Assembly (NCBI GenBank): GCA_037382465.1
Contig: JARRPX010000001.1
Coordinates: 1 to 64,000 of the forward strand
Origin: Anaerolineales bacterium
Lineage (GTDB): Bacteria; Chloroflexota; Anaerolineae; Anaerolineales; E44-bin32
Direction: 5' to 3'
Length of the DNA stretch: 64,000 bases
In this document: positions 1 through 64,000 of the stretch, in pieces
Numbering within the stretch: the first letter of the stretch is position 1
Layout of the letters: the number at the start of each line of letters is the position of its first letter
The notes under the pieces: model-generated
What the model saw: only the letters and a program-made list of their open reading frames with translations
Databases searched by the model: none
Told to the model about the DNA's origin: nothing
Translations under genes and position numbers: made by a program

Positions 1-360
1 GATTTCGAAAACCCGGTCGACGCCGTTGGCGTCGATGAACGGCGCACCTTCTCCGATGATTATGGCGTCATCCGTTATGTCCAAATCGCCGGTGGCCGCG
101 GCGTCCTCCATCGTTCCGGGGATCGATAGATCGTACAACCCGGCCGGAAGACGAATTGTCTGCGTGCCAGAGCAGACGTTGGAACCGATGACGGCTTCCC
201 GCAGCGAGCAGTCGCCGTCACAAGTTCCATCGTTGGTGTCGTTGAATTTCGTGACGATAAATTCCGAAGCGCAGTACGAGGGATCGCACCCTTGTAAGGC
301 GAGTGCCAGGAAAATGACGGCGAAGATGAAGAAGATGGGTGTACGCTCCTTGATACTCAT
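1..360 (-). CDS. CSLREA-domain lipoprotein, 3' end outside window
   Basis: The minus strand opens with ATG at 360 and stays open to base 1, giving 120 residues of a longer protein that continues off the left edge. The N-terminus is a lipoprotein signal (MSIKERTPIFFIFAVIFLAL then ALQGC), followed by FIVTKFNDTNDGTCDGDCSLREAV. The D-CSLREA motif and the following GLYDL and GDLDITDDAIIIGEG blocks define the CSLREA domain that caps secreted right-handed beta-helix proteins in Chloroflexota. It is a tandem paralogue of the next gene upstream (589-2667), sharing the signal, CSLREA block and GDLDITDD block. It is probably an exported surface protein. Substrate or ligand is unknown. Confidence 0.85.
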   Translation of the reverse strand, partial: MSIKERTPIFFIFAVIFLALALQGCDPSYCASEFIVTKFNDTNDGTCDGDCSLREAVIGSNVCSGTQTIRLPAGLYDLSIPGTMEDAAATGDLDITDDAIIIGEGAPFIDANGVDRVFEI

Positions 361-511
361 GATGTTCTCCTCCTGATACGTGCCAGACACCGCGCGATGA
401 GATCGCGTATCGGGCGTAGACGATCGAGTGTTATTTCATATCTGAAACGCAGAGCGCATGATTTTTGTGACAGGACATCATCAGCTTATCACGAGTGCAT
501 CGACTTTAACA

Positions 512-550
512 AACCATTCCTGGATAGTGAAAGTTCGTCCAGGAATGGTT
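512..550 (-). terminator. 12-bp perfect inverted repeat, probable terminator
   Basis: AACCATTCCTGG at 512-523 is perfectly complementary to CCAGGAATGGTT at 539-550, with a 15-base loop. It sits 39 bases past the stop of the 589-2667 gene on the minus strand. The U-run after the stem is poor, so it may be an mRNA-stabilising or weak termination hairpin rather than a canonical intrinsic terminator. Confidence 0.5.
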
Positions 551-588
551 AATCTCGCGTTTGTCCGCACTCCGAAACCGGTCTGGTT

Positions 589-2667
589 TCAGCGTTCGCA
601 GCTCTTCACGATGACGGACGCCTTCGGCGACGCGCCGCCCTCGTTGAACGCCACCACTTCGTAGGTGTAAGGACCGCCGAAGGGCGGCTCATCCACGAAA
701 TTCGTCGAGTTCGCCGGCAGCGTCGCCAGGAGCACCCCATCCCGATAAACTTTGTAACCGCTTTCGTTGTTGGCCATATCGATCCATGCCAGGGTCACCT
801 GATACAGCTTGGGATCGCAGATCCAGTCCGCGACGTGCAATTGTGCAGGTGCATCCGGGGGTTCTGGAAGGATCTCGACTTCGATGGTCACGTAGGCTTC
901 TTCCTCCCCTCCAGGTGAAAGCACCAGCAGCACGTAGGTCGTAGTCTGTTCGGGGCAGATCTGTCGTGCGCCCAGCGCGTCGACCGGTTCGCCGTCCAGA
1001 AATACTTCGTCGGCGTTTTCCACCTGCCAGTGCAGCTTCGTGCATTCGCCTTCCTCGAGCAGATAGCGGTCGGCGTTGAAGTTGATCGAAGCCGGGATGG
1101 GCGCGGGGGTCGGCGTGGGCGTTGGTACTTCTGTCGGGACGGGCGTCGGTGTGATGCCCTCCATTTCGACCGCCCCGCGATCGCAGCCGGCGCCTTGTGG
1201 GCGTGAAACGCCGCGTTGATCCTGTGCGGTGCACTTATCGGGATCGCCCGAGTCGATCGCCGGACTGCCCGGACTGAGCAAATGGGTGAGGCTGTTGCCG
1301 CCATTGAGGCCCAGAGGCGCCAGCAGCGGATTGGTATCGACCAGATCGCTCGATTCGATGAAGCCGCAGCTGTTCTCGTTTTCGACGTTATAGCCATTCG
1401 AACTCGGCGCGATGGGGCCGGTGCAGTTCCCCTCCGCATGGTAGGCAAGGATGCTGCTGCGGATGGTGTATTCTCCGGCGCTGATGTTGTGAATGCCGTC
1501 GGCGTTGTTTTGCGCCACCGTAGCGAATTCCAGAACCAAATTGCCGGCGTTGTAAATTCCGGACCCTCCATCGGTATGCGGCGGGACGATCATGTTGGAG
1601 CTGATGGTCACATTGCGTAGGAACAAGAGCGCATCGACGTCGTTGTAGGCGCCGCCGCCAAGTCCACCGGTTCCACCGGCGCCCATGGCACTGTTATTGT
1701 TGATCCCCGTGCGGTAGAGATGAGTCATGCCCTGGTTGTAAACTGCTCCACCGTGGCGTCCGTTGTTATTTGTGAACCAGACATCATAGAGGATGGAAGT
1801 GCCGTTTGGCGTCGTGAACAATCCACCGCCGTCCATGACGCTTACATTTTCTTCGAAGGTGGCGAGGTTGATTTCCAGATCGCCGGAGTTGTAAATCCCC
1901 GCTCCGGTTTCGGTGGAGTCGTTGAGGCGGATAGTGGCGTCGTCCAACGCTGCCGTTGCGGCCATGTTGTTCCACAGCCCGCCGCCGTGGCCATTGGCGA
2001 CGTTTCCTGCCAGCGTGAGATTGGTTGCCTCCAATGTGGCCGTGGCGAAGTTGTGAATTCCCGCGCCGTGGTCGGCGACATTCGAGAATACCTGTGTGTC
2101 GTACATGGTCAGGATGCCGGTCTCGTTGAAGATGCCGCCGCCGGCTGATGCGCCACCCCCTCCCGGAGGTACCACGGCCATGTTGTCGTGAATCGACAGG
2201 CCGTAGAGGGTTAACGTGCCGTGATTGAGGATGCCTGCTCCCAATTGTTCCTCCCCGTCGATGACCATGATGTGGTCCATCACCACGACTGCCGGACTGA
2301 AGATCTCAAAGACTCGATCCGAGTGAAAGCCATGTACGGATGGGGCGCCTGTGCCGATTATGGTCACGTCGTCGGTGATGTCCAGGTCACCGGTGGCGGC
2401 AAGATCCTCTCCGGATCCAACGAGCGTTAAGGTGTAGCCATCAGCGGGTAGATGAATGGTTTGGTGTCCCGGGCAGGCGTTGGCGTTGATAATTGCCTCC
2501 CGCAGGGAACAGTCGGCGTCGCAAACCCCGTCGTTGGTGTCGTCCGGTTTGGTGACGATGTAGTCCGTCACGCCGCAGAGCGGAGGCGGGGAGCAACCCT
2601 GAACGACGAAGGCGAGACATAGAATTCCAAAGAGAACAAAGAACGGTGAAAGTTGTCGTAATCTCAT
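589..2667 (-). CDS. CSLREA / right-handed beta-helix lipoprotein with C-terminal Fn3-like domain
   Basis: This 692-residue exported protein starts with a lipoprotein signal (lipobox FVVQGC, Cys near residue 25) and a CSLREA domain (CDADCSLREAI, about 50-60). A long parallel beta-helix region follows (about 80-450), with many NHGTL-, GAGI- and GGG-type turns. It then has the SPAIDSGD and RGVSRPQG signature of choice-of-anchor Q proteins (about 470-500). A Pro/Thr linker rich in PTPVPTEVPTPTPTP precedes two Ig/Fn3-like modules, the last reading YKVYRDG and YTYEVVAFN. The layout suggests a surface-attached carbohydrate-binding or adhesive protein. No catalytic residues are assignable. The gene lies behind the ubiquitin-like operon but is separated from it by a strong terminator, so it is probably transcribed independently. 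Confidence 0.85.
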   Translation of the reverse strand: MRLRQLSPFFVLFGILCLAFVVQGCSPPPLCGVTDYIVTKPDDTNDGVCDADCSLREAIINANACPGHQTIHLPADGYTLTLVGSGEDLAATGDLDITDDVTIIGTGAPSVHGFHSDRVFEIFSPAVVVMDHIMVIDGEEQLGAGILNHGTLTLYGLSIHDNMAVVPPGGGGASAGGGIFNETGILTMYDTQVFSNVADHGAGIHNFATATLEATNLTLAGNVANGHGGGLWNNMAATAALDDATIRLNDSTETGAGIYNSGDLEINLATFEENVSVMDGGGLFTTPNGTSILYDVWFTNNNGRHGGAVYNQGMTHLYRTGINNNSAMGAGGTGGLGGGAYNDVDALLFLRNVTISSNMIVPPHTDGGSGIYNAGNLVLEFATVAQNNADGIHNISAGEYTIRSSILAYHAEGNCTGPIAPSSNGYNVENENSCGFIESSDLVDTNPLLAPLGLNGGNSLTHLLSPGSPAIDSGDPDKCTAQDQRGVSRPQGAGCDRGAVEMEGITPTPVPTEVPTPTPTPAPIPASINFNADRYLLEEGECTKLHWQVENADEVFLDGEPVDALGARQICPEQTTTYVLLVLSPGGEEEAYVTIEVEILPEPPDAPAQLHVADWICDPKLYQVTLAWIDMANNESGYKVYRDGVLLATLPANSTNFVDEPPFGGPYTYEVVAFNEGGASPKASVIVKSCER

Positions 2668-2898
2668 CGAATCCTTCCTTGATAGTTAGTAGGAATGCTG
2701 CGAAGCGATCTCGCACGTGTGACCATGGTGCTGCGCGAGATCGAAGCTTCTCGTGACTGTAACGCTGGCATCATTGGATTTGTGACAAGATACCATCAAC
2801 CATCCCGGTGCGCTACACGGCACGTAGAATGATCACGCGGGTGAGAGATTTCCAATGGGGATCAAGACGTCGTTGATGTGGGTCGGTCCCGCGCGCAC

Positions 2899-2932
2899 AA
2901 AAAGGCCGGTGCAACCTGCTGTTGCACCGGCC
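2899..2932 (-). terminator. Strong intrinsic terminator of the ubiquitin-like operon
   Basis: On the minus strand GGCCGGTGCAAC, a 5-base loop and GTTGCACCGGCC form a perfect 12-bp GC-rich stem (2904-2932) followed by a run of five U (2899-2903). It starts 10 bases after the VWA stop codon, so it marks the 3' end of the transcription unit that begins with the E1 gene. Confidence 0.92.
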
Positions 2933-2941
2933 ATCGCCCCC

Positions 2942-4063
2942 TCAGACCTGCTTATCTTTGAATTTGATTTTCGGCTTGCGCTTTCTCGGCGAAGGAAGCT
3001 TCGCCGAGGATGCTTGCGAGACCAGGCGTCCGATCACGGCCGGCACGAACAACAGCGCCAGCAGAACGGCAAGAGCGGTCAAGAACATGCTCCAACTGGC
3101 CGGATCGCCCACTTCCGGTACCAATCCGCCCGGATTGTAGGCCGCGGCTTCCGTTGTTGCGTTCGTCTCCGCCAGCGAAACGGTGAGTTGACGCGTCAAC
3201 CCGTCACGCAGCTCGCCCGGTGAAGTGTAGGTGATGGCGTACTCACTCTGCATCACGCGCGCGTAGCGTTGGTATAGGCGGGTCAACCCGGCCGGGTCAT
3301 TGGCGTAGGCGTATTCACCCCCGGCGCGATTCGCCAGCTCGATCAAAGCGGGTTCGTCTATGCCGGCCAATGTGGCACTCTGATCTTCCGGATTGCCCAG
3401 TCCAATCGTGGATATCGAGAGACCGGAAGGGCCGATGCGTGCGATCACGTTGCCCAGGTCGTTCTGGCTGACGTTGTCCATGCCGTCCGTCAAGACGATG
3501 ATCGCTTTCCGTCCGGGGATCGGATCCAACACGTCGGTCGCCTCGACCAGGGCGTCGTACATCGCCGTATCTTTATCGGCGACCAGACTGTCGATCGCCG
3601 TTTTTAACTGGTCGACGTCCGCGGTGAGTGGCTGTGCGTAGGTGATTTCTGTGTTGAAACTCATCAACCCCGTCTGGTCGCCGGGGCGCATTTGGTCGAC
3701 GTACGCCTTGGCGGCCTCTTTCGCCGTGTCCAACTTGTTCGCGCTGTACATGCTGCCGCTCACATCCATGACCAGCATCGTGGTGAGCGAATCGATCACC
3801 GCCGCGTTGCCCTGCATCTGATCCGGTTGGATCGTCACGCCGTTCTCCTGGATCAGCAGGCGGCTGGGGTCGATGCCCACCGGTTCACCTGCTTCGTCTG
3901 TTACGGAGATGTACACGGTGACGGAGGGAAATTGAGACGTGTCGATCTGCGTGATGATCACCAGCGGTTCCGCCTGGTCCTGTGCCCATGCCGGCGAAAT
4001 CAGCGTTGCCGCCAGCAGGAGCGTCACGATCCCGATCGAAAGGCTTTTTCTTCCAGATGACAT
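2942..4063 (-). CDS. Secreted membrane-anchored VWA-domain protein
   Basis: The protein has 373 residues: a Sec signal peptide (1-28, cleavage after AWA), an N-terminal beta domain, and a von Willebrand A domain (about 93-275). The VWA domain has an intact MIDAS: D100-V-S-G-S104, a Thr/Asn loop in SFNTE, and LTDGMDN. A C-terminal transmembrane helix (about 326-348) is followed by a short Lys/Arg-rich tail. By positive-inside logic the VWA domain faces outside and the tail is cytosolic. The Shine-Dalgarno is perfect (GGAGGTGA, 5 bases before ATG). It is the last gene of the ubiquitin-like operon, 4 bases after the FHA gene. The tail contains KPKIK, also found repeated in the E2 tail. A metal-dependent adhesion or sensing role and a link to the modifier pathway are inferences. 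Confidence 0.88.
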   Translation of the reverse strand: MSSGRKSLSIGIVTLLLAATLISPAWAQDQAEPLVIITQIDTSQFPSVTVYISVTDEAGEPVGIDPSRLLIQENGVTIQPDQMQGNAAVIDSLTTMLVMDVSGSMYSANKLDTAKEAAKAYVDQMRPGDQTGLMSFNTEITYAQPLTADVDQLKTAIDSLVADKDTAMYDALVEATDVLDPIPGRKAIIVLTDGMDNVSQNDLGNVIARIGPSGLSISTIGLGNPEDQSATLAGIDEPALIELANRAGGEYAYANDPAGLTRLYQRYARVMQSEYAITYTSPGELRDGLTRQLTVSLAETNATTEAAAYNPGGLVPEVGDPASWSMFLTALAVLLALLFVPAVIGRLVSQASSAKLPSPRKRKPKIKFKDKQV

Positions 4064-4067
4064 CTTC

Positions 4068-4925
4068 TCACCTCCGCTCGTGATACTTGAGTGACGTGTT
4101 GCCCATGCGGATCGTTTGCCCGTTCCCCAGCTGCGTGCGCTCGATCTTCCGGCTGTTGACGTACGTGCCGCTCAGGCTCATGTCTTTCAATGTGAAATGG
4201 GATCCTCCGCCGATCAACATCGCATGCTGCGGATCGACGTCCGGATCCGGTAAAGCGATTTCCGATTTGAGCGGGCTGCTGCCGATGATCGCCGTCGGTC
4301 CCCCATCGGGGAGGAACTTATCGAGGATGAACGTGTTTCCTTTGAGCTTTCCGCTGGTCACTTCCAACCAGGCTCGTGAAAGCAGAACGACGATCAGGGC
4401 GATCAGCGCACCGATGAATGCGCCCAGCAGCACGAGGCCGGTGGCCTTTCCGGAGGTGAGATCTTCTCCCCAGAAGTTGACCGTTTCGAGCAGCGTTCCG
4501 CCGATGAAGCCGCCCAGGGCTCCGCCGATTGCGCCTTTCCACATCTGCGAGCCGCCGGTGACTCCTTCCGCTAGGCCGATCAACATGCCGAAGAATCCCC
4601 AGCCGATGCCGCGGCCGATTCCGCCGGCGCCGACGATTTGAAAGATCGCTTCAGCGATGGGAAGCCCGATTCCCCCGGCGATCAAGCCAACGATGCCGCC
4701 GTACAACCCGGCGCGCAAGGCGCGCAGCGGACTCATCGTAACCAGCTCCTCGGCCGCTCCCAGCGGCACGCCGAGGCAAATCCCGAGGAGCCCCCCGACG
4801 ACCACGTCGCTGAGATAAATGCTGCGGCTGAACGAGAGCCCCAGTATGTTACTCAGTTGCCAGCCAACGAGGCCGCCGATGGCGCCGAGGACGGCATAAT
4901 AATATGCTCTCATCCTTCTACTCAT
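4068..4925 (-). CDS. Multi-pass glycine-zipper membrane protein with C-terminal FHA domain
   Basis: I chose ATG 4925 (MSRRMRAYYYA) because GGAG lies 9 bases upstream; an ATG at 4940 is also open. Residues 1-190 are hydrophobic and glycine-rich (GGIVGLIAGGIGLP, GGALGGFIGG), giving roughly five or six membrane segments with glycine-zipper character. The last 80 residues form a forkhead-associated domain: a variant GSSPLKSEIALPD core, DPQHAMLI, KDMSLSGTYVNSRKI and GQTIRMGNT. FHA domains bind phosphothreonine peptides, so this protein could recruit phosphorylated partners to the membrane. The start overlaps the end of the JAMM gene and the stop is 4 bases before the VWA gene, so translation is probably coupled. 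No Ser/Thr kinase gene is present in the window. Confidence 0.88.
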   Translation of the reverse strand: MSRRMRAYYYAVLGAIGGLVGWQLSNILGLSFSRSIYLSDVVVGGLLGICLGVPLGAAEELVTMSPLRALRAGLYGGIVGLIAGGIGLPIAEAIFQIVGAGGIGRGIGWGFFGMLIGLAEGVTGGSQMWKGAIGGALGGFIGGTLLETVNFWGEDLTSGKATGLVLLGAFIGALIALIVVLLSRAWLEVTSGKLKGNTFILDKFLPDGGPTAIIGSSPLKSEIALPDPDVDPQHAMLIGGGSHFTLKDMSLSGTYVNSRKIERTQLGNGQTIRMGNTSLKYHERR

Positions 4926-5505
4926 TATCTTCATCTCCATCTTCGGCCGGCTGATCTTCCGCCCGACTCATATTGCGCCAATCCACGACGCTTTCTTTGC
5001 CGTCGTCGAGGATTTCGCAAAACCCAAAATAGCGATTGGGATCGAGGTGGCCATCCTCCTGGCGAATGAAAAACCCACCGATCGTTGTATGGGGTTCGAG
5101 CACCAGGGCGACCTGCCAGGGTTCACTGAAAAAGTGATCGTGGATGAAAAGGTCGTAGTGCGAGAGAAAGATCCCCATTTTCGGGTGGGTGTGGTACCAG
5201 CCGACGAGTTGTTTTCCGGGAAAGCGCTCCTCGAGGTCTTCGTTCATGGCCACCAGGGTGTCCTGTGTGAACGTCAGAAAAGCGCTTCCTTGCCGCGTGA
5301 AGCGAGCCGGGATTACCCCCTCAATCAGAACGAATTGTTCTTCCGTCCGGGCGTCTACGTGCCAACTGCCCACCAAACCGCCGCCGACTTCGTTCTCGAG
5401 GTCGATCCTGCTGTGTTCTGTGAACTGGATGAAAGCCGCCGAGGTGACAAAAACACCAACCAGTGGCTTCGTGCCGTCCTCGAAGTGAGGATGCCAACAG
5501 CGCAT
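4918..5505 (-). CDS. JAMM/MPN-family isopeptidase (deubiquitinase-like)
   Basis: This is a Zn-dependent protease of the JAB1/MPN family, the class that removes ubiquitin-like tags. Counting from ATG 5505, the catalytic residues are all present: Glu39 in NEVGGGLVG, then H105-T-H107-P, Ser115 and Asp118, spaced exactly as H-x-H-x7-S-x2-D. The ATG at 5505 has GGAGG 9 bases upstream; the reading frame is also open from a GTG at 5526, right after an in-frame TAG. The frame overlaps the tail of the UBL reading frame. Comparison with the UBL-E2 paralogue suggests the residues just upstream (IVMRCWHPHF) once continued a UBL domain, so this may derive from a UBL-JAMM fusion. It would be the deconjugating or maturing enzyme of the operon, acting in the cytosol. 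Confidence 0.9.
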   Translation of the reverse strand: MRCWHPHFEDGTKPLVGVFVTSAAFIQFTEHSRIDLENEVGGGLVGSWHVDARTEEQFVLIEGVIPARFTRQGSAFLTFTQDTLVAMNEDLEERFPGKQLVGWYHTHPKMGIFLSHYDLFIHDHFFSEPWQVALVLEPHTTIGGFFIRQEDGHLDPNRYFGFCEILDDGKESVVDWRNMSRAEDQPAEDGDEDNE

Positions 5506-5740
5506 CACGATCGTCCTCCGGGACACCCGCAGCCTCTAAAGTTTCCTCCTCCTGCAACTCGCGGCCCAGCGCTTTGCTGTCGAGGCGATAGCCCATCGGC
5601 CGGCCATCCGGGCCAACCGTGGGCAACTCCAACGATGTCGTCAGTTCGGGGAGTAATTCCTTCACGATGACGTCGTCGGGAACCTCGGCGGTTCGTGTGC
5701 CACCAGCCGGTAAGACGAGGGTTACGGGAATGTCTGCCAT
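5321..5740 (-). CDS. Ubiquitin-like (YukD-like beta-grasp) protein, C-terminus ambiguous
   Basis: Start is ATG 5740 (MADIPVTLVLPAGG), with GGAGG 7 bases upstream. Residues 1-78 form a beta-grasp domain about 78% identical (61 of 78, counted by eye) to the N-terminal domain of the neighbouring E2, including an identical stretch from ELPTVGPDGRP to ALGRELQE. The GRPMGYRLDSKALG and ETL..AGVPEDD pattern resembles YukD/EsaB-type UBLs. The frame stays open to 5321, but after about residue 78 it turns Arg-rich and overlaps the JAMM gene by nearly 190 bases, so this tail is probably not real protein. A shift of frame near 5505-5512 would join the UBL to the JAMM domain. No Gly-Gly end is visible in either frame. 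Candidates: free modifier, adaptor UBL, or UBL-JAMM fusion broken by an indel. Confidence 0.75.
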   Translation of the reverse strand: MADIPVTLVLPAGGTRTAEVPDDVIVKELLPELTTSLELPTVGPDGRPMGYRLDSKALGRELQEEETLEAAGVPEDDRDALLASSLRGRHEATGWCFCHLGGFHPVHRTQQDRPRERSRRRFGGQLARRRPDGRTIRSD

Positions 5741-5820
5741 TTCACTTCCTCCTTGCCAAATTTTTGGTTTCGTTTCTTGCATGCGATCGCAGTGCACACA
5801 CAAATCGAATCGGTGTCTCT

Positions 5821-6720
5821 TTACTTCAATTTCACGCGTTTCTCTTTTTTGATCTTCGGCTTCTTCTTGATTTTCGGTTTCTTGTGGATCTTCGCTTTCT
5901 TGCCCTGCTTGTCATCGCCCAGTTTCACCCGCTCCGGCCGCAGCAGCTCGCGATTGTCGACGGGGAATGCATTGGGGTGTTTTGCACGGTAGGCCCGGCA
6001 CCAGCGAGCGGCTTCCGGGTCCCAGGGAAATGGCGGTTTGGTGGGATCGTCGTGGAAATTCTTGTACTGCAGCATTTCGCCCAGCATGATGATCAAACGA
6101 TCCAGAGAGCGCGCCGCCGTCCACCAGGCCGCATCGATGCACACGCTTCCGTTGATGTGATTGATGTTGGGATGCCATATCGGCGTGAGCCATTTAAGGC
6201 CCGGCCAGCGTTGGGGATATTGATTGTGGAGATACACTTCCACCTGGTGATGTTCGCCGAATTTCGGCTCGCCGCGCTTATTAACCGCAACGATACTCTT
6301 GCAGCGAAAAGTAACGATGTATCGCTCTGGGGGTACGCCCTTGTGAACGGACTGCGCCTCGAAGCTGATCAGCGACGTGCGTCCCTGCAGTTCGCGCATC
6401 CGCTCGTAATCGCCGCGCAAGCGGCGCATGCGGGGACTTTGGTCGAGCGAGACTTTACCCGCGGTGATGTCCGTCGTGACGATCAAACGATCCTCTTCCG
6501 GAACTTTCGCATCAGAAAGGGTCTCGTCTTCTTGCAGTTCGCGCCCCAATGCTTTGCTGTCCAGGCGATAGCCCATGGGGCGGCCGTCCGGCCCGACCGT
6601 CGGCAGTTCGAGAAGCGCGACCAACTCGGCCAACAAATCTCTTACTGCGACGTCATCCGGAACTTCCGCCGTTCGTGCGCCGCCGCTGGGCAAAACGATC
6701 GTTACTGTGATATCTGGCAT
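5821..6720 (-). CDS. E2 ubiquitin-conjugating enzyme with N-terminal UBL domain and Lys-rich tail
   Basis: The 299-residue protein has three parts. Residues 1-85 are a UBL domain nearly identical to the separate UBL. Residues 92-245 are a UBC fold: a helix with RMRRLRGDYERM, then YPQRWPGLKWLTPIWHPNI, catalytic Cys194 in GSVCID and Trp199-Trp200 behind it. His183-Pro-Asn185 (HPN) sits 8 residues before the Cys, the classical E2 spacing. Residues 270-299 form a very basic tail with repeats of KKPKIK. An E2 accepts an activated UBL from E1 as a thioester and passes it to lysines, usually with a RING E3. All three partners are in this operon, so a working cascade is likely. The fused UBL lacks a terminal Gly-Gly, so it may be an adaptor rather than a tag. 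Confidence 0.92.
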   Translation of the reverse strand: MPDITVTIVLPSGGARTAEVPDDVAVRDLLAELVALLELPTVGPDGRPMGYRLDSKALGRELQEDETLSDAKVPEEDRLIVTTDITAGKVSLDQSPRMRRLRGDYERMRELQGRTSLISFEAQSVHKGVPPERYIVTFRCKSIVAVNKRGEPKFGEHHQVEVYLHNQYPQRWPGLKWLTPIWHPNINHINGSVCIDAAWWTAARSLDRLIIMLGEMLQYKNFHDDPTKPPFPWDPEAARWCRAYRAKHPNAFPVDNRELLRPERVKLGDDKQGKKAKIHKKPKIKKKPKIKKEKRVKLK

Positions 6721-6751
6721 CGGGTATCCTTTCTGGTATCACCGCGAGAGA

Positions 6752-7594
6752 TCAACTGTTGTGATGGGGCACCTGGCACGTCCCCGTGACGCCCCAGCAA
6801 TCTGCATGATGCAGCGTGTGGCAAGTTGTGCATTCCACGACCCCACGGGGGTCGTTGGGATCGACATGTTCGAGACAATACGGGCAGCGGTGATCCACTT
6901 TCGTAGCCAAGTGGATCGAGGCGCTGATGCTTCTATTCCGCCCGCGACTTTTAACGCCGGCAGATCGAGGCGGCGATTTTCGAACCTTTGCACGCCCACC
7001 CATGTGTGTCCGCGCGGATGTCGCCGGCATACTCATCGCCATTGCACGCTTCGAGGCGACTCTGGCGTTTCCGCGTTGATTCCCTCGACGATGCACGGTT
7101 CGTCCCATCGTTGGCGCGTAGCTGCTGGCCTGCGACGAGGTCCTGCGGTCTCTGCGCCTCTGGTTCCATGCGCTGACCGCCGGCCAGGCCGCCAATGCCC
7201 CAAATGCAAAGCGCTGCAGTCCGTCCCAATCCGGCTCCAGCGAGGTGCGATCGATGAGATTCATGCCCAAAAGACCGCGGCTGAGCCATCCCATGAAGAT
7301 CAATCCCGTGCACAGCCCGAACAACGCCACCAACCAGCGCAGTGCTGCGCTGCGACGAGGCAGTGAAAAACGAGCGGCCAAGCCGGCTGCCAATCCCATC
7401 CCCACGTCACTCGCGATCGTGAGCACGACGGGCTCGATCGCCTTGTTGAGTATGTATACGACGGAGAATCCCAGGCCGGCCGCGATCGATGCGCTGCCGG
7501 TCACGGCCACACCGCTGTACAAGGGAGTGCGGGAGGATGAACGAATACCTGACATCATGGCGTGGGTTTGTGCACTCACGGGATCCTCATTCAT
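6752..7594 (-). CDS. Membrane-anchored RING-finger (prokaryotic RING) protein, candidate E3
   Basis: The 280-residue protein has about four hydrophobic segments (roughly 27-50, 55-77, 86-108, 127-143). A long, basic, Ser/Arg-rich and probably disordered linker (145-230) follows, then a C-terminal treble-clef/RING module. The likely zinc ligands are C237-x2-C240, C255-x2-C258, H262/H263, C266 (in HADCW) and C273, with H277/H278 at the end. The CPYC...CxxC...HHxxCW...GxC pattern matches prokaryotic RING fingers predicted from comparative genomics to act with E2 enzymes. The first 8 bases overlap the end of the E1 gene and the E2 gene starts 31 bases after it, so co-expression is expected. I infer an E3 that brings the E2 to the membrane; ligase activity is not proven by sequence. 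Confidence 0.85.
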   Translation of the reverse strand: MNEDPVSAQTHAMMSGIRSSSRTPLYSGVAVTGSASIAAGLGFSVVYILNKAIEPVVLTIASDVGMGLAAGLAARFSLPRRSAALRWLVALFGLCTGLIFMGWLSRGLLGMNLIDRTSLEPDWDGLQRFAFGALAAWPAVSAWNQRRRDRRTSSQASSYAPTMGRTVHRRGNQRGNARVASKRAMAMSMPATSARTHMGGRAKVRKSPPRSAGVKSRGRNRSISASIHLATKVDHRCPYCLEHVDPNDPRGVVECTTCHTLHHADCWGVTGTCQVPHHNS

Positions 7595-9263
7595 GCAAAC
7601 GCACTCGGCCGCGAGCTGCGTTTTCCGCTACAGAATCTGTTGTACGCTCGTCCGTCGAGGGAATGTCCCCGCCGAGTTTGATGGCGGATCGCTCGAAGTG
7701 CCGGAAGTGGAGCGTTTCCGGCAGGTCTCCAGTCAACTCATAGAAACGGTATTCCTGCCCGTTGTGGGAGCGGATCACGTGCAGCGGCGGAACGCCCAGC
7801 GTAACCAGGGTGCGGTGCAGGAATGGCTCGTCTCCTGTAATCACGTGGGTCATCTCGACGCGCCGGACCAGGCCGCAGCCGGGGCAATGCGCCGCATCGA
7901 AGCTGACCTCCGAGATCGGCCGCATCACCTCCTCGATCGTCTCACATTTGCGGCACTCGAGTGCGAGCACCAATTCCTGATCGAGTTCGATGATCGCATC
8001 GGGTCCGAGATCGCCGCGTGCGATCTGCAGCAATTCCATGAGAGTCGTGTCTTCGGCGCGCTTGTTCAGCTCCACGATCTCCCCGTATGTCCAATGACTT
8101 TCGCAGTCCTCGCGCCGAACGTAGCTGGTGGTGTGCATCGTGTTGGTCATGCCGTTGAAATGCACCACTTTTCCGGGTTCGACGGGAATGTCGTGAATGA
8201 GTTTCAAGGCTTCCTGCGCCTGCATGCCACCGATGATCGAGGCGATCGTCGGCGTCGTGGGCACCTTGCCCAGAAGGATGTTGGCGCGAGCCAGGAGCGG
8301 GCAGGAATAACGCATGGATATCTCCCTGCGCGCTTGCTCCGTCAGGGTGCATTCAAAACATGCCCCCTCCTCTGGCACAAACACGCGCACCAATCCGAGC
8401 AATTCCTGGATCGCGCCGTCCACCCAGGGCTTCCCCAGCCAGTGACAGAAACGATTCACGGCCAGCCGAGCCTCGCGGTTATCGAGGCAGCCGATAATGG
8501 CGTCCATGCGGCGGAACACACCCAGGCCGACCTGCGTGCGAACGTCGCCGTTCAAATACTGTATCTGAATGTCGGGATTGAGTTCCCGCAAGCGGGCGGC
8601 CGCAATCTCCGCCTTCGGACGGTCGTTGTCGCGCTCGCGGAAAAGCACGGAGCGGGAGAGATTCGCCGCCTCGATGACGTCGAAGTCGAGGATGAACAGA
8701 TGCCCGACTCCCATCAGGGCGAGATTCTTGGCGACCTCGTTCCCCAGGGCGCCCGCGCCGACGATCATCACTTTCGCTTCTTTGACTTTGTCGCGCTCCC
8801 ACCAGGAGATGAAGTCAAAGGTGCCCAGTCGATCCTGGCGCAGATTGGGAATCCGCAGCGGTGCGTCCGTGCTGGCGCTGACGCGAATCGGCCGCGGGCT
8901 GTCCGTCGAGTCTTCGGAGGAATTGCGTTTATCCGGATCGGGATCCGGGTCCGCGACAGCCTCACTGAGGCGCACGCCGCGCACGCGATGAACGAGGGCC
9001 AATTCCGTCGCCTGGGCATAATTGCTGCGGTCGAGCGGCCGCACGAACGAGCCGACTCCTTGCTTGACCTCGATCAAACGCGTTTCAGAAAGCGATTTCA
9101 GCGCCTCGCGCAGCGTCGCCCGGCTGACGTTAAGTTGTTTGATCAGGTTGCGCTCCGAAGGGAGCTTGTCCCCGGGTTTCAACTCCCCATCCAATATGGA
9201 GGCCGCCAATCGACCGGCCACAACTTGAGCCAAGGTTGGGTGTGTAACGGGGTGGATTTTCAT
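7587..9263 (-). CDS. E1-like activating enzyme fused to N-terminal GntR (FadR-type) winged helix
   Basis: This is an uninterrupted 558-residue protein. Residues 8-76 are a GntR winged helix (GDKLPSERNLIKQLNVSRAT, LREAL, RLIEVKQGVGSFV) of the FadR kind. After an acidic linker (100-135), residues 142-360 form a ThiF/E1 adenylation domain. Its landmarks are the nucleotide loop G169-A-G-A-L-G174, acidic Asp193/Asp195, NLSR (201-204) and Lys217. C302-x2-C305 in ECTLTEQ resembles the catalytic C-T-L of UBA-type E1s; Cys321 is another candidate. TTPTIASIIGGMQAQEALK matches the E1 crossover region. C437, C440, C460 and C463 form a zinc ribbon. There is no internal Met between the domains that would separate them. 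It heads the operon and probably both activates the UBL and binds the operator at 9296-9306. Confidence 0.9.
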   Translation of the reverse strand: MKIHPVTHPTLAQVVAGRLAASILDGELKPGDKLPSERNLIKQLNVSRATLREALKSLSETRLIEVKQGVGSFVRPLDRSNYAQATELALVHRVRGVRLSEAVADPDPDPDKRNSSEDSTDSPRPIRVSASTDAPLRIPNLRQDRLGTFDFISWWERDKVKEAKVMIVGAGALGNEVAKNLALMGVGHLFILDFDVIEAANLSRSVLFRERDNDRPKAEIAAARLRELNPDIQIQYLNGDVRTQVGLGVFRRMDAIIGCLDNREARLAVNRFCHWLGKPWVDGAIQELLGLVRVFVPEEGACFECTLTEQARREISMRYSCPLLARANILLGKVPTTPTIASIIGGMQAQEALKLIHDIPVEPGKVVHFNGMTNTMHTTSYVRREDCESHWTYGEIVELNKRAEDTTLMELLQIARGDLGPDAIIELDQELVLALECRKCETIEEVMRPISEVSFDAAHCPGCGLVRRVEMTHVITGDEPFLHRTLVTLGVPPLHVIRSHNGQEYRFYELTGDLPETLHFRHFERSAIKLGGDIPSTDERTTDSVAENAARGRVRLHE

Positions 9264-9295
9264 AGTTCCGCCCTTCCAGGATATGACTGGTTATC

Positions 9296-9306
9296 TGGTC
9301 TGACCA
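9296..9306. promoter_or_regulatory. FadR/GntR-family operator upstream of the E1 operon
   Basis: TGGTCTGACCA is an exact match to the FadR-subfamily consensus TNGTNNNACNA. It is embedded in a wider imperfect palindrome, with CTGGT at 9295-9299 and ACCAG at 9311-9315. It lies 33 bases upstream of the E1 start codon, in the divergent region shared with the alpha-2-macroglobulin gene. The only GntR protein in the window is the GntR-E1 fusion, so autoregulation is the simplest reading. Confidence 0.75.
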
Positions 9307-9532
9307 CCATACCAGAGGAGCATAGTGGAGTCAACCCCCCGCAGAGTACTATTTCATCAAGTGCCGGTTTTCGGGTCAGACTTGCATCTGTTCGATTGGC
9401 CGTCAGTCGTGCTACACTGTAGCAGCCTCTTGAATGTGCCTACGGAGGAATTGACCGCCGTCGAACCTGAATACAAGGAATTTCAAAAACAGAGAAGTCG
9501 CGGGTTGTGGAGAGAAAACTGCGACATCGCCC

Positions 9533-12500
9533 GTGGGCGAAGCGACCGAACCTGTAGAACTCGTGGACGATGGTCGCCCGCTGGCGCCCAGTGTGATCGG
9601 GCAGGATCCTCCTTTGGGAGAGGAAACCCAGCTCGATGCCGATCTCGAAATATTCTTCGATCAAGCGATGGACGCCGAGGCAACGACGTCCGCCTTTAAA
9701 TTGATCGGCCCGGGCGGCGAGGCCGTCGTCGGGCAGGTTAGCTGGCCGGACGAGAGTACCTTGCGTTTCGATCCCCGGGATGAACTGCTTCCCGATACGA
9801 CCTACGAGGCGGTTGTGGGAATCGGCGCGACCAGCGCCGAAGGTGTTCCCCTCGCGGCGGAACGCAGCGTTCTCTTCAGCACCATCACCAGCCTTCAGGT
9901 CACGCAGGTATTTCCTGCAGACGGCACGGCCGACGTCGAATCGAGCAGCCTGATCACGGCGATGTTCAACCGCCCCGTGGTTCCGCTGGTGACGTCCGAA
10001 GACCAGGCGACGCTGGTGCAGCCGCTGTCGATTTCTCCCCCGGTGGAGGGAGAGGGTGAATGGTTGAACACCTCGATCTACGTCTTCCGCCCGGACGAAC
10101 CGCTCGTCGGGAACACCACCTATACCGTGTCCGTCGCCGCCGGATTGCGCGACGTCACTGGTTCAGCTGCCAGCCAATTGGCGCAAGCCGTCTCGTGGCA
10201 GTTCACCACGCAAGCGCCGACCATCGAGCGCATCGCCATTCCCGATCTGATCACGCGGCCACCGGAATATTACGTCGATGTTCCCCTGAACGCCACGTTT
10301 TCCATCCGCTTCCGACAGCCGATGGAACAGGAAAGCACAAATGCTGCCTTCGCCTTGCGATCCAACGACGGCCGTCAGGTGGCTGGCCGTCTCGAATGGG
10401 ACGAAAAAAGCCTGGAGATGATTTTCACGCCCAATCACTTGCTGGAATTCGGCAAGGAATACAGCCTCAACCTGAGCAGCAGCGCGAAAGCGCTGGAAGG
10501 AGGTACATTAAAGGACGGCCTCATCTGGCACTTCTACACCGTATTTTCGCCGGCGATCGTGAGCGTTACACCCGCCAATGGGCAGGTTCAGAACTATTAT
10601 TCCGACCAATTAACGATCGAATTTGCTTCCCCAATGGATAAGAAGAGTCTGGCGAATCGAGTGCAGGTGACCCCGCGCATTGAAGGTGAGCTCGATTGGA
10701 GCTACTTCAATCGCAGGATGACGATTTTCGGGTTTGCGCCTTCCACCTCCTACCAGGTGCGGATTCTCCCCGGCATGGCCGACCCATATGGCAATGTCAT
10801 CTCTGAGGGCATGACGGTCAATTTCATCACCGCCGCCCGGACGCCTTCCGCTTACCTGCAGACACCGGGCGAGTACACACTTCTTCGGGCGCAGGGCGAT
10901 CACGAGATCTATCTGCGCTACGTAAATGTCAACACGGTTCAATTCTCCCTGTATCCGCTGGACATTAAAAATCTCCTTGGTTTCAGGGCGGAGAATACCG
11001 CGACGATCGATTACCGCCCGTTCCCTGGCAGCCTAGAGAATTCCTGGTCGGCAACGCTGACTGGCCCGCGCGACGAATTCAATCTCGAGAAGATCGAGCT
11101 GCGGGACGCCGAAGGTCAGCCGTTGTCCCCTGGGATGTATTTCCTGGGGATGACCACTGCAGATGTTACGTACACATCGCAATGGCTCGACGCCCGCATC
11201 CTGATCGTCGCCACCGAGAACATGACCGTAAAAACCACCCTGTCCGATGCGCTGCTCTGGCTTACGGATCTCGAGAGCGGGGAACCGGTCGAAAATGTTC
11301 AGGTTACAGCGTATGAGTATGAGGAAACCTATGGGCCCATCGGTGGTGCGAAAACCGATGAAGACGGCCTGGCTACGATCGAACTCCCGGTTCCTGAGGA
11401 ACGCTACGTCGAACGTTTCTATGTCGCACAGGGACAGGGGCACTTCGCCTTCGGGCAAAACTACATGGGTATCGATGTCTACCCAGGCGATTACGGCATC
11501 TACACCAATTATTATCTAAAACCCGACCAACCATCCGTCTACATCTATACCGATCGTCCGCTCTACCGCCCGGGACATACCGTTTACTTCAAGGGCATCG
11601 TGCGCATGAACGACGACCTCGACTACAGTCTTCCCTCGGAAAAGCAAGTTGAGGTCACGATCAGCAACTACGACGAGACGATCTACGAGGCCACTCTCCC
11701 CATTTCGTCTTTTGGCAGCTTCAACGGTGACTTGACCCTGGACAGCGAAGCCGCATTGGGCTACTACACGATTCGCGCTAGTTTCGTTGGAGAAGAGGAC
11801 ACGATCGGGTCCCGGTCGTTCAGCGTCGCTGAGTACCACAAACCGGAATTCGAGGTTGCGGTCACGACGACTGCGAGCGACATCCTCGATGGCGATACCA
11901 TCGAGGCTACGGTCCAGGCCGATTTCTATTCCGGTGGTGCGGTTGCGAATTCGCAGGTCGATTGGGTTTTGTATGCCGAAGACTACATCTTTCGAGCATC
12001 CGGAGAGTACAGCCGCTATCAATTCTACACTTACGAAAACGATGTGTATTATCTGTACTACGAGCCGTACAGTTCGGGTGAAATCATCGCCCAGGGCGAG
12101 GCCGTCACTGATGAAAATGGAGGACTGCAGGTTACGATTCCGGTCGATCTGAGCGAGATGGGCTCCAGCCAGCGCCTGACGCTCGAGGCTACGGTGACGG
12201 ACTTGACCGGCAACGCCGTCAGCAGCCGCACGCAGCTCCTCGCGCACTGGACCGAATTCTACGTCGGCGCCAAAGCGCAGCAGTACGTTGGACTGGCGGA
12301 TGAAGAGCAGACGTTCGATCTCGTCGTCCTGGATTGGTACGAAGAACCCGTCGCCAATCAAACGCTGACGGCGGAAATCGTCGAACGCCACTGGAACAGC
12401 GTCCAGGAGATCGACGAATTTGGCCGCTCCGTCTGGACGTCATCGGTGGAAGAGGTTCCCGTGACGGGATCGATCGAGACGAGTACGGATGAAGAAGGAC

Positions 12501-15409
12501 GCGCCACAGTGAGCTTCGTGCCGCCCAAGGGAGGCGTGTACCGCTTGAAAGTCAGCGGCAAAGACAGCCGGGGCACGCCGGCGACCACCTCCGCATATTT
12601 GTGGGTCTCGGGCAGCGACTACGTCCCCTGGCGCCGCACGAACGACCACGGCTTGCGGCTGGTCAGCGACCGCGACAGCTACGAACCGGGTGACACGGCC
12701 GAAATCCTGATCACCTCTCCTTTCCAGGGTACGGTTTATGCCCTGGTCAGCGTCGAGCGCGGGCACGTGCGCAGCGCAGAGGTCGTCGAGCTGAAGAATA
12801 ACAGCAGCATCTATTCCTTCCCCGTCACCGCCGACATGGCCCCGAACGTATATCTGTCCGTCGTGCTGATCAAGGGTGTGGATGACACGACCCCGGCTCC
12901 GGACTACCGCATGGGACTCATCGAGATCAACGTCGATACCCGCGAACAGGCGCTGAACATCGAAGTCACACCGGACACCACAGAAGCCGGACCCGGCGAC
13001 AGCGTGACCTACACGGTATCGGCGACCGATTATGCCGGACGGCCCGTACAAGCGGAGCTGTCTTTCTCGCTCGTGGATCTGGCATTGCTGGCGCTCACTG
13101 ATCCCAATGCGCCTCCGATGATCGACTATTTCTACGATACGCGCGCCCTGACCGTGCTCACTGCCATGCCGCTTACGATGAGCATCGAATCGTTCAACGC
13201 AGAGATCGTCGAACACGCCAAGGGCGGCGGTGGCGGTGGGGGCGACCTGGGGGTCATCGAGGTGCGGGAAGATTTTCCGGACACGGCTTTCTGGGATGCG
13301 CAGGTCGTCACCGACGCCAACGGCGATGCCAGCGTCACGGTCACGCTGCCCGACACCCTCACCACGTGGCGCATGGACGCACGTGCGGTCACGAAAGACA
13401 CCCTCGTGGGGGAAAACACGAACGACATCGTCAGCACGAAGCCGCTGCTCGTGCGCCCTCAAACCCCTCGCTTTTTTGTCGCGGGCGACGAAGTGGTGCT
13501 CGGCACGGCGGTGCACAACAACACCGGACGGCCCATCGCCGCAGCAGTGTCTCTCGAAGCCGAGGGACTGCAAATCGAGTCGAATCCCGAGCTCAGTTTC
13601 TACATCCGCGGCGGTGAACAGGTATACGCGCAATGGCAGGTGCGTATCGATGATGAAGCGGATCGAGTGGACATGGTCTTTTCCGCCAGCAGTGTGAATT
13701 ACGCTGACGCGAGCCGGCCTCCGTTGGGAACTCTGGACGGAAAGGGAATCCCCGTGTATCGATACGAAGTCCCCGAGACCGTGGGGACCGGAGGCCAATT
13801 GACGGAAGCCGACTCTCGCACGGAGGCCATCAGCTTACCCATCTTCCCGGGCTACGACATCACGGAAGGCAGCCTGACCGTCCGTCTGACGCCGTCGCTC
13901 GCTGCCAGTTTCACGGACGGGTTGACCTACCTGGAACACTTCCCCTACGAGTGTACGGAGCAAACCGTCTCACGATTTTTGCCCAACGTGATCACCATGC
14001 GGACTCTCAAGGAGTTCGGCATTCGCGATGCGGAACTCGAGGCCAACCTGGACGAGCAAGTCAACACCGCCCTGCAGCGGCTGTACAATCAGCAGCGCGC
14101 CGACGGTGGTTGGGGATGGTGGCCCTTGAGTGACAGCAACCCGCTGTCCACGGCTTACGTCGTCCAGGGACTGATCGAAGCCGAGGCCAGTGGATACGAA
14201 ATCAGCACGCAGGTGCTTGAAGACGCAATCCTGTACCTTCAAGAACAACTCCAACCGGTCGAGAGCTTCGAGGCGACGTATCAACTCAACCGCCAGGCGT
14301 ACCTGCTGTACGTCCTGGCGAGCGCCGATCGCGCCGCAGTGAGCCAGACGGTTAAATTGTACGAAGCGCGGCAGTCGATGGATATTTACGCGCGTGCCTA
14401 CCTGGCGCAGACGTTGTACATGATCGACGCTGAAGATCCACGTCTGGATACCATGATCTCGGATTTCGTGAATCTTGCAGCGCTGTCGGCGACCGGATCC
14501 CATTGGAATGAAGCGCAAAAGGATTACTGGAACTGGAATACCGACACGCGCACGACGGCCATCGTTCTCGACACCTTGCTGCGTCTCGACCCGGACAATG
14601 CCCTGAATTCAGGGACGGTACGCTGGCTGATGGCCTCCCGCACCCAGGGCCGCTGGCGTGGGACGCAGGAAACGGTTTGGGCGCTGCTGGCCCTCAACCG
14701 TTGGGCCAAAATCAGCGGAGATCTCGAGCCCGATTATCTCTTCGAGGCGGCGTTGAACGGGGAAAGCCTCGGCGGAGGAGCGGCCAACGTGGAGACCATG
14801 CGAACGACGACGGAATTTCAGGTTCCGGTCGCCGACTTGTTCACCGATAAGGTCAACCGCTTGACGATCGCTCGCAACGACGGACCGGGCAATCTGTATT
14901 ACACGTCCCACTTGATGTTGTCCATGCCCGTCGAGGAGGTCCAATCGTTCAGCCAGGGCGTAACGGTTACTCGCAGGTACTATCACCCCGACGATCGCAA
15001 CACGCCGATCACGTCCATCCCGCAGGGCGAGAATTTTCTGGTTCGCCTGACGATCATCGTTCCGGACAGCCTGCACTACGCCATCGTCGAAGATCCCTTG
15101 CCGGCAGGGCTGGAGGCGATCTCGCAATCACTCAATACCAGCCCGCAGCAAAGCGCGCCGGCGCGTTACGATTTCGAAGATCTGCTGAATTCAGGATGGG
15201 GTTGGTGGTACTTCGATCACGTCGAACTGCGGGATGAAAAAGTCGTGATCTCTGCGGATTATCTACCGGCCGGCGTGTATGAGTATGTCTATCTCGTGCG
15301 AGCCTCCATGCCGGGGATCTATCACGTCATCCCGCCGACCGCACAGGAATTCTACTTCCCGGAGGTCTACGGGCGCGGCGAAGGCACGCTGTTCGAAGTG
15401 ACTCAATAG
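9533..15409 (+). CDS. Bacterial alpha-2-macroglobulin (YfhM-like)
   Basis: This is a giant protease-trapping or envelope-defence protein of 1958 residues from GTG 9533. The N-terminal part (1-400) contains repeated bacterial Ig-like modules (PDESTLRFDP, PNTTYTV-type strands). MG domains follow with YIYTDRPLYRPGHTVYFKG, YEPGDTAEILI and the poly-Gly bait-like stretch near residue 1231. Next comes the family hallmark VREDFPDTAFWDAQVVTD. The thioester motif C-T-E-Q is present at Cys1474 (YECTEQTVSRFLP), so covalent trapping is possible. The toroid-like GGWGWW segment and receptor-like domain complete it. No signal peptide is encoded after the GTG. Upstream in the same frame VAGCGEK looks like a lipobox without its hydrophobic stretch. 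It converges on pbpC, its usual partner. Confidence 0.93.
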   Translation: MGEATEPVELVDDGRPLAPSVIGQDPPLGEETQLDADLEIFFDQAMDAEATTSAFKLIGPGGEAVVGQVSWPDESTLRFDPRDELLPDTTYEAVVGIGATSAEGVPLAAERSVLFSTITSLQVTQVFPADGTADVESSSLITAMFNRPVVPLVTSEDQATLVQPLSISPPVEGEGEWLNTSIYVFRPDEPLVGNTTYTVSVAAGLRDVTGSAASQLAQAVSWQFTTQAPTIERIAIPDLITRPPEYYVDVPLNATFSIRFRQPMEQESTNAAFALRSNDGRQVAGRLEWDEKSLEMIFTPNHLLEFGKEYSLNLSSSAKALEGGTLKDGLIWHFYTVFSPAIVSVTPANGQVQNYYSDQLTIEFASPMDKKSLANRVQVTPRIEGELDWSYFNRRMTIFGFAPSTSYQVRILPGMADPYGNVISEGMTVNFITAARTPSAYLQTPGEYTLLRAQGDHEIYLRYVNVNTVQFSLYPLDIKNLLGFRAENTATIDYRPFPGSLENSWSATLTGPRDEFNLEKIELRDAEGQPLSPGMYFLGMTTADVTYTSQWLDARILIVATENMTVKTTLSDALLWLTDLESGEPVENVQVTAYEYEETYGPIGGAKTDEDGLATIELPVPEERYVERFYVAQGQGHFAFGQNYMGIDVYPGDYGIYTNYYLKPDQPSVYIYTDRPLYRPGHTVYFKGIVRMNDDLDYSLPSEKQVEVTISNYDETIYEATLPISSFGSFNGDLTLDSEAALGYYTIRASFVGEEDTIGSRSFSVAEYHKPEFEVAVTTTASDILDGDTIEATVQADFYSGGAVANSQVDWVLYAEDYIFRASGEYSRYQFYTYENDVYYLYYEPYSSGEIIAQGEAVTDENGGLQVTIPVDLSEMGSSQRLTLEATVTDLTGNAVSSRTQLLAHWTEFYVGAKAQQYVGLADEEQTFDLVVLDWYEEPVANQTLTAEIVERHWNSVQEIDEFGRSVWTSSVEEVPVTGSIETSTDEEGRATVSFVPPKGGVYRLKVSGKDSRGTPATTSAYLWVSGSDYVPWRRTNDHGLRLVSDRDSYEPGDTAEILITSPFQGTVYALVSVERGHVRSAEVVELKNNSSIYSFPVTADMAPNVYLSVVLIKGVDDTTPAPDYRMGLIEINVDTREQALNIEVTPDTTEAGPGDSVTYTVSATDYAGRPVQAELSFSLVDLALLALTDPNAPPMIDYFYDTRALTVLTAMPLTMSIESFNAEIVEHAKGGGGGGGDLGVIEVREDFPDTAFWDAQVVTDANGDASVTVTLPDTLTTWRMDARAVTKDTLVGENTNDIVSTKPLLVRPQTPRFFVAGDEVVLGTAVHNNTGRPIAAAVSLEAEGLQIESNPELSFYIRGGEQVYAQWQVRIDDEADRVDMVFSASSVNYADASRPPLGTLDGKGIPVYRYEVPETVGTGGQLTEADSRTEAISLPIFPGYDITEGSLTVRLTPSLAASFTDGLTYLEHFPYECTEQTVSRFLPNVITMRTLKEFGIRDAELEANLDEQVNTALQRLYNQQRADGGWGWWPLSDSNPLSTAYVVQGLIEAEASGYEISTQVLEDAILYLQEQLQPVESFEATYQLNRQAYLLYVLASADRAAVSQTVKLYEARQSMDIYARAYLAQTLYMIDAEDPRLDTMISDFVNLAALSATGSHWNEAQKDYWNWNTDTRTTAIVLDTLLRLDPDNALNSGTVRWLMASRTQGRWRGTQETVWALLALNRWAKISGDLEPDYLFEAALNGESLGGGAANVETMRTTTEFQVPVADLFTDKVNRLTIARNDGPGNLYYTSHLMLSMPVEEVQSFSQGVTVTRRYYHPDDRNTPITSIPQGENFLVRLTIIVPDSLHYAIVEDPLPAGLEAISQSLNTSPQQSAPARYDFEDLLNSGWGWWYFDHVELRDEKVVISADYLPAGVYEYVYLVRASMPGIYHVIPPTAQEFYFPEVYGRGEGTLFEVTQ

Positions 15410-15424
15410 GCAGCCGTTGACACA

Positions 15425-15457
15425 GGGAGACGTCCAAAATGGACGTCTCCCTTTTTT
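15425..15457. terminator. Intrinsic terminator between alpha-2-macroglobulin and pbpC
   Basis: GGGAGACGTCC (15425-15435), a 5-base loop and GGACGTCTCCC (15441-15451) form a perfect 11-bp stem followed by six T. It ends the plus-strand gene and may also serve convergent pbpC transcription. Confidence 0.92.
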
Positions 15458-15511
15458 ATCTGGAAAGATTGAATACCCGGCAGGCCGGCGGAGGACCATC
15501 CGGGAATCGGT

Positions 15512-18004
15512 TCATCCCTCCGCAGGTTGCACTTCGAAGTGGATCGTTTCGGAGAAGATCGATTCGCCCTCCGGTGTGATCCCCTCTGTCCGAAGTTCGT
15601 GCGTGCCAACTACGAGCGGCCACCAGACTTGATACGGCGGTCCGTCGAAGGATTTCAGTGAAATGCCATCAAGCCGGATCGTGACTCGATCCAGCGTTCG
15701 ATCGCTGCCGACTGCGATGAGAATGCGTTGCGATTCCGCGGGCTGGCTCGGGGAAAGGCGGTAGATCGTATTCGCATCCGGAGATCGAAAATATATCTGC
15801 CCGCTTTCGTGCTCTTCTCCGGAGTTCACGACTTCAATACCGCAGATCAAGTCGTCCAGCAGCCATAAATTCTGGGATCTCGCCCAGGAATGGGCTTCCT
15901 CGGGCAAATCCAGCACGATCCGCACCACTTTACGATCCACAGGTGTCGTCTCGTCGGCCAGGCACATCGACTGGCGGTCGAGTGTGACCCTTTGATACAG
16001 ATCGTCCTCCGTCGAGGGTTCCGTTCCGCGAATGAACCATTCGAATCGCCGGTAGGGGCAGGCTTCGCTGGGCAGCAGGCCGGAGAGTGCGCAGACTTCT
16101 TCGCGCAGTACGCCCTCCGGCCGGACGAACGCTTCCTCAGGCACGCCGCTGGTGACCGTGCGCATGAATTGATGCCAGATCGGTGCTGCGCCGCTCAACC
16201 CGGTGACGTTGAACATGGGCTTGCTGTCGGCGTTTCCCACCCATACGCCGACCGCGAGGTCCGGCAGATAACCGATGGTCCAATTGTCGCGGAAATCCGT
16301 GGTCGTTCCCGTCTTTACGGCCGCGGGCCTTCCGATCTGCAGCAGGCTGTTGTGCCCAAAGCCGATGGATCGCGCATCGTCGTCGCTGAGGATGTCCGTG
16401 ATCAACCAGGCGACCCGCGGATCGAGGACCTGGCGTGCCTCGGCCGGATCCGGTGTGTAGTGGCTGTGTCCTTGCGCGTCCTCGATCCCGAGGATGGCAA
16501 CCGGGGCGACGAATTGGCCGGCGTTGGCAAAAGCGGCGTAGGCTGCAGTGAGTTCCAGCAGCCGCACCTCGCCTCCGCCCAGCGCCAGGGAGAGATCGTA
16601 TCCATCCGGATCGCCAAAAGTCGTGATGCCGAGATTCTTGGCCAGATCGAGCGCGCGATCTACGCCCACTTCATCCAAAACGCGGACCGCAGGAATGTTC
16701 AACGACGACGCCAACGCCTGGCGCAGGGAAACCGGACCATGTTCCAGATGGTCGAAATTGACCGGTGCGTATGCGTAGCCGTCATGGGTGACGAATGCCG
16801 TATACACGTCCAAGATCATCGATGCCGCGGTCAGCGGGTCCTGCCGGGTCGGGTTCAGGGCCGCGGCGTAAACCAGTGGCTTAAAGGCCGAACCCGGCTG
16901 GCGAGGCGAAACGGCCATGTTGATGGCGCCGAAAGTTGCAGGATCGAAATAGTCCGGGCTGCCGACCATGGCCAGTATCTCGCCAGTCTGTGGGTCCAGG
17001 GCGACGAGTGCCGCGTTGCCGATTCCCGCGCCGGGCGAGGCGATGTCTGCCTGGTTTAACCCGGCCAATTGGTTTGCGATGATACGTTCGGCGTGGTGCT
17101 GCCAATCGAGATCGAGACTCGTACGAACCGTGAGCCCACCCGCGCTGTACAGCGTGTCCTCCGCCACTAGATCTCCAAGTCTGTCGCGGATCATGAGCAC
17201 GAAATGAGGCGCTTCGATCGGGTAGGGGCTGGACACAAATACGAGTTGCTCGCGGGCGGCTGAAGTGCGCAAATCCGTGGAGATGTATTCCTGCTTCTCC
17301 ATCAACTCGAGCACCACCTGTTGGCGCTCCTTCGCTTTGTCCAGGTCCGTCAGCGGGTTGTAGAGTGAGGGCGCCTGCGGCAATCCTGCCAGGAGTGCGC
17401 TCTCGGCCAGGTCCAATTCGCGCACGGGTTTTCCAAAGTAGGTTTGGGCAGCCGCTTCGACGCCGTACGACATGGCGCCGTAGTACATGTGATTGAGATA
17501 CAAGGCAAGGATTTCATCCTTATCCAGATCGTGCGCCAGCTGCCAGGCCAGGATGCTCTCGCGCAGTTTACGCCGCAGCGTGCGTTGTTGCCGTTCCCCC
17601 TTTTCGAGCAGCAGATTGCGCGCAACCTGTTGGGTGATCGTGCTTCCACCGGAGAGAGTCTCGCCCCCGCGCAGGTTGATCCACAAGGCGCGCAGGATGC
17701 CGCGCAGATCGACGCCGGGATTCTCGTAAAAGGTGCTGTCTTCCGTGGCGATCGTTGCGTTGATGAGATCGTCTGGGATGTCTTCAATGGCGACGACGGT
17801 GTGCCGGCCGCCTTCGTCTGCCAGCAGATCGTAGAGCAGGCGTCCGTAGCGATCGGTGATCCGAATGCTGGGAAGCTGTGGCGCCTGCGGAATTCGATCC
17901 ACCGACGGAAGATCGAGGAACAACCATATCGCAACCAGCACGGCACAGACCAGAGCGAACGCGAAGAAATATCGAAAACGCAGGATGCGTTTAATCGTTT
18001 TCAT
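15512..18004 (-). CDS. pbpC: Penicillin-binding protein 1C (GT51 plus transpeptidase)
   Basis: This is a bifunctional peptidoglycan synthase of 830 residues. An N-terminal membrane anchor (9-30) is followed by a GT51 glycosyltransferase domain with ATEDSTFYENPGVD (catalytic Glu88) and GGSTITQQVARN (119-130). The transpeptidase has S372-A-F-K375, S434-L-N436 and K564-T-G-T567. The last 110 residues are an Ig-like PBP1C C-terminal domain (VTIRLDGISLKSFDGPPYQVWWPL). It polymerises glycan strands and crosslinks them outside the membrane. PBP1C and bacterial alpha-2-macroglobulin are a classic gene pair; here they face each other across a shared terminator. All catalytic motifs are intact. Confidence 0.95.
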   Translation of the reverse strand: MKTIKRILRFRYFFAFALVCAVLVAIWLFLDLPSVDRIPQAPQLPSIRITDRYGRLLYDLLADEGGRHTVVAIEDIPDDLINATIATEDSTFYENPGVDLRGILRALWINLRGGETLSGGSTITQQVARNLLLEKGERQQRTLRRKLRESILAWQLAHDLDKDEILALYLNHMYYGAMSYGVEAAAQTYFGKPVRELDLAESALLAGLPQAPSLYNPLTDLDKAKERQQVVLELMEKQEYISTDLRTSAAREQLVFVSSPYPIEAPHFVLMIRDRLGDLVAEDTLYSAGGLTVRTSLDLDWQHHAERIIANQLAGLNQADIASPGAGIGNAALVALDPQTGEILAMVGSPDYFDPATFGAINMAVSPRQPGSAFKPLVYAAALNPTRQDPLTAASMILDVYTAFVTHDGYAYAPVNFDHLEHGPVSLRQALASSLNIPAVRVLDEVGVDRALDLAKNLGITTFGDPDGYDLSLALGGGEVRLLELTAAYAAFANAGQFVAPVAILGIEDAQGHSHYTPDPAEARQVLDPRVAWLITDILSDDDARSIGFGHNSLLQIGRPAAVKTGTTTDFRDNWTIGYLPDLAVGVWVGNADSKPMFNVTGLSGAAPIWHQFMRTVTSGVPEEAFVRPEGVLREEVCALSGLLPSEACPYRRFEWFIRGTEPSTEDDLYQRVTLDRQSMCLADETTPVDRKVVRIVLDLPEEAHSWARSQNLWLLDDLICGIEVVNSGEEHESGQIYFRSPDANTIYRLSPSQPAESQRILIAVGSDRTLDRVTIRLDGISLKSFDGPPYQVWWPLVVGTHELRTEGITPEGESIFSETIHFEVQPAEG

Positions 18005-18071
18005 GTGACATAGCTCAACGGCAATCGCTTTCCATCCATCCCCTCGATCTCAGCGGATCCGGCAGGTTCGA

Positions 18072-19160
18072 TTATTCCCGCTTTTCATAGGATGATGCAT
18101 CTTGGGATTCGAGAGTGGCTGCGATCATGCGATCGACCTTTCCCATGGGATAATCCTGCAAACGATGAATCGGCGCCCACACGATCTCCGTATGCTCGAG
18201 AGCTTGCGGTTCTCCGCTGCGCAATCGGCAGATGTAGGCCGAGACAGTGAGGCGAAAATGGGTGTATGCATGTTCGAAGCTTCCCAGGAATCGGCCGGCT
18301 TCCACGGTGACACCGAGCTCCTCCTGCCACTCGCGCCGCAGGCACTGCGCCAGCGTCTCACCGGGCTCCTTCGTGCCGCCGGGAAATTCCCACAGCCCTG
18401 CAAGTAGCCCGTCCCGGGGTCTGCGCCCGATCAATACGCTGTCTTCACGCAGCAGCACTCCCGCAGCCACTTCGCGATGGGGAAGCGGCGACCTGGCTGA
18501 ACGGACAGGACGGACGGCCTGCGTTCCGTTGGCATAACTCCCGCATCGGGTCCGGATGGGACAATCGGGGCAGGAAGGTGACTTCGGCGTGCAGATCGAT
18601 GCGCCCAAATCCATCAACGCCTGATTGAACTCCGAGGCCCGCCCTTCGGGAAAACGTTCCAATGCCCACCCGCGAATTCGGCGTTCGCCCTGCGGTGTGC
18701 GCGGATCGAGTTCGAGATCCATCAATCGGGAGAACACCCTGCGCAGGTTGCCGTCCAGGGCGAGGACATCCCGGTTGAAAGCCAGTGCGGCAATCGCCGC
18801 AGCAATGTAAGGTCCGATTCCCGGTAATCGTCTCAGCTCGTCGACGTTTTCCGGCAGCTTCCCGTTGAAATTCGCCACCACGTATTGTGCGGCCTGATGC
18901 AGATTGTGTACTCTGCGATAATACCCCAGACCTTCCCAGAGAGACAGGAGCTTATCGAGATCGGCTTTTGCAAGAGAATCGATCGTGGGAAGTTGTTCCA
19001 TCCAGCGCCGGTAGTAGGACAGCACGGTTTGGACCCGCGTTTGCTGCAGCATGACTTCCGAGACCCAAACCGCATACGGATCGTTGGTTTGCCGCCAGGG
19101 CAGATCACGAGCGTTCTTCGCATACCATGCGAGCAGGGCTTTTGCGATGGGTGATACCAT
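18072..19160 (-). CDS. mutY: A/G-specific adenine DNA glycosylase
   Basis: The enzyme removes adenine mispaired with 8-oxoguanine. The 362-residue protein contains the helix-hairpin-helix LPGIGPYIAAAIAALAF and the catalytic Asp in VLALDGNLRRV. The 4Fe-4S motif is C-x6-C-x2-C-x5-C (CTPKSPSCPDCPIRTRC). A C-terminal Nudix-like domain (VLIGRRPRDGLLAGLWEFPGG, REWQEELG) recognises the oxidised base. The early WVSEVMLQQTRV block is typical of MutY. It ends 68 bases upstream of the pbpC start on the same strand and is divergent from the methyltransferase, so it probably has its own promoter near 19165-19200. Confidence 0.96.
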   Translation of the reverse strand: MVSPIAKALLAWYAKNARDLPWRQTNDPYAVWVSEVMLQQTRVQTVLSYYRRWMEQLPTIDSLAKADLDKLLSLWEGLGYYRRVHNLHQAAQYVVANFNGKLPENVDELRRLPGIGPYIAAAIAALAFNRDVLALDGNLRRVFSRLMDLELDPRTPQGERRIRGWALERFPEGRASEFNQALMDLGASICTPKSPSCPDCPIRTRCGSYANGTQAVRPVRSARSPLPHREVAAGVLLREDSVLIGRRPRDGLLAGLWEFPGGTKEPGETLAQCLRREWQEELGVTVEAGRFLGSFEHAYTHFRLTVSAYICRLRSGEPQALEHTEIVWAPIHRLQDYPMGKVDRMIAATLESQDASSYEKRE

Positions 19161-19259
19161 GTCGAAATTCTAATGGAGTGCGAAGGTATAATTCAAGGTT
19201 GGAAGGGATTGCCGGCGGTTGTGATACCGTGGGTAGAACATCGTGAATTGTGGGAGTGG

Positions 19260-19907
19260 ATGATGCCGACATACAACACTGCGCTCGAGACGTACGTCCG
19301 GAAGACGTTCGCTGTCGAAGACGAAATTCTGAAATACATCCGCGAGCAGACCCCATTAAAAGGACTGCCGGCGATTTCTGTTAAACCTGAGGAGGGCCGC
19401 TTTCTTCAATTTCTCGTCGCAGCCAGCGGCGCTCGTGCTGCACTGGAGGTGGGTACTTTGGGCGGCTACAGCGGCACGTGGATCGCGAGAGGGCTGCCGC
19501 CAGATGGACACCTGATTACGTTGGAGCGTGAGGCCCATCATGCCGCAGTGGCCGAGGAACATTTTCGGCTCGCCGGTTTGGCACAGCGGACGAAAGTGCT
19601 TGTAGGTGACGCTCATGAGTCGCTGCGCTCGCTCGATGCGGAAGGGCCATTCGACTTCGTGTTCATCGATGCTGAAAAGGATGGATATCCAGCGTACTTG
19701 GAATGGGCGCTCGCGCATACGAAACCCGGGAGCGTGATCGCGGCGCATAATGTCTTTCGTCACGGCGCGATCGTCGACGCAAATGATCAATCCCCCACGA
19801 CGAAAATAATGCGTGAGTTTAACCGACGCCTTGCGGAGAATCCGCAGCTCATTTCACATGTGTTTCCTGCCGGGGATGGTTTGGCGGTTGCAGTGGTTCG
19901 AGCTTGA
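19260..19907 (+). CDS. SAM-dependent O-methyltransferase (class I, CCoAOMT-like)
   Basis: I place the start at ATG 19260 (MMPTYNTALETYVRK), which has GGGAG 5 bases upstream; the frame is open from 19173. The 215-residue product has the Rossmann SAM-binding core ALEVGTLGGYSGTWIARGL, then HLITLERE and KVLVGDAHESL. It also has the metal-associated DFVFIDAEKDGYPAYLEWAL strand-helix of family 3 O-methyltransferases (caffeoyl-CoA O-methyltransferase type). It likely methylates a small catechol-like molecule, but the substrate cannot be read from sequence or context. Neighbours are unrelated (mutY, histidine kinase). Confidence 0.88.
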   Translation: MMPTYNTALETYVRKTFAVEDEILKYIREQTPLKGLPAISVKPEEGRFLQFLVAASGARAALEVGTLGGYSGTWIARGLPPDGHLITLEREAHHAAVAEEHFRLAGLAQRTKVLVGDAHESLRSLDAEGPFDFVFIDAEKDGYPAYLEWALAHTKPGSVIAAHNVFRHGAIVDANDQSPTTKIMREFNRRLAENPQLISHVFPAGDGLAVAVVRA

Positions 19908-19915
19908 TCCGTTGA

Positions 19916-22858
19916 TTAATGCTTGCCGTTGTTAATGGCGTCGTAGATGACGTTCGCCAATGTCTCCGAGCGGACGGGCTTCTGCATCCAGGTTACTTTA
20001 TTGTAGTCGAGTAATTCTTTGGTGCCGGTTCCGAGGGGGTATCCGGTCATAAAGATTATCTTGGTATCGATGCTTCGATTTTCCAATTCTCGATACAAGG
20101 CTACGCCACCCATTTCGGGCAGCACCAGATCGCTCAATATCAGGTCGATGTTTCCGTTTTCACGTTCGATGATTTCCAACGCCTGGCGGCCGTCGCGCGC
20201 CGTATAAACACGGTAATTTAAGGTCTCCAGGATTTCGAAGACGGCGTTCAGGGTTGCTTCGTCGTCTTCCACAACCAATATCTGTTCTTGATCCCCGCTT
20301 GCTGAAAACGTTCCGGGCATCGTCGCAGTTTCCTCAACGGGGACTTCCAGCGCCGGGAAGTAAATGACGAACGTCGTGCCGAGACCGACGCGGCTTTCGA
20401 CGTCGATGTAGCCGCCGTGCTGTTTGACGATCCCGTAAACCTGAGCCAAGCCCAGACCGCTGCCGGCTCCCGGCTCTTTGGTGGTAAAAAAGGGCTCGAA
20501 TATGTGCTGCGTGATTTCCGGCGGCATTCCCACGCCGCTGTCGGCGACCTTCAACTGGATCCAGATTCCCGGCGCCATGTCACGATACGGCCCAGACTTT
20601 CCATCTTCGACGCGGATGTGGGAAAGTTCGAAACACAACTCCCCGCCGTGCGGCATTGCATCTTGTGCATTGAAGGCCAGGTTCATGATGATTTGTTGGA
20701 TGCGGGTTGGATCGGCGTTGATCACGCAGTTATTGTCCTGACAGTCCAGTCTGAGCTGTATGTTCTCTCGCAGGGTTCTCGAAAGTAGTTTTTCGGTTTC
20801 TTTGAGGAAAGAGATCAGATCCATCGGTGCTTGATCCATTACGGTTCGACGGCTGAAATCCAGAATCTGGCGAGTGAGCGTGGCTGCTCGCCCGGCTTGC
20901 TGGAAAATCGTCGTCATGCGCTCGCGGTTTTTTTCCTCGAGATCGGGCGTTTGAAGCACCATCTCGCTGTAGAGGATGATGGCGCCGATGATGTTGTTGA
21001 AATCGTGGGCGATCCCTGCCGCAAGCTGCCCGACCGCAGCCAGGCGTTCTTGAAGCTGGACACGGCGTTGGGTTTCGCGTTCGTCGGTGATGTCCCGCGT
21101 GACCAGCACCCAGCCGCTCGATTTGGTTTCGCCTCCCATTGGTTGGGCAACCACTTCGAAAAACCTGGGAGCGGGCTCGGTCAGCTTGATTTCGTGGCAG
21201 GCTTTGCCGCGCGGAGGGGGCAGTAAAAATGACTCGAGCGATCGATTCCCCAGAAGTGTGAGTTCGTCGCCTACGCCTACGCCGGACAATGCTGCCAGAT
21301 GTTCCTCGGCCTTGGCGTTGGCGAGCACGACGCGGCCTTGTGCGTTTAACGCCAGGACACCGTCGCCGATGCTTTGCAGCGTTACCAGCAATCTCTCACG
21401 CTCGGACAGCAGTGCATCCTCCGCAGTCTTGCGTTCGGTGATGTCCCGCGAGACCGAGACGATTTCGTTCGGCCCACCGCCATCTCGGCCTGCGGCGTAA
21501 ATCGTGCGGCTGGAGGTTTCCACCCACACATAGTCGCCATCTTTTCGGCGCAGGCGGTAGGTAGTGGTGTGCGTCCTGGGTTCACACAATATGCGCACGT
21601 GCGCTCTCAGTACGACTTCGCGATCGTCGGGGTGAATGTAATCAAAAATCGATTGATGCAGCAATTCATCCGGTTCGTATCCCAACGTCGCAAAGCTTGC
21701 GGGCGATACGTAAAGGAAGATGCCGTGGGGATCGTGACGCGTGATGACGTCCGTGGAGTTTTTTGCCAGCAGCCGATAACGTTCCTCGCTCTCGATGAGT
21801 TTGGCCTCGGCCAACTTTCGTTCGCTGATGTCGCGGATCGTCATCAAGCGGCCTTCGATTTGATCCGTATTGTTGGTTAATGCGGAAATGCGCACGTCGT
21901 ACGTCCGTTCGTCGTTGCCATGGAAGAGAATGACTTCGTTGTTGATTTCCGCCTTCAAGGGCAGGCTGACCAGGGTTTCACGCAGTCCGGGCCAAAGACG
22001 ATCGAGGCTGACGTCGATCTTCGTTTTCGGATCGTGATCCAACAATCTTTTAGAGGCCTCGTTTGAATAAACGATGTTACCCTGGCAATCAAAAACGATG
22101 ATTCCTTCCGGCAGGACTTCGATAATCGCGTCTTGCGCCATGGGAAGGATTGAACTTGAATGCAGGTACCGCAGCGCGAAGGCGGCCGTAGGAAGCATGA
22201 CGCTGATGACGAACGCCGTTGGATCGTAATCGGGCAGTTGGAGAACACCCATGAGCTTGAGTATGATCGCACCGCCGACGGCGAGCATGGCCAGAAGCAG
22301 GAGAAAAATCTGCCCTCGTTGTGAGTACTCGGCAAGGGGAAGCATGCGCACCAGAAGGATCATGCTGGTCAGGAGCAGCACGAAGGAATAGACGATGTGC
22401 GCCCAGTATCCCCAACCTCCGGTCATCGCCAGCACGGGAGTTGCAGCGCTTTCGTCGATGGCAACTTTGGACCAAAAGAAGTGAAAGGCCGGATTGGTGA
22501 GAAGCAGCAGCAGGAAGAAGGCGGGAGGAACGGCCAGCGCCATCAGCAGCTTTCGAGAAAGCCAGCGGTCGTTGTTGGAGTAATTCACGATGACCAAAAA
22601 ATAAGCCGTCGGGAGGGCAATACAGCCGATCATACGGATGTTTTCCCAAAACAGCTTCGTCGACACAGTGACGCTTGTGGGCTGCATTGCGGCGCCGATC
22701 AGCCAGAGCGCACAGGAAATGAACAGTGCGGCGATGAAGTACTTGGCTCTCGCAAGAAAGGTGTTCCGCAAAACGAAGAAGGACATGGCTGCAGAAGACG
22801 CCGCCGCGAAGAGCAATAATAGTGTCAATGCTGGTATCTGCAAGTTCAAACCCACCAT
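19916..22858 (-). CDS. Hybrid sensor histidine kinase (7TM, PAS repeats, HisKA, HATPase, REC)
   Basis: The protein has 980 residues. An N-terminal block of about seven hydrophobic helices (1-230) matches the histidine-kinase 7TM region. About three PAS domains follow (roughly 235-345, 355-475, 480-590), one with [18 protein letters not shown]. The H-box is [12 protein letters not shown]; the ATPase region has [17 protein letters not shown] and [21 protein letters not shown] receiver domain closes it ([10 protein letters not shown], phosphoacceptor Asp in [13 protein letters not shown], Lys in MQKPV). The kinase likely relays a signal to its own receiver. There is no separate response regulator beside it, so the downstream partner is unknown. 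Confidence 0.93.
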
Positions 22859-23167
22859 GTTGGAGCTCTTGAGCCGCAGTCAACCACGGCTCGGGAGAGC
22901 ATCCGCTAGAGTTCTTACCCCTTGGTGTCTGAGACGGCAAGAGACTGCAAGTTGTTTCAAAATGTGTGCCCTACCGGGAGGGCACACGCAATACAGTACA
23001 TCAATATTATTGCATTCCGAGATTCTTATACCTTACGGCTGACCTACAACTTGGGTGGAATTTTTCGAGTGGCTTCTTATATGTTTCTTATGCTATCATC
23101 CCCACGCGGTAGATATAATGAGGTTATGACGTGCGCCGTCAATGGCGTACGAATAAGGAAGGTTCAC
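22859..23167. other. Divergent intergenic region before clpC
   Basis: This 309-base gap separates the histidine kinase from clpC. It contains a perfect 9-bp hairpin (GTGTGCCCT at 22964-22972 with AGGGCACAC at 22979-22987) and a possible extended -10 (TGCTATCAT, TATCAT at 23094-23099) in front of clpC. I found no convincing -35 and no recognisable CIRCE element. The reading frame of clpC is open through much of the gap, but without a start matching the family. Confidence 0.45.
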
Positions 23168-25642
23168 ATGATGCGTTTTGATCGCTTTACCGAGCGCGCT
23201 CAAGATGCCGCTCAACGCGCTGCAGAAATCATCCAGCGCTATGGTCACAACCAGATCGATACGGAGCACATTCTCCTGGCGCTCATCGAGCAGCCACAGG
23301 GTGTGATTACGCAGATTTTGGAAAAGCTCAACGTCGATATCGGCTCTCTGAGCGACCGTATCGACAATCAACTGCGCAGCACGCCGAAGGCAAACATATA
23401 CGGCGGTGGTGCGGGCCAGATTTTTATTACACCGCGCGTCAAGCGTGTGGTCGATATGGCCAATCAGGAGGCAAGCCGCCTGGAGGACGAATACATTTCC
23501 ACCGAGCACCTGTTCCTGGCCATCCTCTCCGAACGCAATACGACGATCTCCCGCCTGCTTGCTGAGGAGGGGATCACCAAAGATCGCGTTTACAACGCAA
23601 TCAAGGAAATCCGCGGCGGACAACGAGTCACCGATCGCAAAGCGGAATCGCGCTACCGCACGCTCGAAAAATACTCTCGCGACTTGACCCAGTTGGCCAA
23701 GGAGGGAAAGCTCGATCCGGTCATCGGACGGGATCAAGAAATCCTGCGGGTGATCCAGATCCTTTCCCGGCGCACCAAAAACAACCCGGTTCTCATCGGT
23801 GAAGCGGGCGTCGGCAAAACGGCCATCGTCGAGGGGCTGGCACAAAAAATCGCCGACAACGACGTCCCCGAAATCCTCGGCGGCCGGCAGGTGGTGTCTT
23901 TGGACCTGGGCGCGATGATCGCCGGATCACGCTTCCGTGGAGAATTTGAGGAGCGTCTTAAGGCGGCTATCGAAGAGATCCAGCGCGCGGAAGGCGACAT
24001 CATTCTCATGATCGACGAGCTGCACACCGTCGTTGGCGCGGGGGCCGCACAGGGTGCGATGGATGCCTCCAACATGTTGAAACCCGCTTTGGCTCGCGGT
24101 GAACTGCAGTGCATCGGCGCGACGACGCTCGATGAATACCACAAACATATCGAAAAGGATGCTGCGTTGGAAAGACGCTTCGCACCCGTGTACGTCGAGG
24201 AGCCGTCGGTCGAAGAGACGATCGAAATGCTGCAGGGACTGCGCGACCGCTACGAAGCGCACCACAAAGTACATTTCTCCAATGAGGCCCTCATTGCTGC
24301 CGCCCGGCTATCGCAGCGCTACGTCACAGACCGCCATCTCCCGGACAAGGCGATCGACCTGATCGATGAGGCCGCTGCGAAACTGCGCGTGGCGCTGTAC
24401 TCGCTTCCCGACGATTTGAAAGAAATGAAAGCCGAGATCGATCGACTCCTCGCCGAAGAAGAACATGCGGGCGTCGAGCGGGATTACGAGCGTGCGGCGG
24501 AGAAAAAGGCGGAACGCATCCGTGTGGAGACTGATTTTCACGAGAAGCGTGACAATTGGGAAGCCGAACACCAGCTCGACGAAGTGGTCGACGCGAAGGA
24601 CATCGCCGAAGTCGTGCATATGTGGACGGGAATTCCCGTGAGTCAGATGATGGAAACCGAGGCGGAGAAATTGCTGCACATGGAAGAACGTATCCACGAG
24701 AGAATCGTCGGTCAGGATGAGGCCATTCAAGCCTTGGCGGACGCCATTCGTCGTGCACGTGCAGGCTTGAAGGATCCAAGACGGCCGATCGGCTCGTTCA
24801 TATTCCTCGGTTCCTCGGGCGTTGGAAAAACTGAAATGGCGAAGGCGTTGGCGGAATTCATGTTCGACAACGAGGATGCGCTGGTGCGGGTAGACATGAG
24901 TGAGTACCGCGAACAGCACACCGCTTCGCGTCTCTTCGGGGCTCCTCCGGGTTACATCGGTTACGAGGAAGGCGGCCAACTTACGGAGGCCGTACGTCAC
25001 CGCCCGTACCGCGTCATCCTCTTCGACGAAATCGAGAAGGCGCATCCTGAGGTGTGGAATTCGTTGCTTCAAATCCTCGACGATGGGCGCTTGACGGATG
25101 GCCAGGGACGCACGGTCGATTTCCGCAACACGGTTCTGATCATGACCTCCAACCTCGGAACCGAATTCGTCACCCATGCGGGGACGCTGGGTTTCCACGG
25201 CCAAGGTGGCTTGGACGATCAGCGCAAGTCGGAGGAAAAGATCGAAAAGGCACTGAAGGACACGTTCCGGCCGGAGTTCCTCAACCGCATAGATGAAATC
25301 ATCATCTTCTCTCCGCTGTCATCCGAGCAGATGTTGTCCATCGTCGATCTGCAAATGGAGCAAATTCAGGAACGACTGGCCGAATACGGCTTGAACGTTC
25401 AATTAAGCGACCAAGCCCGAACGTGGCTGTCCGAGGAAGGCTACGATCCCGCTTTCGGAGCCCGCCCGCTGCGTAGAGCGCTGCAGAAGCACATCGAAAG
25501 TCCGCTTTCGGTCAAGATTCTCCAGGGCGAGTTCGAGGAGGGCGATACGGTGATCGTCGATCACGACGATAAAGAGGGCATCGTGTTTCAAAGGTTCGAC
25601 AAGGGTTCGCCAATCGAAATCAAGGACGAGGTATCGGCCTGA
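23168..25642 (+). CDS. clpC: Clp protease ATP-binding subunit ClpC
   Basis: I start at ATG 23168 ([15 protein letters not shown]), preceded by AAGGAAGG; this gives 824 residues, the usual ClpC size. Two N-terminal Clp repeats ([33 protein letters not shown]) precede AAA1 with [13 protein letters not shown] and [14 protein letters not shown] short UVR-like coiled middle region follows, then AAA2 with [14 protein letters not shown], the [13 protein letters not shown] pore loop and [16 protein letters not shown]. The C-terminal domain is [19 protein letters not shown]. It unfolds proteins for ClpP. No clpP, mcsAB or ctsR is in the window. Confidence 0.94.
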
Positions 25643-25766
25643 GTCTGTTTTACTGAATCGAAGCGCGGCCAGTCATGGCTTGGCAACGCCGATCCCAGGA
25701 TCTACGTGACCTGTGGAGGATGCTTTTCCCCCGGGTATCAGACGCCTGAAACCCGCCGGATAACGT

Positions 25767-27485
25767 TCAGCCGGTCCCTGTTGCCTGACGCAGCAGATCG
25801 GCCGCGCTCTCCAGATTCGATTCCGTAACTCCCCCCAGCATCAACGCCAGTTCGGGAATGTTCTCGGGTTCTTTTAGCGCGCGCGCCATCGTAATCGTCC
25901 TTCCTCCCTCGACGCGCTTCTCCACTTTGTAATGCTGGTTTCCGTAGGCGGCCAATTGGGGGAGATGGGTGACGCAGAGAACTTGATGCTCCAGCGCTAA
26001 TCCACGTAGTTTCTGGCCGACGATGGCGCCCACTCGCCCGCCGATGCCTTGATCGATCTCGTCGAAGATCAAGGTGGGTGTGCGATCCGCATTGGCCAAC
26101 ACGCTTTTCAATCCCAGCATCAGGCGCGAGGTCTCGCCGCCCGACGCGATCTTCACCAGTGGTTTGAGTCCTTCGCCGGGATTTGGGGCGATGAGAAATT
26201 CCACCTGATCGAGGCCGGTGGCGTCGAATGCGACGTTTCGATCGCCGACAGGTGCACCCTGGGGATCGTCTTGCCACGTCTGATCGACGGCGAATTGTGC
26301 GCCCTGCATGCGCAGATCGGTCAATTCGGCTTCGATAGCCTGCGATAGTTCATCCGCTGCCTGACGGCGGGTGCGCGAGAGGTCTTCTCCGATCTCGGCG
26401 ATGCGCTTGAGCCATTTTTCATTTTCGATAGCGAGTTCGTGGATGCGTTCTTCGGCATGGGTTATCGTTTCGAGTTCCTGGCGAGCTTCTTCGGCGCGAT
26501 CGAGAATCTCTTCTATCGTCCCGCCATATTTCCGCTGCAGCGAGTGGATCAGTCCCAGACGTTCCTCGACTTCATCCAGGCGTGTCGGGTTGAATTCGAT
26601 CCCCTCCTGGTAGCGCCGTAATCGACGTGCGAGATCGCTGCATTGTTCGATCAGTGTCTGCGCGTCGACCTGCGCAGCCTGCATGCTTTCGTCAACCTTC
26701 GCCAAACCTTCGATCGCATGCGCCGTTTTCCCCAACAGCTCGGATACCGTCTCGACGCCGACGGGTGCGTCATCCAGCAGCGCGAGCGCTTTCTCCACGA
26801 AAGAGGCAAGTTGTTCCGCATTTGCAAGGCGGATGCGTTCCGCGAGCAGCGTTTCGTCCTCTCCGATCTGCAATACGGCGGAATCGATTTCGTTGATCTG
26901 GAAGTTGAGTAGGTCCGCTCTCCGGGCAGCATCCTGCTCACGCCGCCGTAAATCGGAGAACTCCTTTTGAACGCTTTGAAACTGCCGATACGCCTCGTGA
27001 AATGTTGCCTGCAGTCCTTCGACGTGTGCAAAACGATCGAGGAGATGAAGGTGCTCGCGTACGCGCAGCAGGCTGAGGTGCTCGGATTGTCCATGCACGT
27101 CGACCAACAATTCGCCCAATTCGCGCAGCAATCCCAAATTTACGGTGCGGCCGTTGATGCGGCAGATATTGCGGCCCTGGGCTCGGATTTCACGCCCGAT
27201 CGTGACGTGATCGGGATCATCGAGCAGCTCTTCTCGTTCCAGAATTGCATGCACTTCCTGGCGAATTGCGGGTTCTAGGGAAAAATCCCCTTCCAGTAAG
27301 GCGTGCTCGGCGCCGCTGCGGACCATCGTGCTGTCCGCACGTCCTCCCAGCAGCATTTCTACGGCATCGATGATAATGGATTTGCCGGCGCCGGTCTCAC
27401 CGGTGAATACGATGAATCCTGAAGCCAGCTTGAGCTTCAATTCATCGATAATTGCAAAATTCTGAATTCGAAGTTCAGTCAGCAT
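25767..27485 (-). CDS. recN: DNA repair protein RecN
   Basis: This is an SMC-like ATPase of double-strand break repair with 572 residues, a normal length. Walker A is GETGAGKS within VFTGETGAGKSIIIDAVEMLLGG. Two long coiled-coil arms lie in the middle (about 150-370). The ABC signature is KIASGGETSRLMLGLK, and Walker B is PTLIFDEIDQGIGGRVG followed by the H-loop VLCVTHLPQLAAYG. It begins 7 bases after the stop of the B-box membrane protein gene and is the last gene of a minus-strand cluster starting with ssb. Confidence 0.96.
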   Translation of the reverse strand: MLTELRIQNFAIIDELKLKLASGFIVFTGETGAGKSIIIDAVEMLLGGRADSTMVRSGAEHALLEGDFSLEPAIRQEVHAILEREELLDDPDHVTIGREIRAQGRNICRINGRTVNLGLLRELGELLVDVHGQSEHLSLLRVREHLHLLDRFAHVEGLQATFHEAYRQFQSVQKEFSDLRRREQDAARRADLLNFQINEIDSAVLQIGEDETLLAERIRLANAEQLASFVEKALALLDDAPVGVETVSELLGKTAHAIEGLAKVDESMQAAQVDAQTLIEQCSDLARRLRRYQEGIEFNPTRLDEVEERLGLIHSLQRKYGGTIEEILDRAEEARQELETITHAEERIHELAIENEKWLKRIAEIGEDLSRTRRQAADELSQAIEAELTDLRMQGAQFAVDQTWQDDPQGAPVGDRNVAFDATGLDQVEFLIAPNPGEGLKPLVKIASGGETSRLMLGLKSVLANADRTPTLIFDEIDQGIGGRVGAIVGQKLRGLALEHQVLCVTHLPQLAAYGNQHYKVEKRVEGGRTITMARALKEPENIPELALMLGGVTESNLESAADLLRQATGTG

Positions 27486-27492
27486 GGGACGA

Positions 27493-28035
27493 TTAAAGAC
27501 GGATCCCTTTCAAACGATAGTAAGTTGCTGAGATCATAAGCACACCATGTACGACGGGCCAGATGAAAGATGGGATCATACCGCCGAGTAGGGCTGTGTT
27601 GATTCCGCTCGAAGCGAAGTTCAGACCCAGATTGGAGAGTGCGAAGTAGCCTAAATATGCGGCGACTCCGACGCCGCCGCCGATAGCGGCAGCGAGCGGC
27701 AAGCGCTGGCTTCGTCTGCGGCGGGTGAACCAACGCACAACTTCCGCGATTCCACCGCCCACGACCGGCGCTACAAATATGCCCCAAAAACTCAAGTAGT
27801 TTAAGATGGCGGCTGCGATCGATACGGCAACGGCGGCCACCCCGAACGCGACGGGCAGATCGTGCCGTCGTGCTGTTTCAAAAATCTTCTGCTGTCCTTG
27901 AATGCACGATCGGCAGCGGTAACCGACAGGTGTCTGCACGGCACAAGATGCGCAAATCGGTTGATTGCAGCGATTGCAGCGCAGCCTGGTTTCCCGGTTC
28001 GGATGGTTGACGCATACCATTACCTGGCCACTCAT
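27493..28035 (-). CDS. B-box-type zinc finger membrane protein
   Basis: The start is ATG 28035, overlapping the nadK stop (TAATG), with GGAG upstream. The 180-residue protein begins with a zinc-binding B-box-like module: CVNHPNRETRLRC, C-x2-C, PICASC and GYRCRSC. It is followed by three or four hydrophobic segments with the basic loop RWFTRRRRSQR between them. Proteins of this layout are common in Chloroflexota and usually annotated only as B-box or rhomboid-adjacent membrane proteins; function is unknown. It is co-transcribed with nadK and recN. Confidence 0.8.
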   Translation of the reverse strand: MSGQVMVCVNHPNRETRLRCNRCNQPICASCAVQTPVGYRCRSCIQGQQKIFETARRHDLPVAFGVAAVAVSIAAAILNYLSFWGIFVAPVVGGGIAEVVRWFTRRRRSQRLPLAAAIGGGVGVAAYLGYFALSNLGLNFASSGINTALLGGMIPSFIWPVVHGVLMISATYYRLKGIRL

Positions 28036-28904
28036 TATGCGGCTCCTGCGGATGGGTTCCTGTTCATGTGCATCGTCAGATTGCGGTAGAAATAATCCGC
28101 GTCTTCGAAACGCACGAAGTAGATTGAGTGTTCGCTTGCGCACACCTCGACTTGATCGCCGTCCTGCAGCGGAATCGGCGCTTGACCGTCGATACTGAGT
28201 GCACCTTGATGATCCATGTGGATCTCGACGCGCACCCAGGAACCTTCCGACAAAACGACGGCTCGGTCGACGGACAGATGTGGCGCTACAGGAACGATCA
28301 GTACGTTGCGAAGCTCCGGGGGCAAGATGGGCCCGCCTGCCGCAAGTGCATAGGCCGTGGAACCGGTTGGGGTAGCGATGATCACACCGTCGGCGACGTA
28401 GGTCGTAAGATGATGGCCGTCGATTTCGGTGTTAAGAATCACCGGTCGGGTCATTTCACCTCTACCGATGAAGGCCTCGTTGAGCAATTCCCAGGAACCC
28501 TGCGTCTCGCCTGCGCGCACGTGGCTGGCACGCAGCATCATGCGCTCTTCCAGGCGATACTCTCCCGCCAGAACCCGGTCCACAGCCGGCTTCCAATTAT
28601 CGTGAGGGGCTTCCGTGAGGAAACCCAGGTGTCCAAGTTTGATTCCCAAAATGGGCACGTGAGGAGCCGCACAGAGGTGACTGGCGCGCAGCATCGTCCC
28701 ATCACCGCCGACGGCAACAAGTAGGTCGACGCCGCCTTTCAAGACAACGTTGCGCATTTCTTCATCGTAGAGACCGGCGGAGGTCGTCGTTACGTCGCGG
28801 GCTGCGAGGTATGCGGAGATTTCGTCCGCCAGTTCTCCCGCCGCTTCAACGGTCGGATGCGAGGCGATGGCAACGCGTTGCGGAATAAATGCATCTAGAG
28901 TCAT
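28035..28904 (-). CDS. nadK: NAD kinase
   Basis: It phosphorylates NAD to NADP. From ATG 28904 (MTLDAFIPQRVAIASHP) the protein has 289 residues. Family motifs are VAVGGDGTMLRAS (GGDG, residues around 70-75), GHLGFLTE, LLNEAFIGRGE (NE-D/A motif), and VIIATPTGSTAYALAAGGPIL. The frame is open further upstream to 28988, but a TATAAT hexamer lies only 7 bases before this ATG, which suggests a leaderless transcript starting at or next to the ATG. Its stop overlaps the start of the B-box gene. Confidence 0.94.
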   Translation of the reverse strand: MTLDAFIPQRVAIASHPTVEAAGELADEISAYLAARDVTTTSAGLYDEEMRNVVLKGGVDLLVAVGGDGTMLRASHLCAAPHVPILGIKLGHLGFLTEAPHDNWKPAVDRVLAGEYRLEERMMLRASHVRAGETQGSWELLNEAFIGRGEMTRPVILNTEIDGHHLTTYVADGVIIATPTGSTAYALAAGGPILPPELRNVLIVPVAPHLSVDRAVVLSEGSWVRVEIHMDHQGALSIDGQAPIPLQDGDQVEVCASEHSIYFVRFEDADYFYRNLTMHMNRNPSAGAA

Positions 28905-28911
28905 CGTTTGT

Positions 28912-28917
28912 ATTATA
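28912..28917 (-). promoter_or_regulatory. Candidate -10 element for a leaderless nadK transcript
   Basis: TATAAT on the minus strand ends 7 bases before the nadK ATG. There is no clear -35 at 16-18 bases and no Shine-Dalgarno. The element lies 23 bases downstream of the Cas4-like gene stop, so an internal promoter within the cluster is plausible. Confidence 0.5.
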
Positions 28918-28939
28918 GCTGAGGGTTCTTGGTTTCGTT

Positions 28940-29449
28940 TTAGTCCAAACCCTGGTCGCAGATTTCCCGGTGGCCGCAGGCGCGGCATCGTCTGGGCGAA
29001 TCGTGTGAACGATCCGGAATACGTTGTTCGCAGCGCCGGATTTCAGCGAGGATGTCGAGCAGCTTGTTTTCCATTTCTTCATTGAAGTCGATGGCGAATG
29101 ATTTGTCTGCATACTTTACGATTCCATATTGCGGGCGCCGGCCGTAGATTGCATCGACCAGATGGCAGTACGCTGCCAATTGGTAGGCGTGTCCTGGGTA
29201 GGGTTGCAGGGGCGCTCTTCCGGACTTCAATTCGACGGGAATGATTCCCTCATGCTCCCGGATGAGATAGTCGGGTTTACCGGAAAGCCCGGTTACAGGA
29301 TCGTAGAGCGCGTTTGGCGTAGGATCGAGCTTCGTTGTATCCAGGTAGATGACTTTGCCGTGCGGAAGACCGACGAGGGCATACTGCCGGCTTGCGATGC
29401 GCAGGATGAACAGACCCATCACGAACAATATCAAAATAACGATCGGCAT
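28940..29449 (-). CDS. Cas4-like PD-(D/E)XK nuclease, C-terminal part of a split protein
   Basis: The 169-residue protein starts with a transmembrane helix (MPIVILILFVMGLFIL). It then carries the nuclease core: Asp60 in GLSGKPDYLI, Glu73-x-Lys75 in IPVELKSG and Gln90 in HAYQLAAYCHLV. Three cysteines close it (C155, C158, C164 in CRACGHREIC), matching the three C-terminal Fe-S cysteines of Cas4/AddB-like exonucleases. The N-terminal cysteine module is missing here but is encoded by the gene 3 bases upstream (29453-29701). Together they make one complete Cas4-like domain with a membrane hairpin in between. It sits in an ssb-recN cluster with no CRISPR nearby, so a repair nuclease is more likely than spacer acquisition. 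Confidence 0.8.
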   Translation of the reverse strand: MPIVILILFVMGLFILRIASRQYALVGLPHGKVIYLDTTKLDPTPNALYDPVTGLSGKPDYLIREHEGIIPVELKSGRAPLQPYPGHAYQLAAYCHLVDAIYGRRPQYGIVKYADKSFAIDFNEEMENKLLDILAEIRRCEQRIPDRSHDSPRRCRACGHREICDQGLD

Positions 29450-29452
29450 CTT

Positions 29453-29701
29453 TCACTCAAGTGCCAACGAGGCGAGATAGGCAACCCCGCTGACGAACGC
29501 CGCAGTTAGAAAGACATAGCCCAGCGTGCGCAGGCATCCCGTCAGAATGACCGCGCGACCATGGCGGCCATGGATTTGATTCCCCATGGCCTGGCGCCTT
29601 TGGGTTTCCTCCGACTGAATTCCCTGCTGGGTGTACCACCAAGCCCGTTGGCAGTATACGAATTCCACGATTTCCGAGGCGCGTATGTTTCGTTCGGCCA
29701 C
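29453..29701 (-). CDS. Cas4-like nuclease, N-terminal part of a split protein
   Basis: The gene starts at GTG 29701 and makes 82 residues. Residues 5-60 match the N-terminus of Cas4/Dna2-type nucleases: IRASEIVEFVYCQRAWWY with a single Cys17, the first Fe-S ligand, then MGNQIHGRHG. The rest is one transmembrane helix (LTGCLRTLGYVFLTAAFVSG). The following gene begins with another membrane helix and continues with the catalytic core. The split may be natural or the result of a frameshift in a membrane loop. It starts 3 bases after the translin-family stop. Confidence 0.7.
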   Translation of the reverse strand: MAERNIRASEIVEFVYCQRAWWYTQQGIQSEETQRRQAMGNQIHGRHGRAVILTGCLRTLGYVFLTAAFVSGVAYLASLALE

Positions 29702-29704
29702 GCC

Positions 29705-30349
29705 CTATTCAGCCCCGAGCTTCTTTTCTACGGATTCGAGTGCCATCTTCAGTTCATATTGTCGAAAACTCGTAGTCAGGTCGCCTCGCGTGCGTTCGGT
29801 TACGCCTCGCACCATGTCCGTTGTCCGGCGTAAATTGTCCGTGATGGCGTCGGGGAAGTCGATCGTTACGAGCAGGCTGTAAATTTCGTCCATGTAATCA
29901 AGCAGTCGTTCCGCTTCGGCGAATTTGTCGTGGCGAAGAATGTCGAGAATGCGGCGGCGTAGTTCTCCCGCTGCTTCACCCAGCCCGCTTAGATAGGCTG
30001 CATAATCCACATCCAATTTCTTCGGAGAGGGCAAGGGATCGTCAGCGAGCAGCGCCTGGACGATGCTGGCTTCCACAAATTCCCGCAGCGCGCTGCGCGT
30101 GTATCCTGCGTGGAAAAGATCGGGGTATTCTGCCAGAGTCTCTTTCAACATCGCGATGAGATCGGTCGCTCCTTGCAGTTGTTCCTGGCAAACGTCGAGT
30201 TCATCACGGTGCGCAGCGCGGATGGCTCGCGAACAATGGCGTATGATTTTACGCGTTTGTTGCAGGGCACGATCTCGCGCCGCATTCTTAATTTCGAGGT
30301 ACTCGCGAATCTCTTCGCCGATGGCTTCGAGTTTATCCATAAGAATCAC
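29705..30349 (-). CDS. Translin-family protein
   Basis: The 214-residue, mostly alpha-helical protein matches the translin fold family, which binds single-stranded RNA/DNA and in eukaryotes forms the C3PO RNase complex. Evidence is the C-terminal DFPDAITDNLRRTTDMVRGVTERTRGDLT, the hallmark helix of archaeal and bacterial translins, the EASIVQALL helix and the N-terminal EIREYLEIKNAARDRALQQTRK. Start is GTG 30349, overlapping the DUF3467 stop by 4 bases; ATG 30340 is an alternative. It sits between ssb/DUF3467 and a Cas4-like nuclease, suggesting a nucleic-acid processing role. Target is unknown. Confidence 0.78.
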   Translation of the reverse strand: MILMDKLEAIGEEIREYLEIKNAARDRALQQTRKIIRHCSRAIRAAHRDELDVCQEQLQGATDLIAMLKETLAEYPDLFHAGYTRSALREFVEASIVQALLADDPLPSPKKLDVDYAAYLSGLGEAAGELRRRILDILRHDKFAEAERLLDYMDEIYSLLVTIDFPDAITDNLRRTTDMVRGVTERTRGDLTTSFRQYELKMALESVEKKLGAE

Positions 30350-30696
30350 TCTTCGTCCGTAGGGTTTGAGTCGGGCGAATCCGGGGGTACGCCCTTAAAT
30401 AGCTGGTCTGCCAGGGAAGTGCCTTCTGGGAGCTCGATTTCGCCATGCTCCGCTTCGAAGCGGGCCATGTGTTCCGTTAACGCGCGTAGGAGCAGTTTGG
30501 TGTTGAAGGCCGTCATCACGACGCGGGCGAGAACGTTGGCCTGCGCGACCTGGGGCAGGATTTGCGCGTAATCGATGATGAATTCGGAACGTGAATGGCT
30601 GATCAGGGCGAAATTGGAATACGTGGCCTGAAGCTGTTGGGGTAGATTGACTCGGATGCGGCCGGGTACTTTGGGTTTTCCTGCGCTCTTGGACAT
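30346..30696 (-). CDS. DUF3467 protein
   Basis: The start is ATG 30696 (MSKSAGKPKVPGRIRVNLP) with GGAG 8 bases upstream, giving 116 residues. The core YSNFALISHSRSEFIIDYAQILP and ARVVMTAFNTKLLLRALTEHM is diagnostic of DUF3467, a small widely distributed family of unknown function. The C-terminus is acidic (PPDSPDSNPTDEE). It is transcribed between ssb and the translin gene, overlapping the latter. Confidence 0.88.
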   Translation of the reverse strand: MSKSAGKPKVPGRIRVNLPQQLQATYSNFALISHSRSEFIIDYAQILPQVAQANVLARVVMTAFNTKLLLRALTEHMARFEAEHGEIELPEGTSLADQLFKGVPPDSPDSNPTDEE

Positions 30697-30768
30697 AGAC
30701 AAACTCCAGAGGGAAAGGTTGCCCTCAGCAGTATAGGATTGGGCTGAGGGCATCTCGTGGATTTAACC

Positions 30769-31176
30769 TTAGAAGGGGATCTCGTCTTCGGATTGTGGCG
30801 CCATGCCTTGATCCGCATCAAAACCACCTTCGTCCCCGCGCCCTCCCAGGAAGCGGATGGTTTGAGCCGTGACTTCGAAGGATGCGCGTGGCTGGCCGTC
30901 GTTGCCGGTCCAAATACGCGGGTTGCCATTTTCGTCGGGGTTGAGGCGGCCTTCGACCAGGACGCTGCGGCCTTTGCGCAGATATTGGTTTACCGTCTCT
31001 GCCTGCCGTCCCCAGACCGTCACGCGGAACCAGGCGGTTTCTTTCTGCTGCTCGCCGTCGCGTGACCAGGTGCGGTTGGTGGCTACGCTGAGATTGCACA
31101 CCGCCTGACCGCTGGGTGTGTAGCGCATCTCAGGATCGCGGCCAAGATTGCCGACAAGAATGATGGTGTGGAACAT
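30769..31176 (-). CDS. ssb: Single-stranded DNA-binding protein
   Basis: The start is ATG 31176 (MFHTIILVGNLGRDPEMRYTPSG) behind a GGAGAGGAGA Shine-Dalgarno, giving 135 residues. The OB fold shows FRVTVWGRQAETVNQYLRKG and SFEVTAQTIRFL. The tail is short and ends in DEIPF, the canonical acidic tip that recruits repair proteins. It leads the minus-strand cluster and has a good promoter at 31265-31292. Confidence 0.96.
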   Translation of the reverse strand: MFHTIILVGNLGRDPEMRYTPSGQAVCNLSVATNRTWSRDGEQQKETAWFRVTVWGRQAETVNQYLRKGRSVLVEGRLNPDENGNPRIWTGNDGQPRASFEVTAQTIRFLGGRGDEGGFDADQGMAPQSEDEIPF

Positions 31177-31264
31177 GGGATTTCTCCTCTCCGATGGGGG
31201 TTTAGGTATCGTTCCGGCCCGGGTGGCCGTGCGCATCTTTCAGTTACCCACCGGCTATAGAACA

Positions 31265-31292
31265 ATTGTACTATGAAAGAAATGCTTGTCAA
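31265..31292 (-). promoter_or_regulatory. ssb promoter
   Basis: On the minus strand TTGACA (31287-31292) is followed after 16 bases by TACAAT (31265-31270), a near-consensus sigma-70-type promoter about 90 bases before the ssb start. Confidence 0.75.
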
Positions 31293-31438
31293 CATCGAAA
31301 CACCTTCGAGCTCTTTCGCATCTGACCCACAAACGCGAATTAAAAGAGAGTGACGTGCGCATCTCGTCCGGCTCGTCCCATCTCCCGGGTTTAAAGATCG
31401 CTAAACGGCCCGGACCAAATTGGCACCGGATCCTTCCC

Positions 31439-31467
31439 TTGACACATTCTTAAGTTACGTTTATATT
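31439..31467 (+). promoter_or_regulatory. Promoter of the marR-ABC exporter operon
   Basis: TTGACA (31439-31444), a 17-base spacer and TATATT (31462-31467) form an almost ideal housekeeping promoter. Transcription would start around 31474, right at the operator palindrome and about 30 bases before marR. Confidence 0.85.
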
Positions 31468-31474
31468 TCAAACT

Positions 31475-31489
31475 CCTTAACTATTAAGG
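31475..31489. promoter_or_regulatory. MarR-type operator palindrome
   Basis: CCTTAACTATTAAGG is a perfect palindrome around a 3-base centre, overlapping the predicted transcription start and touching the GGGAGG Shine-Dalgarno (31488-31493). Binding here by the adjacent MarR protein would block its own operon. Confidence 0.75.
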
Positions 31490-31502
31490 GAGGTTAAGCA
31501 TA

Positions 31503-31961
31503 ATGGATGATGATGCGCTCATGAATCAATTGCGTGATTGGATGGAAATCTTCATGCGCAACTCGATGCGCAATTTCATCCGTTATGCAAAGGAAAACGG
31601 GCTTTCAATGTCCCAATGTGGCGCATTGATCCATCTCCATCACATGGGCAGCGCCGGGGTCACCGATCTGGGCGATCACATCGGTGTGAGCAGCGCTGCG
31701 GCGAGCCAGATGCTGGATCGGCTGGTGCAGCAGGATTTGATCCAGCGCACCGAGGATCCGGCTGATCGTCGTGTCAAGCAAATTGTGCTGACGGATAAAG
31801 GTCAGCGGATAATGGAAGAGGCCATCTGTGCCCGCGTGAGTTGGTTGGATGATATATTCGATCTGCTTTCACCCGGTGAAAGAAAACAGATCACGACGGC
31901 GTTGGATACCTTGATCGAAAAGGCCACCCAACTGCGCTCTCCCAACGAATCCGAACACTGA
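31503..31961 (+). CDS. MarR-family transcriptional regulator
   Basis: The 152-residue winged-helix repressor has a central DNA-binding domain: GVTDLGDHIGVSSAAASQMLDRLVQQDLI as recognition region and RTEDPADRRVKQIVLTDKG as wing. N- and C-terminal helices serve dimerisation. It is the first gene of an operon with two ABC exporter halves (gap 25 bases), and its start is preceded by a palindrome it probably binds. The likely role is ligand-relieved repression of the efflux pump. Confidence 0.92.
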   Translation: MDDDALMNQLRDWMEIFMRNSMRNFIRYAKENGLSMSQCGALIHLHHMGSAGVTDLGDHIGVSSAAASQMLDRLVQQDLIQRTEDPADRRVKQIVLTDKGQRIMEEAICARVSWLDDIFDLLSPGERKQITTALDTLIEKATQLRSPNESEH

Positions 31962-31986
31962 AGGTTATATCGAGGAGCAAGCTTAC

Positions 31987-34227
31987 ATGCTGCGATTGCG
32001 GAAATACCTGAAACCCTACGCCTTTTTCATCGTCTTATCCATCTTGCTGTTGTTCGTTCAGGCAAATGCGAATCTTGCGCTGCCTGATTATCTCTCGAAG
32101 ATCGTTAACAACGGAATCCAGCAGAACGGCGTCGAAAACGCCGTGCCGATCGCCGTTCGTCAGAGCGAAATGGAACGGCTTCAAATCTTCATGAGCGATG
32201 ATGAATCCTCACGCGTGTTGGACGATTATCTTCTCGTGAAGCCTGGCACGCCGCAAGCGGAGCAGTACATTCAAGATTATCCCATTCTGGCGACGGAGCC
32301 GGTTTACGTGCGCAAAGATATCGCTCGGCAGGAGATCGATGCTCTGAATCCCATCATGGGAAAGTCCTGGTTGGCCGTTTCCGGCATCGAACGAATGATC
32401 GCCAACCCGTCCCAGGCACCGTCGATGAATCTGGGATTCAATTTCGATCTCTCCAAGATACCGGCAGGGATGGATGTTTTCGACTTTCTGAAAAGCTTGC
32501 CGGCCGCTCAACTGACCACGGTAAGAGACAGAATAGACGAAATTGCCACGAACCTCGGGGCCAGCATGACCACCCAGATGGCCGTCGAGGCCGTTCGCAC
32601 GGAATACGAGGCACTCGGTGTGGACACCGGCCAACTGCAGACCAATTACATCCTGCGCACGGGCGGCCTGATGCTCTTGGTATCGATCGTCGGCGGCTTG
32701 TGTACCATCGCCGTCGGCTACATGGCCGCCAAAACGGCTGCAGGAGCGGCACGCGACGTTCGTAAAGATGTGTTCAAAAAAGTGGAGAATTTCACCAGCG
32801 CGGAATTCGACAAGTTTTCAACAGCTTCGTTGATTACTCGTTCGACCAACGACGTGACCCAGATACAGAGGGTTATTTTCATGATCATGCGCCTGGTCAT
32901 TTATGCCCCGATTCTCGGCGTCGGCGCCATCATCCGTGCCGTCGACAAGAGTGCGCAGATGTGGTGGATCATCGCTGTGATCGTCGGCGCATTGCTCAGC
33001 GTCATCCTGGTGGCTTTCACCATGGCGCTGCCGAAGTTCAAGATTATGCAGAGTCTGATCGACCGCCTCAACCTGGTGATGCGCGAGCATTTATCGGGAA
33101 TGATGGTCATTCGCGCCTTCAACAAGCAGGATGACGAAGCGGCACGTTTTGACGACGCCAACCGTAAATTGACCGATACCAGTCTGTTCATCGCTCGCGT
33201 GATGGTCACGATGATGCCCGTGATGATGCTGCTGATGAACGGCTTATCGTTGGGCATCATCTGGGTCGGGGCGCATCAGGTCGCGGAGGCAAACATGCAG
33301 GTTGGTGACATGATGGCCTTCCTGCAGTACGCCATGCAGATTGTCTTCTCCTTCATGATGATGTCGATGATGTTCATCTTCTTGCCCAGGGCGGCGGTCT
33401 CCGGCGATCGCATCGCCGACGTGCTAGAAACCGAGATCGCCATCAAGGATCCGGAGCAGCCGAAGCAATTCCGGCCTGATTTCCATGGCGAGATCGAATT
33501 CCGCAACGTCTATTTCCGCTACCCGGGCGCGATGGACGACGTGCTGCACGATATCAGCTTCACCGCCTACCCCGGCGAGACCACGGCTTTCATCGGTTCG
33601 ACGGGCTGCGGCAAATCGACGGTGATCAACCTCATCCCGCGTTTCTACGACGTGACCGGAGGAAGCATCTCCCTGGACGGGATCGATGTTCGCGATGTGC
33701 GGCAGCATGACCTGCGCGACAAGATTGGCTACGTTCCACAAAAAGGCATGCTGTTCTCGGGGACCATCGAAAGCAATTTGCGGTACGCCGATCAAGATGC
33801 CAGCGATGAAACCCTGCAGAAAGCCGTCGACATCGCCCAGGCCAGCGATTTTATCTTTGCCGACGATGATGGCTTCGAGGCACAGGTTGCCCAGGGAGGC
33901 ACCAACGTTTCCGGCGGGCAGCGTCAGCGCCTGGCGATCGCCCGCGCACTGGTGAAGATGCCTCCGATCTATATCTTCGACGATAGTTTCTCGGCGCTGG
34001 ATTTTAAAACCGATTCAAAGCTGCGCATGGCGCTCGAGGAAAACACCGGCGATTCAACGATTCTGATCGTCACGCAGCGTGTGGCGACGGTGAAGAGCGC
34101 CGACCAAATCGTCGTGCTCGAGGAAGGCAAGGTGGTGGGAAAAGGCAGGCATCAGGAATTGATGCAGACCTGCGAAACGTATCAGGAAATCGCCCGCTCG
34201 CAGTTGAGCGAGGAGGAGTTGGCATGA
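31987..34227 (+). CDS. ABC exporter subunit with degenerate ATP site (heterodimer half A)
   Basis: The 746-residue ABC multidrug-type half-transporter has a membrane domain interrupted between TM1 and TM2 by a hydrophilic insert of about 190 residues (roughly 40-230). The nucleotide-binding domain has Walker A IGSTGCGKST, signature NVSGGQRQRLAIARAL and Walker B IYIFDDSFSALD. The residue after the Walker B Asp is Asp instead of catalytic Glu, the mark of the degenerate site in heterodimeric exporters such as TM287/288 and BmrCD. Its ATG follows a GAGGAG Shine-Dalgarno; its stop overlaps the next subunit by ATGA. Confidence 0.94.
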   Translation: MLRLRKYLKPYAFFIVLSILLLFVQANANLALPDYLSKIVNNGIQQNGVENAVPIAVRQSEMERLQIFMSDDESSRVLDDYLLVKPGTPQAEQYIQDYPILATEPVYVRKDIARQEIDALNPIMGKSWLAVSGIERMIANPSQAPSMNLGFNFDLSKIPAGMDVFDFLKSLPAAQLTTVRDRIDEIATNLGASMTTQMAVEAVRTEYEALGVDTGQLQTNYILRTGGLMLLVSIVGGLCTIAVGYMAAKTAAGAARDVRKDVFKKVENFTSAEFDKFSTASLITRSTNDVTQIQRVIFMIMRLVIYAPILGVGAIIRAVDKSAQMWWIIAVIVGALLSVILVAFTMALPKFKIMQSLIDRLNLVMREHLSGMMVIRAFNKQDDEAARFDDANRKLTDTSLFIARVMVTMMPVMMLLMNGLSLGIIWVGAHQVAEANMQVGDMMAFLQYAMQIVFSFMMMSMMFIFLPRAAVSGDRIADVLETEIAIKDPEQPKQFRPDFHGEIEFRNVYFRYPGAMDDVLHDISFTAYPGETTAFIGSTGCGKSTVINLIPRFYDVTGGSISLDGIDVRDVRQHDLRDKIGYVPQKGMLFSGTIESNLRYADQDASDETLQKAVDIAQASDFIFADDDGFEAQVAQGGTNVSGGQRQRLAIARALVKMPPIYIFDDSFSALDFKTDSKLRMALEENTGDSTILIVTQRVATVKSADQIVVLEEGKVVGKGRHQELMQTCETYQEIARSQLSEEELA

Positions 34228-36113
34228 ATTCTCGTGACGGTAATTCATCATCGCAGCCTAGACCTCGCGGGCTGATGCGCGGTCGCGGACCAATGGGCCA
34301 CGGCGGGCCGATGGCCATGCTGAAAGGGGACCGAGCGCGGGATTTCAAGGGCACGATGCGCAAGTTGATCGCATACCTTGGTTCCTACAAGACCGCCATC
34401 GTGATCGTGATGCTCTTCGCGGTGGCTTCAACGATTTTCGCCATCGTCGGACCCAAGATTTTGGGTCAGGCAACGACGAAGTTGTTCGAGGGCGTCATCG
34501 GGATCGTTACGGGGACGGGCAGCGGAGTCGATTTCGGTTACATCGGCCGGATCATCTTGATCACGCTGGCGCTGTATCTGGCTTCTACGTTGTTCTCGTT
34601 CATCCAGGGTTGGATCATGGCCTCGATTTCTACGGACATCACCTACCGCTTCCGTAGGGATATTGCAGACAAGATCAACCGTATGCCTTTTGAATACTTC
34701 GACAGAACCAGCCAGGGTGAAGTGCTTTCACGCATTACCAACGACGTGGATACGGTCAATCAGACGTTGAGTCAAAGCCTTTCGCAGATCGTCACATCGG
34801 TCGTCACGGTGATCGGCGTTTTGGTCATGATGATCTCGATCAGTTGGAAGATGACGCTTATCGCCTTGCTGATCATCCCACTCTCGGCGGGAATCGTCGT
34901 CCTGGTGGTCAGTCAATCCCAAAAATACTTCATGCAGCAGCAGGACTATCTCGGCCACGTCAACGGCCACGTCGAAGAAATGTTTGGCGGACACCTGGTG
35001 ATGAAGGCCTTCAACGGGGAAGCCGAAAGCATCGAACGTTTTGATGGATTGAACGACACGCTGTACAGCTCGGCATGGAAATCCCAGTTCTTCACCGGCC
35101 TGATCATGCCGATCATGAACGTCGTCAGCAACCTCGCATACGTAGGTATCGCCATTCTTGGAGGTTACCTGGCGATCCAGCAAACGATCACCGTGGGCGA
35201 CATCCAGGCTTTCATCCAATACGTGCGCTCCTTCACGCAACCCATTCAGCAGATCGCCAACATTTCCAACATCCTCCAGCAAACCGCTGCGGCGGCGGAG
35301 CGTGTCTTTGAATTCCTCGATGAGGAAGAGGAAATTCCGGACGTCGAAAACCCCGTGCAGCCCGATGAGATCGAGGGCCACGTCGAATTTCAGCACGTTC
35401 GCTTCGGCTACACGGCGGACGAAGTCGTGATCAAGGATTTTTCCGCCGACGTCCAACCCGGGCAGAAGATCGCCATCGTAGGACCGACGGGCGCCGGAAA
35501 GACGACCATGGTCAAATTGCTGATGCGATTTTACGACGTTGATGAGGGCGCCATTCTGATCGATGAGCACAACATCAAGGATTTCCGGCGCGCGGATTTG
35601 CGCTGCTTGTTCGGTATGGTGCTGCAGGATACCTGGTTGTACAACAACACCGTCATGGAGAACATCCGCTATGGAAAGCCGAGCGCCAGCGACGAGGAAG
35701 TGATCGCCGCGGCGAAAGCCGCACACGTCGATCACTTCGTGCGCACGCTGCCTGAAGGTTACAATCTTGTGCTCAACGAAGAAGTTTCCAACATTTCTCA
35801 GGGGCAGAAACAGCTGCTCACGATTGCGCGTGCGATAACGCTCGATCCGCGCATGTTGATTTTGGATGAGGCGACCAGTTCGGTCGACACCCGCACGGAG
35901 GTGTTGATCCAGAAAGCGATGGACAACCTGATGCGCAACCGCACCAGCTTCATCATCGCCCATCGTCTTTCCACGATTCGCAACGCTGATCTGATCCTGG
36001 TGATGAACGAGGGAGACATCGTCGAACAGGGCAAACATGAAGAACTGCTGGCGCGAAACGGTTTCTACGCCGAGTTGTATAACAGTCAATTCGAATATGC
36101 CGAAGTCGCTTGA
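34224..36113 (+). CDS. ABC exporter subunit with canonical ATP site (heterodimer half B)
   Basis: The 629-residue partner of the preceding gene begins with a glycine/arginine-rich stretch (residues 10-35), followed by six transmembrane helices and a complete nucleotide-binding domain. Motifs are Walker A GPTGAGKTTMVK, signature NISQGQKQLLTIARAI and Walker B MLILDEATSSVDTRTE, with catalytic Glu present. SQGQ in place of SGGQ is usual for this exporter class. Substrate is unknown; MarR control suggests drug or toxic-compound export. Confidence 0.95.
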   Translation: MNSRDGNSSSQPRPRGLMRGRGPMGHGGPMAMLKGDRARDFKGTMRKLIAYLGSYKTAIVIVMLFAVASTIFAIVGPKILGQATTKLFEGVIGIVTGTGSGVDFGYIGRIILITLALYLASTLFSFIQGWIMASISTDITYRFRRDIADKINRMPFEYFDRTSQGEVLSRITNDVDTVNQTLSQSLSQIVTSVVTVIGVLVMMISISWKMTLIALLIIPLSAGIVVLVVSQSQKYFMQQQDYLGHVNGHVEEMFGGHLVMKAFNGEAESIERFDGLNDTLYSSAWKSQFFTGLIMPIMNVVSNLAYVGIAILGGYLAIQQTITVGDIQAFIQYVRSFTQPIQQIANISNILQQTAAAAERVFEFLDEEEEIPDVENPVQPDEIEGHVEFQHVRFGYTADEVVIKDFSADVQPGQKIAIVGPTGAGKTTMVKLLMRFYDVDEGAILIDEHNIKDFRRADLRCLFGMVLQDTWLYNNTVMENIRYGKPSASDEEVIAAAKAAHVDHFVRTLPEGYNLVLNEEVSNISQGQKQLLTIARAITLDPRMLILDEATSSVDTRTEVLIQKAMDNLMRNRTSFIIAHRLSTIRNADLILVMNEGDIVEQGKHEELLARNGFYAELYNSQFEYAEVA

Positions 36114-36313
36114 CCGCGCCGGGTAATCCTCAGGCGCTGTCACGTCCGATGTGCTCAGGCTCCGAGGTGGAGCGGCGTGAAACCTGTGTCCGCGCCGCCT
36201 CCCGAAACAGGCTCGATGCCAACAAGTCGTTGCTCGCCTATCTCCTTGCTATTCTGCCTGTGTTAAAGTAGACTTATTACATCCGTAAACTCCTTTTAGG
36301 GGAGGATATTGCC

Positions 36314-36748
36314 ATGATTACTGTCCGTCAATTGCTCGAATCCAAGGGGTTTGACGTCTGGTCCGTGCCGCCTGAGGCGTCGATTTTCACGGCGCTTAAG
36401 TTGATGGCCGAAAAAGACGTCGGCGCACTCCTGGTGATGGAAAACCGGAAACTCGTCGGCATTTTCTCCGAGCGCGATTACGCCCGTGAAGTGGCCGCCG
36501 GCGGGAGTGCTTCGATGGAGAAGCTCGTCCGTGACATCATGACCCGGAACGTTTATTCCCTCTCACCCGCCGACAACATCCAGGCCGCAATGTCTCTCAT
36601 GACCGAAGAGCGAATCCGCCATTTGCCCGTCGTCGAAACGGGCGAGGTGGTCGGCGTGATCTCGATCGGCGACGTGGTCAAGAGCACGATCGAGCAGCAA
36701 GAGTTCATGATCGCTCAATTGGAAAATTACATAACTGGCACACGTTGA
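36314..36748 (+). CDS. CBS-domain pair protein
   Basis: The 144-residue cytosolic protein consists of two CBS motifs: VPPEASIFTALKLMAEKDVGALLVMENRKLVGIFSERDYAR and LSPADNIQAAMSLMTEERIRHLPVVETGEVVGVISIGDVVK. CBS pairs bind adenosyl nucleotides and act as energy sensors. The gene has a GGGGAGG Shine-Dalgarno, stands alone, and its partner protein cannot be deduced. Confidence 0.92.
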   Translation: MITVRQLLESKGFDVWSVPPEASIFTALKLMAEKDVGALLVMENRKLVGIFSERDYAREVAAGGSASMEKLVRDIMTRNVYSLSPADNIQAAMSLMTEERIRHLPVVETGEVVGVISIGDVVKSTIEQQEFMIAQLENYITGTR

Positions 36749-36805
36749 ACTCTGAACTGAGCGAGGTTCAATCCTAAAGAGCGTGGGTGGAACATTCCAT
36801 CCGAT

Positions 36806-37579
36806 TCAGAATCGGTCGGGGCCGAAGACGCCGCTCTTTCCGGCAATGCGCATCACGCGGCGCCAGCTTTCACCTTCGCGCGGATTAATTTCATGTTGGT
36901 GCAGGTAATTGCTCTTGGCGATGAACGAATCGAGGTCTCTTTTTAGCTCCGTCCATATCGATTTCTGCAGCGCAACCAGAAGATCTCTCGCGGGGTCTTC
37001 GTTGATCTCCCGAAGTGCGATGCGAAAATGCGGCAGACAAAGACCTTCGGACGCTTCGAACGCCTTCTCCAGCTTTCGATCGCTGATGTACTTGCCCAGC
37101 GTTTCGATATAGCGCTGCTCGCATTCCACCATATAACTGCAGACCGCACACGCTCCGCTGGGGGCCAGATGATTTTCCAGGGCCGACTGGCTGCGAGCGG
37201 TGAAATTCTGCAGCCAACCCCCATTTCCATTTGGCGAGTCTGCCATAAAAGCGTTGACCACTTCCTCGAGACCGACGGTGTACAGCATGGCGATCTCCAG
37301 CGATCCACCGATGTATTCGGTCGCCCTGGCGCTGTGCAGCGCGCATAACCCTCTCCGCTCCCGGAATGCCTGTTGGGTTTCGGGGTTGAGGAGCATCTCG
37401 GAGAAGATGGAATCGAGATACCGATCCGATTTCTGCACCAGCAGATTGCACACGGGGCAGCCCGGGTGCTCGAGCACGTCGATCAGATCGTAGTAACTGA
37501 AAGGTTTCGAGTCTTTTCGATCGCTTCGACCGATTTTCAGGTCAATCTTCGGCAGCACTTGTTTGATTTTCGAATCCAC
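36806..37579 (-). CDS. DUF6062 cysteine-rich protein
   Basis: The start is GTG 37579 (MDSKIKQVLPKIDLKI) after GAGG. The 257-residue protein carries two similar metal-binding-like modules. The first is C41-P-V-C44 with C79-A-L-H82; the second is C144-A-V-C147 with C181-L-P-H184, each followed by a helical stretch. This duplicated CxxC...CxxH layout fits DUF6062, a family of unknown function. No signal peptide or membrane helix is present. It stands alone between the CBS gene and a CPBP protease. Confidence 0.82.
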   Translation of the reverse strand: MDSKIKQVLPKIDLKIGRSDRKDSKPFSYYDLIDVLEHPGCPVCNLLVQKSDRYLDSIFSEMLLNPETQQAFRERRGLCALHSARATEYIGGSLEIAMLYTVGLEEVVNAFMADSPNGNGGWLQNFTARSQSALENHLAPSGACAVCSYMVECEQRYIETLGKYISDRKLEKAFEASEGLCLPHFRIALREINEDPARDLLVALQKSIWTELKRDLDSFIAKSNYLHQHEINPREGESWRRVMRIAGKSGVFGPDRF

Positions 37580-37885
37580 GGTTCAACCTCACCCATATGT
37601 TTTGCTTGCAGATCACAGCACACGAGACACGAGCAAAGAACCGCTTCCGCTCGTAGTCCTTCAACTAGATCAATCATATGGCACAGTTCTTTACCGCGAC
37701 CTTGCAGTTTCTCTACTGTTCTGCGAAGTGATTTTATGGTCCCTTTTGGAAATCTCCCCTTGGCGATGCGGTTGGCTGTGGACATCAATTTAAGTCAAGC
37801 GCGAGTTCCGTCCCGGGTTGGACCCGAAACAAGCTGCAACTTATTCCGTCAATCAGCGTATCTACAGAAGAAGGAGGTGCCCTGA
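37580..37885. other. Intergenic region, nothing recognised
   Basis: This 306-base gap separates divergently transcribed genes. A minus-strand open frame (37537-37788) crosses it but has an odd Cys-rich composition and overlaps the DUF6062 start. The only clear signal is the AAGGAGGTG ribosome-binding site of the next gene near 37870. Confidence 0.5.
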
Positions 37886-38629
37886 ATGGACACGACGCTC
37901 CTGCGTCCGATATGGGCGCGCATCTTTCGGCGCGCCTGGTTTTTGAATCTCGTCTTGTTCTTGATCCTGGCCGGCATCCGCTGTTGGGGCTTGTTCGGGC
38001 CAACTGAGACACGCATGCTCGTCATGCTGAATTTCCTGTTGATGTGGTGCTTTCCGTTCGTCTTCTACTCCAGATCCGGACGCAGGGCTGTGGGTTTGAA
38101 TCGCATACAAGATTTCCGCTGGCTTTATCGGGGGATGTTTTTTGCCGCGCTGGCGTCGCTGATTATCTTTTTCATCGGCTATGAATTGTATGGCCTTGGA
38201 GCCGATAATTGGTATATCAGCCTTCGAGATTCGTTTGACATCGATGCTGCGTCAAAGCAACTTCCACGTGTACAGCTATTTCTGCTGTACACGGTCCCCG
38301 CAATCGTTTTTAGCCCCGTCGGGGAGGAGTTCTTTTTCCGCGGAATGATCCATGCCGCCGTTGAGAAGCGGCTGGGAGGAAGAGCGGCGACAGTGGTTAA
38401 TGCGGCTGCTTTCAGCAGCGTACATCTTTTGCATCATGGTATCCGCCAGGCGTCTACAGGCTTGCCGTTCACCTGGGTCTCGGGGGCGTTGTGGTTTATG
38501 ATGATGATGGGATTGAGCTGGTTTCTGACGCAATGCCGTACGCAGGGTGGTTCGATATGGCCTGCCGTTGCGGCCCACGCCGCGTTCAATCTGGTCACGA
38601 ACGTGACGATTTTCTGGGTGCTGCTCTAG
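37886..38629 (+). CDS. CPBP-family intramembrane metalloprotease
   Basis: The 247-residue protein has about eight hydrophobic segments and the three CPBP (Abi/CAAX protease-like) motifs: EEFFFRG (EExxxR), FSSVHLLHHG (FxxxH) and HAAFN near the C-terminus. The family includes prenyl-protein proteases and bacteriocin-immunity proteins. The start has a perfect AAGGAGGTG site. A small lipoprotein gene follows in the same direction (68 bases), but nothing indicates the substrate. Confidence 0.92.
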   Translation: MDTTLLRPIWARIFRRAWFLNLVLFLILAGIRCWGLFGPTETRMLVMLNFLLMWCFPFVFYSRSGRRAVGLNRIQDFRWLYRGMFFAALASLIIFFIGYELYGLGADNWYISLRDSFDIDAASKQLPRVQLFLLYTVPAIVFSPVGEEFFFRGMIHAAVEKRLGGRAATVVNAAAFSSVHLLHHGIRQASTGLPFTWVSGALWFMMMMGLSWFLTQCRTQGGSIWPAVAAHAAFNLVTNVTIFWVLL

Positions 38630-38697
38630 ACCGGCTTCCACAGAGGGGAACAAAATAATAGCGATAGGCGTTTGAAGATAGAGAGGAGTAAACGGAT

Positions 38698-39210
38698 ATG
38701 TCTCGGACTGCAGCGATGAAATTTGCTCTCGTATTCCTCGTCCTGTCAGCAGGATGTAGTGTGATATCTCCTGACACAGCCTCGGATACCGCGGTGTCCT
38801 TCACGATCACCGTCGATGCAGGCATGTTTTCTGTGCAGCGTCCAGTGCGCTTTGTTTTCTGGAACGCAGCGCAATTGGAAATCGCGCAGCGAAATGCCAG
38901 TTGTTCGATCTCCTACAATGCTGAGACGGAAACGGAAGAGGTTCACTGTCCTACGGGTGTGGTCTATGAACCGGTCACACCGATCGAGTTTGCGCTATCG
39001 CGGGATGAAATTGGCGATCGTGTAGAGCTTACTCCGGGTAATATTTTGGTGGGGGAACGCTACCGGCTTCAAATCGCCGGACTGAGCAGCGATAACTGCA
39101 ATACGACCGCTGCCAGCATCGATGACGTTGCCCGGAAGGCGACGGTCGTCGTTGAGGACCTCATGTGGATGACGACCGAGATGGCTTGCCAGGAGCCGCC
39201 CGGACAGTGA
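38698..39210 (+). CDS. Small lipoprotein of unknown function
   Basis: The 170-residue protein has a lipoprotein signal (MKFALVFLVLSAGC, Cys at about 20). A mature beta-rich domain with four further cysteines (ASCSISY, VHCPTG, DNCNTT, MACQEP) probably forms two disulfides. I recognise no family. GAGAGGAG lies upstream of the ATG. It may be co-transcribed with the CPBP protease. Confidence 0.75.
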   Translation: MSRTAAMKFALVFLVLSAGCSVISPDTASDTAVSFTITVDAGMFSVQRPVRFVFWNAAQLEIAQRNASCSISYNAETETEEVHCPTGVVYEPVTPIEFALSRDEIGDRVELTPGNILVGERYRLQIAGLSSDNCNTTAASIDDVARKATVVVEDLMWMTTEMACQEPPGQ

Positions 39211-39297
39211 AAGGCGCGGGCAGCACAACATTGGAACGGATCGAAACGACGGCGGCCAGGTTCCCGGCTGCCGTCCTGTAATTTTCTGAGTGTCGGA

Positions 39298-40341
39298 TCA
39301 ATTCATTCCGCGAGCGTCTCTCATTAAGGCCGTCTCTCGATACTCACGGGGTGTGCTTCCCGACCATTTCTTGAAGGCCTTTCTGAACACACTGGGTTCG
39401 GAGAAACCGAGCAGATAGGTGATATCTTCGACCGTGTAATTCTCACACAAGTACTTTTTCGCCAACCGCACGCGCGTGTCTTCGAGAAGTTCTCGAAAGA
39501 CAACCCCTTCGCTTTTCAAGTGATTCTGCAGCGTGCGTACGCTCATCGACATTTCGTCGGCGATGCTGCCCAACTTGAGATCCTTGCTGTCCAACCGGGC
39601 GAGGATGTGTTTGGTCACGGCTCGGGTCGTTTTATCGATCCCTTCGATTTCCGCGAGATATTCCCGCGCGTAGTTTTCGAACTGCTCCAGCAGGTTTCGA
39701 TTGGGCTGCAGCAGGGGTGTGTTTCCTACACGGGTATCGAATGTGATGGAAGTCTGCCTCTGACCAAACAGAACCGGGGAGCGGAAAATCCTTTCGTATT
39801 CGCTGATCGATGCGGGTTGTGAGTAGTCGAAGCAAACCTCCAGGGGATCGATCTGCTTGCCCGTAAGGCTCCTGCCCATGCGCACAGTACTTGAGAGTGT
39901 GGATTCGTAACAGTGCCGCGAGAGAGCGGGTGCGTATTTCGGTGTCGAAAGGATCACCTTTACCTTTCCCCAGCCGAGCTGTGCCTTCATTTGGATCAGA
40001 TTTCCCACGATCTTCGAGTACCGCGCCGATTTTTCTGCGGCTTCGCTGAGTGTTTGGCAGTTCATCATCATGTACCCGAGAATCGACCAACTGCCGGGTT
40101 CGGCAAACTCCCCCATGTGCAATCCAAAACAGGGATCCTGGGTGGTGCTTGCGGCCTCTTCCTGGATGGCGATATAGGTTTCAACCGGGATGTGGCTATC
40201 CGGATCATGTAGAAAGCTGGGATCTACTCCTGCGGACTGAAAGATCCCGTCGATGTCCGCGTCGAGATGTTTTAAATAGCGGAGCAGCTGCGAGAGCACC
40301 GATACAGAAACGGCAATCGGGGGTCTGTTCTTTCTCTTCAT
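39298..40341 (-). CDS. AraC-family regulator (arabinose-binding-like N-domain)
   Basis: The 347-residue protein has an N-terminal effector domain of the OruR/ArgR-like type (SQLLRYLKHLDADIDGIFQSAGVD, FGLHMGEFAEPGSWSILGYMMMN). The C-terminal AraC double helix-turn-helix reads LKLGSIADEMSMSVRTLQNHLKSEG and TVEDITYLLGFSEPSVFRKAFKKWSGSTPREYR. It is divergent from the DUF4386-like/membrane/oxidoreductase genes that start at 40536, which may be its targets. The inducer is unknown. Confidence 0.93.
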   Translation of the reverse strand: MKRKNRPPIAVSVSVLSQLLRYLKHLDADIDGIFQSAGVDPSFLHDPDSHIPVETYIAIQEEAASTTQDPCFGLHMGEFAEPGSWSILGYMMMNCQTLSEAAEKSARYSKIVGNLIQMKAQLGWGKVKVILSTPKYAPALSRHCYESTLSSTVRMGRSLTGKQIDPLEVCFDYSQPASISEYERIFRSPVLFGQRQTSITFDTRVGNTPLLQPNRNLLEQFENYAREYLAEIEGIDKTTRAVTKHILARLDSKDLKLGSIADEMSMSVRTLQNHLKSEGVVFRELLEDTRVRLAKKYLCENYTVEDITYLLGFSEPSVFRKAFKKWSGSTPREYRETALMRDARGMN

Positions 40342-40535
40342 CTCGTTCCTACGATACCATGAATGAAAACGCTGTCAATTTGCACGAAACGGGTCTTGCC
40401 TTGCGCAAGAGGCCACGAATCGTGCAGGAATGGTCATTGTTGGGCGCTTCTCCAGGTACTACAATTCCTACAGTGGCCGCATGACGAACAGACGGGCTTG
40501 CTCTTTCTAGGTTGGTTCATATACAGGAGAATCTC

Positions 40536-41300
40536 ATGGGCAATGAAAATATCGATTCGCTGGGGGCATCGGATTCCGCCTCCCTCTCGCACAAAAGGTT
40601 GTACATCCTGGGGGGCGCCGCCTGCCTCGCCATTGCCCTGATGTACCTGGCCGCGGCCGCCGTTTACGTACCTGCCATGCGCCAGGAACCGGCGCCGAGC
40701 ACCGTTCTGGAGTGGTTCGATTTGCTGCAAACCTATCGTCTCGTTGGGCTGTTCTACCTGGGTCTCGCCGACGTTCCCATCGTGATCCTTTTCGGATTGG
40801 TGTCCTTCGCGCTGCATGCCGCGTTGAAGGATGTGGACGACGTGTGGTCGACGATCGCCGTCCCATTTGCTTTTGTTGGCATGGCTGTGTATCTGGCCAC
40901 GAACGTGTCCTTCTCGATGCTTTCACTCAGCGGCGAGTATGCTGCTGCGGCGAGCGAGGCGCAGCGAACTGCGGCTCTCGGAGCCGGCCAGGCGCTGCTC
41001 AGCGTCACCCATGGAACGGGCGGGGTCGCCGGGTTGGCCCTGATTTGGTCGGCCGGTTTGATATTCTCGATTCTCATGCTTCGCGGTCGAAAGCTGAACG
41101 TACCGGCGGCATGGATCGGAATCATCGCCTTTGCGCTGCTCGTGCCGAGTTTCTTGTTCTCGGGATACACGTATGGCGCCTCGTCCGGGATCGGCGAAGC
41201 CCTGGCGTTGATCACCAGCATCGGCGGTGGAATGCTTTCGCTGGTGTGGTACGTCCTCACCGGCCTGGGACTGATACGGCTGGGCCGCGTACAAAGGTAG
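40536..41300 (+). CDS. DUF4386-like six-helix membrane protein (paralogue 1)
   Basis: The start is ATG 40536 (MGNENIDSLGAS) with CAGGAG 6 bases upstream. The 254-residue protein has about six transmembrane helices. Between them, the segment SLSGEYAAAASEAQRTAALGAGQALLS is shared with three other genes in this window (46224, 46994, 50918), each with Y/F-A-A-A-(T/A)-(T/S)-E-A and an A-G-(E/Q)-(A/G)-L-L run. Membrane proteins of this DUF4386-like family have no established function. It is followed 14 bases later by another membrane gene, suggesting an operon. Confidence 0.8.
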   Translation: MGNENIDSLGASDSASLSHKRLYILGGAACLAIALMYLAAAAVYVPAMRQEPAPSTVLEWFDLLQTYRLVGLFYLGLADVPIVILFGLVSFALHAALKDVDDVWSTIAVPFAFVGMAVYLATNVSFSMLSLSGEYAAAASEAQRTAALGAGQALLSVTHGTGGVAGLALIWSAGLIFSILMLRGRKLNVPAAWIGIIAFALLVPSFLFSGYTYGASSGIGEALALITSIGGGMLSLVWYVLTGLGLIRLGRVQR

Positions 41301-41314
41301 AGAGGGAGCGCAGG

Positions 41315-41977
41315 ATGACGAATTCAAAGGATGTCGATCGTTCCAGCGCCTTAGAAACCGTCGCCTCCGTGACGGGCGTTCTCGCGGGTTTGACGGGTTT
41401 CGAACACGGTTTGCTGGAGACGCTGCAGGGCAACTTTTCGATGAGCCGTGGCGTGATCGAAGCCATCGGCCCGGCGCAGCGCTTTTGGGCGTACGGTACG
41501 GAGCCCGCGTACACACTCGTTCCCAATTTTCTGCTCACTGGGGTACTGGCGATGAGCCTGGGGTTGATCATCATGATCTGGTCGGCCGGATTTATCGAGC
41601 GGAAAAGAGGCGCATGGATCCTGGCGCTGCTCAGCGTCGGGCTGTTTCTGGTCGGAGGTGGGTTTGCCCCGCTCGTGCTGGCAGTGATCCCGGTTATCGC
41701 AGCAACCCAAATCGGCAGACCGTTATCGTGGTGGCGGTCTCATCCGTCTTCACGGGCGTTGGACGCCCTGGCGCGGTTGTGGAAATGGGTGTTCATACTG
41801 TTTGTGTTCCTGTGTCTCCTGGCGATGATCGTCGCCATTTTTGGGATCCCATTGGTATGGATTTTCGATGCAGACGCCACGCTCGAGATTCTGAGTACGA
41901 AGGGAAACGTCACCTTTTTCGGACTCGGCCCGCTGTGCTTGATCGGCGCATTTGCCCACGACAGTAGAACTCGTTGA
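41315..41977 (+). CDS. Membrane protein of unknown function
   Basis: The start is ATG 41315 (MTNSKDVDRSSALETVASV), preceded by GAGGGAG; the longer open frame upstream overlaps the preceding gene and is not used. The 220-residue product has about five hydrophobic segments, beginning with VTGVLAGLTGFEHGLLETLQG. GFEHGLLE and a PLVWIF segment are the only conserved-looking blocks. It lies in the same direction as the DUF4386-like gene and the oxidoreductase that follows 55 bases later. Confidence 0.75.
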   Translation: MTNSKDVDRSSALETVASVTGVLAGLTGFEHGLLETLQGNFSMSRGVIEAIGPAQRFWAYGTEPAYTLVPNFLLTGVLAMSLGLIIMIWSAGFIERKRGAWILALLSVGLFLVGGGFAPLVLAVIPVIAATQIGRPLSWWRSHPSSRALDALARLWKWVFILFVFLCLLAMIVAIFGIPLVWIFDADATLEILSTKGNVTFFGLGPLCLIGAFAHDSRTR

Positions 41978-42032
41978 TGTTTGGTAGACTGGGGTCGCAG
42001 TTTTTATCGAAAACCCGTAAAGTGGGGTAGCT

Positions 42033-43040
42033 ATGAAATACAGACACATCAGCGTACCGAAACGAGGCGGACCCGAGGTCCTGCAGGTCGTCGAGAACGA
42101 TCTGCGCTCGCCGGCGGCCGGTGAGGTGCGCGTCAAGGTGCTCGCTGCGCCCGTGAGTTTGCCGGACGTCGAAGCGCGCTATGGACGTACGCCGTTTCCT
42201 CCGAAGCTGCCCTTCGTACCCGGCTATGCCATCGTCGGTGACGTGGACGCGACGGGTGAAGGGGTCACCGCTGCCGGAATCGGGGAGCGTGTTGCGGCCT
42301 TGACGGCATACGGCGGCTACAGCGAGTACGTGTATCTCTCTGAAGCTGTTTTGATTCCCGTACCGGCCGCGATCGATCCGGTGAAAGCCGCTCCGCTCAT
42401 CTTGAACTACATCGTCGCCTACCAGACCATGCACCGCAGCGCGAACATAAGTGCCGGCGACAAGGCGCTCATCATCGGTGCCAGCGGCGGGATCGGGACG
42501 GCGTTCTTGCAACTTGGTGAACTCGCCGGGCTCGAGATGTACGGCCTTGCTTCGAAAGGCAAGCATCAAATTCTCGTTGAATACGGCGCGGTTCCGATCG
42601 ATTACCGTACGCAGGATTTCGTCGAGGTGATCCGCAAGGAGGTGCCCGAAGGTCTCGATGCGGTTTTCGATGGCATCGGCGGCGACTACATCCGGCGAGG
42701 GTTTTCACTGTTGCGGCGCGGCGGCGTTTTCGTCGGCTTTGCCAACCCGATCAGTCTTTCGCGCACGTTCCGCTATCTGGCCTGGGCCGCTCTTTACACG
42801 CTGCTGCCGAATGGAAAGCGTGTCAAGTACTATGGAACAGGCAGCTCTCGTCTCAACAGGCGCCCATTCCTGGAAGATTGGGCAGTGCTCTTTAAGCTGT
42901 TGGAAGAAGGCAAGATCGATCCGATCATCATGAAGACGTATCCGCTGCTGGAAGCAGCGCAGGCGAATGCGCTGTTGGAAAGCGGACAGGTCGTGGGGAA
43001 CATCGTTCTCGTGGCGCCGGAATTGCTATTGAAAACATGA
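42033..43040 (+). CDS. Medium-chain dehydrogenase/reductase (quinone oxidoreductase-like)
   Basis: The 335-residue enzyme has a GroES-like N-domain (VKVLAAPVSLPDVEARYGRTPFPPKLPFVPGYAIVGDV). A Rossmann NAD(P)H-binding domain has the AGDKALIIGASGGIGTAFLQLG loop (around 145-165) and GLDAVFDGIGGDY. It ends with GKIDPIIMKTYPLLEAAQANALLESGQVVGNIVL, typical of zeta-crystallin/QOR-type reductases. The zinc ligands of alcohol dehydrogenases are absent. It probably reduces a quinone or enone. It is third in a plus-strand set after two membrane proteins. Confidence 0.9.
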   Translation: MKYRHISVPKRGGPEVLQVVENDLRSPAAGEVRVKVLAAPVSLPDVEARYGRTPFPPKLPFVPGYAIVGDVDATGEGVTAAGIGERVAALTAYGGYSEYVYLSEAVLIPVPAAIDPVKAAPLILNYIVAYQTMHRSANISAGDKALIIGASGGIGTAFLQLGELAGLEMYGLASKGKHQILVEYGAVPIDYRTQDFVEVIRKEVPEGLDAVFDGIGGDYIRRGFSLLRRGGVFVGFANPISLSRTFRYLAWAALYTLLPNGKRVKYYGTGSSRLNRRPFLEDWAVLFKLLEEGKIDPIIMKTYPLLEAAQANALLESGQVVGNIVLVAPELLLKT

Positions 43041-43163
43041 TTTCATTAAGTGTCTAATTCACTGGTATCATAAGATAGCCATTCACATGATTCGGATATG
43101 AGATTCTTTATTAGATAGCAACTGATTTCCATGTCCAGATTTTATGATTGAGGGAGTAAAGCA

Positions 43164-44348
43164 ATGGTAACCCGAGTGGTTGTTAAATCTTTCCTTTGTA
43201 TCCTTATGGGGACTCTTGCGTTAGTTGCCTGCAATTCCCCACAATCAGATCTCGGCAGTAAGGAAGACAGTCTACTCGAATTGGCTACACCGACTACCTT
43301 TTCTTACAACACGCAGGGCGATGATGAGGCGGGAGATGAGCAATCCGACGATGAGGATGAGTCCTGCCCTGCGGTGGGATTCCGCATTTCTGCAGACCAC
43401 GTATTTACTTTCAGTCCCGAAGGAGCGGAGGATCAGATTCAAGTGGATGGCAACACATTGCCGGGGGTGAGTTGTTATTTTGGATTGAGAGAATCGGAAG
43501 ATCAGCCGGGAAAATGCAGGATTGTATATACCAACGATGGGTATTACCAAACGGATGCTGACAAATGTAATCTCACCGGACAAAGCCAGGCGCTGATCGA
43601 ATTGGCGGCGGGATGCGAGGGGGAAAACTACGTGCTCGAAATCTCGGATATCCCCGATCCGGATGCCGGTATCGGGGGAGTGCTCGATTGTCCGACGGTC
43701 CAGAAAACCTTCCCTAACGTCACTTTCTACCCGCCCACACTTACGGACGTGACGTTTCCAACGTCGGATACATCATATCTCGCATCGGAAAATGGACCCA
43801 GCCCATTGGGTTTCGAGTATGTGAAGAAATGGGATATCGAGGTTGTCACCAAGGCGCCGTGCGAGGAGATAAAATTACTGCAAAAGTATGCCGAAGCTAC
43901 CAAAAAACGTATGGAACTCTATGAAGAGCTTGCAGGTGAAGCAACGAGTGCAAAGGATCTCGATCAGCGTGTTCAAGATGCGATGGACGAATACTTTCAG
44001 AACGAGGTCGACGCCGGAACCATCGAGAGTGTTGAGGCTCCGGAATCCGCTGGGCATTATGACCCTTGTGTAGAGAAAAAAGTCCACGTCAATTATTTCT
44101 GTAATGGCACAAAGATAAAGCCCCCGTTATGTGGGTGGTTGGACGAAGGCTTCAACACCCACGAGCAGACACATCAAGACGACTCTGCCGCACAGGATAT
44201 GGATACCTTCACGTATTGTAACGAGGAAAGCCCAGCAGAAGCTAAAATTGCCTCCCGGTGGGAGGTGAACGCCTACGGGAAGCAGCTCGAGGTGTATAAC
44301 CAACTACTCGAAATATTCAGGGATCTTTTCCCCGAGTGTTTTGAATAA
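43164..44348 (+). CDS. Lipoprotein with an HExxH metallopeptidase-like motif
   Basis: The 394-residue exported lipoprotein (MVTRVVVKSFLCILMGTLALVAC, lipobox LVAC) is followed by an acidic low-complexity stretch (QGDDEAGDEQSDDEDES) and a Cys-containing beta domain. A helical region comes next (EEIKLLQKYAEATKKRMELYEE). Near the C-terminus is H333-E334-Q-T-H337, an HExxH zinc motif, and 30 residues later E367-x2-A370-Y371, where metallopeptidases of the gluzincin sort often carry the third ligand. I do not recognise a named family. A lysozyme- or protease-like role is possible but unproven. A hairpin terminator follows. Confidence 0.7.
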   Translation: MVTRVVVKSFLCILMGTLALVACNSPQSDLGSKEDSLLELATPTTFSYNTQGDDEAGDEQSDDEDESCPAVGFRISADHVFTFSPEGAEDQIQVDGNTLPGVSCYFGLRESEDQPGKCRIVYTNDGYYQTDADKCNLTGQSQALIELAAGCEGENYVLEISDIPDPDAGIGGVLDCPTVQKTFPNVTFYPPTLTDVTFPTSDTSYLASENGPSPLGFEYVKKWDIEVVTKAPCEEIKLLQKYAEATKKRMELYEELAGEATSAKDLDQRVQDAMDEYFQNEVDAGTIESVEAPESAGHYDPCVEKKVHVNYFCNGTKIKPPLCGWLDEGFNTHEQTHQDDSAAQDMDTFTYCNEESPAEAKIASRWEVNAYGKQLEVYNQLLEIFRDLFPECFE

Positions 44349-44404
44349 CGCTGATAACAACCGTGTACGAATAGTATGCCAGAAGGTCGATACGGCATTC
44401 TCTC

Positions 44405-44436
44405 AACCGCAACTGAATATCACTTCAGTTGCGGTT
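44405..44436 (+). terminator. Terminator hairpin after the HExxH lipoprotein gene
   Basis: AACCGCAACTGAA (44405-44417) and TTCAGTTGCGGTT (44424-44436) form a perfect 13-bp stem around a 6-base loop, followed by TGATTTCC. The stem starts 57 bases past the stop codon. Confidence 0.75.
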
Positions 44437-44621
44437 TGATTTCCATTCATCTGCGCCTGAGTGCCGCAGCGATCGTCTGAAAAATCTCGACCTTCGAGAC
44501 CATGTGTGAGAACAGTCTGCGGAGAATCTATATCAAGTGGCCGACAACCTCGCAGCCAGTTGCCGGTGTGCCACTTCGACGCATGTCACGGTAACGAGGA
44601 TGGCCGCACCAAAGAAGAAAT

Positions 44622-45578
44622 TCAAGTTGCGACCGCCGGCGCATTTTCGTTGGCGTAGGACACTCCTGCCACCCACATCGTGGGAAAGGTAATCCCATTC
44701 AGAAGCTGGACAATCAAGGTGAAAGATGGAGATGTGGATACCGCGAAGAGGAACATGCGCAAGGAGGTCAGTACCATCGACAAAATCAACAGCCGATACG
44801 ATCCGAGTCGATTGACGAGTCGATTGCTGAAGAACACGATCGGAATTTCCGAGATCGTGCCCACCGTCAGGGCAAGTCCCATGGTAGATTCAGACGCACC
44901 CAGTTCACTCATGTAGGGAAAGAAGAAGTTATTCAGCGCGGCGAGCGACAATCCTCCTGCAAAGGCCACAATCAAAAACAGAACCCAGTGTGGATTGGTA
45001 AGCAGCACACGGTCTCTTTCCCCAACGGGAACGTTGTCCTCTATTGGTCCATACATTAATTTCCGGCTGATGAAAAAATTCAAGAAGAACAAGCCGGCGA
45101 AGCCCCAGAAGGCGAACTTCAATCCATAACTTTCGACGACTGTTCCTGACAGAGCTGCGGCCAATCCATAGCCAATCGAACCGCCGACACGAACTCGACC
45201 GTAGAGTTCTTTTTGGTCGCCCAGCATGTAGATCGTAGCACTGTCCACGAAAGGCGAGATCGGGGCGAAGAACGTGTTGAGCAGAATGGCGATAATCAGA
45301 ATCGGCGCGAATGTCGTTGCCAGTGGATATACGACCAGCATCGCGATCCCCAGCAGGATTGCCAGACTCATGATCAAGTGGTGCCGGCGCGTCGCATCGG
45401 CGAGTGCGGACCACAGTGGAGCGACAAAAAACGTAACCAGTGGCGTGATGCCCGTCAGTATGCCGATTTGTGCACCGCTGAATCCCAGTCTCTGGTAATA
45501 AAGTACGATGAACGGCGATACAAACGCCGTGGACGCAAAGAGTATGAAATTAAAGCCAAACGGCCAGATTTTCTTCAT
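44622..45578 (-). CDS. MFS transporter, C-terminally truncated
   Basis: The 318-residue protein matches LacY/MFS-1-like transporters (PPP family): FSGAQIGILTGITPLVTFFVAPLWSALAD and RVRVGGSIGYGLAAALSG are characteristic. The family is normally near 390-400 residues with twelve helices. Here about ten helices are present, and the frame stops at NENAPAVAT, just where ENAPAG..ATAQGL would continue. Downstream, in another frame, a hydrophobic FFFGAAILVTVT remnant is visible, so a frameshift or deletion is likely. A perfect palindrome lies 28 bases upstream of the start. Substrate is unknown. Confidence 0.8.
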   Translation of the reverse strand: MKKIWPFGFNFILFASTAFVSPFIVLYYQRLGFSGAQIGILTGITPLVTFFVAPLWSALADATRRHHLIMSLAILLGIAMLVVYPLATTFAPILIIAILLNTFFAPISPFVDSATIYMLGDQKELYGRVRVGGSIGYGLAAALSGTVVESYGLKFAFWGFAGLFFLNFFISRKLMYGPIEDNVPVGERDRVLLTNPHWVLFLIVAFAGGLSLAALNNFFFPYMSELGASESTMGLALTVGTISEIPIVFFSNRLVNRLGSYRLLILSMVLTSLRMFLFAVSTSPSFTLIVQLLNGITFPTMWVAGVSYANENAPAVAT

Positions 45579-45605
45579 CTTCTTTCAGACGTTCGAGTGG
45601 AGTTC

Positions 45606-45625
45606 GAATAACTCACGAGTTATTC
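45606..45625. promoter_or_regulatory. 20-bp perfect palindrome upstream of the MFS gene
   Basis: GAATAACTC-AC-GAGTTATTC is a perfect palindrome with a 2-base centre, a layout typical of TetR- or MarR-type operators. It lies 28 bases upstream of the MFS start codon. No TetR gene is adjacent. Confidence 0.5.
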
Positions 45626-45633
45626 AAAATACG

Positions 45634-45662
45634 GAGGTGCGGCTTTGGATTGGCCGCACCTC
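45634..45662 (-). terminator. Hairpin terminator after the 103-residue lipoprotein gene
   Basis: GAGGTGCGGC (45634-45643) pairs perfectly with GCCGCACCTC (45653-45662). On the minus strand it is followed by a short T-rich stretch (GTATTTTG). It lies between the lipoprotein stop and the MFS start. Confidence 0.6.
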
Positions 45663-45793
45663 GATTGATCCGGGGCCAACATCATACATCAACGCGTGGG
45701 ATATAGACGTATGATGCGTTTATGTCGGTCTGCACGAGTGTCACAATCAAACCGTCTGTCTGATCGTGCTACGTGCGCTTTAACGCGAGGAGT

Positions 45794-46105
45794 TTATTCG
45801 CGTCTGCGGGAAGATACCCTGCCAGCCCCACGGCTGCCGCCGCCCGTGATGATCATCGCACCGATGGCAAAGCCCAAGTTGTACCAACCGCCATTGTTGT
45901 ACACTTCGTACATGTTCACTTTTTCGTTGAAGAGTGAAATCACGAAGGTCACCGGGGCGATGATACCCTGCCACAAGCCCTGCCAAAATCCGGCCACCTC
46001 TCCCTCCGGATTTGGTTCGTCTTCCATCACGTTCGGCCCGGGCGCGCAAGCGGCAAGCGCCAGCAGGATCACGACCGCCAGTATTACCAAGAGATGTTTA
46101 TTCAT
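45794..46105 (-). CDS. Small lipoprotein/membrane protein (GFWQGLWQG type)
   Basis: The 103-residue protein has a lipoprotein signal (MNKHLLVILAVVILLALAAC), then GEVAGFWQGLWQGIIAPVTFVISLFNEKVNMYEVYNNGGWYNLGF, a second hydrophobic segment and a Gly/Arg end. The WQGxxxPxxFxxSLF..N..YEV.NNGGWYN..F pattern is recurrent among small bacterial membrane proteins of unknown function. The ATG has GGAGGAGGGA upstream. No partner gene is evident. Confidence 0.75.
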   Translation of the reverse strand: MNKHLLVILAVVILLALAACAPGPNVMEDEPNPEGEVAGFWQGLWQGIIAPVTFVISLFNEKVNMYEVYNNGGWYNLGFAIGAMIITGGGSRGAGRVSSRRRE

Positions 46106-46223
46106 CTTTCCCTCCTCCTTGATGATAGGATCTTTTCAAGAGTGCGCAGGCTGACCTTTTCCTTACATCATTGTAAATGTGAATCCACCTTTCAGTACAC
46201 CGATTCGGACATTTGTTTATCCA

Positions 46224-46946
46224 TCAGTCGTTCTGCAGCAGAAGCGGAGCGCCGCGTCCGAGTCGGAAAAACGTACGCCCGAGTTGAACGTACCAGATTA
46301 CATACCCGGGGAGACATAGGAACAAGAAGTACGTCCCGACGATGGGCACGAAGAAGAGGCATACGGCCAGATTGGTGAGGATGCCGACGTAGGCCGTCGC
46401 TTTGCTGAATATCTTGCCGTGCAGCATCAACAGCGAACTGATGAGCAGCGACGCTCCGCCCAGGAAGGTGTTGGCGAGATAGGCCGTGCCGTCGAACTGC
46501 GCCAGCAAGGCCTCCCCGGCGGCCAGGTACTGGCTTTTCGCTGCTTCGGTCGCCGCTGCTGCATAACCGTCACTCAGCGTGATGAGCTCCGCCATGGGTC
46601 TGGCGGGAACGATGAATACGGCCGCCAGCAGCCCCATAACCAAAGCGATCAAGGCGTAGGATTCGTTGACTTGTTTCAACGAAGCGTACAGGGCCAGAAA
46701 GAGCAGGACGCCGATGATGTTGCTGAGGAAGAGCAAGAAATCGAGCGACATCAATCCTCCCAGGCGGTCATTTTGGAGCGTCGTATAGATTTCGCGCACC
46801 GGAGTTGATCCGGGAGTGTAGGGCCAGGTGACGAAGGCGATGCCTCCCAGGACGATCAGGAGTTCCAGGATGATGGTGGTGGCTCCGCCGACTTTATAAA
46901 GATCCTTCCAGTGGGAATCTGTGGAACCGGCACTTGTGGTTTTCAT
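46224..46946 (-). CDS. DUF4386-like membrane protein (paralogue 2)
   Basis: The 240-residue protein has six predicted helices and the shared central segment LSDGYAAAATEAAKSQYLAAGEALLAQFDGTAY. It is followed by [24 protein letters not shown], nearly the same as in the neighbouring paralogues. It is the last of a minus-strand trio behind the MalT-type regulator (48123-50858) and a 75-residue protein. Family function is unknown. Start MKTTSAGSTDSHWKDLYKVGG; the WK-LYK-G opening is shared with the other copies. Confidence 0.85.
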   Translation of the reverse strand: MKTTSAGSTDSHWKDLYKVGGATTIILELLIVLGGIAFVTWPYTPGSTPVREIYTTLQNDRLGGLMSLDFLLFLSNIIGVLLFLALYASLKQVNESYALIALVMGLLAAVFIVPARPMAELITLSDGYAAAATEAAKSQYLAAGEALLAQFDGTAYLANTFLGGASLLISSLLMLHGKIFSKATAYVGILTNLAVCLFFVPIVGTYFLFLCLPGYVIWYVQLGRTFFRLGRGAPLLLQND

Positions 46947-46993
46947 GGGTGATTATCCTTTTCTATTTTCAGGTGATCGCGAATCGATTTATT

Positions 46994-47710
46994 TCATGCG
47001 GGCAGTGACGGTCCTGCCGGTGTGCTTTTCCCCAGTTGGAAGATCCTGCGTGCGATCATGATGTTCCACACGAACAGCAGCACGGCCGAGAAGGCCGAAA
47101 CGTACATGCCCACGACGGGCAGAAACAAGCCGAGGTCGAAGACGCTGGAGACGATGCGCACGTACGCCGTTGCCCGGCTGAAGATCTGGCTGCGCAGCAT
47201 GACGATGGAGAGGATCAGGCCCGTGATCGACCCCAGCAGGTAACTGACCATGTAACTGGTTCCGTGAAATATCGCCAGGAGCCCTTCTCCTGCCGATAGA
47301 TACATGACGCGCTGCGCTTCAGTGGTGGCCGCCGCGAATTGATGGCTAAGGTGCAGCATTTCGAGGGCGGGCCTGGCCGAGAAAAGCGCCGCAGACCCCG
47401 CAATGGTCAGCGCGAGATACAAGGCCATCAAAGCAGGATCGGTGCGCCGCAGGGCGGCGTACAGGGCGAGCGAGAGAGGTATGGCGAGAGCGCCGTAGAC
47501 GATAAAAAGCACTTCGAAGGACAACAGACCCAGCAGCGCATTGTCTTGAAACAACTCGAACCAACCCAGCGCTGTGCTCGGTGGTGGGACTATGCTGAAG
47601 ATTGCGATCTGTATCGGGACGATCGAGATCATCAGCAGAACGGAAATCCCCGCGATCTTGTAGAGTGATTTCCATTGTGAGATACGGTTTTCTTGATTTG
47701 TTTTGGTCAT
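46994..47710 (-). CDS. DUF4386-like membrane protein (paralogue 3)
   Basis: The 238-residue six-helix protein is closely related to its neighbours, with the opening ISQWKSLYKIAG, the central LSHQFAAATTEAQRVMYLSAGEGLLAIFHGTSY and LSIVMLRSQIFSRATAYVRIV. Its start overlaps the stop of the 75-residue gene (ATGA), so the two are translationally coupled. It lies 47 bases upstream of paralogue 2. Confidence 0.85.
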   Translation of the reverse strand: MTKTNQENRISQWKSLYKIAGISVLLMISIVPIQIAIFSIVPPPSTALGWFELFQDNALLGLLSFEVLFIVYGALAIPLSLALYAALRRTDPALMALYLALTIAGSAALFSARPALEMLHLSHQFAAATTEAQRVMYLSAGEGLLAIFHGTSYMVSYLLGSITGLILSIVMLRSQIFSRATAYVRIVSSVFDLGLFLPVVGMYVSAFSAVLLFVWNIMIARRIFQLGKSTPAGPSLPA

Positions 47711-47934
47711 GATTTCTCCTTATCGTGTTTGTGGTTCAAGGACAGGATCACGAATCCGCGCCCGTGCAGGAAACGCAGCAATCCGATGACGCCGGATTGA
47801 TCGGTGCGAACTTCGAATTTTGTGTTAGGCCCTTCCAGGCATCCGGTTTTCATCTGCAGCGGACTCGCGGGGCCGATCTCTTCCGGATCGATCCGGCCGC
47901 GAAGCAGGATGGTATACGTCTGCATGTCTTTCAT
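47707..47934 (-). CDS. Small MalT-regulator-associated protein
   Basis: The start is ATG 47934 (MKDMQTYTILLRGRIDPEEI) behind GCAGGAGG, giving 75 residues. The pattern Y-x-I-x-(L/V)-x-G-R-(I/L)-D near the start and GVIGLLRFLHGRGFVILSLNH at the end is shared with the 86-residue protein at 56360-56620 (YEIEVQGRLD ... ALHGILSRIRDLGLNLLLVRR). Both sit just downstream of a large MalT-type LuxR regulator. The size and fold suggest a small alpha/beta partner protein, possibly a feedback sensor. Function is unknown. Confidence 0.75.
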   Translation of the reverse strand: MKDMQTYTILLRGRIDPEEIGPASPLQMKTGCLEGPNTKFEVRTDQSGVIGLLRFLHGRGFVILSLNHKHDKEKS

Positions 47935-48122
47935 GAGCGATCCTCCTGCGAGACCAGACACCTTGTCTTCGTCCACCTCATCGATCCTGCGTCTTCATTC
48001 TAGAGGCGCGCATTCATAAAGTCAGCGGATGAAAGTTGTATTTATTTTTCAATGCATGGGGAAAGCGGGTTACTCGAAAGTGTAATCGGTGGGCCAGGGA
48101 TTGCGAAATATGGAGCGTTTTA

Positions 48123-50858
48123 TCAGAACAGACCCAACTGGCGCGCCCGGGCGAGCGCCTGCGTGCGGCTGTTTACCCCCAGTTTTCCGTAGATGTTGCT
48201 GGTATGTTTTTTCACCGTGTGCAACGTGATCGCCAGGCGTTCGGCGATTTCCTGGTTGGATAGACCTTCGCCGATCAACGCCAGAACTTCCATTTCACGC
48301 TCGCTCAGCGGGTCGACCAACACGGATTGTGCGGCTGTGGGTTTGTCCGCAGCTTCAACGCCTCGACTCTCCGGGAAGGCGGCCACGATACGTTCGACGT
48401 ACGCCGCGCTGGCGTTTCCTGTTTCGCCCCGTGCCAGCAGGGTCCTCAACATCTCCATGAGCGGCGTTCCCTCATCGATGAAGATGCTGATAAAATCTTC
48501 CGGCTCGGCTAACTCCAGGGCCCGACTCGTATCGGCGGTGCTTTTTTCAATATCGCCGGCAGCTGCGTGCATCTGGCTGCGCAGCAGAAGCAGCTCCAAT
48601 CCGAGAAGCAAGTATCGACGCCGCATCGATTCTTCGACGATGCGGTCCGCCAACGCGATTCCGGTCTTCAAGTTTGCCATTTCCTGCTTGGTCCTCGCCC
48701 GGTAGAGCAGGATACGAAATGCACTGGTGTAAAGCGCCCCTGTGGGCGGCGTGACGATCCGGGCGGGTTCCTGCTCGGGATAGCTGAATCCGTCCTGAAA
48801 AGAAAAGCCCAGGGGCGCCAGGATGGCTTCCGCATTGGCGAGGCGATTGCGGGCCAGGTGGATGCGAATCTCCTGAGCCAACGCTTCCTCCCGCACCACC
48901 GTCGGCGCTTCCGCGCGCATCAACCCCGAGACGCTTTGGATCTGTTGATCGGCGGCTTCCAGGTCGCCTTCAAGTTGATGCAGGCGGGACAGCACGACAC
49001 CGTAATAGACCTTGGCATCGCTGTAGCCGCTCAGCTCGCTCACGCGGATGGCGCGTTGGAAATATTCGAACGCTTTTTCCAATTGGTGCCATTGGTAATG
49101 CACCACACCGAGTTCACCGTACACGGCGGTGCTGATGGGGGGCAGTGACCCCGAACGATCCATGCGTTCGATTCCACGAGAGACGATCTCGAAGGTGAAA
49201 TGCAGTTGGCCGTGCTGGATGGCCATCAGGGCTAGCCCGGAAATGCCCAGAAGTTCGTAAACCGAATTGCCCACCGTTTCGCCGTATTGGATGATTCGCT
49301 GGAAGGCTTTCAGGGCATTGTCGTAATCGTCGAGCTGTTGGTAGGCACCGGCCAGTCCCAAATCGATCATACTGCGCACGCGTCCGTCGTCCTGGAGCAC
49401 GAGCGCCAGCGCCCGGTTTGCCAATTGCAGACTCTCAGCCGGCTTTCCCTGTGCATTGAGCAGCATGATCTGCAGCGCGAGCCACTTTGCCTGGAGAATG
49501 GGATCATCGTCCCCAAAATTACCTTCGGACTGCAGTTCGTTTAATCGACTCAGGTACGGCGCTGCCAGGGAATACGCACCGCGTTGAATGTACATCCAGG
49601 CGAAAGCCAGGTTGGCTTCCGCGCTTTGTGCGCACCAGGCTTGGGGAATCGCCTGCAGCCAGCCGTCCACCGTTTTGATGTGCCATTTCATGAGCATGTC
49701 CATGGCGTGATTTTCGATCAGGCGTACCGCAACAGCATAATCGCTGGCAGCCAGTGCGTGTTCGATGGCCTCGCTCGGCATGTCCATCCGGGCGTACCAT
49801 CGACTGGCGCGTTGATGAAGCCCGGCTACGGATTCCTGATCGAAGTCCTGCAGACGATCGTGCAGCAGATCGGCAAACAGGGCGTGGTAGCGGTACCAGT
49901 GCCGCCGGTCATCCAGCGGGATCAGGAACAGATTGGCGCTGAACAGGTCTTCCAGTAACGCGCGGCTGTCCTTGCGTCCTGTGACCGCATCACACAAATC
50001 CCCGGTCAGACGTTCCAGAACCGACGTCTCTACCAAAAAGCGCTGGATTTCTGGTGGTTGCCGGCTGAGCACTTCCTCGGTCAGGTAACTCAAGATAAAG
50101 CGCTGACTTCCGCTAAGATTAGCGATGAATTCAGATGGGTTCTCTCTGTCACGGATCGACAAACCGGCGAGATGCAAGCCGGCAATCCATCCTTCGGTAC
50201 GATCGACCAGCTTGCGGATGTCGCTTGTTGAGAGGGAAAGTTCCATTGATTGGTTGAGGAACTGATCCGCTTCCTTCTCCGAAAAGCGCAGATCGCCGGC
50301 GCGAATCTCGCTAAGTTTGTCGTTTGCGCGCAGCCGGGCCAGCGGCAAGGATGGATCTTCCCGGGTGATCAAAACCAAGTGAAACGCCGGAGGAAGGTTC
50401 GAAATCAAATCTTCCAAAACATGCAGGATGTATGCATCCTGGATCACCTGGAAATCGTCCAGCACCAGCAGAAACCGATTCTCGACGCGGAGGATGTCAC
50501 CGATCAGGGTCGTGCTGAAGATTTCGACGGGCGGCAGCTGACCTGCACGCAGCACGCCCTCGATCTCGCCCCCGATGTCGGCGTCGATTTCTTGCAGCGC
50601 AGCGATCAGGTACGTGAAGAAGCGGCCGGGATCGTCGTCCGCCGCATCGAGGGAAAGCCAGGCCGTAGGCCAACGATCCAGTGAATCGACCCACTCACTG
50701 ACACAGACTGTCTTACCAAATCCTGCCGGTGCGGAAACGAGAATAACCTGATGGCCGGACTCCAGCCCGTTATCCAGGTGAGCCATCAAGGATGCGCGTT
50801 GAACCCGTTTCTTGGGCAGTGCGGGGCGCTTCAATTTCGTCGTCAACAGATCAGACAT
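48123..50858 (-). CDS. MalT-type (LAL) LuxR-family transcriptional regulator
   Basis: The 911-residue regulator uses ATG 50858 ([21 protein letters not shown]). A STAND-type NTPase domain follows, with Walker [10 protein letters not shown] (42-50) and [10 protein letters not shown] as Walker B. The middle 400 residues are TPR-like helical repeats ([23 protein letters not shown]). The C-terminal LuxR helix-turn-helix is [45 protein letters not shown]. Such proteins sense a ligand through the repeats and activate transcription when ATP-bound. The three DUF4386-like genes and the small protein around it are natural targets. The ribosome-binding site is weak. Confidence 0.92.
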
Positions 50859-50917
50859 AACACGCGCTTTGTTTTCATTTTCCTGGGCCTTTGATTCCTG
50901 TCTCAAGGCGCTTGCGT

Positions 50918-51664
50918 TTAGCGACTCTCCCGTGCCAGCCGGAAAAGACCGCGGCTGACCAAGACCCACCAGATCAACCAGATCAGTCCACCGACAGGCA
51001 GGAGCATCTCCGGCAGCGATGTCTCAAAGACGAGGCTGAGACGGGAAACGAGGGTGATCACAAATCCGAGTATGCCCACATAAGCTGTTGCCTTATTGAA
51101 AATCCCGCTGCGCAGGATGACGACTGATATGAGCATGCTGGCGGCGGCGATAAAGAAGTACCCCATCGTGTCGATCGTGGCCCGTACGGGAGCCGCCAGC
51201 GCCTGTCCTACTGCCAGTAACTGGTCCTTTTGTATTTGTGACGTTGCTGCCGCGTATTCCTCGCTGAGTTTGAGCATCGTGGATCCCATATCGGCGCGCG
51301 AGGCGACGAATACGGTGATGCCCAGTAGGGCGAAGAACGCGGCAATCAACCCGATCGACTCGTTCCCTCGCCTCAGCGCCATGTAGAGCGCCAGGAACAT
51401 GACACCGAGCAGGGCGATGGAAACCACGTCGAACACGTTCAGCGCCAGCAAACCGATCAGCTTATTGTCCGCGAACAAAGTGAACCATTGCAGCGAACTT
51501 GTCGGGTAAGGATCACCGGCCAGAATTACGCCGATGATCTCGATCACGTATGTGGCCAGCGCAATCAGCGGGGCAATCGCACCGGCCCGGTAGAGTGGTT
51601 TCCATTGTTTTTCTGTGAAAATGTTGTTTTCAGGGTTTTTTTGTGGCACGTTTTGATTCTCCAT
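50918..51664 (-). CDS. DUF4386-like membrane protein (paralogue 4)
   Basis: The 248-residue six-helix membrane protein opens with [19 protein letters not shown], has the shared [27 protein letters not shown], and ends with [21 protein letters not shown] as in its paralogues. It lies 59 bases upstream of the MalT-type regulator on the same strand, so the two may be co-transcribed. Function is unknown. Confidence 0.85.
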
Positions 51665-51836
51665 TTTGGTTTGATTGAACTACAGTACTGATAAGTAATG
51701 TACGTATAAGTATGGTGTAGAAGTTTGAACTTATCAAGAGCAGCCAGGGGTGTTTACGCTGATAATTTGAGCATTGGGGAATGTAGGAATCGAATCAGTA
51801 GCCTATAGAGTTACAGAGATCACGATTACCATCGGC

Positions 51837-52952
51837 TTAGCGGGAGGCATCTCTATCGACACGCGTACGCAGCCCGATCCACACGCATACCACGATACCG
51901 GCGGCGACCGCAATCATCCCGGAGGGTCCGATCGTGACTTCCATGGGTCCCGAGACGCAGGGTGACACGAGCCCAAAGTTATGGGCGATGATCCCTCCTC
52001 CGAACATACCCAGGATAAAGTAGGCTGCGTCTCCATTTCCTTCCCCCGTGAGGATGAGCTGCCGTGTCGGGCAGCCTCCCGCCAGCGCAGACGCAATTCC
52101 AACCAGGACCATGCCTAAGAAGTTCCAGAGATGTTGGTTTTGAACAACGGGTTGATTGGAGAAACCAACGTGAATCTGGCCCAGGAAAATATTCGTCACC
52201 GTGGCCGCGACGAGTAGACTGAGTGCCCCGCTGAGGAGATGTGTGTTTCGCATGAGTGCAACGTCCCGAAGCGATCCCATGATGCAAAAACGTGTGCGTT
52301 GGCCTAAAAAACCGATCAACAATCCCACGCCCAGGGAGAACCAGATGGCGGCGTGCATCGAGCCTGTACCCACGTAACTGGAGAAAATAGGACCATCCTC
52401 GGCGAAGCGCGGCCGGAAGATCAACAATAGCAGCATGCCGACCATGGTGATTGGAACGAGCCAGCTGAAATAGGCAGGCAGTTGCCTGGTGCGGCCCGGT
52501 GTGTATCCAGCCTTGAGCAGCTGCACGCCAATTATGACTCCAAGACCGAAACCGGCTATTCCCACGAGCGCATTCAAATCCCCGCCCGCCAAACGGAGCA
52601 GGGTTCTCAACGGACAGCCTTGAAAGACCAATGCGCCGATGGCCGCGAATGTGCCCAGAATCAATGGTATGAGCGAAAGTGTGGTTGCCCGGTTGCGATG
52701 CTCAGAAAAGAGTCTGGCGGTAAGAAAAGCACCCAACACGATACCCATGATCTCGGGACGGATGTACTGTACTGCCCCTTCGCGGTGAAAACCCAGCGCA
52801 CCGCCGATGTCGCGTAAAAAACCTGCGATGCAAATCCCCATGTTGGGAGGATTGCCGGCGTAGACTAAAAGCGCGGCCAAACCACCGATAGTAGCCCCGG
52901 CAAAGACGATTCCGGGTCGAGAGGCAAAGAAAGTGGATATTTTATTTCGCAT
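51837..52952 (-). CDS. YeeE/YedE-family transporter (sulfur or selenium transport)
   Basis: The 371-residue polytopic protein (about nine or ten helices) carries the cysteine motifs of the YeeE/YedE (TsuA-like) family: FQGCPLRTLLRLAGGD, RFCIMGSLRD and LAGGCPTRQLILTGEGN. A GYTPGRTRQLP segment lies between. Related proteins import thiosulfate (TsuA); the YedE branch is linked by genome context to selenium metabolism. Here it is behind a DUF3343 protein and a cysteine desulfurase-like enzyme, so it likely feeds or drains a sulfur/selenium relay. The cysteines line the pathway in known structures. Confidence 0.9.
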   Translation of the reverse strand: MRNKISTFFASRPGIVFAGATIGGLAALLVYAGNPPNMGICIAGFLRDIGGALGFHREGAVQYIRPEIMGIVLGAFLTARLFSEHRNRATTLSLIPLILGTFAAIGALVFQGCPLRTLLRLAGGDLNALVGIAGFGLGVIIGVQLLKAGYTPGRTRQLPAYFSWLVPITMVGMLLLLIFRPRFAEDGPIFSSYVGTGSMHAAIWFSLGVGLLIGFLGQRTRFCIMGSLRDVALMRNTHLLSGALSLLVAATVTNIFLGQIHVGFSNQPVVQNQHLWNFLGMVLVGIASALAGGCPTRQLILTGEGNGDAAYFILGMFGGGIIAHNFGLVSPCVSGPMEVTIGPSGMIAVAAGIVVCVWIGLRTRVDRDASR

Positions 52953-52979
52953 CGATCGGGCCTTTTTTATTAGGCATCG

Positions 52980-53204
52980 TTATATATCGTAAAAACCCTC
53001 GGTTTCGATTTGGGCGGATTGAACTAAGGCCTCAGATCGTTTTCGATCGGGTCGTGAGATGCGTACGCAGACTCCGCAATCTGAACTCAGGCGGCGAGGC
53101 ACGGGAATTAATTGGGAGCTGATCCCGGCTCTTTGCAGAATTTTCTCGATCTTTATTGCGTAACTGGTCGAATAGACCAATATTACTGTGTGAGTCTTGC
53201 TCAC
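52980..53204 (-). CDS. DUF3343 protein, putative Se/S carrier
   Basis: The 74-residue protein has VILVYSTSYAIKIEKILQRAGISSQLIPVPRRLSSDCGVCVRI, the DUF3343 pattern with a conserved SDCG cysteine. These proteins resemble TusA-like carriers and are associated by genome context with selenium or sulfur handling. The start overlaps the end of the desulfurase gene by 4 bases, and YeeE/YedE begins 27 bases later. A role as persulfide or selenide carrier is inferred. Confidence 0.85.
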   Translation of the reverse strand: MSKTHTVILVYSTSYAIKIEKILQRAGISSQLIPVPRRLSSDCGVCVRISRPDRKRSEALVQSAQIETEGFYDI

Positions 53205-54418
53205 AGTTGTTCCTTTGTAGCGTTGTGTTTTCTACTGAAATGGAGCATTTTATTTTTATGACTCAGCTGTCGGACGGCTGAAATCGCGGCACGGACATCT
53301 TCGCGGGTGTTCATAGCTCCCAGGCTGAAACGAACGGTGCCGGTCGGGAAGGTGCCCAGCGTTTTATGTGCTGCAGGCGCGCAGTGTAAACCCACGCGGC
53401 AGAGGATGCCGAACTCTTCGTCCAGACGCAATCCAATTTCAGAAGGCGCTTGATCGTCAATATTGAAGGAGATTGTTGGCGTTTGGAATGCCGCATTCAA
53501 GCTCCCGTAAACCGTAACGCCGGGGATATCGAGCAGGCCGTCCAGTAATCGCTGGGTTAACTTCGTCTCGTGCGAACGGATCGAATCCAGACCTTTTTGC
53601 AAAATCCAGTGAATGCCGGCATTCAATCCCGCTATGCCTACGCCGTTGGGTGTACCACTTTCACCTAGATCGGGCAAAAAGTCAGGATGTTCTTCCAATT
53701 CGGAGCGGCTGCCGGTTCCCCCTCGTTTGAGCGGCACGAAGCGCTTTAGGTCCACGCGCGGGCCAACGATTAAGCCACCCGTTCCCATAGGCCCGTAGAG
53801 TGATTTATGCCCCGTAAACGCCAGCAGGTCGATTTGATCTGCCTGCATGTCGATGGGAAATGCGCCTGCGGATTGAGCGGTATCCACCAGCAAGAGCAGG
53901 CCGTATTGGCGAGCGATTTCGCCAATTTCCGCAACGGGCAATATCGTGCCGACGACATTGGAGGCATGATTAACCGCCAACATGATGGTGTTGGGTCGTA
54001 TCGCTGCGGCAACATCTACAAGGGGAAGATAACCTTCCGCAGAACACTTAACGACGGTCAACTCGAGTCCGTTTTGTTCCATCGCCCGCAAAGGACGCAT
54101 CATAGAATTGTGTTCCATACTGGTCGTAACTACGTGATCGCCCGGTCGCAGGTATCCGTAGATTGCCAAATTGAGAGCTTCAGTGACGTTGGATCCGAAA
54201 ATGACACCCAGTGGATCGGGAGCGTTGAATAATCTTGCGACACTCTCACGTGTTTCATATACAATGCGAGCCGCATCCACAGCCATGCGATGCCCGGAAC
54301 GGCCGGGGTTTGCTCCCGTCTCCGTCAAGAAATGCGCCATGGCAGCGCCCACTGAGATTGGCTTGGGCCATGACGTTGCCGCATTGTCCAGATAGATGAG
54401 CTGCTCATTGATATGCAT
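53201..54418 (-). CDS. Cysteine desulfurase-like class V aminotransferase
   Basis: The 405-residue PLP enzyme has INEQLIYLDNAATSWPKP, GSNVTEALNLAIYG, the aspartate in LLLVDTAQSAGAFP and PLP-lysine in LAFTGHKSLYGPMGTGGL. It carries the catalytic cysteine in RVGLHCAPAAHKTLGT. This branch of desulfurases/selenocysteine lyases is often found next to selenium genes. It would release sulfur or selenium from an amino acid onto DUF3343 or another carrier. It starts 10 bases after a BNR lipoprotein gene, with GGCGGAAG as ribosome-binding site, so it is co-transcribed. Confidence 0.9.
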   Translation of the reverse strand: MHINEQLIYLDNAATSWPKPISVGAAMAHFLTETGANPGRSGHRMAVDAARIVYETRESVARLFNAPDPLGVIFGSNVTEALNLAIYGYLRPGDHVVTTSMEHNSMMRPLRAMEQNGLELTVVKCSAEGYLPLVDVAAAIRPNTIMLAVNHASNVVGTILPVAEIGEIARQYGLLLLVDTAQSAGAFPIDMQADQIDLLAFTGHKSLYGPMGTGGLIVGPRVDLKRFVPLKRGGTGSRSELEEHPDFLPDLGESGTPNGVGIAGLNAGIHWILQKGLDSIRSHETKLTQRLLDGLLDIPGVTVYGSLNAAFQTPTISFNIDDQAPSEIGLRLDEEFGILCRVGLHCAPAAHKTLGTFPTGTVRFSLGAMNTREDVRAAISAVRQLSHKNKMLHFSRKHNATKEQL

Positions 54419-54428
54419 ATGCTTCCGC

Positions 54429-55361
54429 CTACTTGAACCCGTCTTTCCGTTTCAATAACACAATCTCGGGTTTCATCATGTTGGTAATGGTCAGATAAGA
54501 TGCATCATGCGAGAGATATAACGATACGAACATGGGCGTCTCGGCTACGTCTACCAAAACCCAATTCATGCCACCGTCGGTAGTTTGAAACTCGACGACT
54601 TTGCTTTGTGAATTTCCAGTAACATGCAGCAGTACCAGGCCATGCTGGTTGTCCAGAAAACGCAGCCCTGCCGATGCGGTTTCGACCTCGGATATCTGTG
54701 CATCTCCGATTGGCAAAATTCGTTCTTGCCAGGTTTCACCACCATCCACAGTGACGAACAATCGTCCAGTGGTATCGAGAACAGCGCCTTCATTCGGTGC
54801 TTGCAGCGAAATTGCCATTATCTCGGACATATCTTCCGGCAAGCTCACCGATTGCCAGTTGCCACCGCCATCGATTGTAATTCCCAGGTTGTCCGTCGAC
54901 GCTATCCAACCTGTGCTGGCATCGAGGAAACTTAGGAACTTGCAATAGTTGCCGAAATCGTTGACGGATTCCCAGGTCTGTCCGCCATCGACGCTTCGGG
55001 CTACGGGGCCCAGACTGCACTGCCAATCCACAAGAGGACTTACTACATCGAGTCCGAAGAGACATTCAACACTGCTGTCGGACATGATCCAGGATTGGCC
55101 GCCGTCCAATGTGACGTGTGCTTTTCCTTCATCCGATGGACCACCAGTTATGCCAATATCGGAATTCAAGTACGCCGCGACTCGTATCGCGTGGTCGATG
55201 GCGTCTTTACGCAGAAACTCCCAGGAATCCGATAGAAGTACGTATTCCTGATCCATCGTTGGGTCGGTAATGTCTGATGGGCCATCGAACGTGGAACAAC
55301 TGTTCATCGCAACGATCGAAAAGCCGATCAGGAAGGCGCGACACAGGATATGCTTCATCAT
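54429..55361 (-). CDS. BNR/YCF48-like beta-propeller lipoprotein
   Basis: The 310-residue exported lipoprotein (lipobox AMNSC, Cys at about 22) is built from repeats ending in TxDGGxxW: VTLDGGQSWIMS, RSVDGGQTWES, ITIDGGGNWQS, VTVDGGETWQE and QTTDGGMNWVL. This indicates a BNR/YCF48-like beta-propeller. Conserved cysteines appear in VECLFGLD, DWQCSLG and NYCKFLS; the first two may pair. It is a tandem paralogue of the gene at 55392-56339. It runs into the cysteine desulfurase-like gene 10 bases later, an unusual partner for this family. Confidence 0.85.
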   Translation of the reverse strand: MMKHILCRAFLIGFSIVAMNSCSTFDGPSDITDPTMDQEYVLLSDSWEFLRKDAIDHAIRVAAYLNSDIGITGGPSDEGKAHVTLDGGQSWIMSDSSVECLFGLDVVSPLVDWQCSLGPVARSVDGGQTWESVNDFGNYCKFLSFLDASTGWIASTDNLGITIDGGGNWQSVSLPEDMSEIMAISLQAPNEGAVLDTTGRLFVTVDGGETWQERILPIGDAQISEVETASAGLRFLDNQHGLVLLHVTGNSQSKVVEFQTTDGGMNWVLVDVAETPMFVSLYLSHDASYLTITNMMKPEIVLLKRKDGFK

Positions 55362-55391
55362 GGCTTTTACGTGCTCACCTTCTTTCCGACG

Positions 55392-56339
55392 TCATTCGGT
55401 ATTGTGGCGAAGCACAGCGATCTTCCCCGAGACTGACAGGATCGTCAGATATTTCCCGTCTCTCGTCAGATACGTGGAGCCGAGAGTGGCAGGCACGATT
55501 TCTTCCTGCCAGGCCTGACCACCATCTGAAGTCGTCAGCGCTATGACTTTGCTGTCTCCGCCTCCGAAGATGTTGACGATCACGATTCCGTTGTCGGCGT
55601 CCATGAAACGAATGGCGCCAAAAGTTGTGGAATCATTCGCCTCAAGTTTCATTTCACCGTATTTACCAAGAGGCAATGAGATCTTGTTCCAACTCTGCCC
55701 ACCATTGGCGGTGAGGTACAAATCTCCGCCCTTGTACAAGAGATATCCATCCGTGCTCGTTCTGAGTGAGATGGTGACGATATTGTAGACATACATATCC
55801 TCTGGTAGTGGGAATTCCGTCCAGGTTTCACCCGCGTCGGTACTCAGTTGTGAGTTCGGTGTTTGCTTTGGCGAGAGATACCAGACTGTATTCGCGTCGA
55901 CCGCACTCACTCGACAGAATGGTATTCCGGCGCCGTCAGCATCGCCTTCCCAGGTAAGGCCACTGTCTTCAGTCAGGCGAATCACCGAGGCGTTGCATTG
56001 CCAGATCGTGTTGACATCAACGATGTCCAGACCGAACAGTCAACCCGAACTCGTGTCGGAGGCCACCCAGGTCTGACCACCATCATTGGTGATGTGAAGT
56101 TTACCTGTTGAATCGGCACCACCGGTAAATCCCAGTTTGTCATCATAGAACGCCGCCATTCTTACGTTTTGTTCAACGCGATCCAACTCAAGCACGATCT
56201 CCCACGGTTCGACTGGTTCTGGCGTTGAAGTTTTCGTTGGAACGGCCGCTGGAACTTCGGTGGTCGGCGATCCGCTTTTCAACGCGCAAGCTGATAGAAA
56301 TGAGGAAGCTATAAAAAGTAGTGTGTAAAATTTCTTCAT
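55392..56339 (-). CDS. BNR/YCF48-like lipoprotein with an in-frame UGA at codon 100
   Basis: From ATG 56339 (MKKFYTLLFIASSFLSAC, GGAG upstream) the frame encodes a lipoprotein with TNDGGQTWVAS, TEDSGLTWEG, STDAGETWTE, TANGGQSWNK and TSDGGQAWQE repeats to a normal stop at 55392. One TGA (56040-56042) interrupts it. The residues after it (LFGLDIV...WQC) align with LFGLDVV...WQC of the tandem paralogue, where the TGA position is Cys (TGT). Read through, the protein has 315 residues. Possible readings are a selenocysteine codon, a nonsense mutation or a sequencing error. A 6-bp hairpin with a GUU loop starts 12 bases after the TGA. The genes behind it handle sulfur or selenium. Confidence 0.7.
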
Positions 56340-56359
56340 CCTTTGTTCTCCTTTTTTTG

Positions 56360-56620
56360 TCATTCCGTAAGCGGGGCTACGTCCTTGCGTCTCACCAGAA
56401 GTAAATTCAAACCCAGATCCCGGATGCGGGATAAAATTCCGTGAAGCGCAGCTTGATCGGGGATGTCGCCGTATAAAGTGGTCACGATCTTCCCCTCACG
56501 TTCCTCGACGCTGATCTGCATGTCCTCAAACCAGGAAGACCATTTATGATCCAGCCGTCCCTGGACTTCAATTTCATACGTCGTCAGAGAATCCGTGCAT
56601 TTTTTCGGTTTGTTTTGCAT
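56360..56620 (-). CDS. Small MalT-regulator-associated protein (second copy)
   Basis: The 86-residue protein reads LTTYEIEVQGRLDHKWSSWFEDMQISVEE, then TTLYGDIPDQAALHGILSRIRDLGLNLLLVRR. The GRLDxxWSxWF and DQAALHGxLxRIRDLGL motifs recur in small Chloroflexota proteins next to MalT-type regulators, and a divergent copy is at 47707-47934. It is 112 bases downstream of such a regulator and ends 20 bases before the BNR lipoprotein start. Function is unknown. Confidence 0.8.
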   Translation of the reverse strand: MQNKPKKCTDSLTTYEIEVQGRLDHKWSSWFEDMQISVEEREGKIVTTLYGDIPDQAALHGILSRIRDLGLNLLLVRRKDVAPLTE

Positions 56621-56732
56621 CCTCGGCCTCTTGGGAGTACAAAAACCGGTTGCTTGAATGGACTTACTCTATCAAGCAACCGGGATGGTTGTCGTCACCC
56701 AAGTGGGTGATTGCAGGTACCAAATTCGTCGA

Positions 56733-59483
56733 CTATTCGAGAATTCCCAACTCGCGTGCGCGAGCGACGGCTTGTGTGCGTCGTGAGACGTCAAGCTTGC
56801 GAAAAATGTGGGTGATGTGCGTTTTAACGGTGTTCACAGAGATATAGAGTTTTTCCGAGATTTCCGGGTTTGAGATTCCCGTTGCGATCAATTTCAGAAT
56901 TTCCAGTTCCCGCGGTCTCAAAGGTTCGATCAGTTGATCCTGGGCCGATTTCTGTTTCTGCTGCGCATTCTCGCCCAATCTCCACTTTTCGGAGATCGAA
57001 CACAACCGATCGATAAACTCGGGGTAATTGCTACTCGGTTTGGCTTGACGCAGCAGCTCAAGCACCGGCTCACCTTCACCGATGAAAATAAATGAAAACT
57101 TTTGTGGCGCGGCCATCACCAGAGCTTGTTCCAGCACCTCGATAGCTCGTTGTTGGTTTCCCCGTGCTTGTTGGGTGAGTGCCTGGATGATCTGGATTTC
57201 GATTTGCGAAGGAAGATCGTTGTGTTGCTCAGCGATTGCATCGTGACTCATCAATATGGCTTGCAATTGTTTCAGGCTGGCGAAGGGCTGCGACAGATTC
57301 CGTTGGTGCTGGGCGAGAATGACCCTGGCCAGCGTAAGGGTTTCGAGGTCAATCTCCTCACAATCCGCGTCCAGGAGTTCGCGGTGATCTTCTGCCCAAT
57401 GTAGTGCCAGATCGAAATAGTGCGGTTCGGTTGGTGCCTGCCGCAACCATAATTTTACACGTTGCGTGCTGGCGTGCACTTTATCTTGAGGCCGAAGTTG
57501 CTCAGCCTTTGCCAATGATTCTAGAGCTTCTTCGATTTGCCCCCGAATTTGTTGGATGGATGCAAGTACGATCAACCCCCGACTCTGATGGCTGGGTGCG
57601 GATGTCAATTCGAGTTTGGCCAGCCCATTCTGGATATTTCGGACTGCATCTTCGAGTTGTCCTTGCTCGAGCAATGCCTCACCTAAGACGATTTCGATCG
57701 TGCCCGTGTACGGAATTAACCGATCGTCCACTTTGTCTTTGATCGTCTGCAACCCGGTCCGGCAAATCTCTACGGCTTGTTGCAGCTGTCCTTGTGCGCG
57801 GGCAATATCTGCAAGTGCGTTAATCCCAGCCGAAGCGTTGAACAAATCATTGCCGGCGATCCCGGTGTGCCAGGCTTCTTCGAAAGACTTTCTGGCGGAA
57901 TCAAGGTCTCCGAGGCGTGAATATCCATTCCCCAGGTTGTATGCCAGCGCGCTGCGAAAGAGGGTTTCGTCTTCTGGAAGACGCGCAATCGATTCAAGGG
58001 TGAAGTCGATCACTTTTTGAGGGTCTTCTAAACGCAACTGAAGTAAGTAAGCCCGCACTTTATCGATGTAGTGTCTGGCGACAGGAAAGGATGCTGTCCG
58101 TGGTTTCTGCGACGTGGCTTCCGCCTCCAACGATGTTTCAGCGATTTTCAGCCACTTTTTTACCAATCCTGCAGATTCGGGTGTGTCAAGGGTGTTAAGG
58201 TGCTCCAACAGAATACAGCTGGCGAAGACGGCACTCAGTAATGCGTGGGAATGTAATACCTCTTCCGGCAGCGATTTCAGCCACTTGTACACCAGAACAG
58301 TTTCGCTGCGGTAGAAAGTGCTTAGTACATGCCGATTGATAATTTCTGCTGTGTAATTGAAATCCTGCGTCGCCAATGCATATTTAATCGCTTCATTGAT
58401 CAGCCCCTCGCGCTCGAACCACCGGCTGGCTCGAATGCGGATCGAACGAATATCTGCCTCGTTTGTCGATAGACTCAGGCGGTGATAGAGTAAATCGGCA
58501 AAAAGATGGTGGTATCGGAACCAGAATCGACGATTGTCCAGTGGAATGGTGAACAAATTGATTCGTTCCAACTTGTCCAGTATCTTTTGGCTGTCATCTC
58601 GATCGGTGAGCGCATCACAGAGTGGACCGCACATCCTTTCAAGTATCGACGTTTGATAAAGAAAATCCTGAATGTGTGGCGGTTGATATTGAAGGATCTC
58701 TTCGACCAGATAGTCCATCACATAACGGTCATCGCCTGCAAACGCGTCAATGAATTCCTGCTTCCCTCTCGCATCCAATGCTTGTAGGGAAAGCGCAGCC
58801 AGATGTAGACCGACGGCCCACCCTTCCGTGCGTTTCTCCAACGCAGCGACATCGTCGTCATTTAGATCCAGATTGGATATCGTATTGAGGAATTCGCTGG
58901 TCTCTTCTTTTGTAAACCTTAGATCGGCGACTCGGATCTCCGTGAGTTCTGCGCGTGCTCGCCACCGGGATAGTGCCAGAGGGGGATTTTCCCGCGTGGC
59001 AATTACGAGGTGGATTCGCGCTGGCAGATGATCGATGAAGTAATCCAAATTATGATGGATTGATTCCTCGCGTATGAGATGGTAATCATCCAACACCAGA
59101 ATGAGAGGCGAGGGGATGGCAGAAAGATCATTAATGAATATGGTCAATAAGGTATCCATGGGTGGTGGTTGAGACATCTGCAGCGAAGCTTTTACCCCTT
59201 CCCCGACCGATGGATGTAGTGCTTGAATGGCTGCAATTAAATACTGCCAGAACCTGCTATGATCGTTATCTTCCGAGTCCAACGAAAGCCACGCGGCGGA
59301 ATTGCTGTGCTCTTGCAGCCAAGCACTCAAAATTGACGTTTTTCCAAAACCGGCGGGCGCGGAAATTAGTGTAATTCGCCCCGCCAGCCCTGCGTTCAAC
59401 TGCTCGATCAAACGCTTGCGCGGAACGAGGTCGGGGCGAGTAGGAGGAATGTACAGCTTTGTTGACAATAACGGGTTCGACAT
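56733..59483 (-). CDS. MalT-type (LAL) LuxR-family transcriptional regulator
   Basis: The 916-residue protein starts MSNPLLSTKLYIPPTRPDLVPRKRL. Walker A is [10 protein letters not shown] (41-50), Walker B is LILVLDDYHLI. TPR-like repeats follow (AYNLGNGYSRLGDLDSARKSFEEAW). The C-terminal LuxR domain is LRPRELEILKLIATGISNPEISEKLYISVNTVKTHITHIFRKLDVSRRTQ. It heads a minus-strand set with the small protein, the BNR lipoproteins and the sulfur/selenium genes, which are its likely targets. The ligand is unknown. It resembles the regulator at 48123-50858 in layout but is clearly divergent. Confidence 0.93.
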   Translation of the reverse strand: MSNPLLSTKLYIPPTRPDLVPRKRLIEQLNAGLAGRITLISAPAGFGKTSILSAWLQEHSNSAAWLSLDSEDNDHSRFWQYLIAAIQALHPSVGEGVKASLQMSQPPPMDTLLTIFINDLSAIPSPLILVLDDYHLIREESIHHNLDYFIDHLPARIHLVIATRENPPLALSRWRARAELTEIRVADLRFTKEETSEFLNTISNLDLNDDDVAALEKRTEGWAVGLHLAALSLQALDARGKQEFIDAFAGDDRYVMDYLVEEILQYQPPHIQDFLYQTSILERMCGPLCDALTDRDDSQKILDKLERINLFTIPLDNRRFWFRYHHLFADLLYHRLSLSTNEADIRSIRIRASRWFEREGLINEAIKYALATQDFNYTAEIINRHVLSTFYRSETVLVYKWLKSLPEEVLHSHALLSAVFASCILLEHLNTLDTPESAGLVKKWLKIAETSLEAEATSQKPRTASFPVARHYIDKVRAYLLQLRLEDPQKVIDFTLESIARLPEDETLFRSALAYNLGNGYSRLGDLDSARKSFEEAWHTGIAGNDLFNASAGINALADIARAQGQLQQAVEICRTGLQTIKDKVDDRLIPYTGTIEIVLGEALLEQGQLEDAVRNIQNGLAKLELTSAPSHQSRGLIVLASIQQIRGQIEEALESLAKAEQLRPQDKVHASTQRVKLWLRQAPTEPHYFDLALHWAEDHRELLDADCEEIDLETLTLARVILAQHQRNLSQPFASLKQLQAILMSHDAIAEQHNDLPSQIEIQIIQALTQQARGNQQRAIEVLEQALVMAAPQKFSFIFIGEGEPVLELLRQAKPSSNYPEFIDRLCSISEKWRLGENAQQKQKSAQDQLIEPLRPRELEILKLIATGISNPEISEKLYISVNTVKTHITHIFRKLDVSRRTQAVARARELGILE

Positions 59484-59666
59484 AATTGACTACCGATAGT
59501 AATCCCTTGTTTGCGTGTGAAAACGACACGATCTTAGCATGATTTTAAGGTATTATCACTTCCCCTCGAAATCCGGGTTTTGGCATCGGGGGATTCTGGC
59601 GGTCGACGCCAAGATCAATAGTGGTTTGATACTCACATCGACCAGGAGTTATGGCAGCGTCGTTTC

Positions 59667-60713
59667 TTATTGACCCTGCTCCCATTGTACATAAGCCGCG
59701 TACATTTCCGGCAGCGTCATCCACTGCACCTGTCCGGATTGCACGTACGGCTGGAGGCGCTGCAGCCAGGCCTCGACCACCCCGGTCTCGACTGGCGACC
59801 CGATGCTCTTGCCGACGTAATAGATGTTCACCATGCCGGGTTCGGCGAGCGAAATGGCTTCCTCGAGTTCCGCGATGAATGCGTCGATGTCTTCCATCTG
59901 CGTGGGCATCTCGCCGTTTTCCGCAAGGATCACCAGCCGGCCATTGGGATCATGGGTGAGCCAATCCAGGCCGCTGTTGGCGCGCCAGGGATGGATCCGC
60001 TCGGCCAGGTCGGCGGGAATAACGTCGTGGCATTCCGAAGGTGTCTTGCAGTCGCGGTACTCGGGCGGGCGCAGCGCTTCAGGCATCGACATCACGCTGT
60101 ACGATACGATTCCGGTGGTGAAGAGATAGCCGGCATCGGCCGAAGCGGTCACCCAATCGCAATGCGAGGTGTTGCCCGAGAGGTGCCGCACGACCACCCC
60201 CAGGGTTTCGAGCTGCTCTTTTTCGGCGCGCAGGTCGTCGCTGAAACGGGCGCAGTTGTAATTTTGCTGCCCCCCGATGTCCGCATGCACACCGACGCCG
60301 TGGCCGCGCTGCTGCATTTCCAGCAGTACGTTATCGCCCCAGCGGATCGATCCGTCCGTGAGTTCCTTGCTTTCGAACGTAAGTTTCGCGCCGTAGGATT
60401 CGAACAAACTGGCCCACTCGCGCACGATTTGGGCATGTTGTTCGAATTTCGCTTCGTCTTCATCGTCCCCCCAACCTTCGAGATGGATCATGAGGCCAAG
60501 ATAGAGCACGCGTTGATTATCTGCCGCAGACGGCAAACTGCAATCCGCCGGGCAGTTGTCGATGGTCTCCGGTCCATCGCAGACCCCGTCGCCGCACCTT
60601 TTATCGGGTGTGGGGGGACGCGATCCGGTCTGTGCAATCGTGGCCGGGCTGGCTTGACAAGCAGTCATGACCAACGCAAGGATGACGAAGCAAGGCAAAG
60701 TGATTCGCTGCAT
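59667..60713 (-). CDS. Polysaccharide-deacetylase-like lipoprotein
   Basis: The 348-residue protein has a lipoprotein signal (MQRITLPCFVILALVMTAC). A Cys-rich module CGDGVCDGPETIDNCPADC (39-57) of the kind found in many secreted bacterial proteins follows. A TIM-barrel-like domain then has LGLMIHLEGWGDD, LTFESKELTDG, RGHGVGVHADIGG, VVRHLSGNTSHCDWV and RLVILAENGEMP. This strand order resembles polysaccharide deacetylase/glycoside hydrolase family 57-like folds, with HADIGG and NTSHCDW as possible metal or active-site loops. I cannot assign substrate or confirm the D-H-H triad. Confidence 0.65.
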   Translation of the reverse strand: MQRITLPCFVILALVMTACQASPATIAQTGSRPPTPDKRCGDGVCDGPETIDNCPADCSLPSAADNQRVLYLGLMIHLEGWGDDEDEAKFEQHAQIVREWASLFESYGAKLTFESKELTDGSIRWGDNVLLEMQQRGHGVGVHADIGGQQNYNCARFSDDLRAEKEQLETLGVVVRHLSGNTSHCDWVTASADAGYLFTTGIVSYSVMSMPEALRPPEYRDCKTPSECHDVIPADLAERIHPWRANSGLDWLTHDPNGRLVILAENGEMPTQMEDIDAFIAELEEAISLAEPGMVNIYYVGKSIGSPVETGVVEAWLQRLQPYVQSGQVQWMTLPEMYAAYVQWEQGQ

Positions 60714-61061
60714 GAGGCTCTCCTGGATGCCGAAGGTACCTTCAGGCGAGTATTATATAGAAATCGAGGCATCTCGCTTTTCATGATCGCGTGCTGTGGA
60801 AATAACAATTGAACCCCTCATCGTTTTCTTGTATGCTGTAGGCGGAATTTGGCAGCACATCGCTTGGCCCAGGGAAAACGGCAGGCTAAGGCGCAGCGGG
60901 GAGCCCGATATCGACACGATGAGAAACCCGACTTCGCAGGAGAACCGGGTTTCTTTCTGTATGCTGCCAAATCGCCCGGCGATATTAGAAGACGGATCCT
61001 GCACATCGCTGAGCACGAGATCGAACAGAGAGCGAGAATTTTGATCTGGCGGGGTGATCGA
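60714..61061. other. Divergent intergenic region with a hairpin
   Basis: This 348-base gap separates the deacetylase-like gene from the metallophosphoesterase. It holds one 9-bp inverted repeat (60922-60954), described separately. The plus frame of the phosphoesterase is open from 60849, but the residues look non-coding and no ribosome-binding site is present. Nothing else is recognised. Confidence 0.5.
60922..60954 (+). repeat. 9-bp inverted repeat, terminator-like hairpin
   Basis: AGAAACCCG (60922-60930) and CGGGTTTCT (60946-60954) form a perfect stem followed by TTCTGT. It lies between two divergently transcribed genes, so it does not end either; it may be attenuator-like or an intergenic repeat element. 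Confidence 0.45.
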
Positions 61062-63029
61062 ATGGCTGAAGCCGACAGCAACCTGTTGATCGTGAGTGAT
61101 ACGCATTTGAGCGAGGGCTTCAGGCCTGAAACCGGAAAATGGTCGCCGAATGAGGATTTCCTGGCCGATAAAGCCTTCGCCGACTTCCTGCGGTTTCACG
61201 AAACCCACCGCCGAAACGGGCTTCCCTGGAAGCTGATCATCGCCGGGGACGGTTTTGAATTCCTGCAAATTCTCTCATTACCGGCAGCCGATCCGCATGC
61301 GTTACAGCGCAAGGTCACCCACTACATTCAGGATGAAAATGCCAGCCCATTACGCCATCACGTCGCACTGCCCGAGATGAGAAGGCGGCAAGCGCTTACG
61401 CGCCTGGATGAGTCCGTAGAAGTGATGCAGGAGCGATTCGGCGAAACGCACAGGGTGCTGATTGAACAAGCGCAACGACTGAAAGGTTGGGGAGAAAATA
61501 TCAATCCTGAACGCCTCTGGGATTTGGAGCATTTGACAAACGAAATCTGCATCCTGGCCTGCCGGAAGGAACCATACTTGTCGAAAAGCGAACGCAACTA
61601 CGGATTGGGCACCACGGAGCCGGAAGCCGTATGGAAATTGGATCGCATCGCCGAGGGCCATCCGATTTTCTTCAGTGCTCTCGCCTGGTTTCTCGATCGG
61701 GGGAATTCACTCGTGATCATGAAGGGCAACCATGATGTCGAGCTGTTCTGGCCCGGAGTGCAGGAACGAATTCGTGAGCTGATCCTCGATGCCGCGGCAG
61801 ATTTGCGCCTCTCCGATCCTCGCTGGTCGACGGAACCGATCAGCCTTGTTCAGAATTTACCCCAATTGGCTGAGTGGGTGCATAACGACTGCACCTTCGC
61901 GCCCTGGATTTACTTCAAGCCCGGTGTAGCTTACATCGAACACGGCAATCAGTATGAGTTGGCTGATTTCTTCGAAAATTTTCTCTATCCCGTGCTGCAA
62001 TTCGATCCTCGACGCCTTCGTCTTCCGCCCGGCGCTTTCTTCGTGCGTTATTTCTTCAACAAAGTCGAAGAGACGTTCCCCTTTGCAGACAATTTGAGAC
62101 CCATCACGCGTGTCATCACCTGGACTTTCAAAAACCGATTAAGGGACATGATACGGTTGTTTACAAAACACGGGCCAGGTTTGTGGAAGTTCGTCAAAGT
62201 GCTCGTCTCGCGCAGCTTCAAGGATTATTTCCGCGATCGACGAAGATCCAGGCTCCGTTATCGCAAGGTGCACAGCGGGGATGAACTGCGCGCCGCCGAA
62301 AAATGGCAATCGACAGCGGATAACTATCACATTTACACCCTCGCCAATCTGGCTCGAGGAAACCTCAGCCTCGAACACCTGGAACGGATTGAAGACGAAG
62401 CTTTTGTGAAACGGGTCACCCCCCTGCGGAAAATCTTTCGCTTTATGGTTGTCGTAGTGCCGCCGCTGCTGATCATTTTGTTCCTTTTGCTTGTCTTTGT
62501 AGGGCCGTTCGTCTGGCAGTTCCTCGTGTCCGCATCTTTCGATATGCTTCTCGACAGTTATCTCAATCATGCGGTCATTTTGGGAATACTGGGCTTCTTG
62601 CTCAAATCGATCCTCGTGCCGCTTATCTTTTCAAAGGATGAGGGAGTCGGAGCGTATGACTATATGTTTGCGGCATCGAAAAAAGTCTGGAAGATTCTAT
62701 CGGATCCCATGGACGCCGGATCCGCGCCGGTTGTCAAATATCTCGTCTTCGGACACACGCACGACCCAGACTGCCGCAAAGTGTCCCGGGATCCTTCTTC
62801 CCCCTGGTACATCAACACGGGTTCATGGCTACAGCGGGTGGACGAGATCGACAGGTGGGATCAACTTCAACGGGATTATACCTACCTCATGATCGTGGTC
62901 GGTGAAGAGACGACTACCCCTGGACTGTACCGTTGGAATCCGGCTTCCGCACAACCGGAACGTCTCCGCCTCAGGACCTCGGAACAAAAGCAGAGCGGCG
63001 GTCAAAAGATGAAAGGTGACAGCGCATAA
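61062..63029 (+). CDS. Metallophosphoesterase with an inserted membrane hairpin
   Basis: I start at ATG 61062 (MAEADSNLLIVSDTHLSEG), giving 655 residues. The calcineurin-like phosphoesterase motifs are VSDTH (D-x-H), IIAGDGFEF (GD), KGNHDVELFW (GNHD), AYIEHGNQYE (H) and YLVFGHTHDPD (GHTH, about residue 565). Between the fourth and fifth motifs about 200 residues are inserted. They contain two strong transmembrane helices (FRFMVVVVPPLLIILFLLLVFVGPF and HAVILGILGFLLKSILVPLIF). The catalytic domain is thus split around a membrane hairpin. It likely hydrolyses a phosphoester near the membrane; substrate is unknown. Confidence 0.87.
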   Translation: MAEADSNLLIVSDTHLSEGFRPETGKWSPNEDFLADKAFADFLRFHETHRRNGLPWKLIIAGDGFEFLQILSLPAADPHALQRKVTHYIQDENASPLRHHVALPEMRRRQALTRLDESVEVMQERFGETHRVLIEQAQRLKGWGENINPERLWDLEHLTNEICILACRKEPYLSKSERNYGLGTTEPEAVWKLDRIAEGHPIFFSALAWFLDRGNSLVIMKGNHDVELFWPGVQERIRELILDAAADLRLSDPRWSTEPISLVQNLPQLAEWVHNDCTFAPWIYFKPGVAYIEHGNQYELADFFENFLYPVLQFDPRRLRLPPGAFFVRYFFNKVEETFPFADNLRPITRVITWTFKNRLRDMIRLFTKHGPGLWKFVKVLVSRSFKDYFRDRRRSRLRYRKVHSGDELRAAEKWQSTADNYHIYTLANLARGNLSLEHLERIEDEAFVKRVTPLRKIFRFMVVVVPPLLIILFLLLVFVGPFVWQFLVSASFDMLLDSYLNHAVILGILGFLLKSILVPLIFSKDEGVGAYDYMFAASKKVWKILSDPMDAGSAPVVKYLVFGHTHDPDCRKVSRDPSSPWYINTGSWLQRVDEIDRWDQLQRDYTYLMIVVGEETTTPGLYRWNPASAQPERLRLRTSEQKQSGGQKMKGDSA

Positions 63030-63054
63030 CACCGATTGAAGGGTGTTATGCGCT
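63021..63054 (+). terminator. Hairpin at the end of the phosphoesterase gene
   Basis: AGCGCATAACACC (63021-63033) and GGTGTTATGCGCT (63042-63054) form a perfect 13-bp stem spanning the stop codon. It lacks a T-run, so termination efficiency is uncertain. Confidence 0.6.
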
Positions 63055-63120
63055 GCGGATGACGGCGCTCGGATCTCGTTAACGGCTCAAATCCAGATTC
63101 GGACTTGAAGTGCGCTGTGA

Positions 63121-64000
63121 CTACGCGCTTTCGGCTGCGATCAAGTTGCGATAAGCCAAAGTCCAAGAACCGGTGACAAAAGTGCGTACGATGCCGTTGG
63201 CGACCAACAAGACCGGCAGGTAGAGCAGGATGCCGATGATGGTGTTGGTAAAGCTGGCGAGTTCGTGGCCGTTGACCAGGTTGATGATCAGGGGCAAGAC
63301 CATCAGAGCGATGGGGATCATCAAAATCAATCCGGCAATGAATCCACCGACGCCCAGGACCAGGCCTACCAGGATGATCTCCCCGGGATTCGTGCGCGCG
63401 ACTTCCCAGGATCGTTTGAAAGAGCTCATGATGTCGAGTTCTTCAACGATCACCGCGACCTGCGTCAGCATGGTGTAAATCGAGAGCAGGATCATCAAAG
63501 GAATCAACAAGCATACGAGCGGGAGCAGGCAGAGCAATCCGATGCCCAAAGTCAGGACGGAGAACAAGGTTCCACCAATGATCCCTGCGATCACGATCAC
63601 CAGAATCCCTAATCCAATGATGAGTTGGATTGCCATCAGCTTCCAGAAATGACGGATTCCCTGGCGGAAGGATCTGGCCAACGTGGGGGCTTCGCCCATA
63701 TCGGCCATCTGAAAGCCGGAGATCAAACCGCCGTTGCCGATCGCCGAGAGCGCCCAGAAAATGATCGCCAGCAGGATTATCACGCAGGTGGCGACGACGG
63801 CGATGGTGATCCAGGTTTCCTCCGGAACACTCTGTATCCAGTTTTCGATTCGGGGGAAGTCACCCTCGTTGAAGCGGTACTCCATTCTGGGGCCCGCGTT
63901 TCCCGACCCCTGACCGCTGCTTCCGGAACAGTTCGCCAGGATACCCAGTACCCAGAGCCCTTTATTCTTCCAGGTAACTTCCCATGCGCGTTTGAAAATG
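63121..64000 (-). CDS. Polytopic membrane protein, 5' end outside window
   Basis: The frame is open from 63121 to the right edge. An ATG at 63885 exists, but the residues before it (FKRAWEVTWKNKGLWVLGILANC, then a Gly/Ser-rich linker) clearly belong to the same protein, so the true start is beyond 64000. The visible 292 residues contain about six membrane helices. Paired amphipathic segments (TLARSFRQGIRHFWKLM and MSSFKRSWEVARTNPGEI) are typical of DUF7544/GlpQ-membrane-domain-like proteins. FKRAW-type helices occur three times, suggesting internal repeats. Function is unknown. Confidence 0.8.
   Translation of the reverse strand, partial: IFKRAWEVTWKNKGLWVLGILANCSGSSGQGSGNAGPRMEYRFNEGDFPRIENWIQSVPEETWITIAVVATCVIILLAIIFWALSAIGNGGLISGFQMADMGEAPTLARSFRQGIRHFWKLMAIQLIIGLGILVIVIAGIIGGTLFSVLTLGIGLLCLLPLVCLLIPLMILLSIYTMLTQVAVIVEELDIMSSFKRSWEVARTNPGEIILVGLVLGVGGFIAGLILMIPIALMVLPLIINLVNGHELASFTNTIIGILLYLPVLLVANGIVRTFVTGSWTLAYRNLIAAESA

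Follow-up and report, generated by a model that had tools for sequence, protein, structure and literature searches.

Prokaryotic systems that combine E1, E2, RING and JAB proteins with ubiquitin-like modifiers (UBLs) were reportedly predicted by Burroughs, Iyer and Aravind in 2011, with YukD-like UBLs among the proposed modifiers. Complete E1–E2–RING–JAMM–UBL cassettes in bacteria are few. The cascade encoded by the Caldiarchaeum subterraneum operon has been reconstituted, and its JAMM peptidase matures the UBL precursor (PMC5654768, PMC6043591); for the systems described by Kaur et al. (2020; PMC7159879), the JAB protein was proposed to release a fused UBL. Here we describe a locus of this kind from an Anaerolineales bacterium, carried on a stretch of 64,000 nucleotides (hereafter the window).

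Between 2942 and 9263, ORF calling across the window gives seven ORFs on the minus strand, which encode a GntR-wHTH/E1 protein, a membrane RING protein, a UBL–E2 fusion, a free YukD-like UBL, a JAMM peptidase, an FHA protein and a VWA protein (Table 1). Judged from its sequence, the set has the appearance of a full ubiquitin system in miniature. The Pfam domains found (the RING falling below cut-off) agree with the seven-gene unit of the original prediction, and so does the packing of the genes, which had been described as lying on one strand with overlaps or gaps of at most about 80 bases: E1 and RING overlap by 8 nt and JAMM and FHA by 23 nt, while the spacings are 4 nt (FHA–VWA), 31 nt (RING–E2) and 80 nt (E2–UBL). 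The strong terminator said to bound the unit is likewise present, as a hairpin downstream of the VWA gene.

Table 1. Features of the operon and its flanks, with positions in the window and the evidence for each.
Feature	Position	Strand	Evidence or remark
Operator TGGTCTGACCACCATACCA	9296..9314	.	overlaps E1 promoter
E1 promoter TTGACT-17-TATGGT	9334-9306	minus	promoter-like pattern
E1	7587..9263	-	Pfam, PDB profile search, fold match, conservation
RING E3 candidate	6752..7594	-	near-invariant ligands, AlphaFold model, 8i3x match
UBL–E2 fusion	5821..6720	-	Pfam, invariant columns, UBE2K match, DITAG
Free UBL, C-terminally truncated	5507..5740	-	deletion relative to L023/L024; relatives end TAG
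Deletion junction, 161-167 nt absent	5506..5507	-	versus L023/L024
JAMM peptidase	4918..5505	-	Pfam, key residues
FHA protein	4068..4940	-	Pfam; GS in 74/74
VWA protein	2942..4063	-	Pfam, TIGR03436, MIDAS
Intrinsic terminator, 12 bp stem, then TTTTTGTG	2904..2932	-	hairpin at 2932-2904

An identical gene order was found in about 80 Anaerolineae genomes, including those of the cultured Leptolinea and Pelolinea. The gene set and its order, whose conservation had been suggested as a check, are kept in 20/20 fetched relatives (two lack VWA and three have a partial E1, in each case at a contig end), and 63 of the 87 loci in a wider set show the seven-gene order in full, with most of the remainder interrupted by contig ends. 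Because the same genes recur in the same order across relatives, the operon is not a chance arrangement. Identity among relatives is 69–85% for E2 and 60–79% for E1, and in E1, E2, RING and JAMM alike the catalytic and metal-binding positions hardly vary. Conservation across these genomes gives good support to a ubiquitin-type cascade that includes a membrane RING protein and a DNA-binding E1.

The E1 carries a GntR/PdhR-like wHTH (residues 12–74) and a ThiF adenylation domain (residues 152–387), both recognized by Pfam (GntR PF00392, 1.2e-20; ThiF, 8e-58). The wHTH is closest to that of PdhR (9e-17 over residues 3–75), and a model of low confidence (pLDDT 61) matches the folds of MoeB (Z 21.8) and the SUMO E1 (Z 21.6). 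The protein also contains Zn-ribbon-like CxxC pairs. One of these, C302/C305, is the ‘ECTL’ that the original prediction took for a key E1 motif; in the light of Uba3 and MoeB it is presumably Zn-binding, and a stronger candidate for the catalytic Cys is the invariant C321 (RYSCPLLAR). Pfam finds no C-terminal ligand domain (FCD/UTRA) of the sort carried by GntR/FadR-type repressors, and the E1 stands in its place. Upstream of the E1 gene, the strict pattern TGGTNNNACCA occurs in 57/70 regions, compared with an expected 1.8% per 200 bp, and most of the regions without it show near matches; these counts strongly support the proposed ‘FadR-type operator’. A composite consensus, built from 58 aligned sites, has a single match in the window's genome. 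The promoter-like pattern is no more frequent upstream of E1 than in shuffles, and by itself is at chance level. Since the operator lies at nearly every operon promoter and the E1 carries a PdhR-like wHTH, E1 is probably the repressor of its own operon.

The E2 begins with a YukD-like UBL (residues 1–88; Pfam YukD, 5e-9) that ends in DITAG, followed by a UBC domain (UQ_con, 7e-11) matching E2-25K/UBE2K (1.9e-8), in which HPN (183–185) and the catalytic C194 are invariant columns among relatives. DITAG is kept in 78/78 fusions, conservation drops abruptly right after the Gly, and the next residue is small (A, G or S) in 77 of them, a pattern as expected if JAMM releases the E2-fused UBL. The free UBL also has a YukD domain (Pfam, 8e-10). 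In this family every complete free UBL terminates in TAG (TAGGR in one case). TAG is likewise the UBL ending in two diverged relatives (G236 and G456), which have E1, E2, RING-like proteins and two JAMMs alongside the UBL. The UBL C-terminus is a single Gly, compared with the usual GG.

The RING protein has about four predicted membrane helices (25–141), a disordered linker and a C-terminal RING, whose eight Cys/His ligands for two zinc sites (C237, C240, C255, C258, H263, C266, C273 and H277) are near-invariant. Prok-RING_1 scores 23.4 bits, below the Pfam cut-off of 29.1. Membrane helices dominate the matches when the full model is used in a fold search; the segment 234–279 matches the RING of rice APIP6 (8i3x; Z 4.9, 2.5 Å, 45 residues). 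In the JAMM peptidase (Pfam JAB, 3e-10) the key residues are E46, H112, H114, S122 and D125, with E, HxH, S and D present in 76/76; translation may start at ATG 5505, with GTG 5508 or 5526 also possible. The FHA protein combines a glycine-rich hydrophobic N-terminal region with a C-terminal FHA domain (218–280; Pfam, 9e-12). The phosphate-binding Arg in the pocket of phosphothreonine-binding FHA domains (GR...S..H) is replaced by Ser (GS) in 74/74, and the Ser before the pocket His is A or D in most; a role as a classical phospho-reader is not supported. The VWA protein contains a signal peptide, a VWA domain (Pfam, 3e-18; also matched by TIGR03436) whose MIDAS residues (DxSxS, T, D) are intact in 68/68, one C-terminal hydrophobic segment and a basic tail.

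A basic phi-x-phi motif recurs in the tails of E1 (63/81), E2 (65/82) and VWA (58/67) and, less often, in the segment preceding the RING (35/78), against means of 7–13 in the shuffled control; it is nearly absent from JAMM (1/78) and FHA (0/72). In a genome pattern search, the tail pattern K-P-x-phi-x-phi-K gives 18 matches, of which 13 are in E2 and VWA of the operon. The five left in other proteins do not exceed the reversed control (7), and were rejected. Because the predicted inner tail of VWA bears the same basic peptide as E1, E2 and, in many cases, the segment ahead of the RING, a single shared binding partner, either the UBL or another member, probably gathers the writers.

We consider it reasonably likely that the operon, in its intact form, encodes a self-contained, membrane-attached and non-proteolytic UBL conjugation system with E1 as its repressor. 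The E1, probably through C321, would adenylate and take up the 88-residue UBL via its single C-terminal Gly (-TAG) and pass it to C194 of E2, after which the membrane-anchored RING protein would help to attach it to lysines of substrates in the membrane or associated with the envelope. JAMM would remove the UBL again, and would also free the E2-fused UBL after DITAG. FHA and VWA would act as membrane partners, with VWA probably sensing outside the membrane and its inner tail carrying the phi-x-phi peptide. Binding of the PdhR-like wHTH to TGGTCTGACCA at the promoter would let the amount or charging state of E1 set expression. The outcome would be non-proteolytic signalling because no proteasome is present: 20S or HslV subunits occur in 0/101 relatives' genomes (the control was positive in 10/14), and coupling to a proteasome was rejected. 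Against this reading stand the single-Gly ending of the UBL, the missing tail of the window's free UBL, the low Pfam score of the RING and the low confidence of the E1 model. Only tentatively, at a little under an even chance, do we propose the whole combination of a ubiquitin-activating enzyme doubling as repressor of its own operon, charging that feeds back on expression, and membrane-anchored, proteasome-free UBL signalling.

Most bacterial UBL operons whose role is known serve in defence, and this one could be a chromosomal antiphage or conflict system, related to Bil/Bub or vWA–MoxR–FtsH, with its membrane parts as sensor or effector. Its patchy presence (25/101 genomes of the order give any match) fits this, as do the conflict systems of Kaur et al. 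(2020; PMC7159879), where JAB, E1, RING and a UBL–E2 fusion occur near vWA. We regard it as unlikely, however: the operon contains no known effector (nuclease, caspase or pore former), sequence conservation is high, and PADLOC has no match for UBL, E2, RING, FHA or VWA; of its BilA/BilB/BilC/BilD profiles only BilD is matched, weakly, by E1 (1.2e-6), and JAMM matches only generic JAB models. Instead of lying in defence islands, many copies sit between ribosomal genes and lexA, a site fixed throughout one large clade. No relatives were found in viral contigs or plasmids, and a mobile or viral origin was rejected on that ground. The PADLOC results, the rpl–lexA site and the lack of viral or plasmid relatives thus favour that part of the original prediction which set the locus apart from known antiphage layouts; the membrane signalling is something that we infer. 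It is very improbable that the UBL stays unconjugated, as a sulfur carrier or non-covalent regulator, with E2 and RING as scaffolds. The E1 adenylation domain is indeed like ThiF/MoeB and many YukD proteins (T7SS EsaB/YukD) are thought to be unconjugated, but E2 keeps HPN and its Cys, RING and JAMM are present, the C-terminal Gly is strictly conserved, and WXG100 (PF06013) is absent from the window's genome, where controls were positive. A T7SS link was rejected because of this absence.

For the window itself, a further question is whether the operon is decaying. Its free UBL frame (start 5740) aligns to residue ~81 only, with VPEDDR (5507) last in frame, and past 5507 it runs out of register into JAMM, to a stop at 5321. 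The missing nucleotides, present in the two nearest relatives (L023 and L024), hold the ...TADVTAG tail, the stop and ~30 N-terminal JAMM residues, and only the E2-fused UBL keeps its C-terminal tail. A UBL–JAMM fusion as the design was rejected, as the relatives' UBL has its own stop before JAMM. Set against the TAG ending of complete family members, this copy is either damaged or misassembled, and the claim that all key residues are intact fails for it; unless the assembly is in error, the window's operon has only the E2-fused UBL to act through, if it can act at all. That the operon is decaying because a real deletion took the tail is a little short of an even call. The loss spans 161–167 nt, not a one-base slip, and the genome has no other YukD domain; on the other side, the remaining genes are all open with conserved key residues, and in a draft genome of 126 contigs a misassembly or strain variant is possible.

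The operon is intact in cultured bacteria, and it is stably inherited and does not travel with defence islands. In proteasome-free cells it could show a role for ubiquitin-like tagging other than as a degradation signal, and the fixed operator makes regulation by E1 of its own gene directly testable. Among described systems, the E1/E2/RING/Rpn11 operon of Caldiarchaeum subterraneum likewise brings together UBL, E1, E2, a small RING and JAMM (PMC5654768, PMC6043591); the Anaerolineae operon differs in its YukD-like single-Gly UBL, UBL–E2 fusion, wHTH on E1, membrane-anchored RING, FHA and VWA proteins, and bacterial host without a proteasome. With the vWA–MoxR–FtsH module (PMC7159879) it shares JAB, E1, a prokaryotic RING and a UBL–E2 fusion next to a vWA protein, but it lacks MoxR, FtsH, EAD1, beta-propeller and caspase, and its vWA protein is predicted to be secreted or membrane-anchored, with an intact MIDAS. 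UBL, E1, E2 and JAMM are common to Bil and Bub, whereas RING, FHA, VWA and the wHTH-E1 distinguish the Anaerolineae operon, as do a UBL and E2 unmatched by PADLOC models. The literature searched yielded no cassette with RING, FHA, VWA and a DNA-binding E1. New here are the operator together with a PdhR-like wHTH on E1, the conservation of DITAG, the shared phi-x-phi motif and the stable, proteasome-free context.

The original prediction placed the seven minus-strand ORFs correctly (2942–9263), and all the domains it named were backed by profile searches except the RING, which scored under the Pfam cut-off. The E1 has structural matches in MoeB and the SUMO E1 and sequence matches in Uba1-like proteins, while the E2 matches E2-25K/UBE2K (1.9e-8). 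Despite its Pfam score, the RING protein is credible because its ligands (C237, C240, C255, C258, H263, C266, C273, H277) are kept in 21 sequences, and likewise in ~75, and because its predicted structure matches a plant RING over residues 234–279 (Z 4.9, 2.5 Å, 45 residues). Four of its helices, at 25–141, look like membrane helices.

Gene order proved conserved in related genomes. Among 101 relatives, 25 gave some match and 22 a full E2; the order E1, RING, UBL–E2, UBL, JAMM, FHA, VWA was found in all 20 examined, a subset of these 22, bar contig-end losses. It is complete in 63 of 87 pooled loci, contig ends cutting most others. A GTDB-wide scan yielded 88 loci, the best 80 of which are, judged by titles, all Chloroflexota, mainly Anaerolineae; they include Leptolinea tardivitalis YMTK-2, Leptolinea sp. 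HRD-7 and Pelolinea submarina MO-CFX1, each with a complete operon. Of 400 genomes from the phylum, 16 had a match. G110, which belongs to another part of the phylum, carries all seven genes with the E2 unfused. A simpler set occurs in G236 and G456, where the E1 has no wHTH and is accompanied by a UBL, an E2, two JAMMs and RING-like neighbours. It thus appears that the E2 fusion and the E1 wHTH were added later. The G110 RING protein (L150:1793-3049) has a duplicated membrane-helix region, with two profile matches to the same N-terminal region. In G456, of the same class, the simpler sister system (L151:5344-11058) has a UBL ending in TAG and two RING-like zinc proteins.

The genes nusG/rplK/rplA/rplJ/rplL lie upstream in 25 of 39 loci with sufficient upstream sequence, lexA lies downstream in 21 of 44, and both sides occur in 20, counts that include a few loci present twice. 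These rpl/lexA copies occupy one part of the E1 tree (5 changes versus 20 with shuffled labels, the L048 label being set by hand from lexA alone). The window operon is flanked instead by a beta-helix-like protein and an alpha-2-macroglobulin gene; Pfam gave no match for the longer lipoprotein-like ORF nearby. No WXG100 was found in its own genome, no proteasome or HslV in the 101 relatives, and no relatives of the operon among viral contigs or plasmids.

Features neighbouring the operon in the window
Feature	Position	Strand	Remarks
Two similar lipoprotein-like ORFs	1-390, 589-2667		CSLREA-type N-terminus (TNDGTCD/CSLREAI)
Alpha-2-macroglobulin (bacterial, divergent, 1958 residues)	9533-15409		Big_5 domains and TED
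ORF resembling penicillin-binding protein	15512-18004	minus	Next beyond alpha-2-macroglobulin

The E1 N-terminal domain is a GntR wHTH, nearest to PdhR. TGGTNNNACCA occurs in 57 of 70 E1 upstream regions, 24–43 nt 5' of the start (1.8% expected), and most regions without a script-counted operator have a site or near match by eye. Aligned, the sites give the consensus TGGTCTGACCACCATACCA, in many cases with TGGTAT ahead of it; the window's own genome has a single composite site, at 9296–9314. PdhR and FadR recognise similar TGGTNNNACCA-type sites. Together, the PdhR-like wHTH, the upstream sites and this likeness make it likely that E1 represses its own operon, and sequence evidence for such E1-linked autoregulation is good.

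DITAG is kept in all 78 UBL–E2 fusions, and the columns directly after its Gly are variable, with A, G or S immediately following in 77. This pattern would follow if JAMM cuts there, and JAMM-type release was likewise proposed by Kaur et al. for their own UBL–E2 proteins (PMC7159879). Alternatively, UBL–E2 may be a fixed module whose tail is retained for some other reason. In relatives the free UBL has 88 residues and ends ...TAD[VI]TAG in 18 of 19 and TAGGR in one, and in a larger set TAG or TAGGR ends every complete family member; two exceptions, L154 and L156, are unrelated YukD-like proteins. The only free UBL extended by two residues (TAGGR; L053:2248-2562) would require trimming, possibly by JAMM. 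The expectation of intact key residues fails for the window's free UBL, whose match to relatives ends at VPEDDR and which lacks 161–167 nt found in L023 and L024, its nearest relative loci; this may be either a lesion or an assembly error. Elsewhere in its own genome no YukD domain, E2 or Prok-RING_1 was found.

A basic phi-x-phi motif (e.g. PRIRLK, GRVKLRD, SRIKLKD) recurs at the C-termini of E1, E2 and VWA, and a similar stretch, KIQLAVVEEHRCPYC, lies ahead of the RING. Since the pattern was defined after inspecting these tails, its counts are descriptive: E1 63/81 (shuffled mean 12.6), E2 65/82 (11.3), VWA 58/67 (6.9), before RING 35/78 (9.2), JAMM 1/78 and FHA 0/72. A DNA pattern for the tail had 18 matches in 101 genomes, 13 within the operon. 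We read the tail as a putative shared docking peptide. The predicted reader role of FHA, taken as phospho-reading, is doubtful, because Ser replaces the classical phosphate-binding Arg in 74/74. The VWA protein has a signal peptide and a single C-terminal hydrophobic stretch, and its MIDAS residues are kept in 68/68.

We conclude that the operon is a UBL-conjugation system of a kind already known (PMC5654768, PMC7159879) in a new arrangement, parts of which may have been described already.
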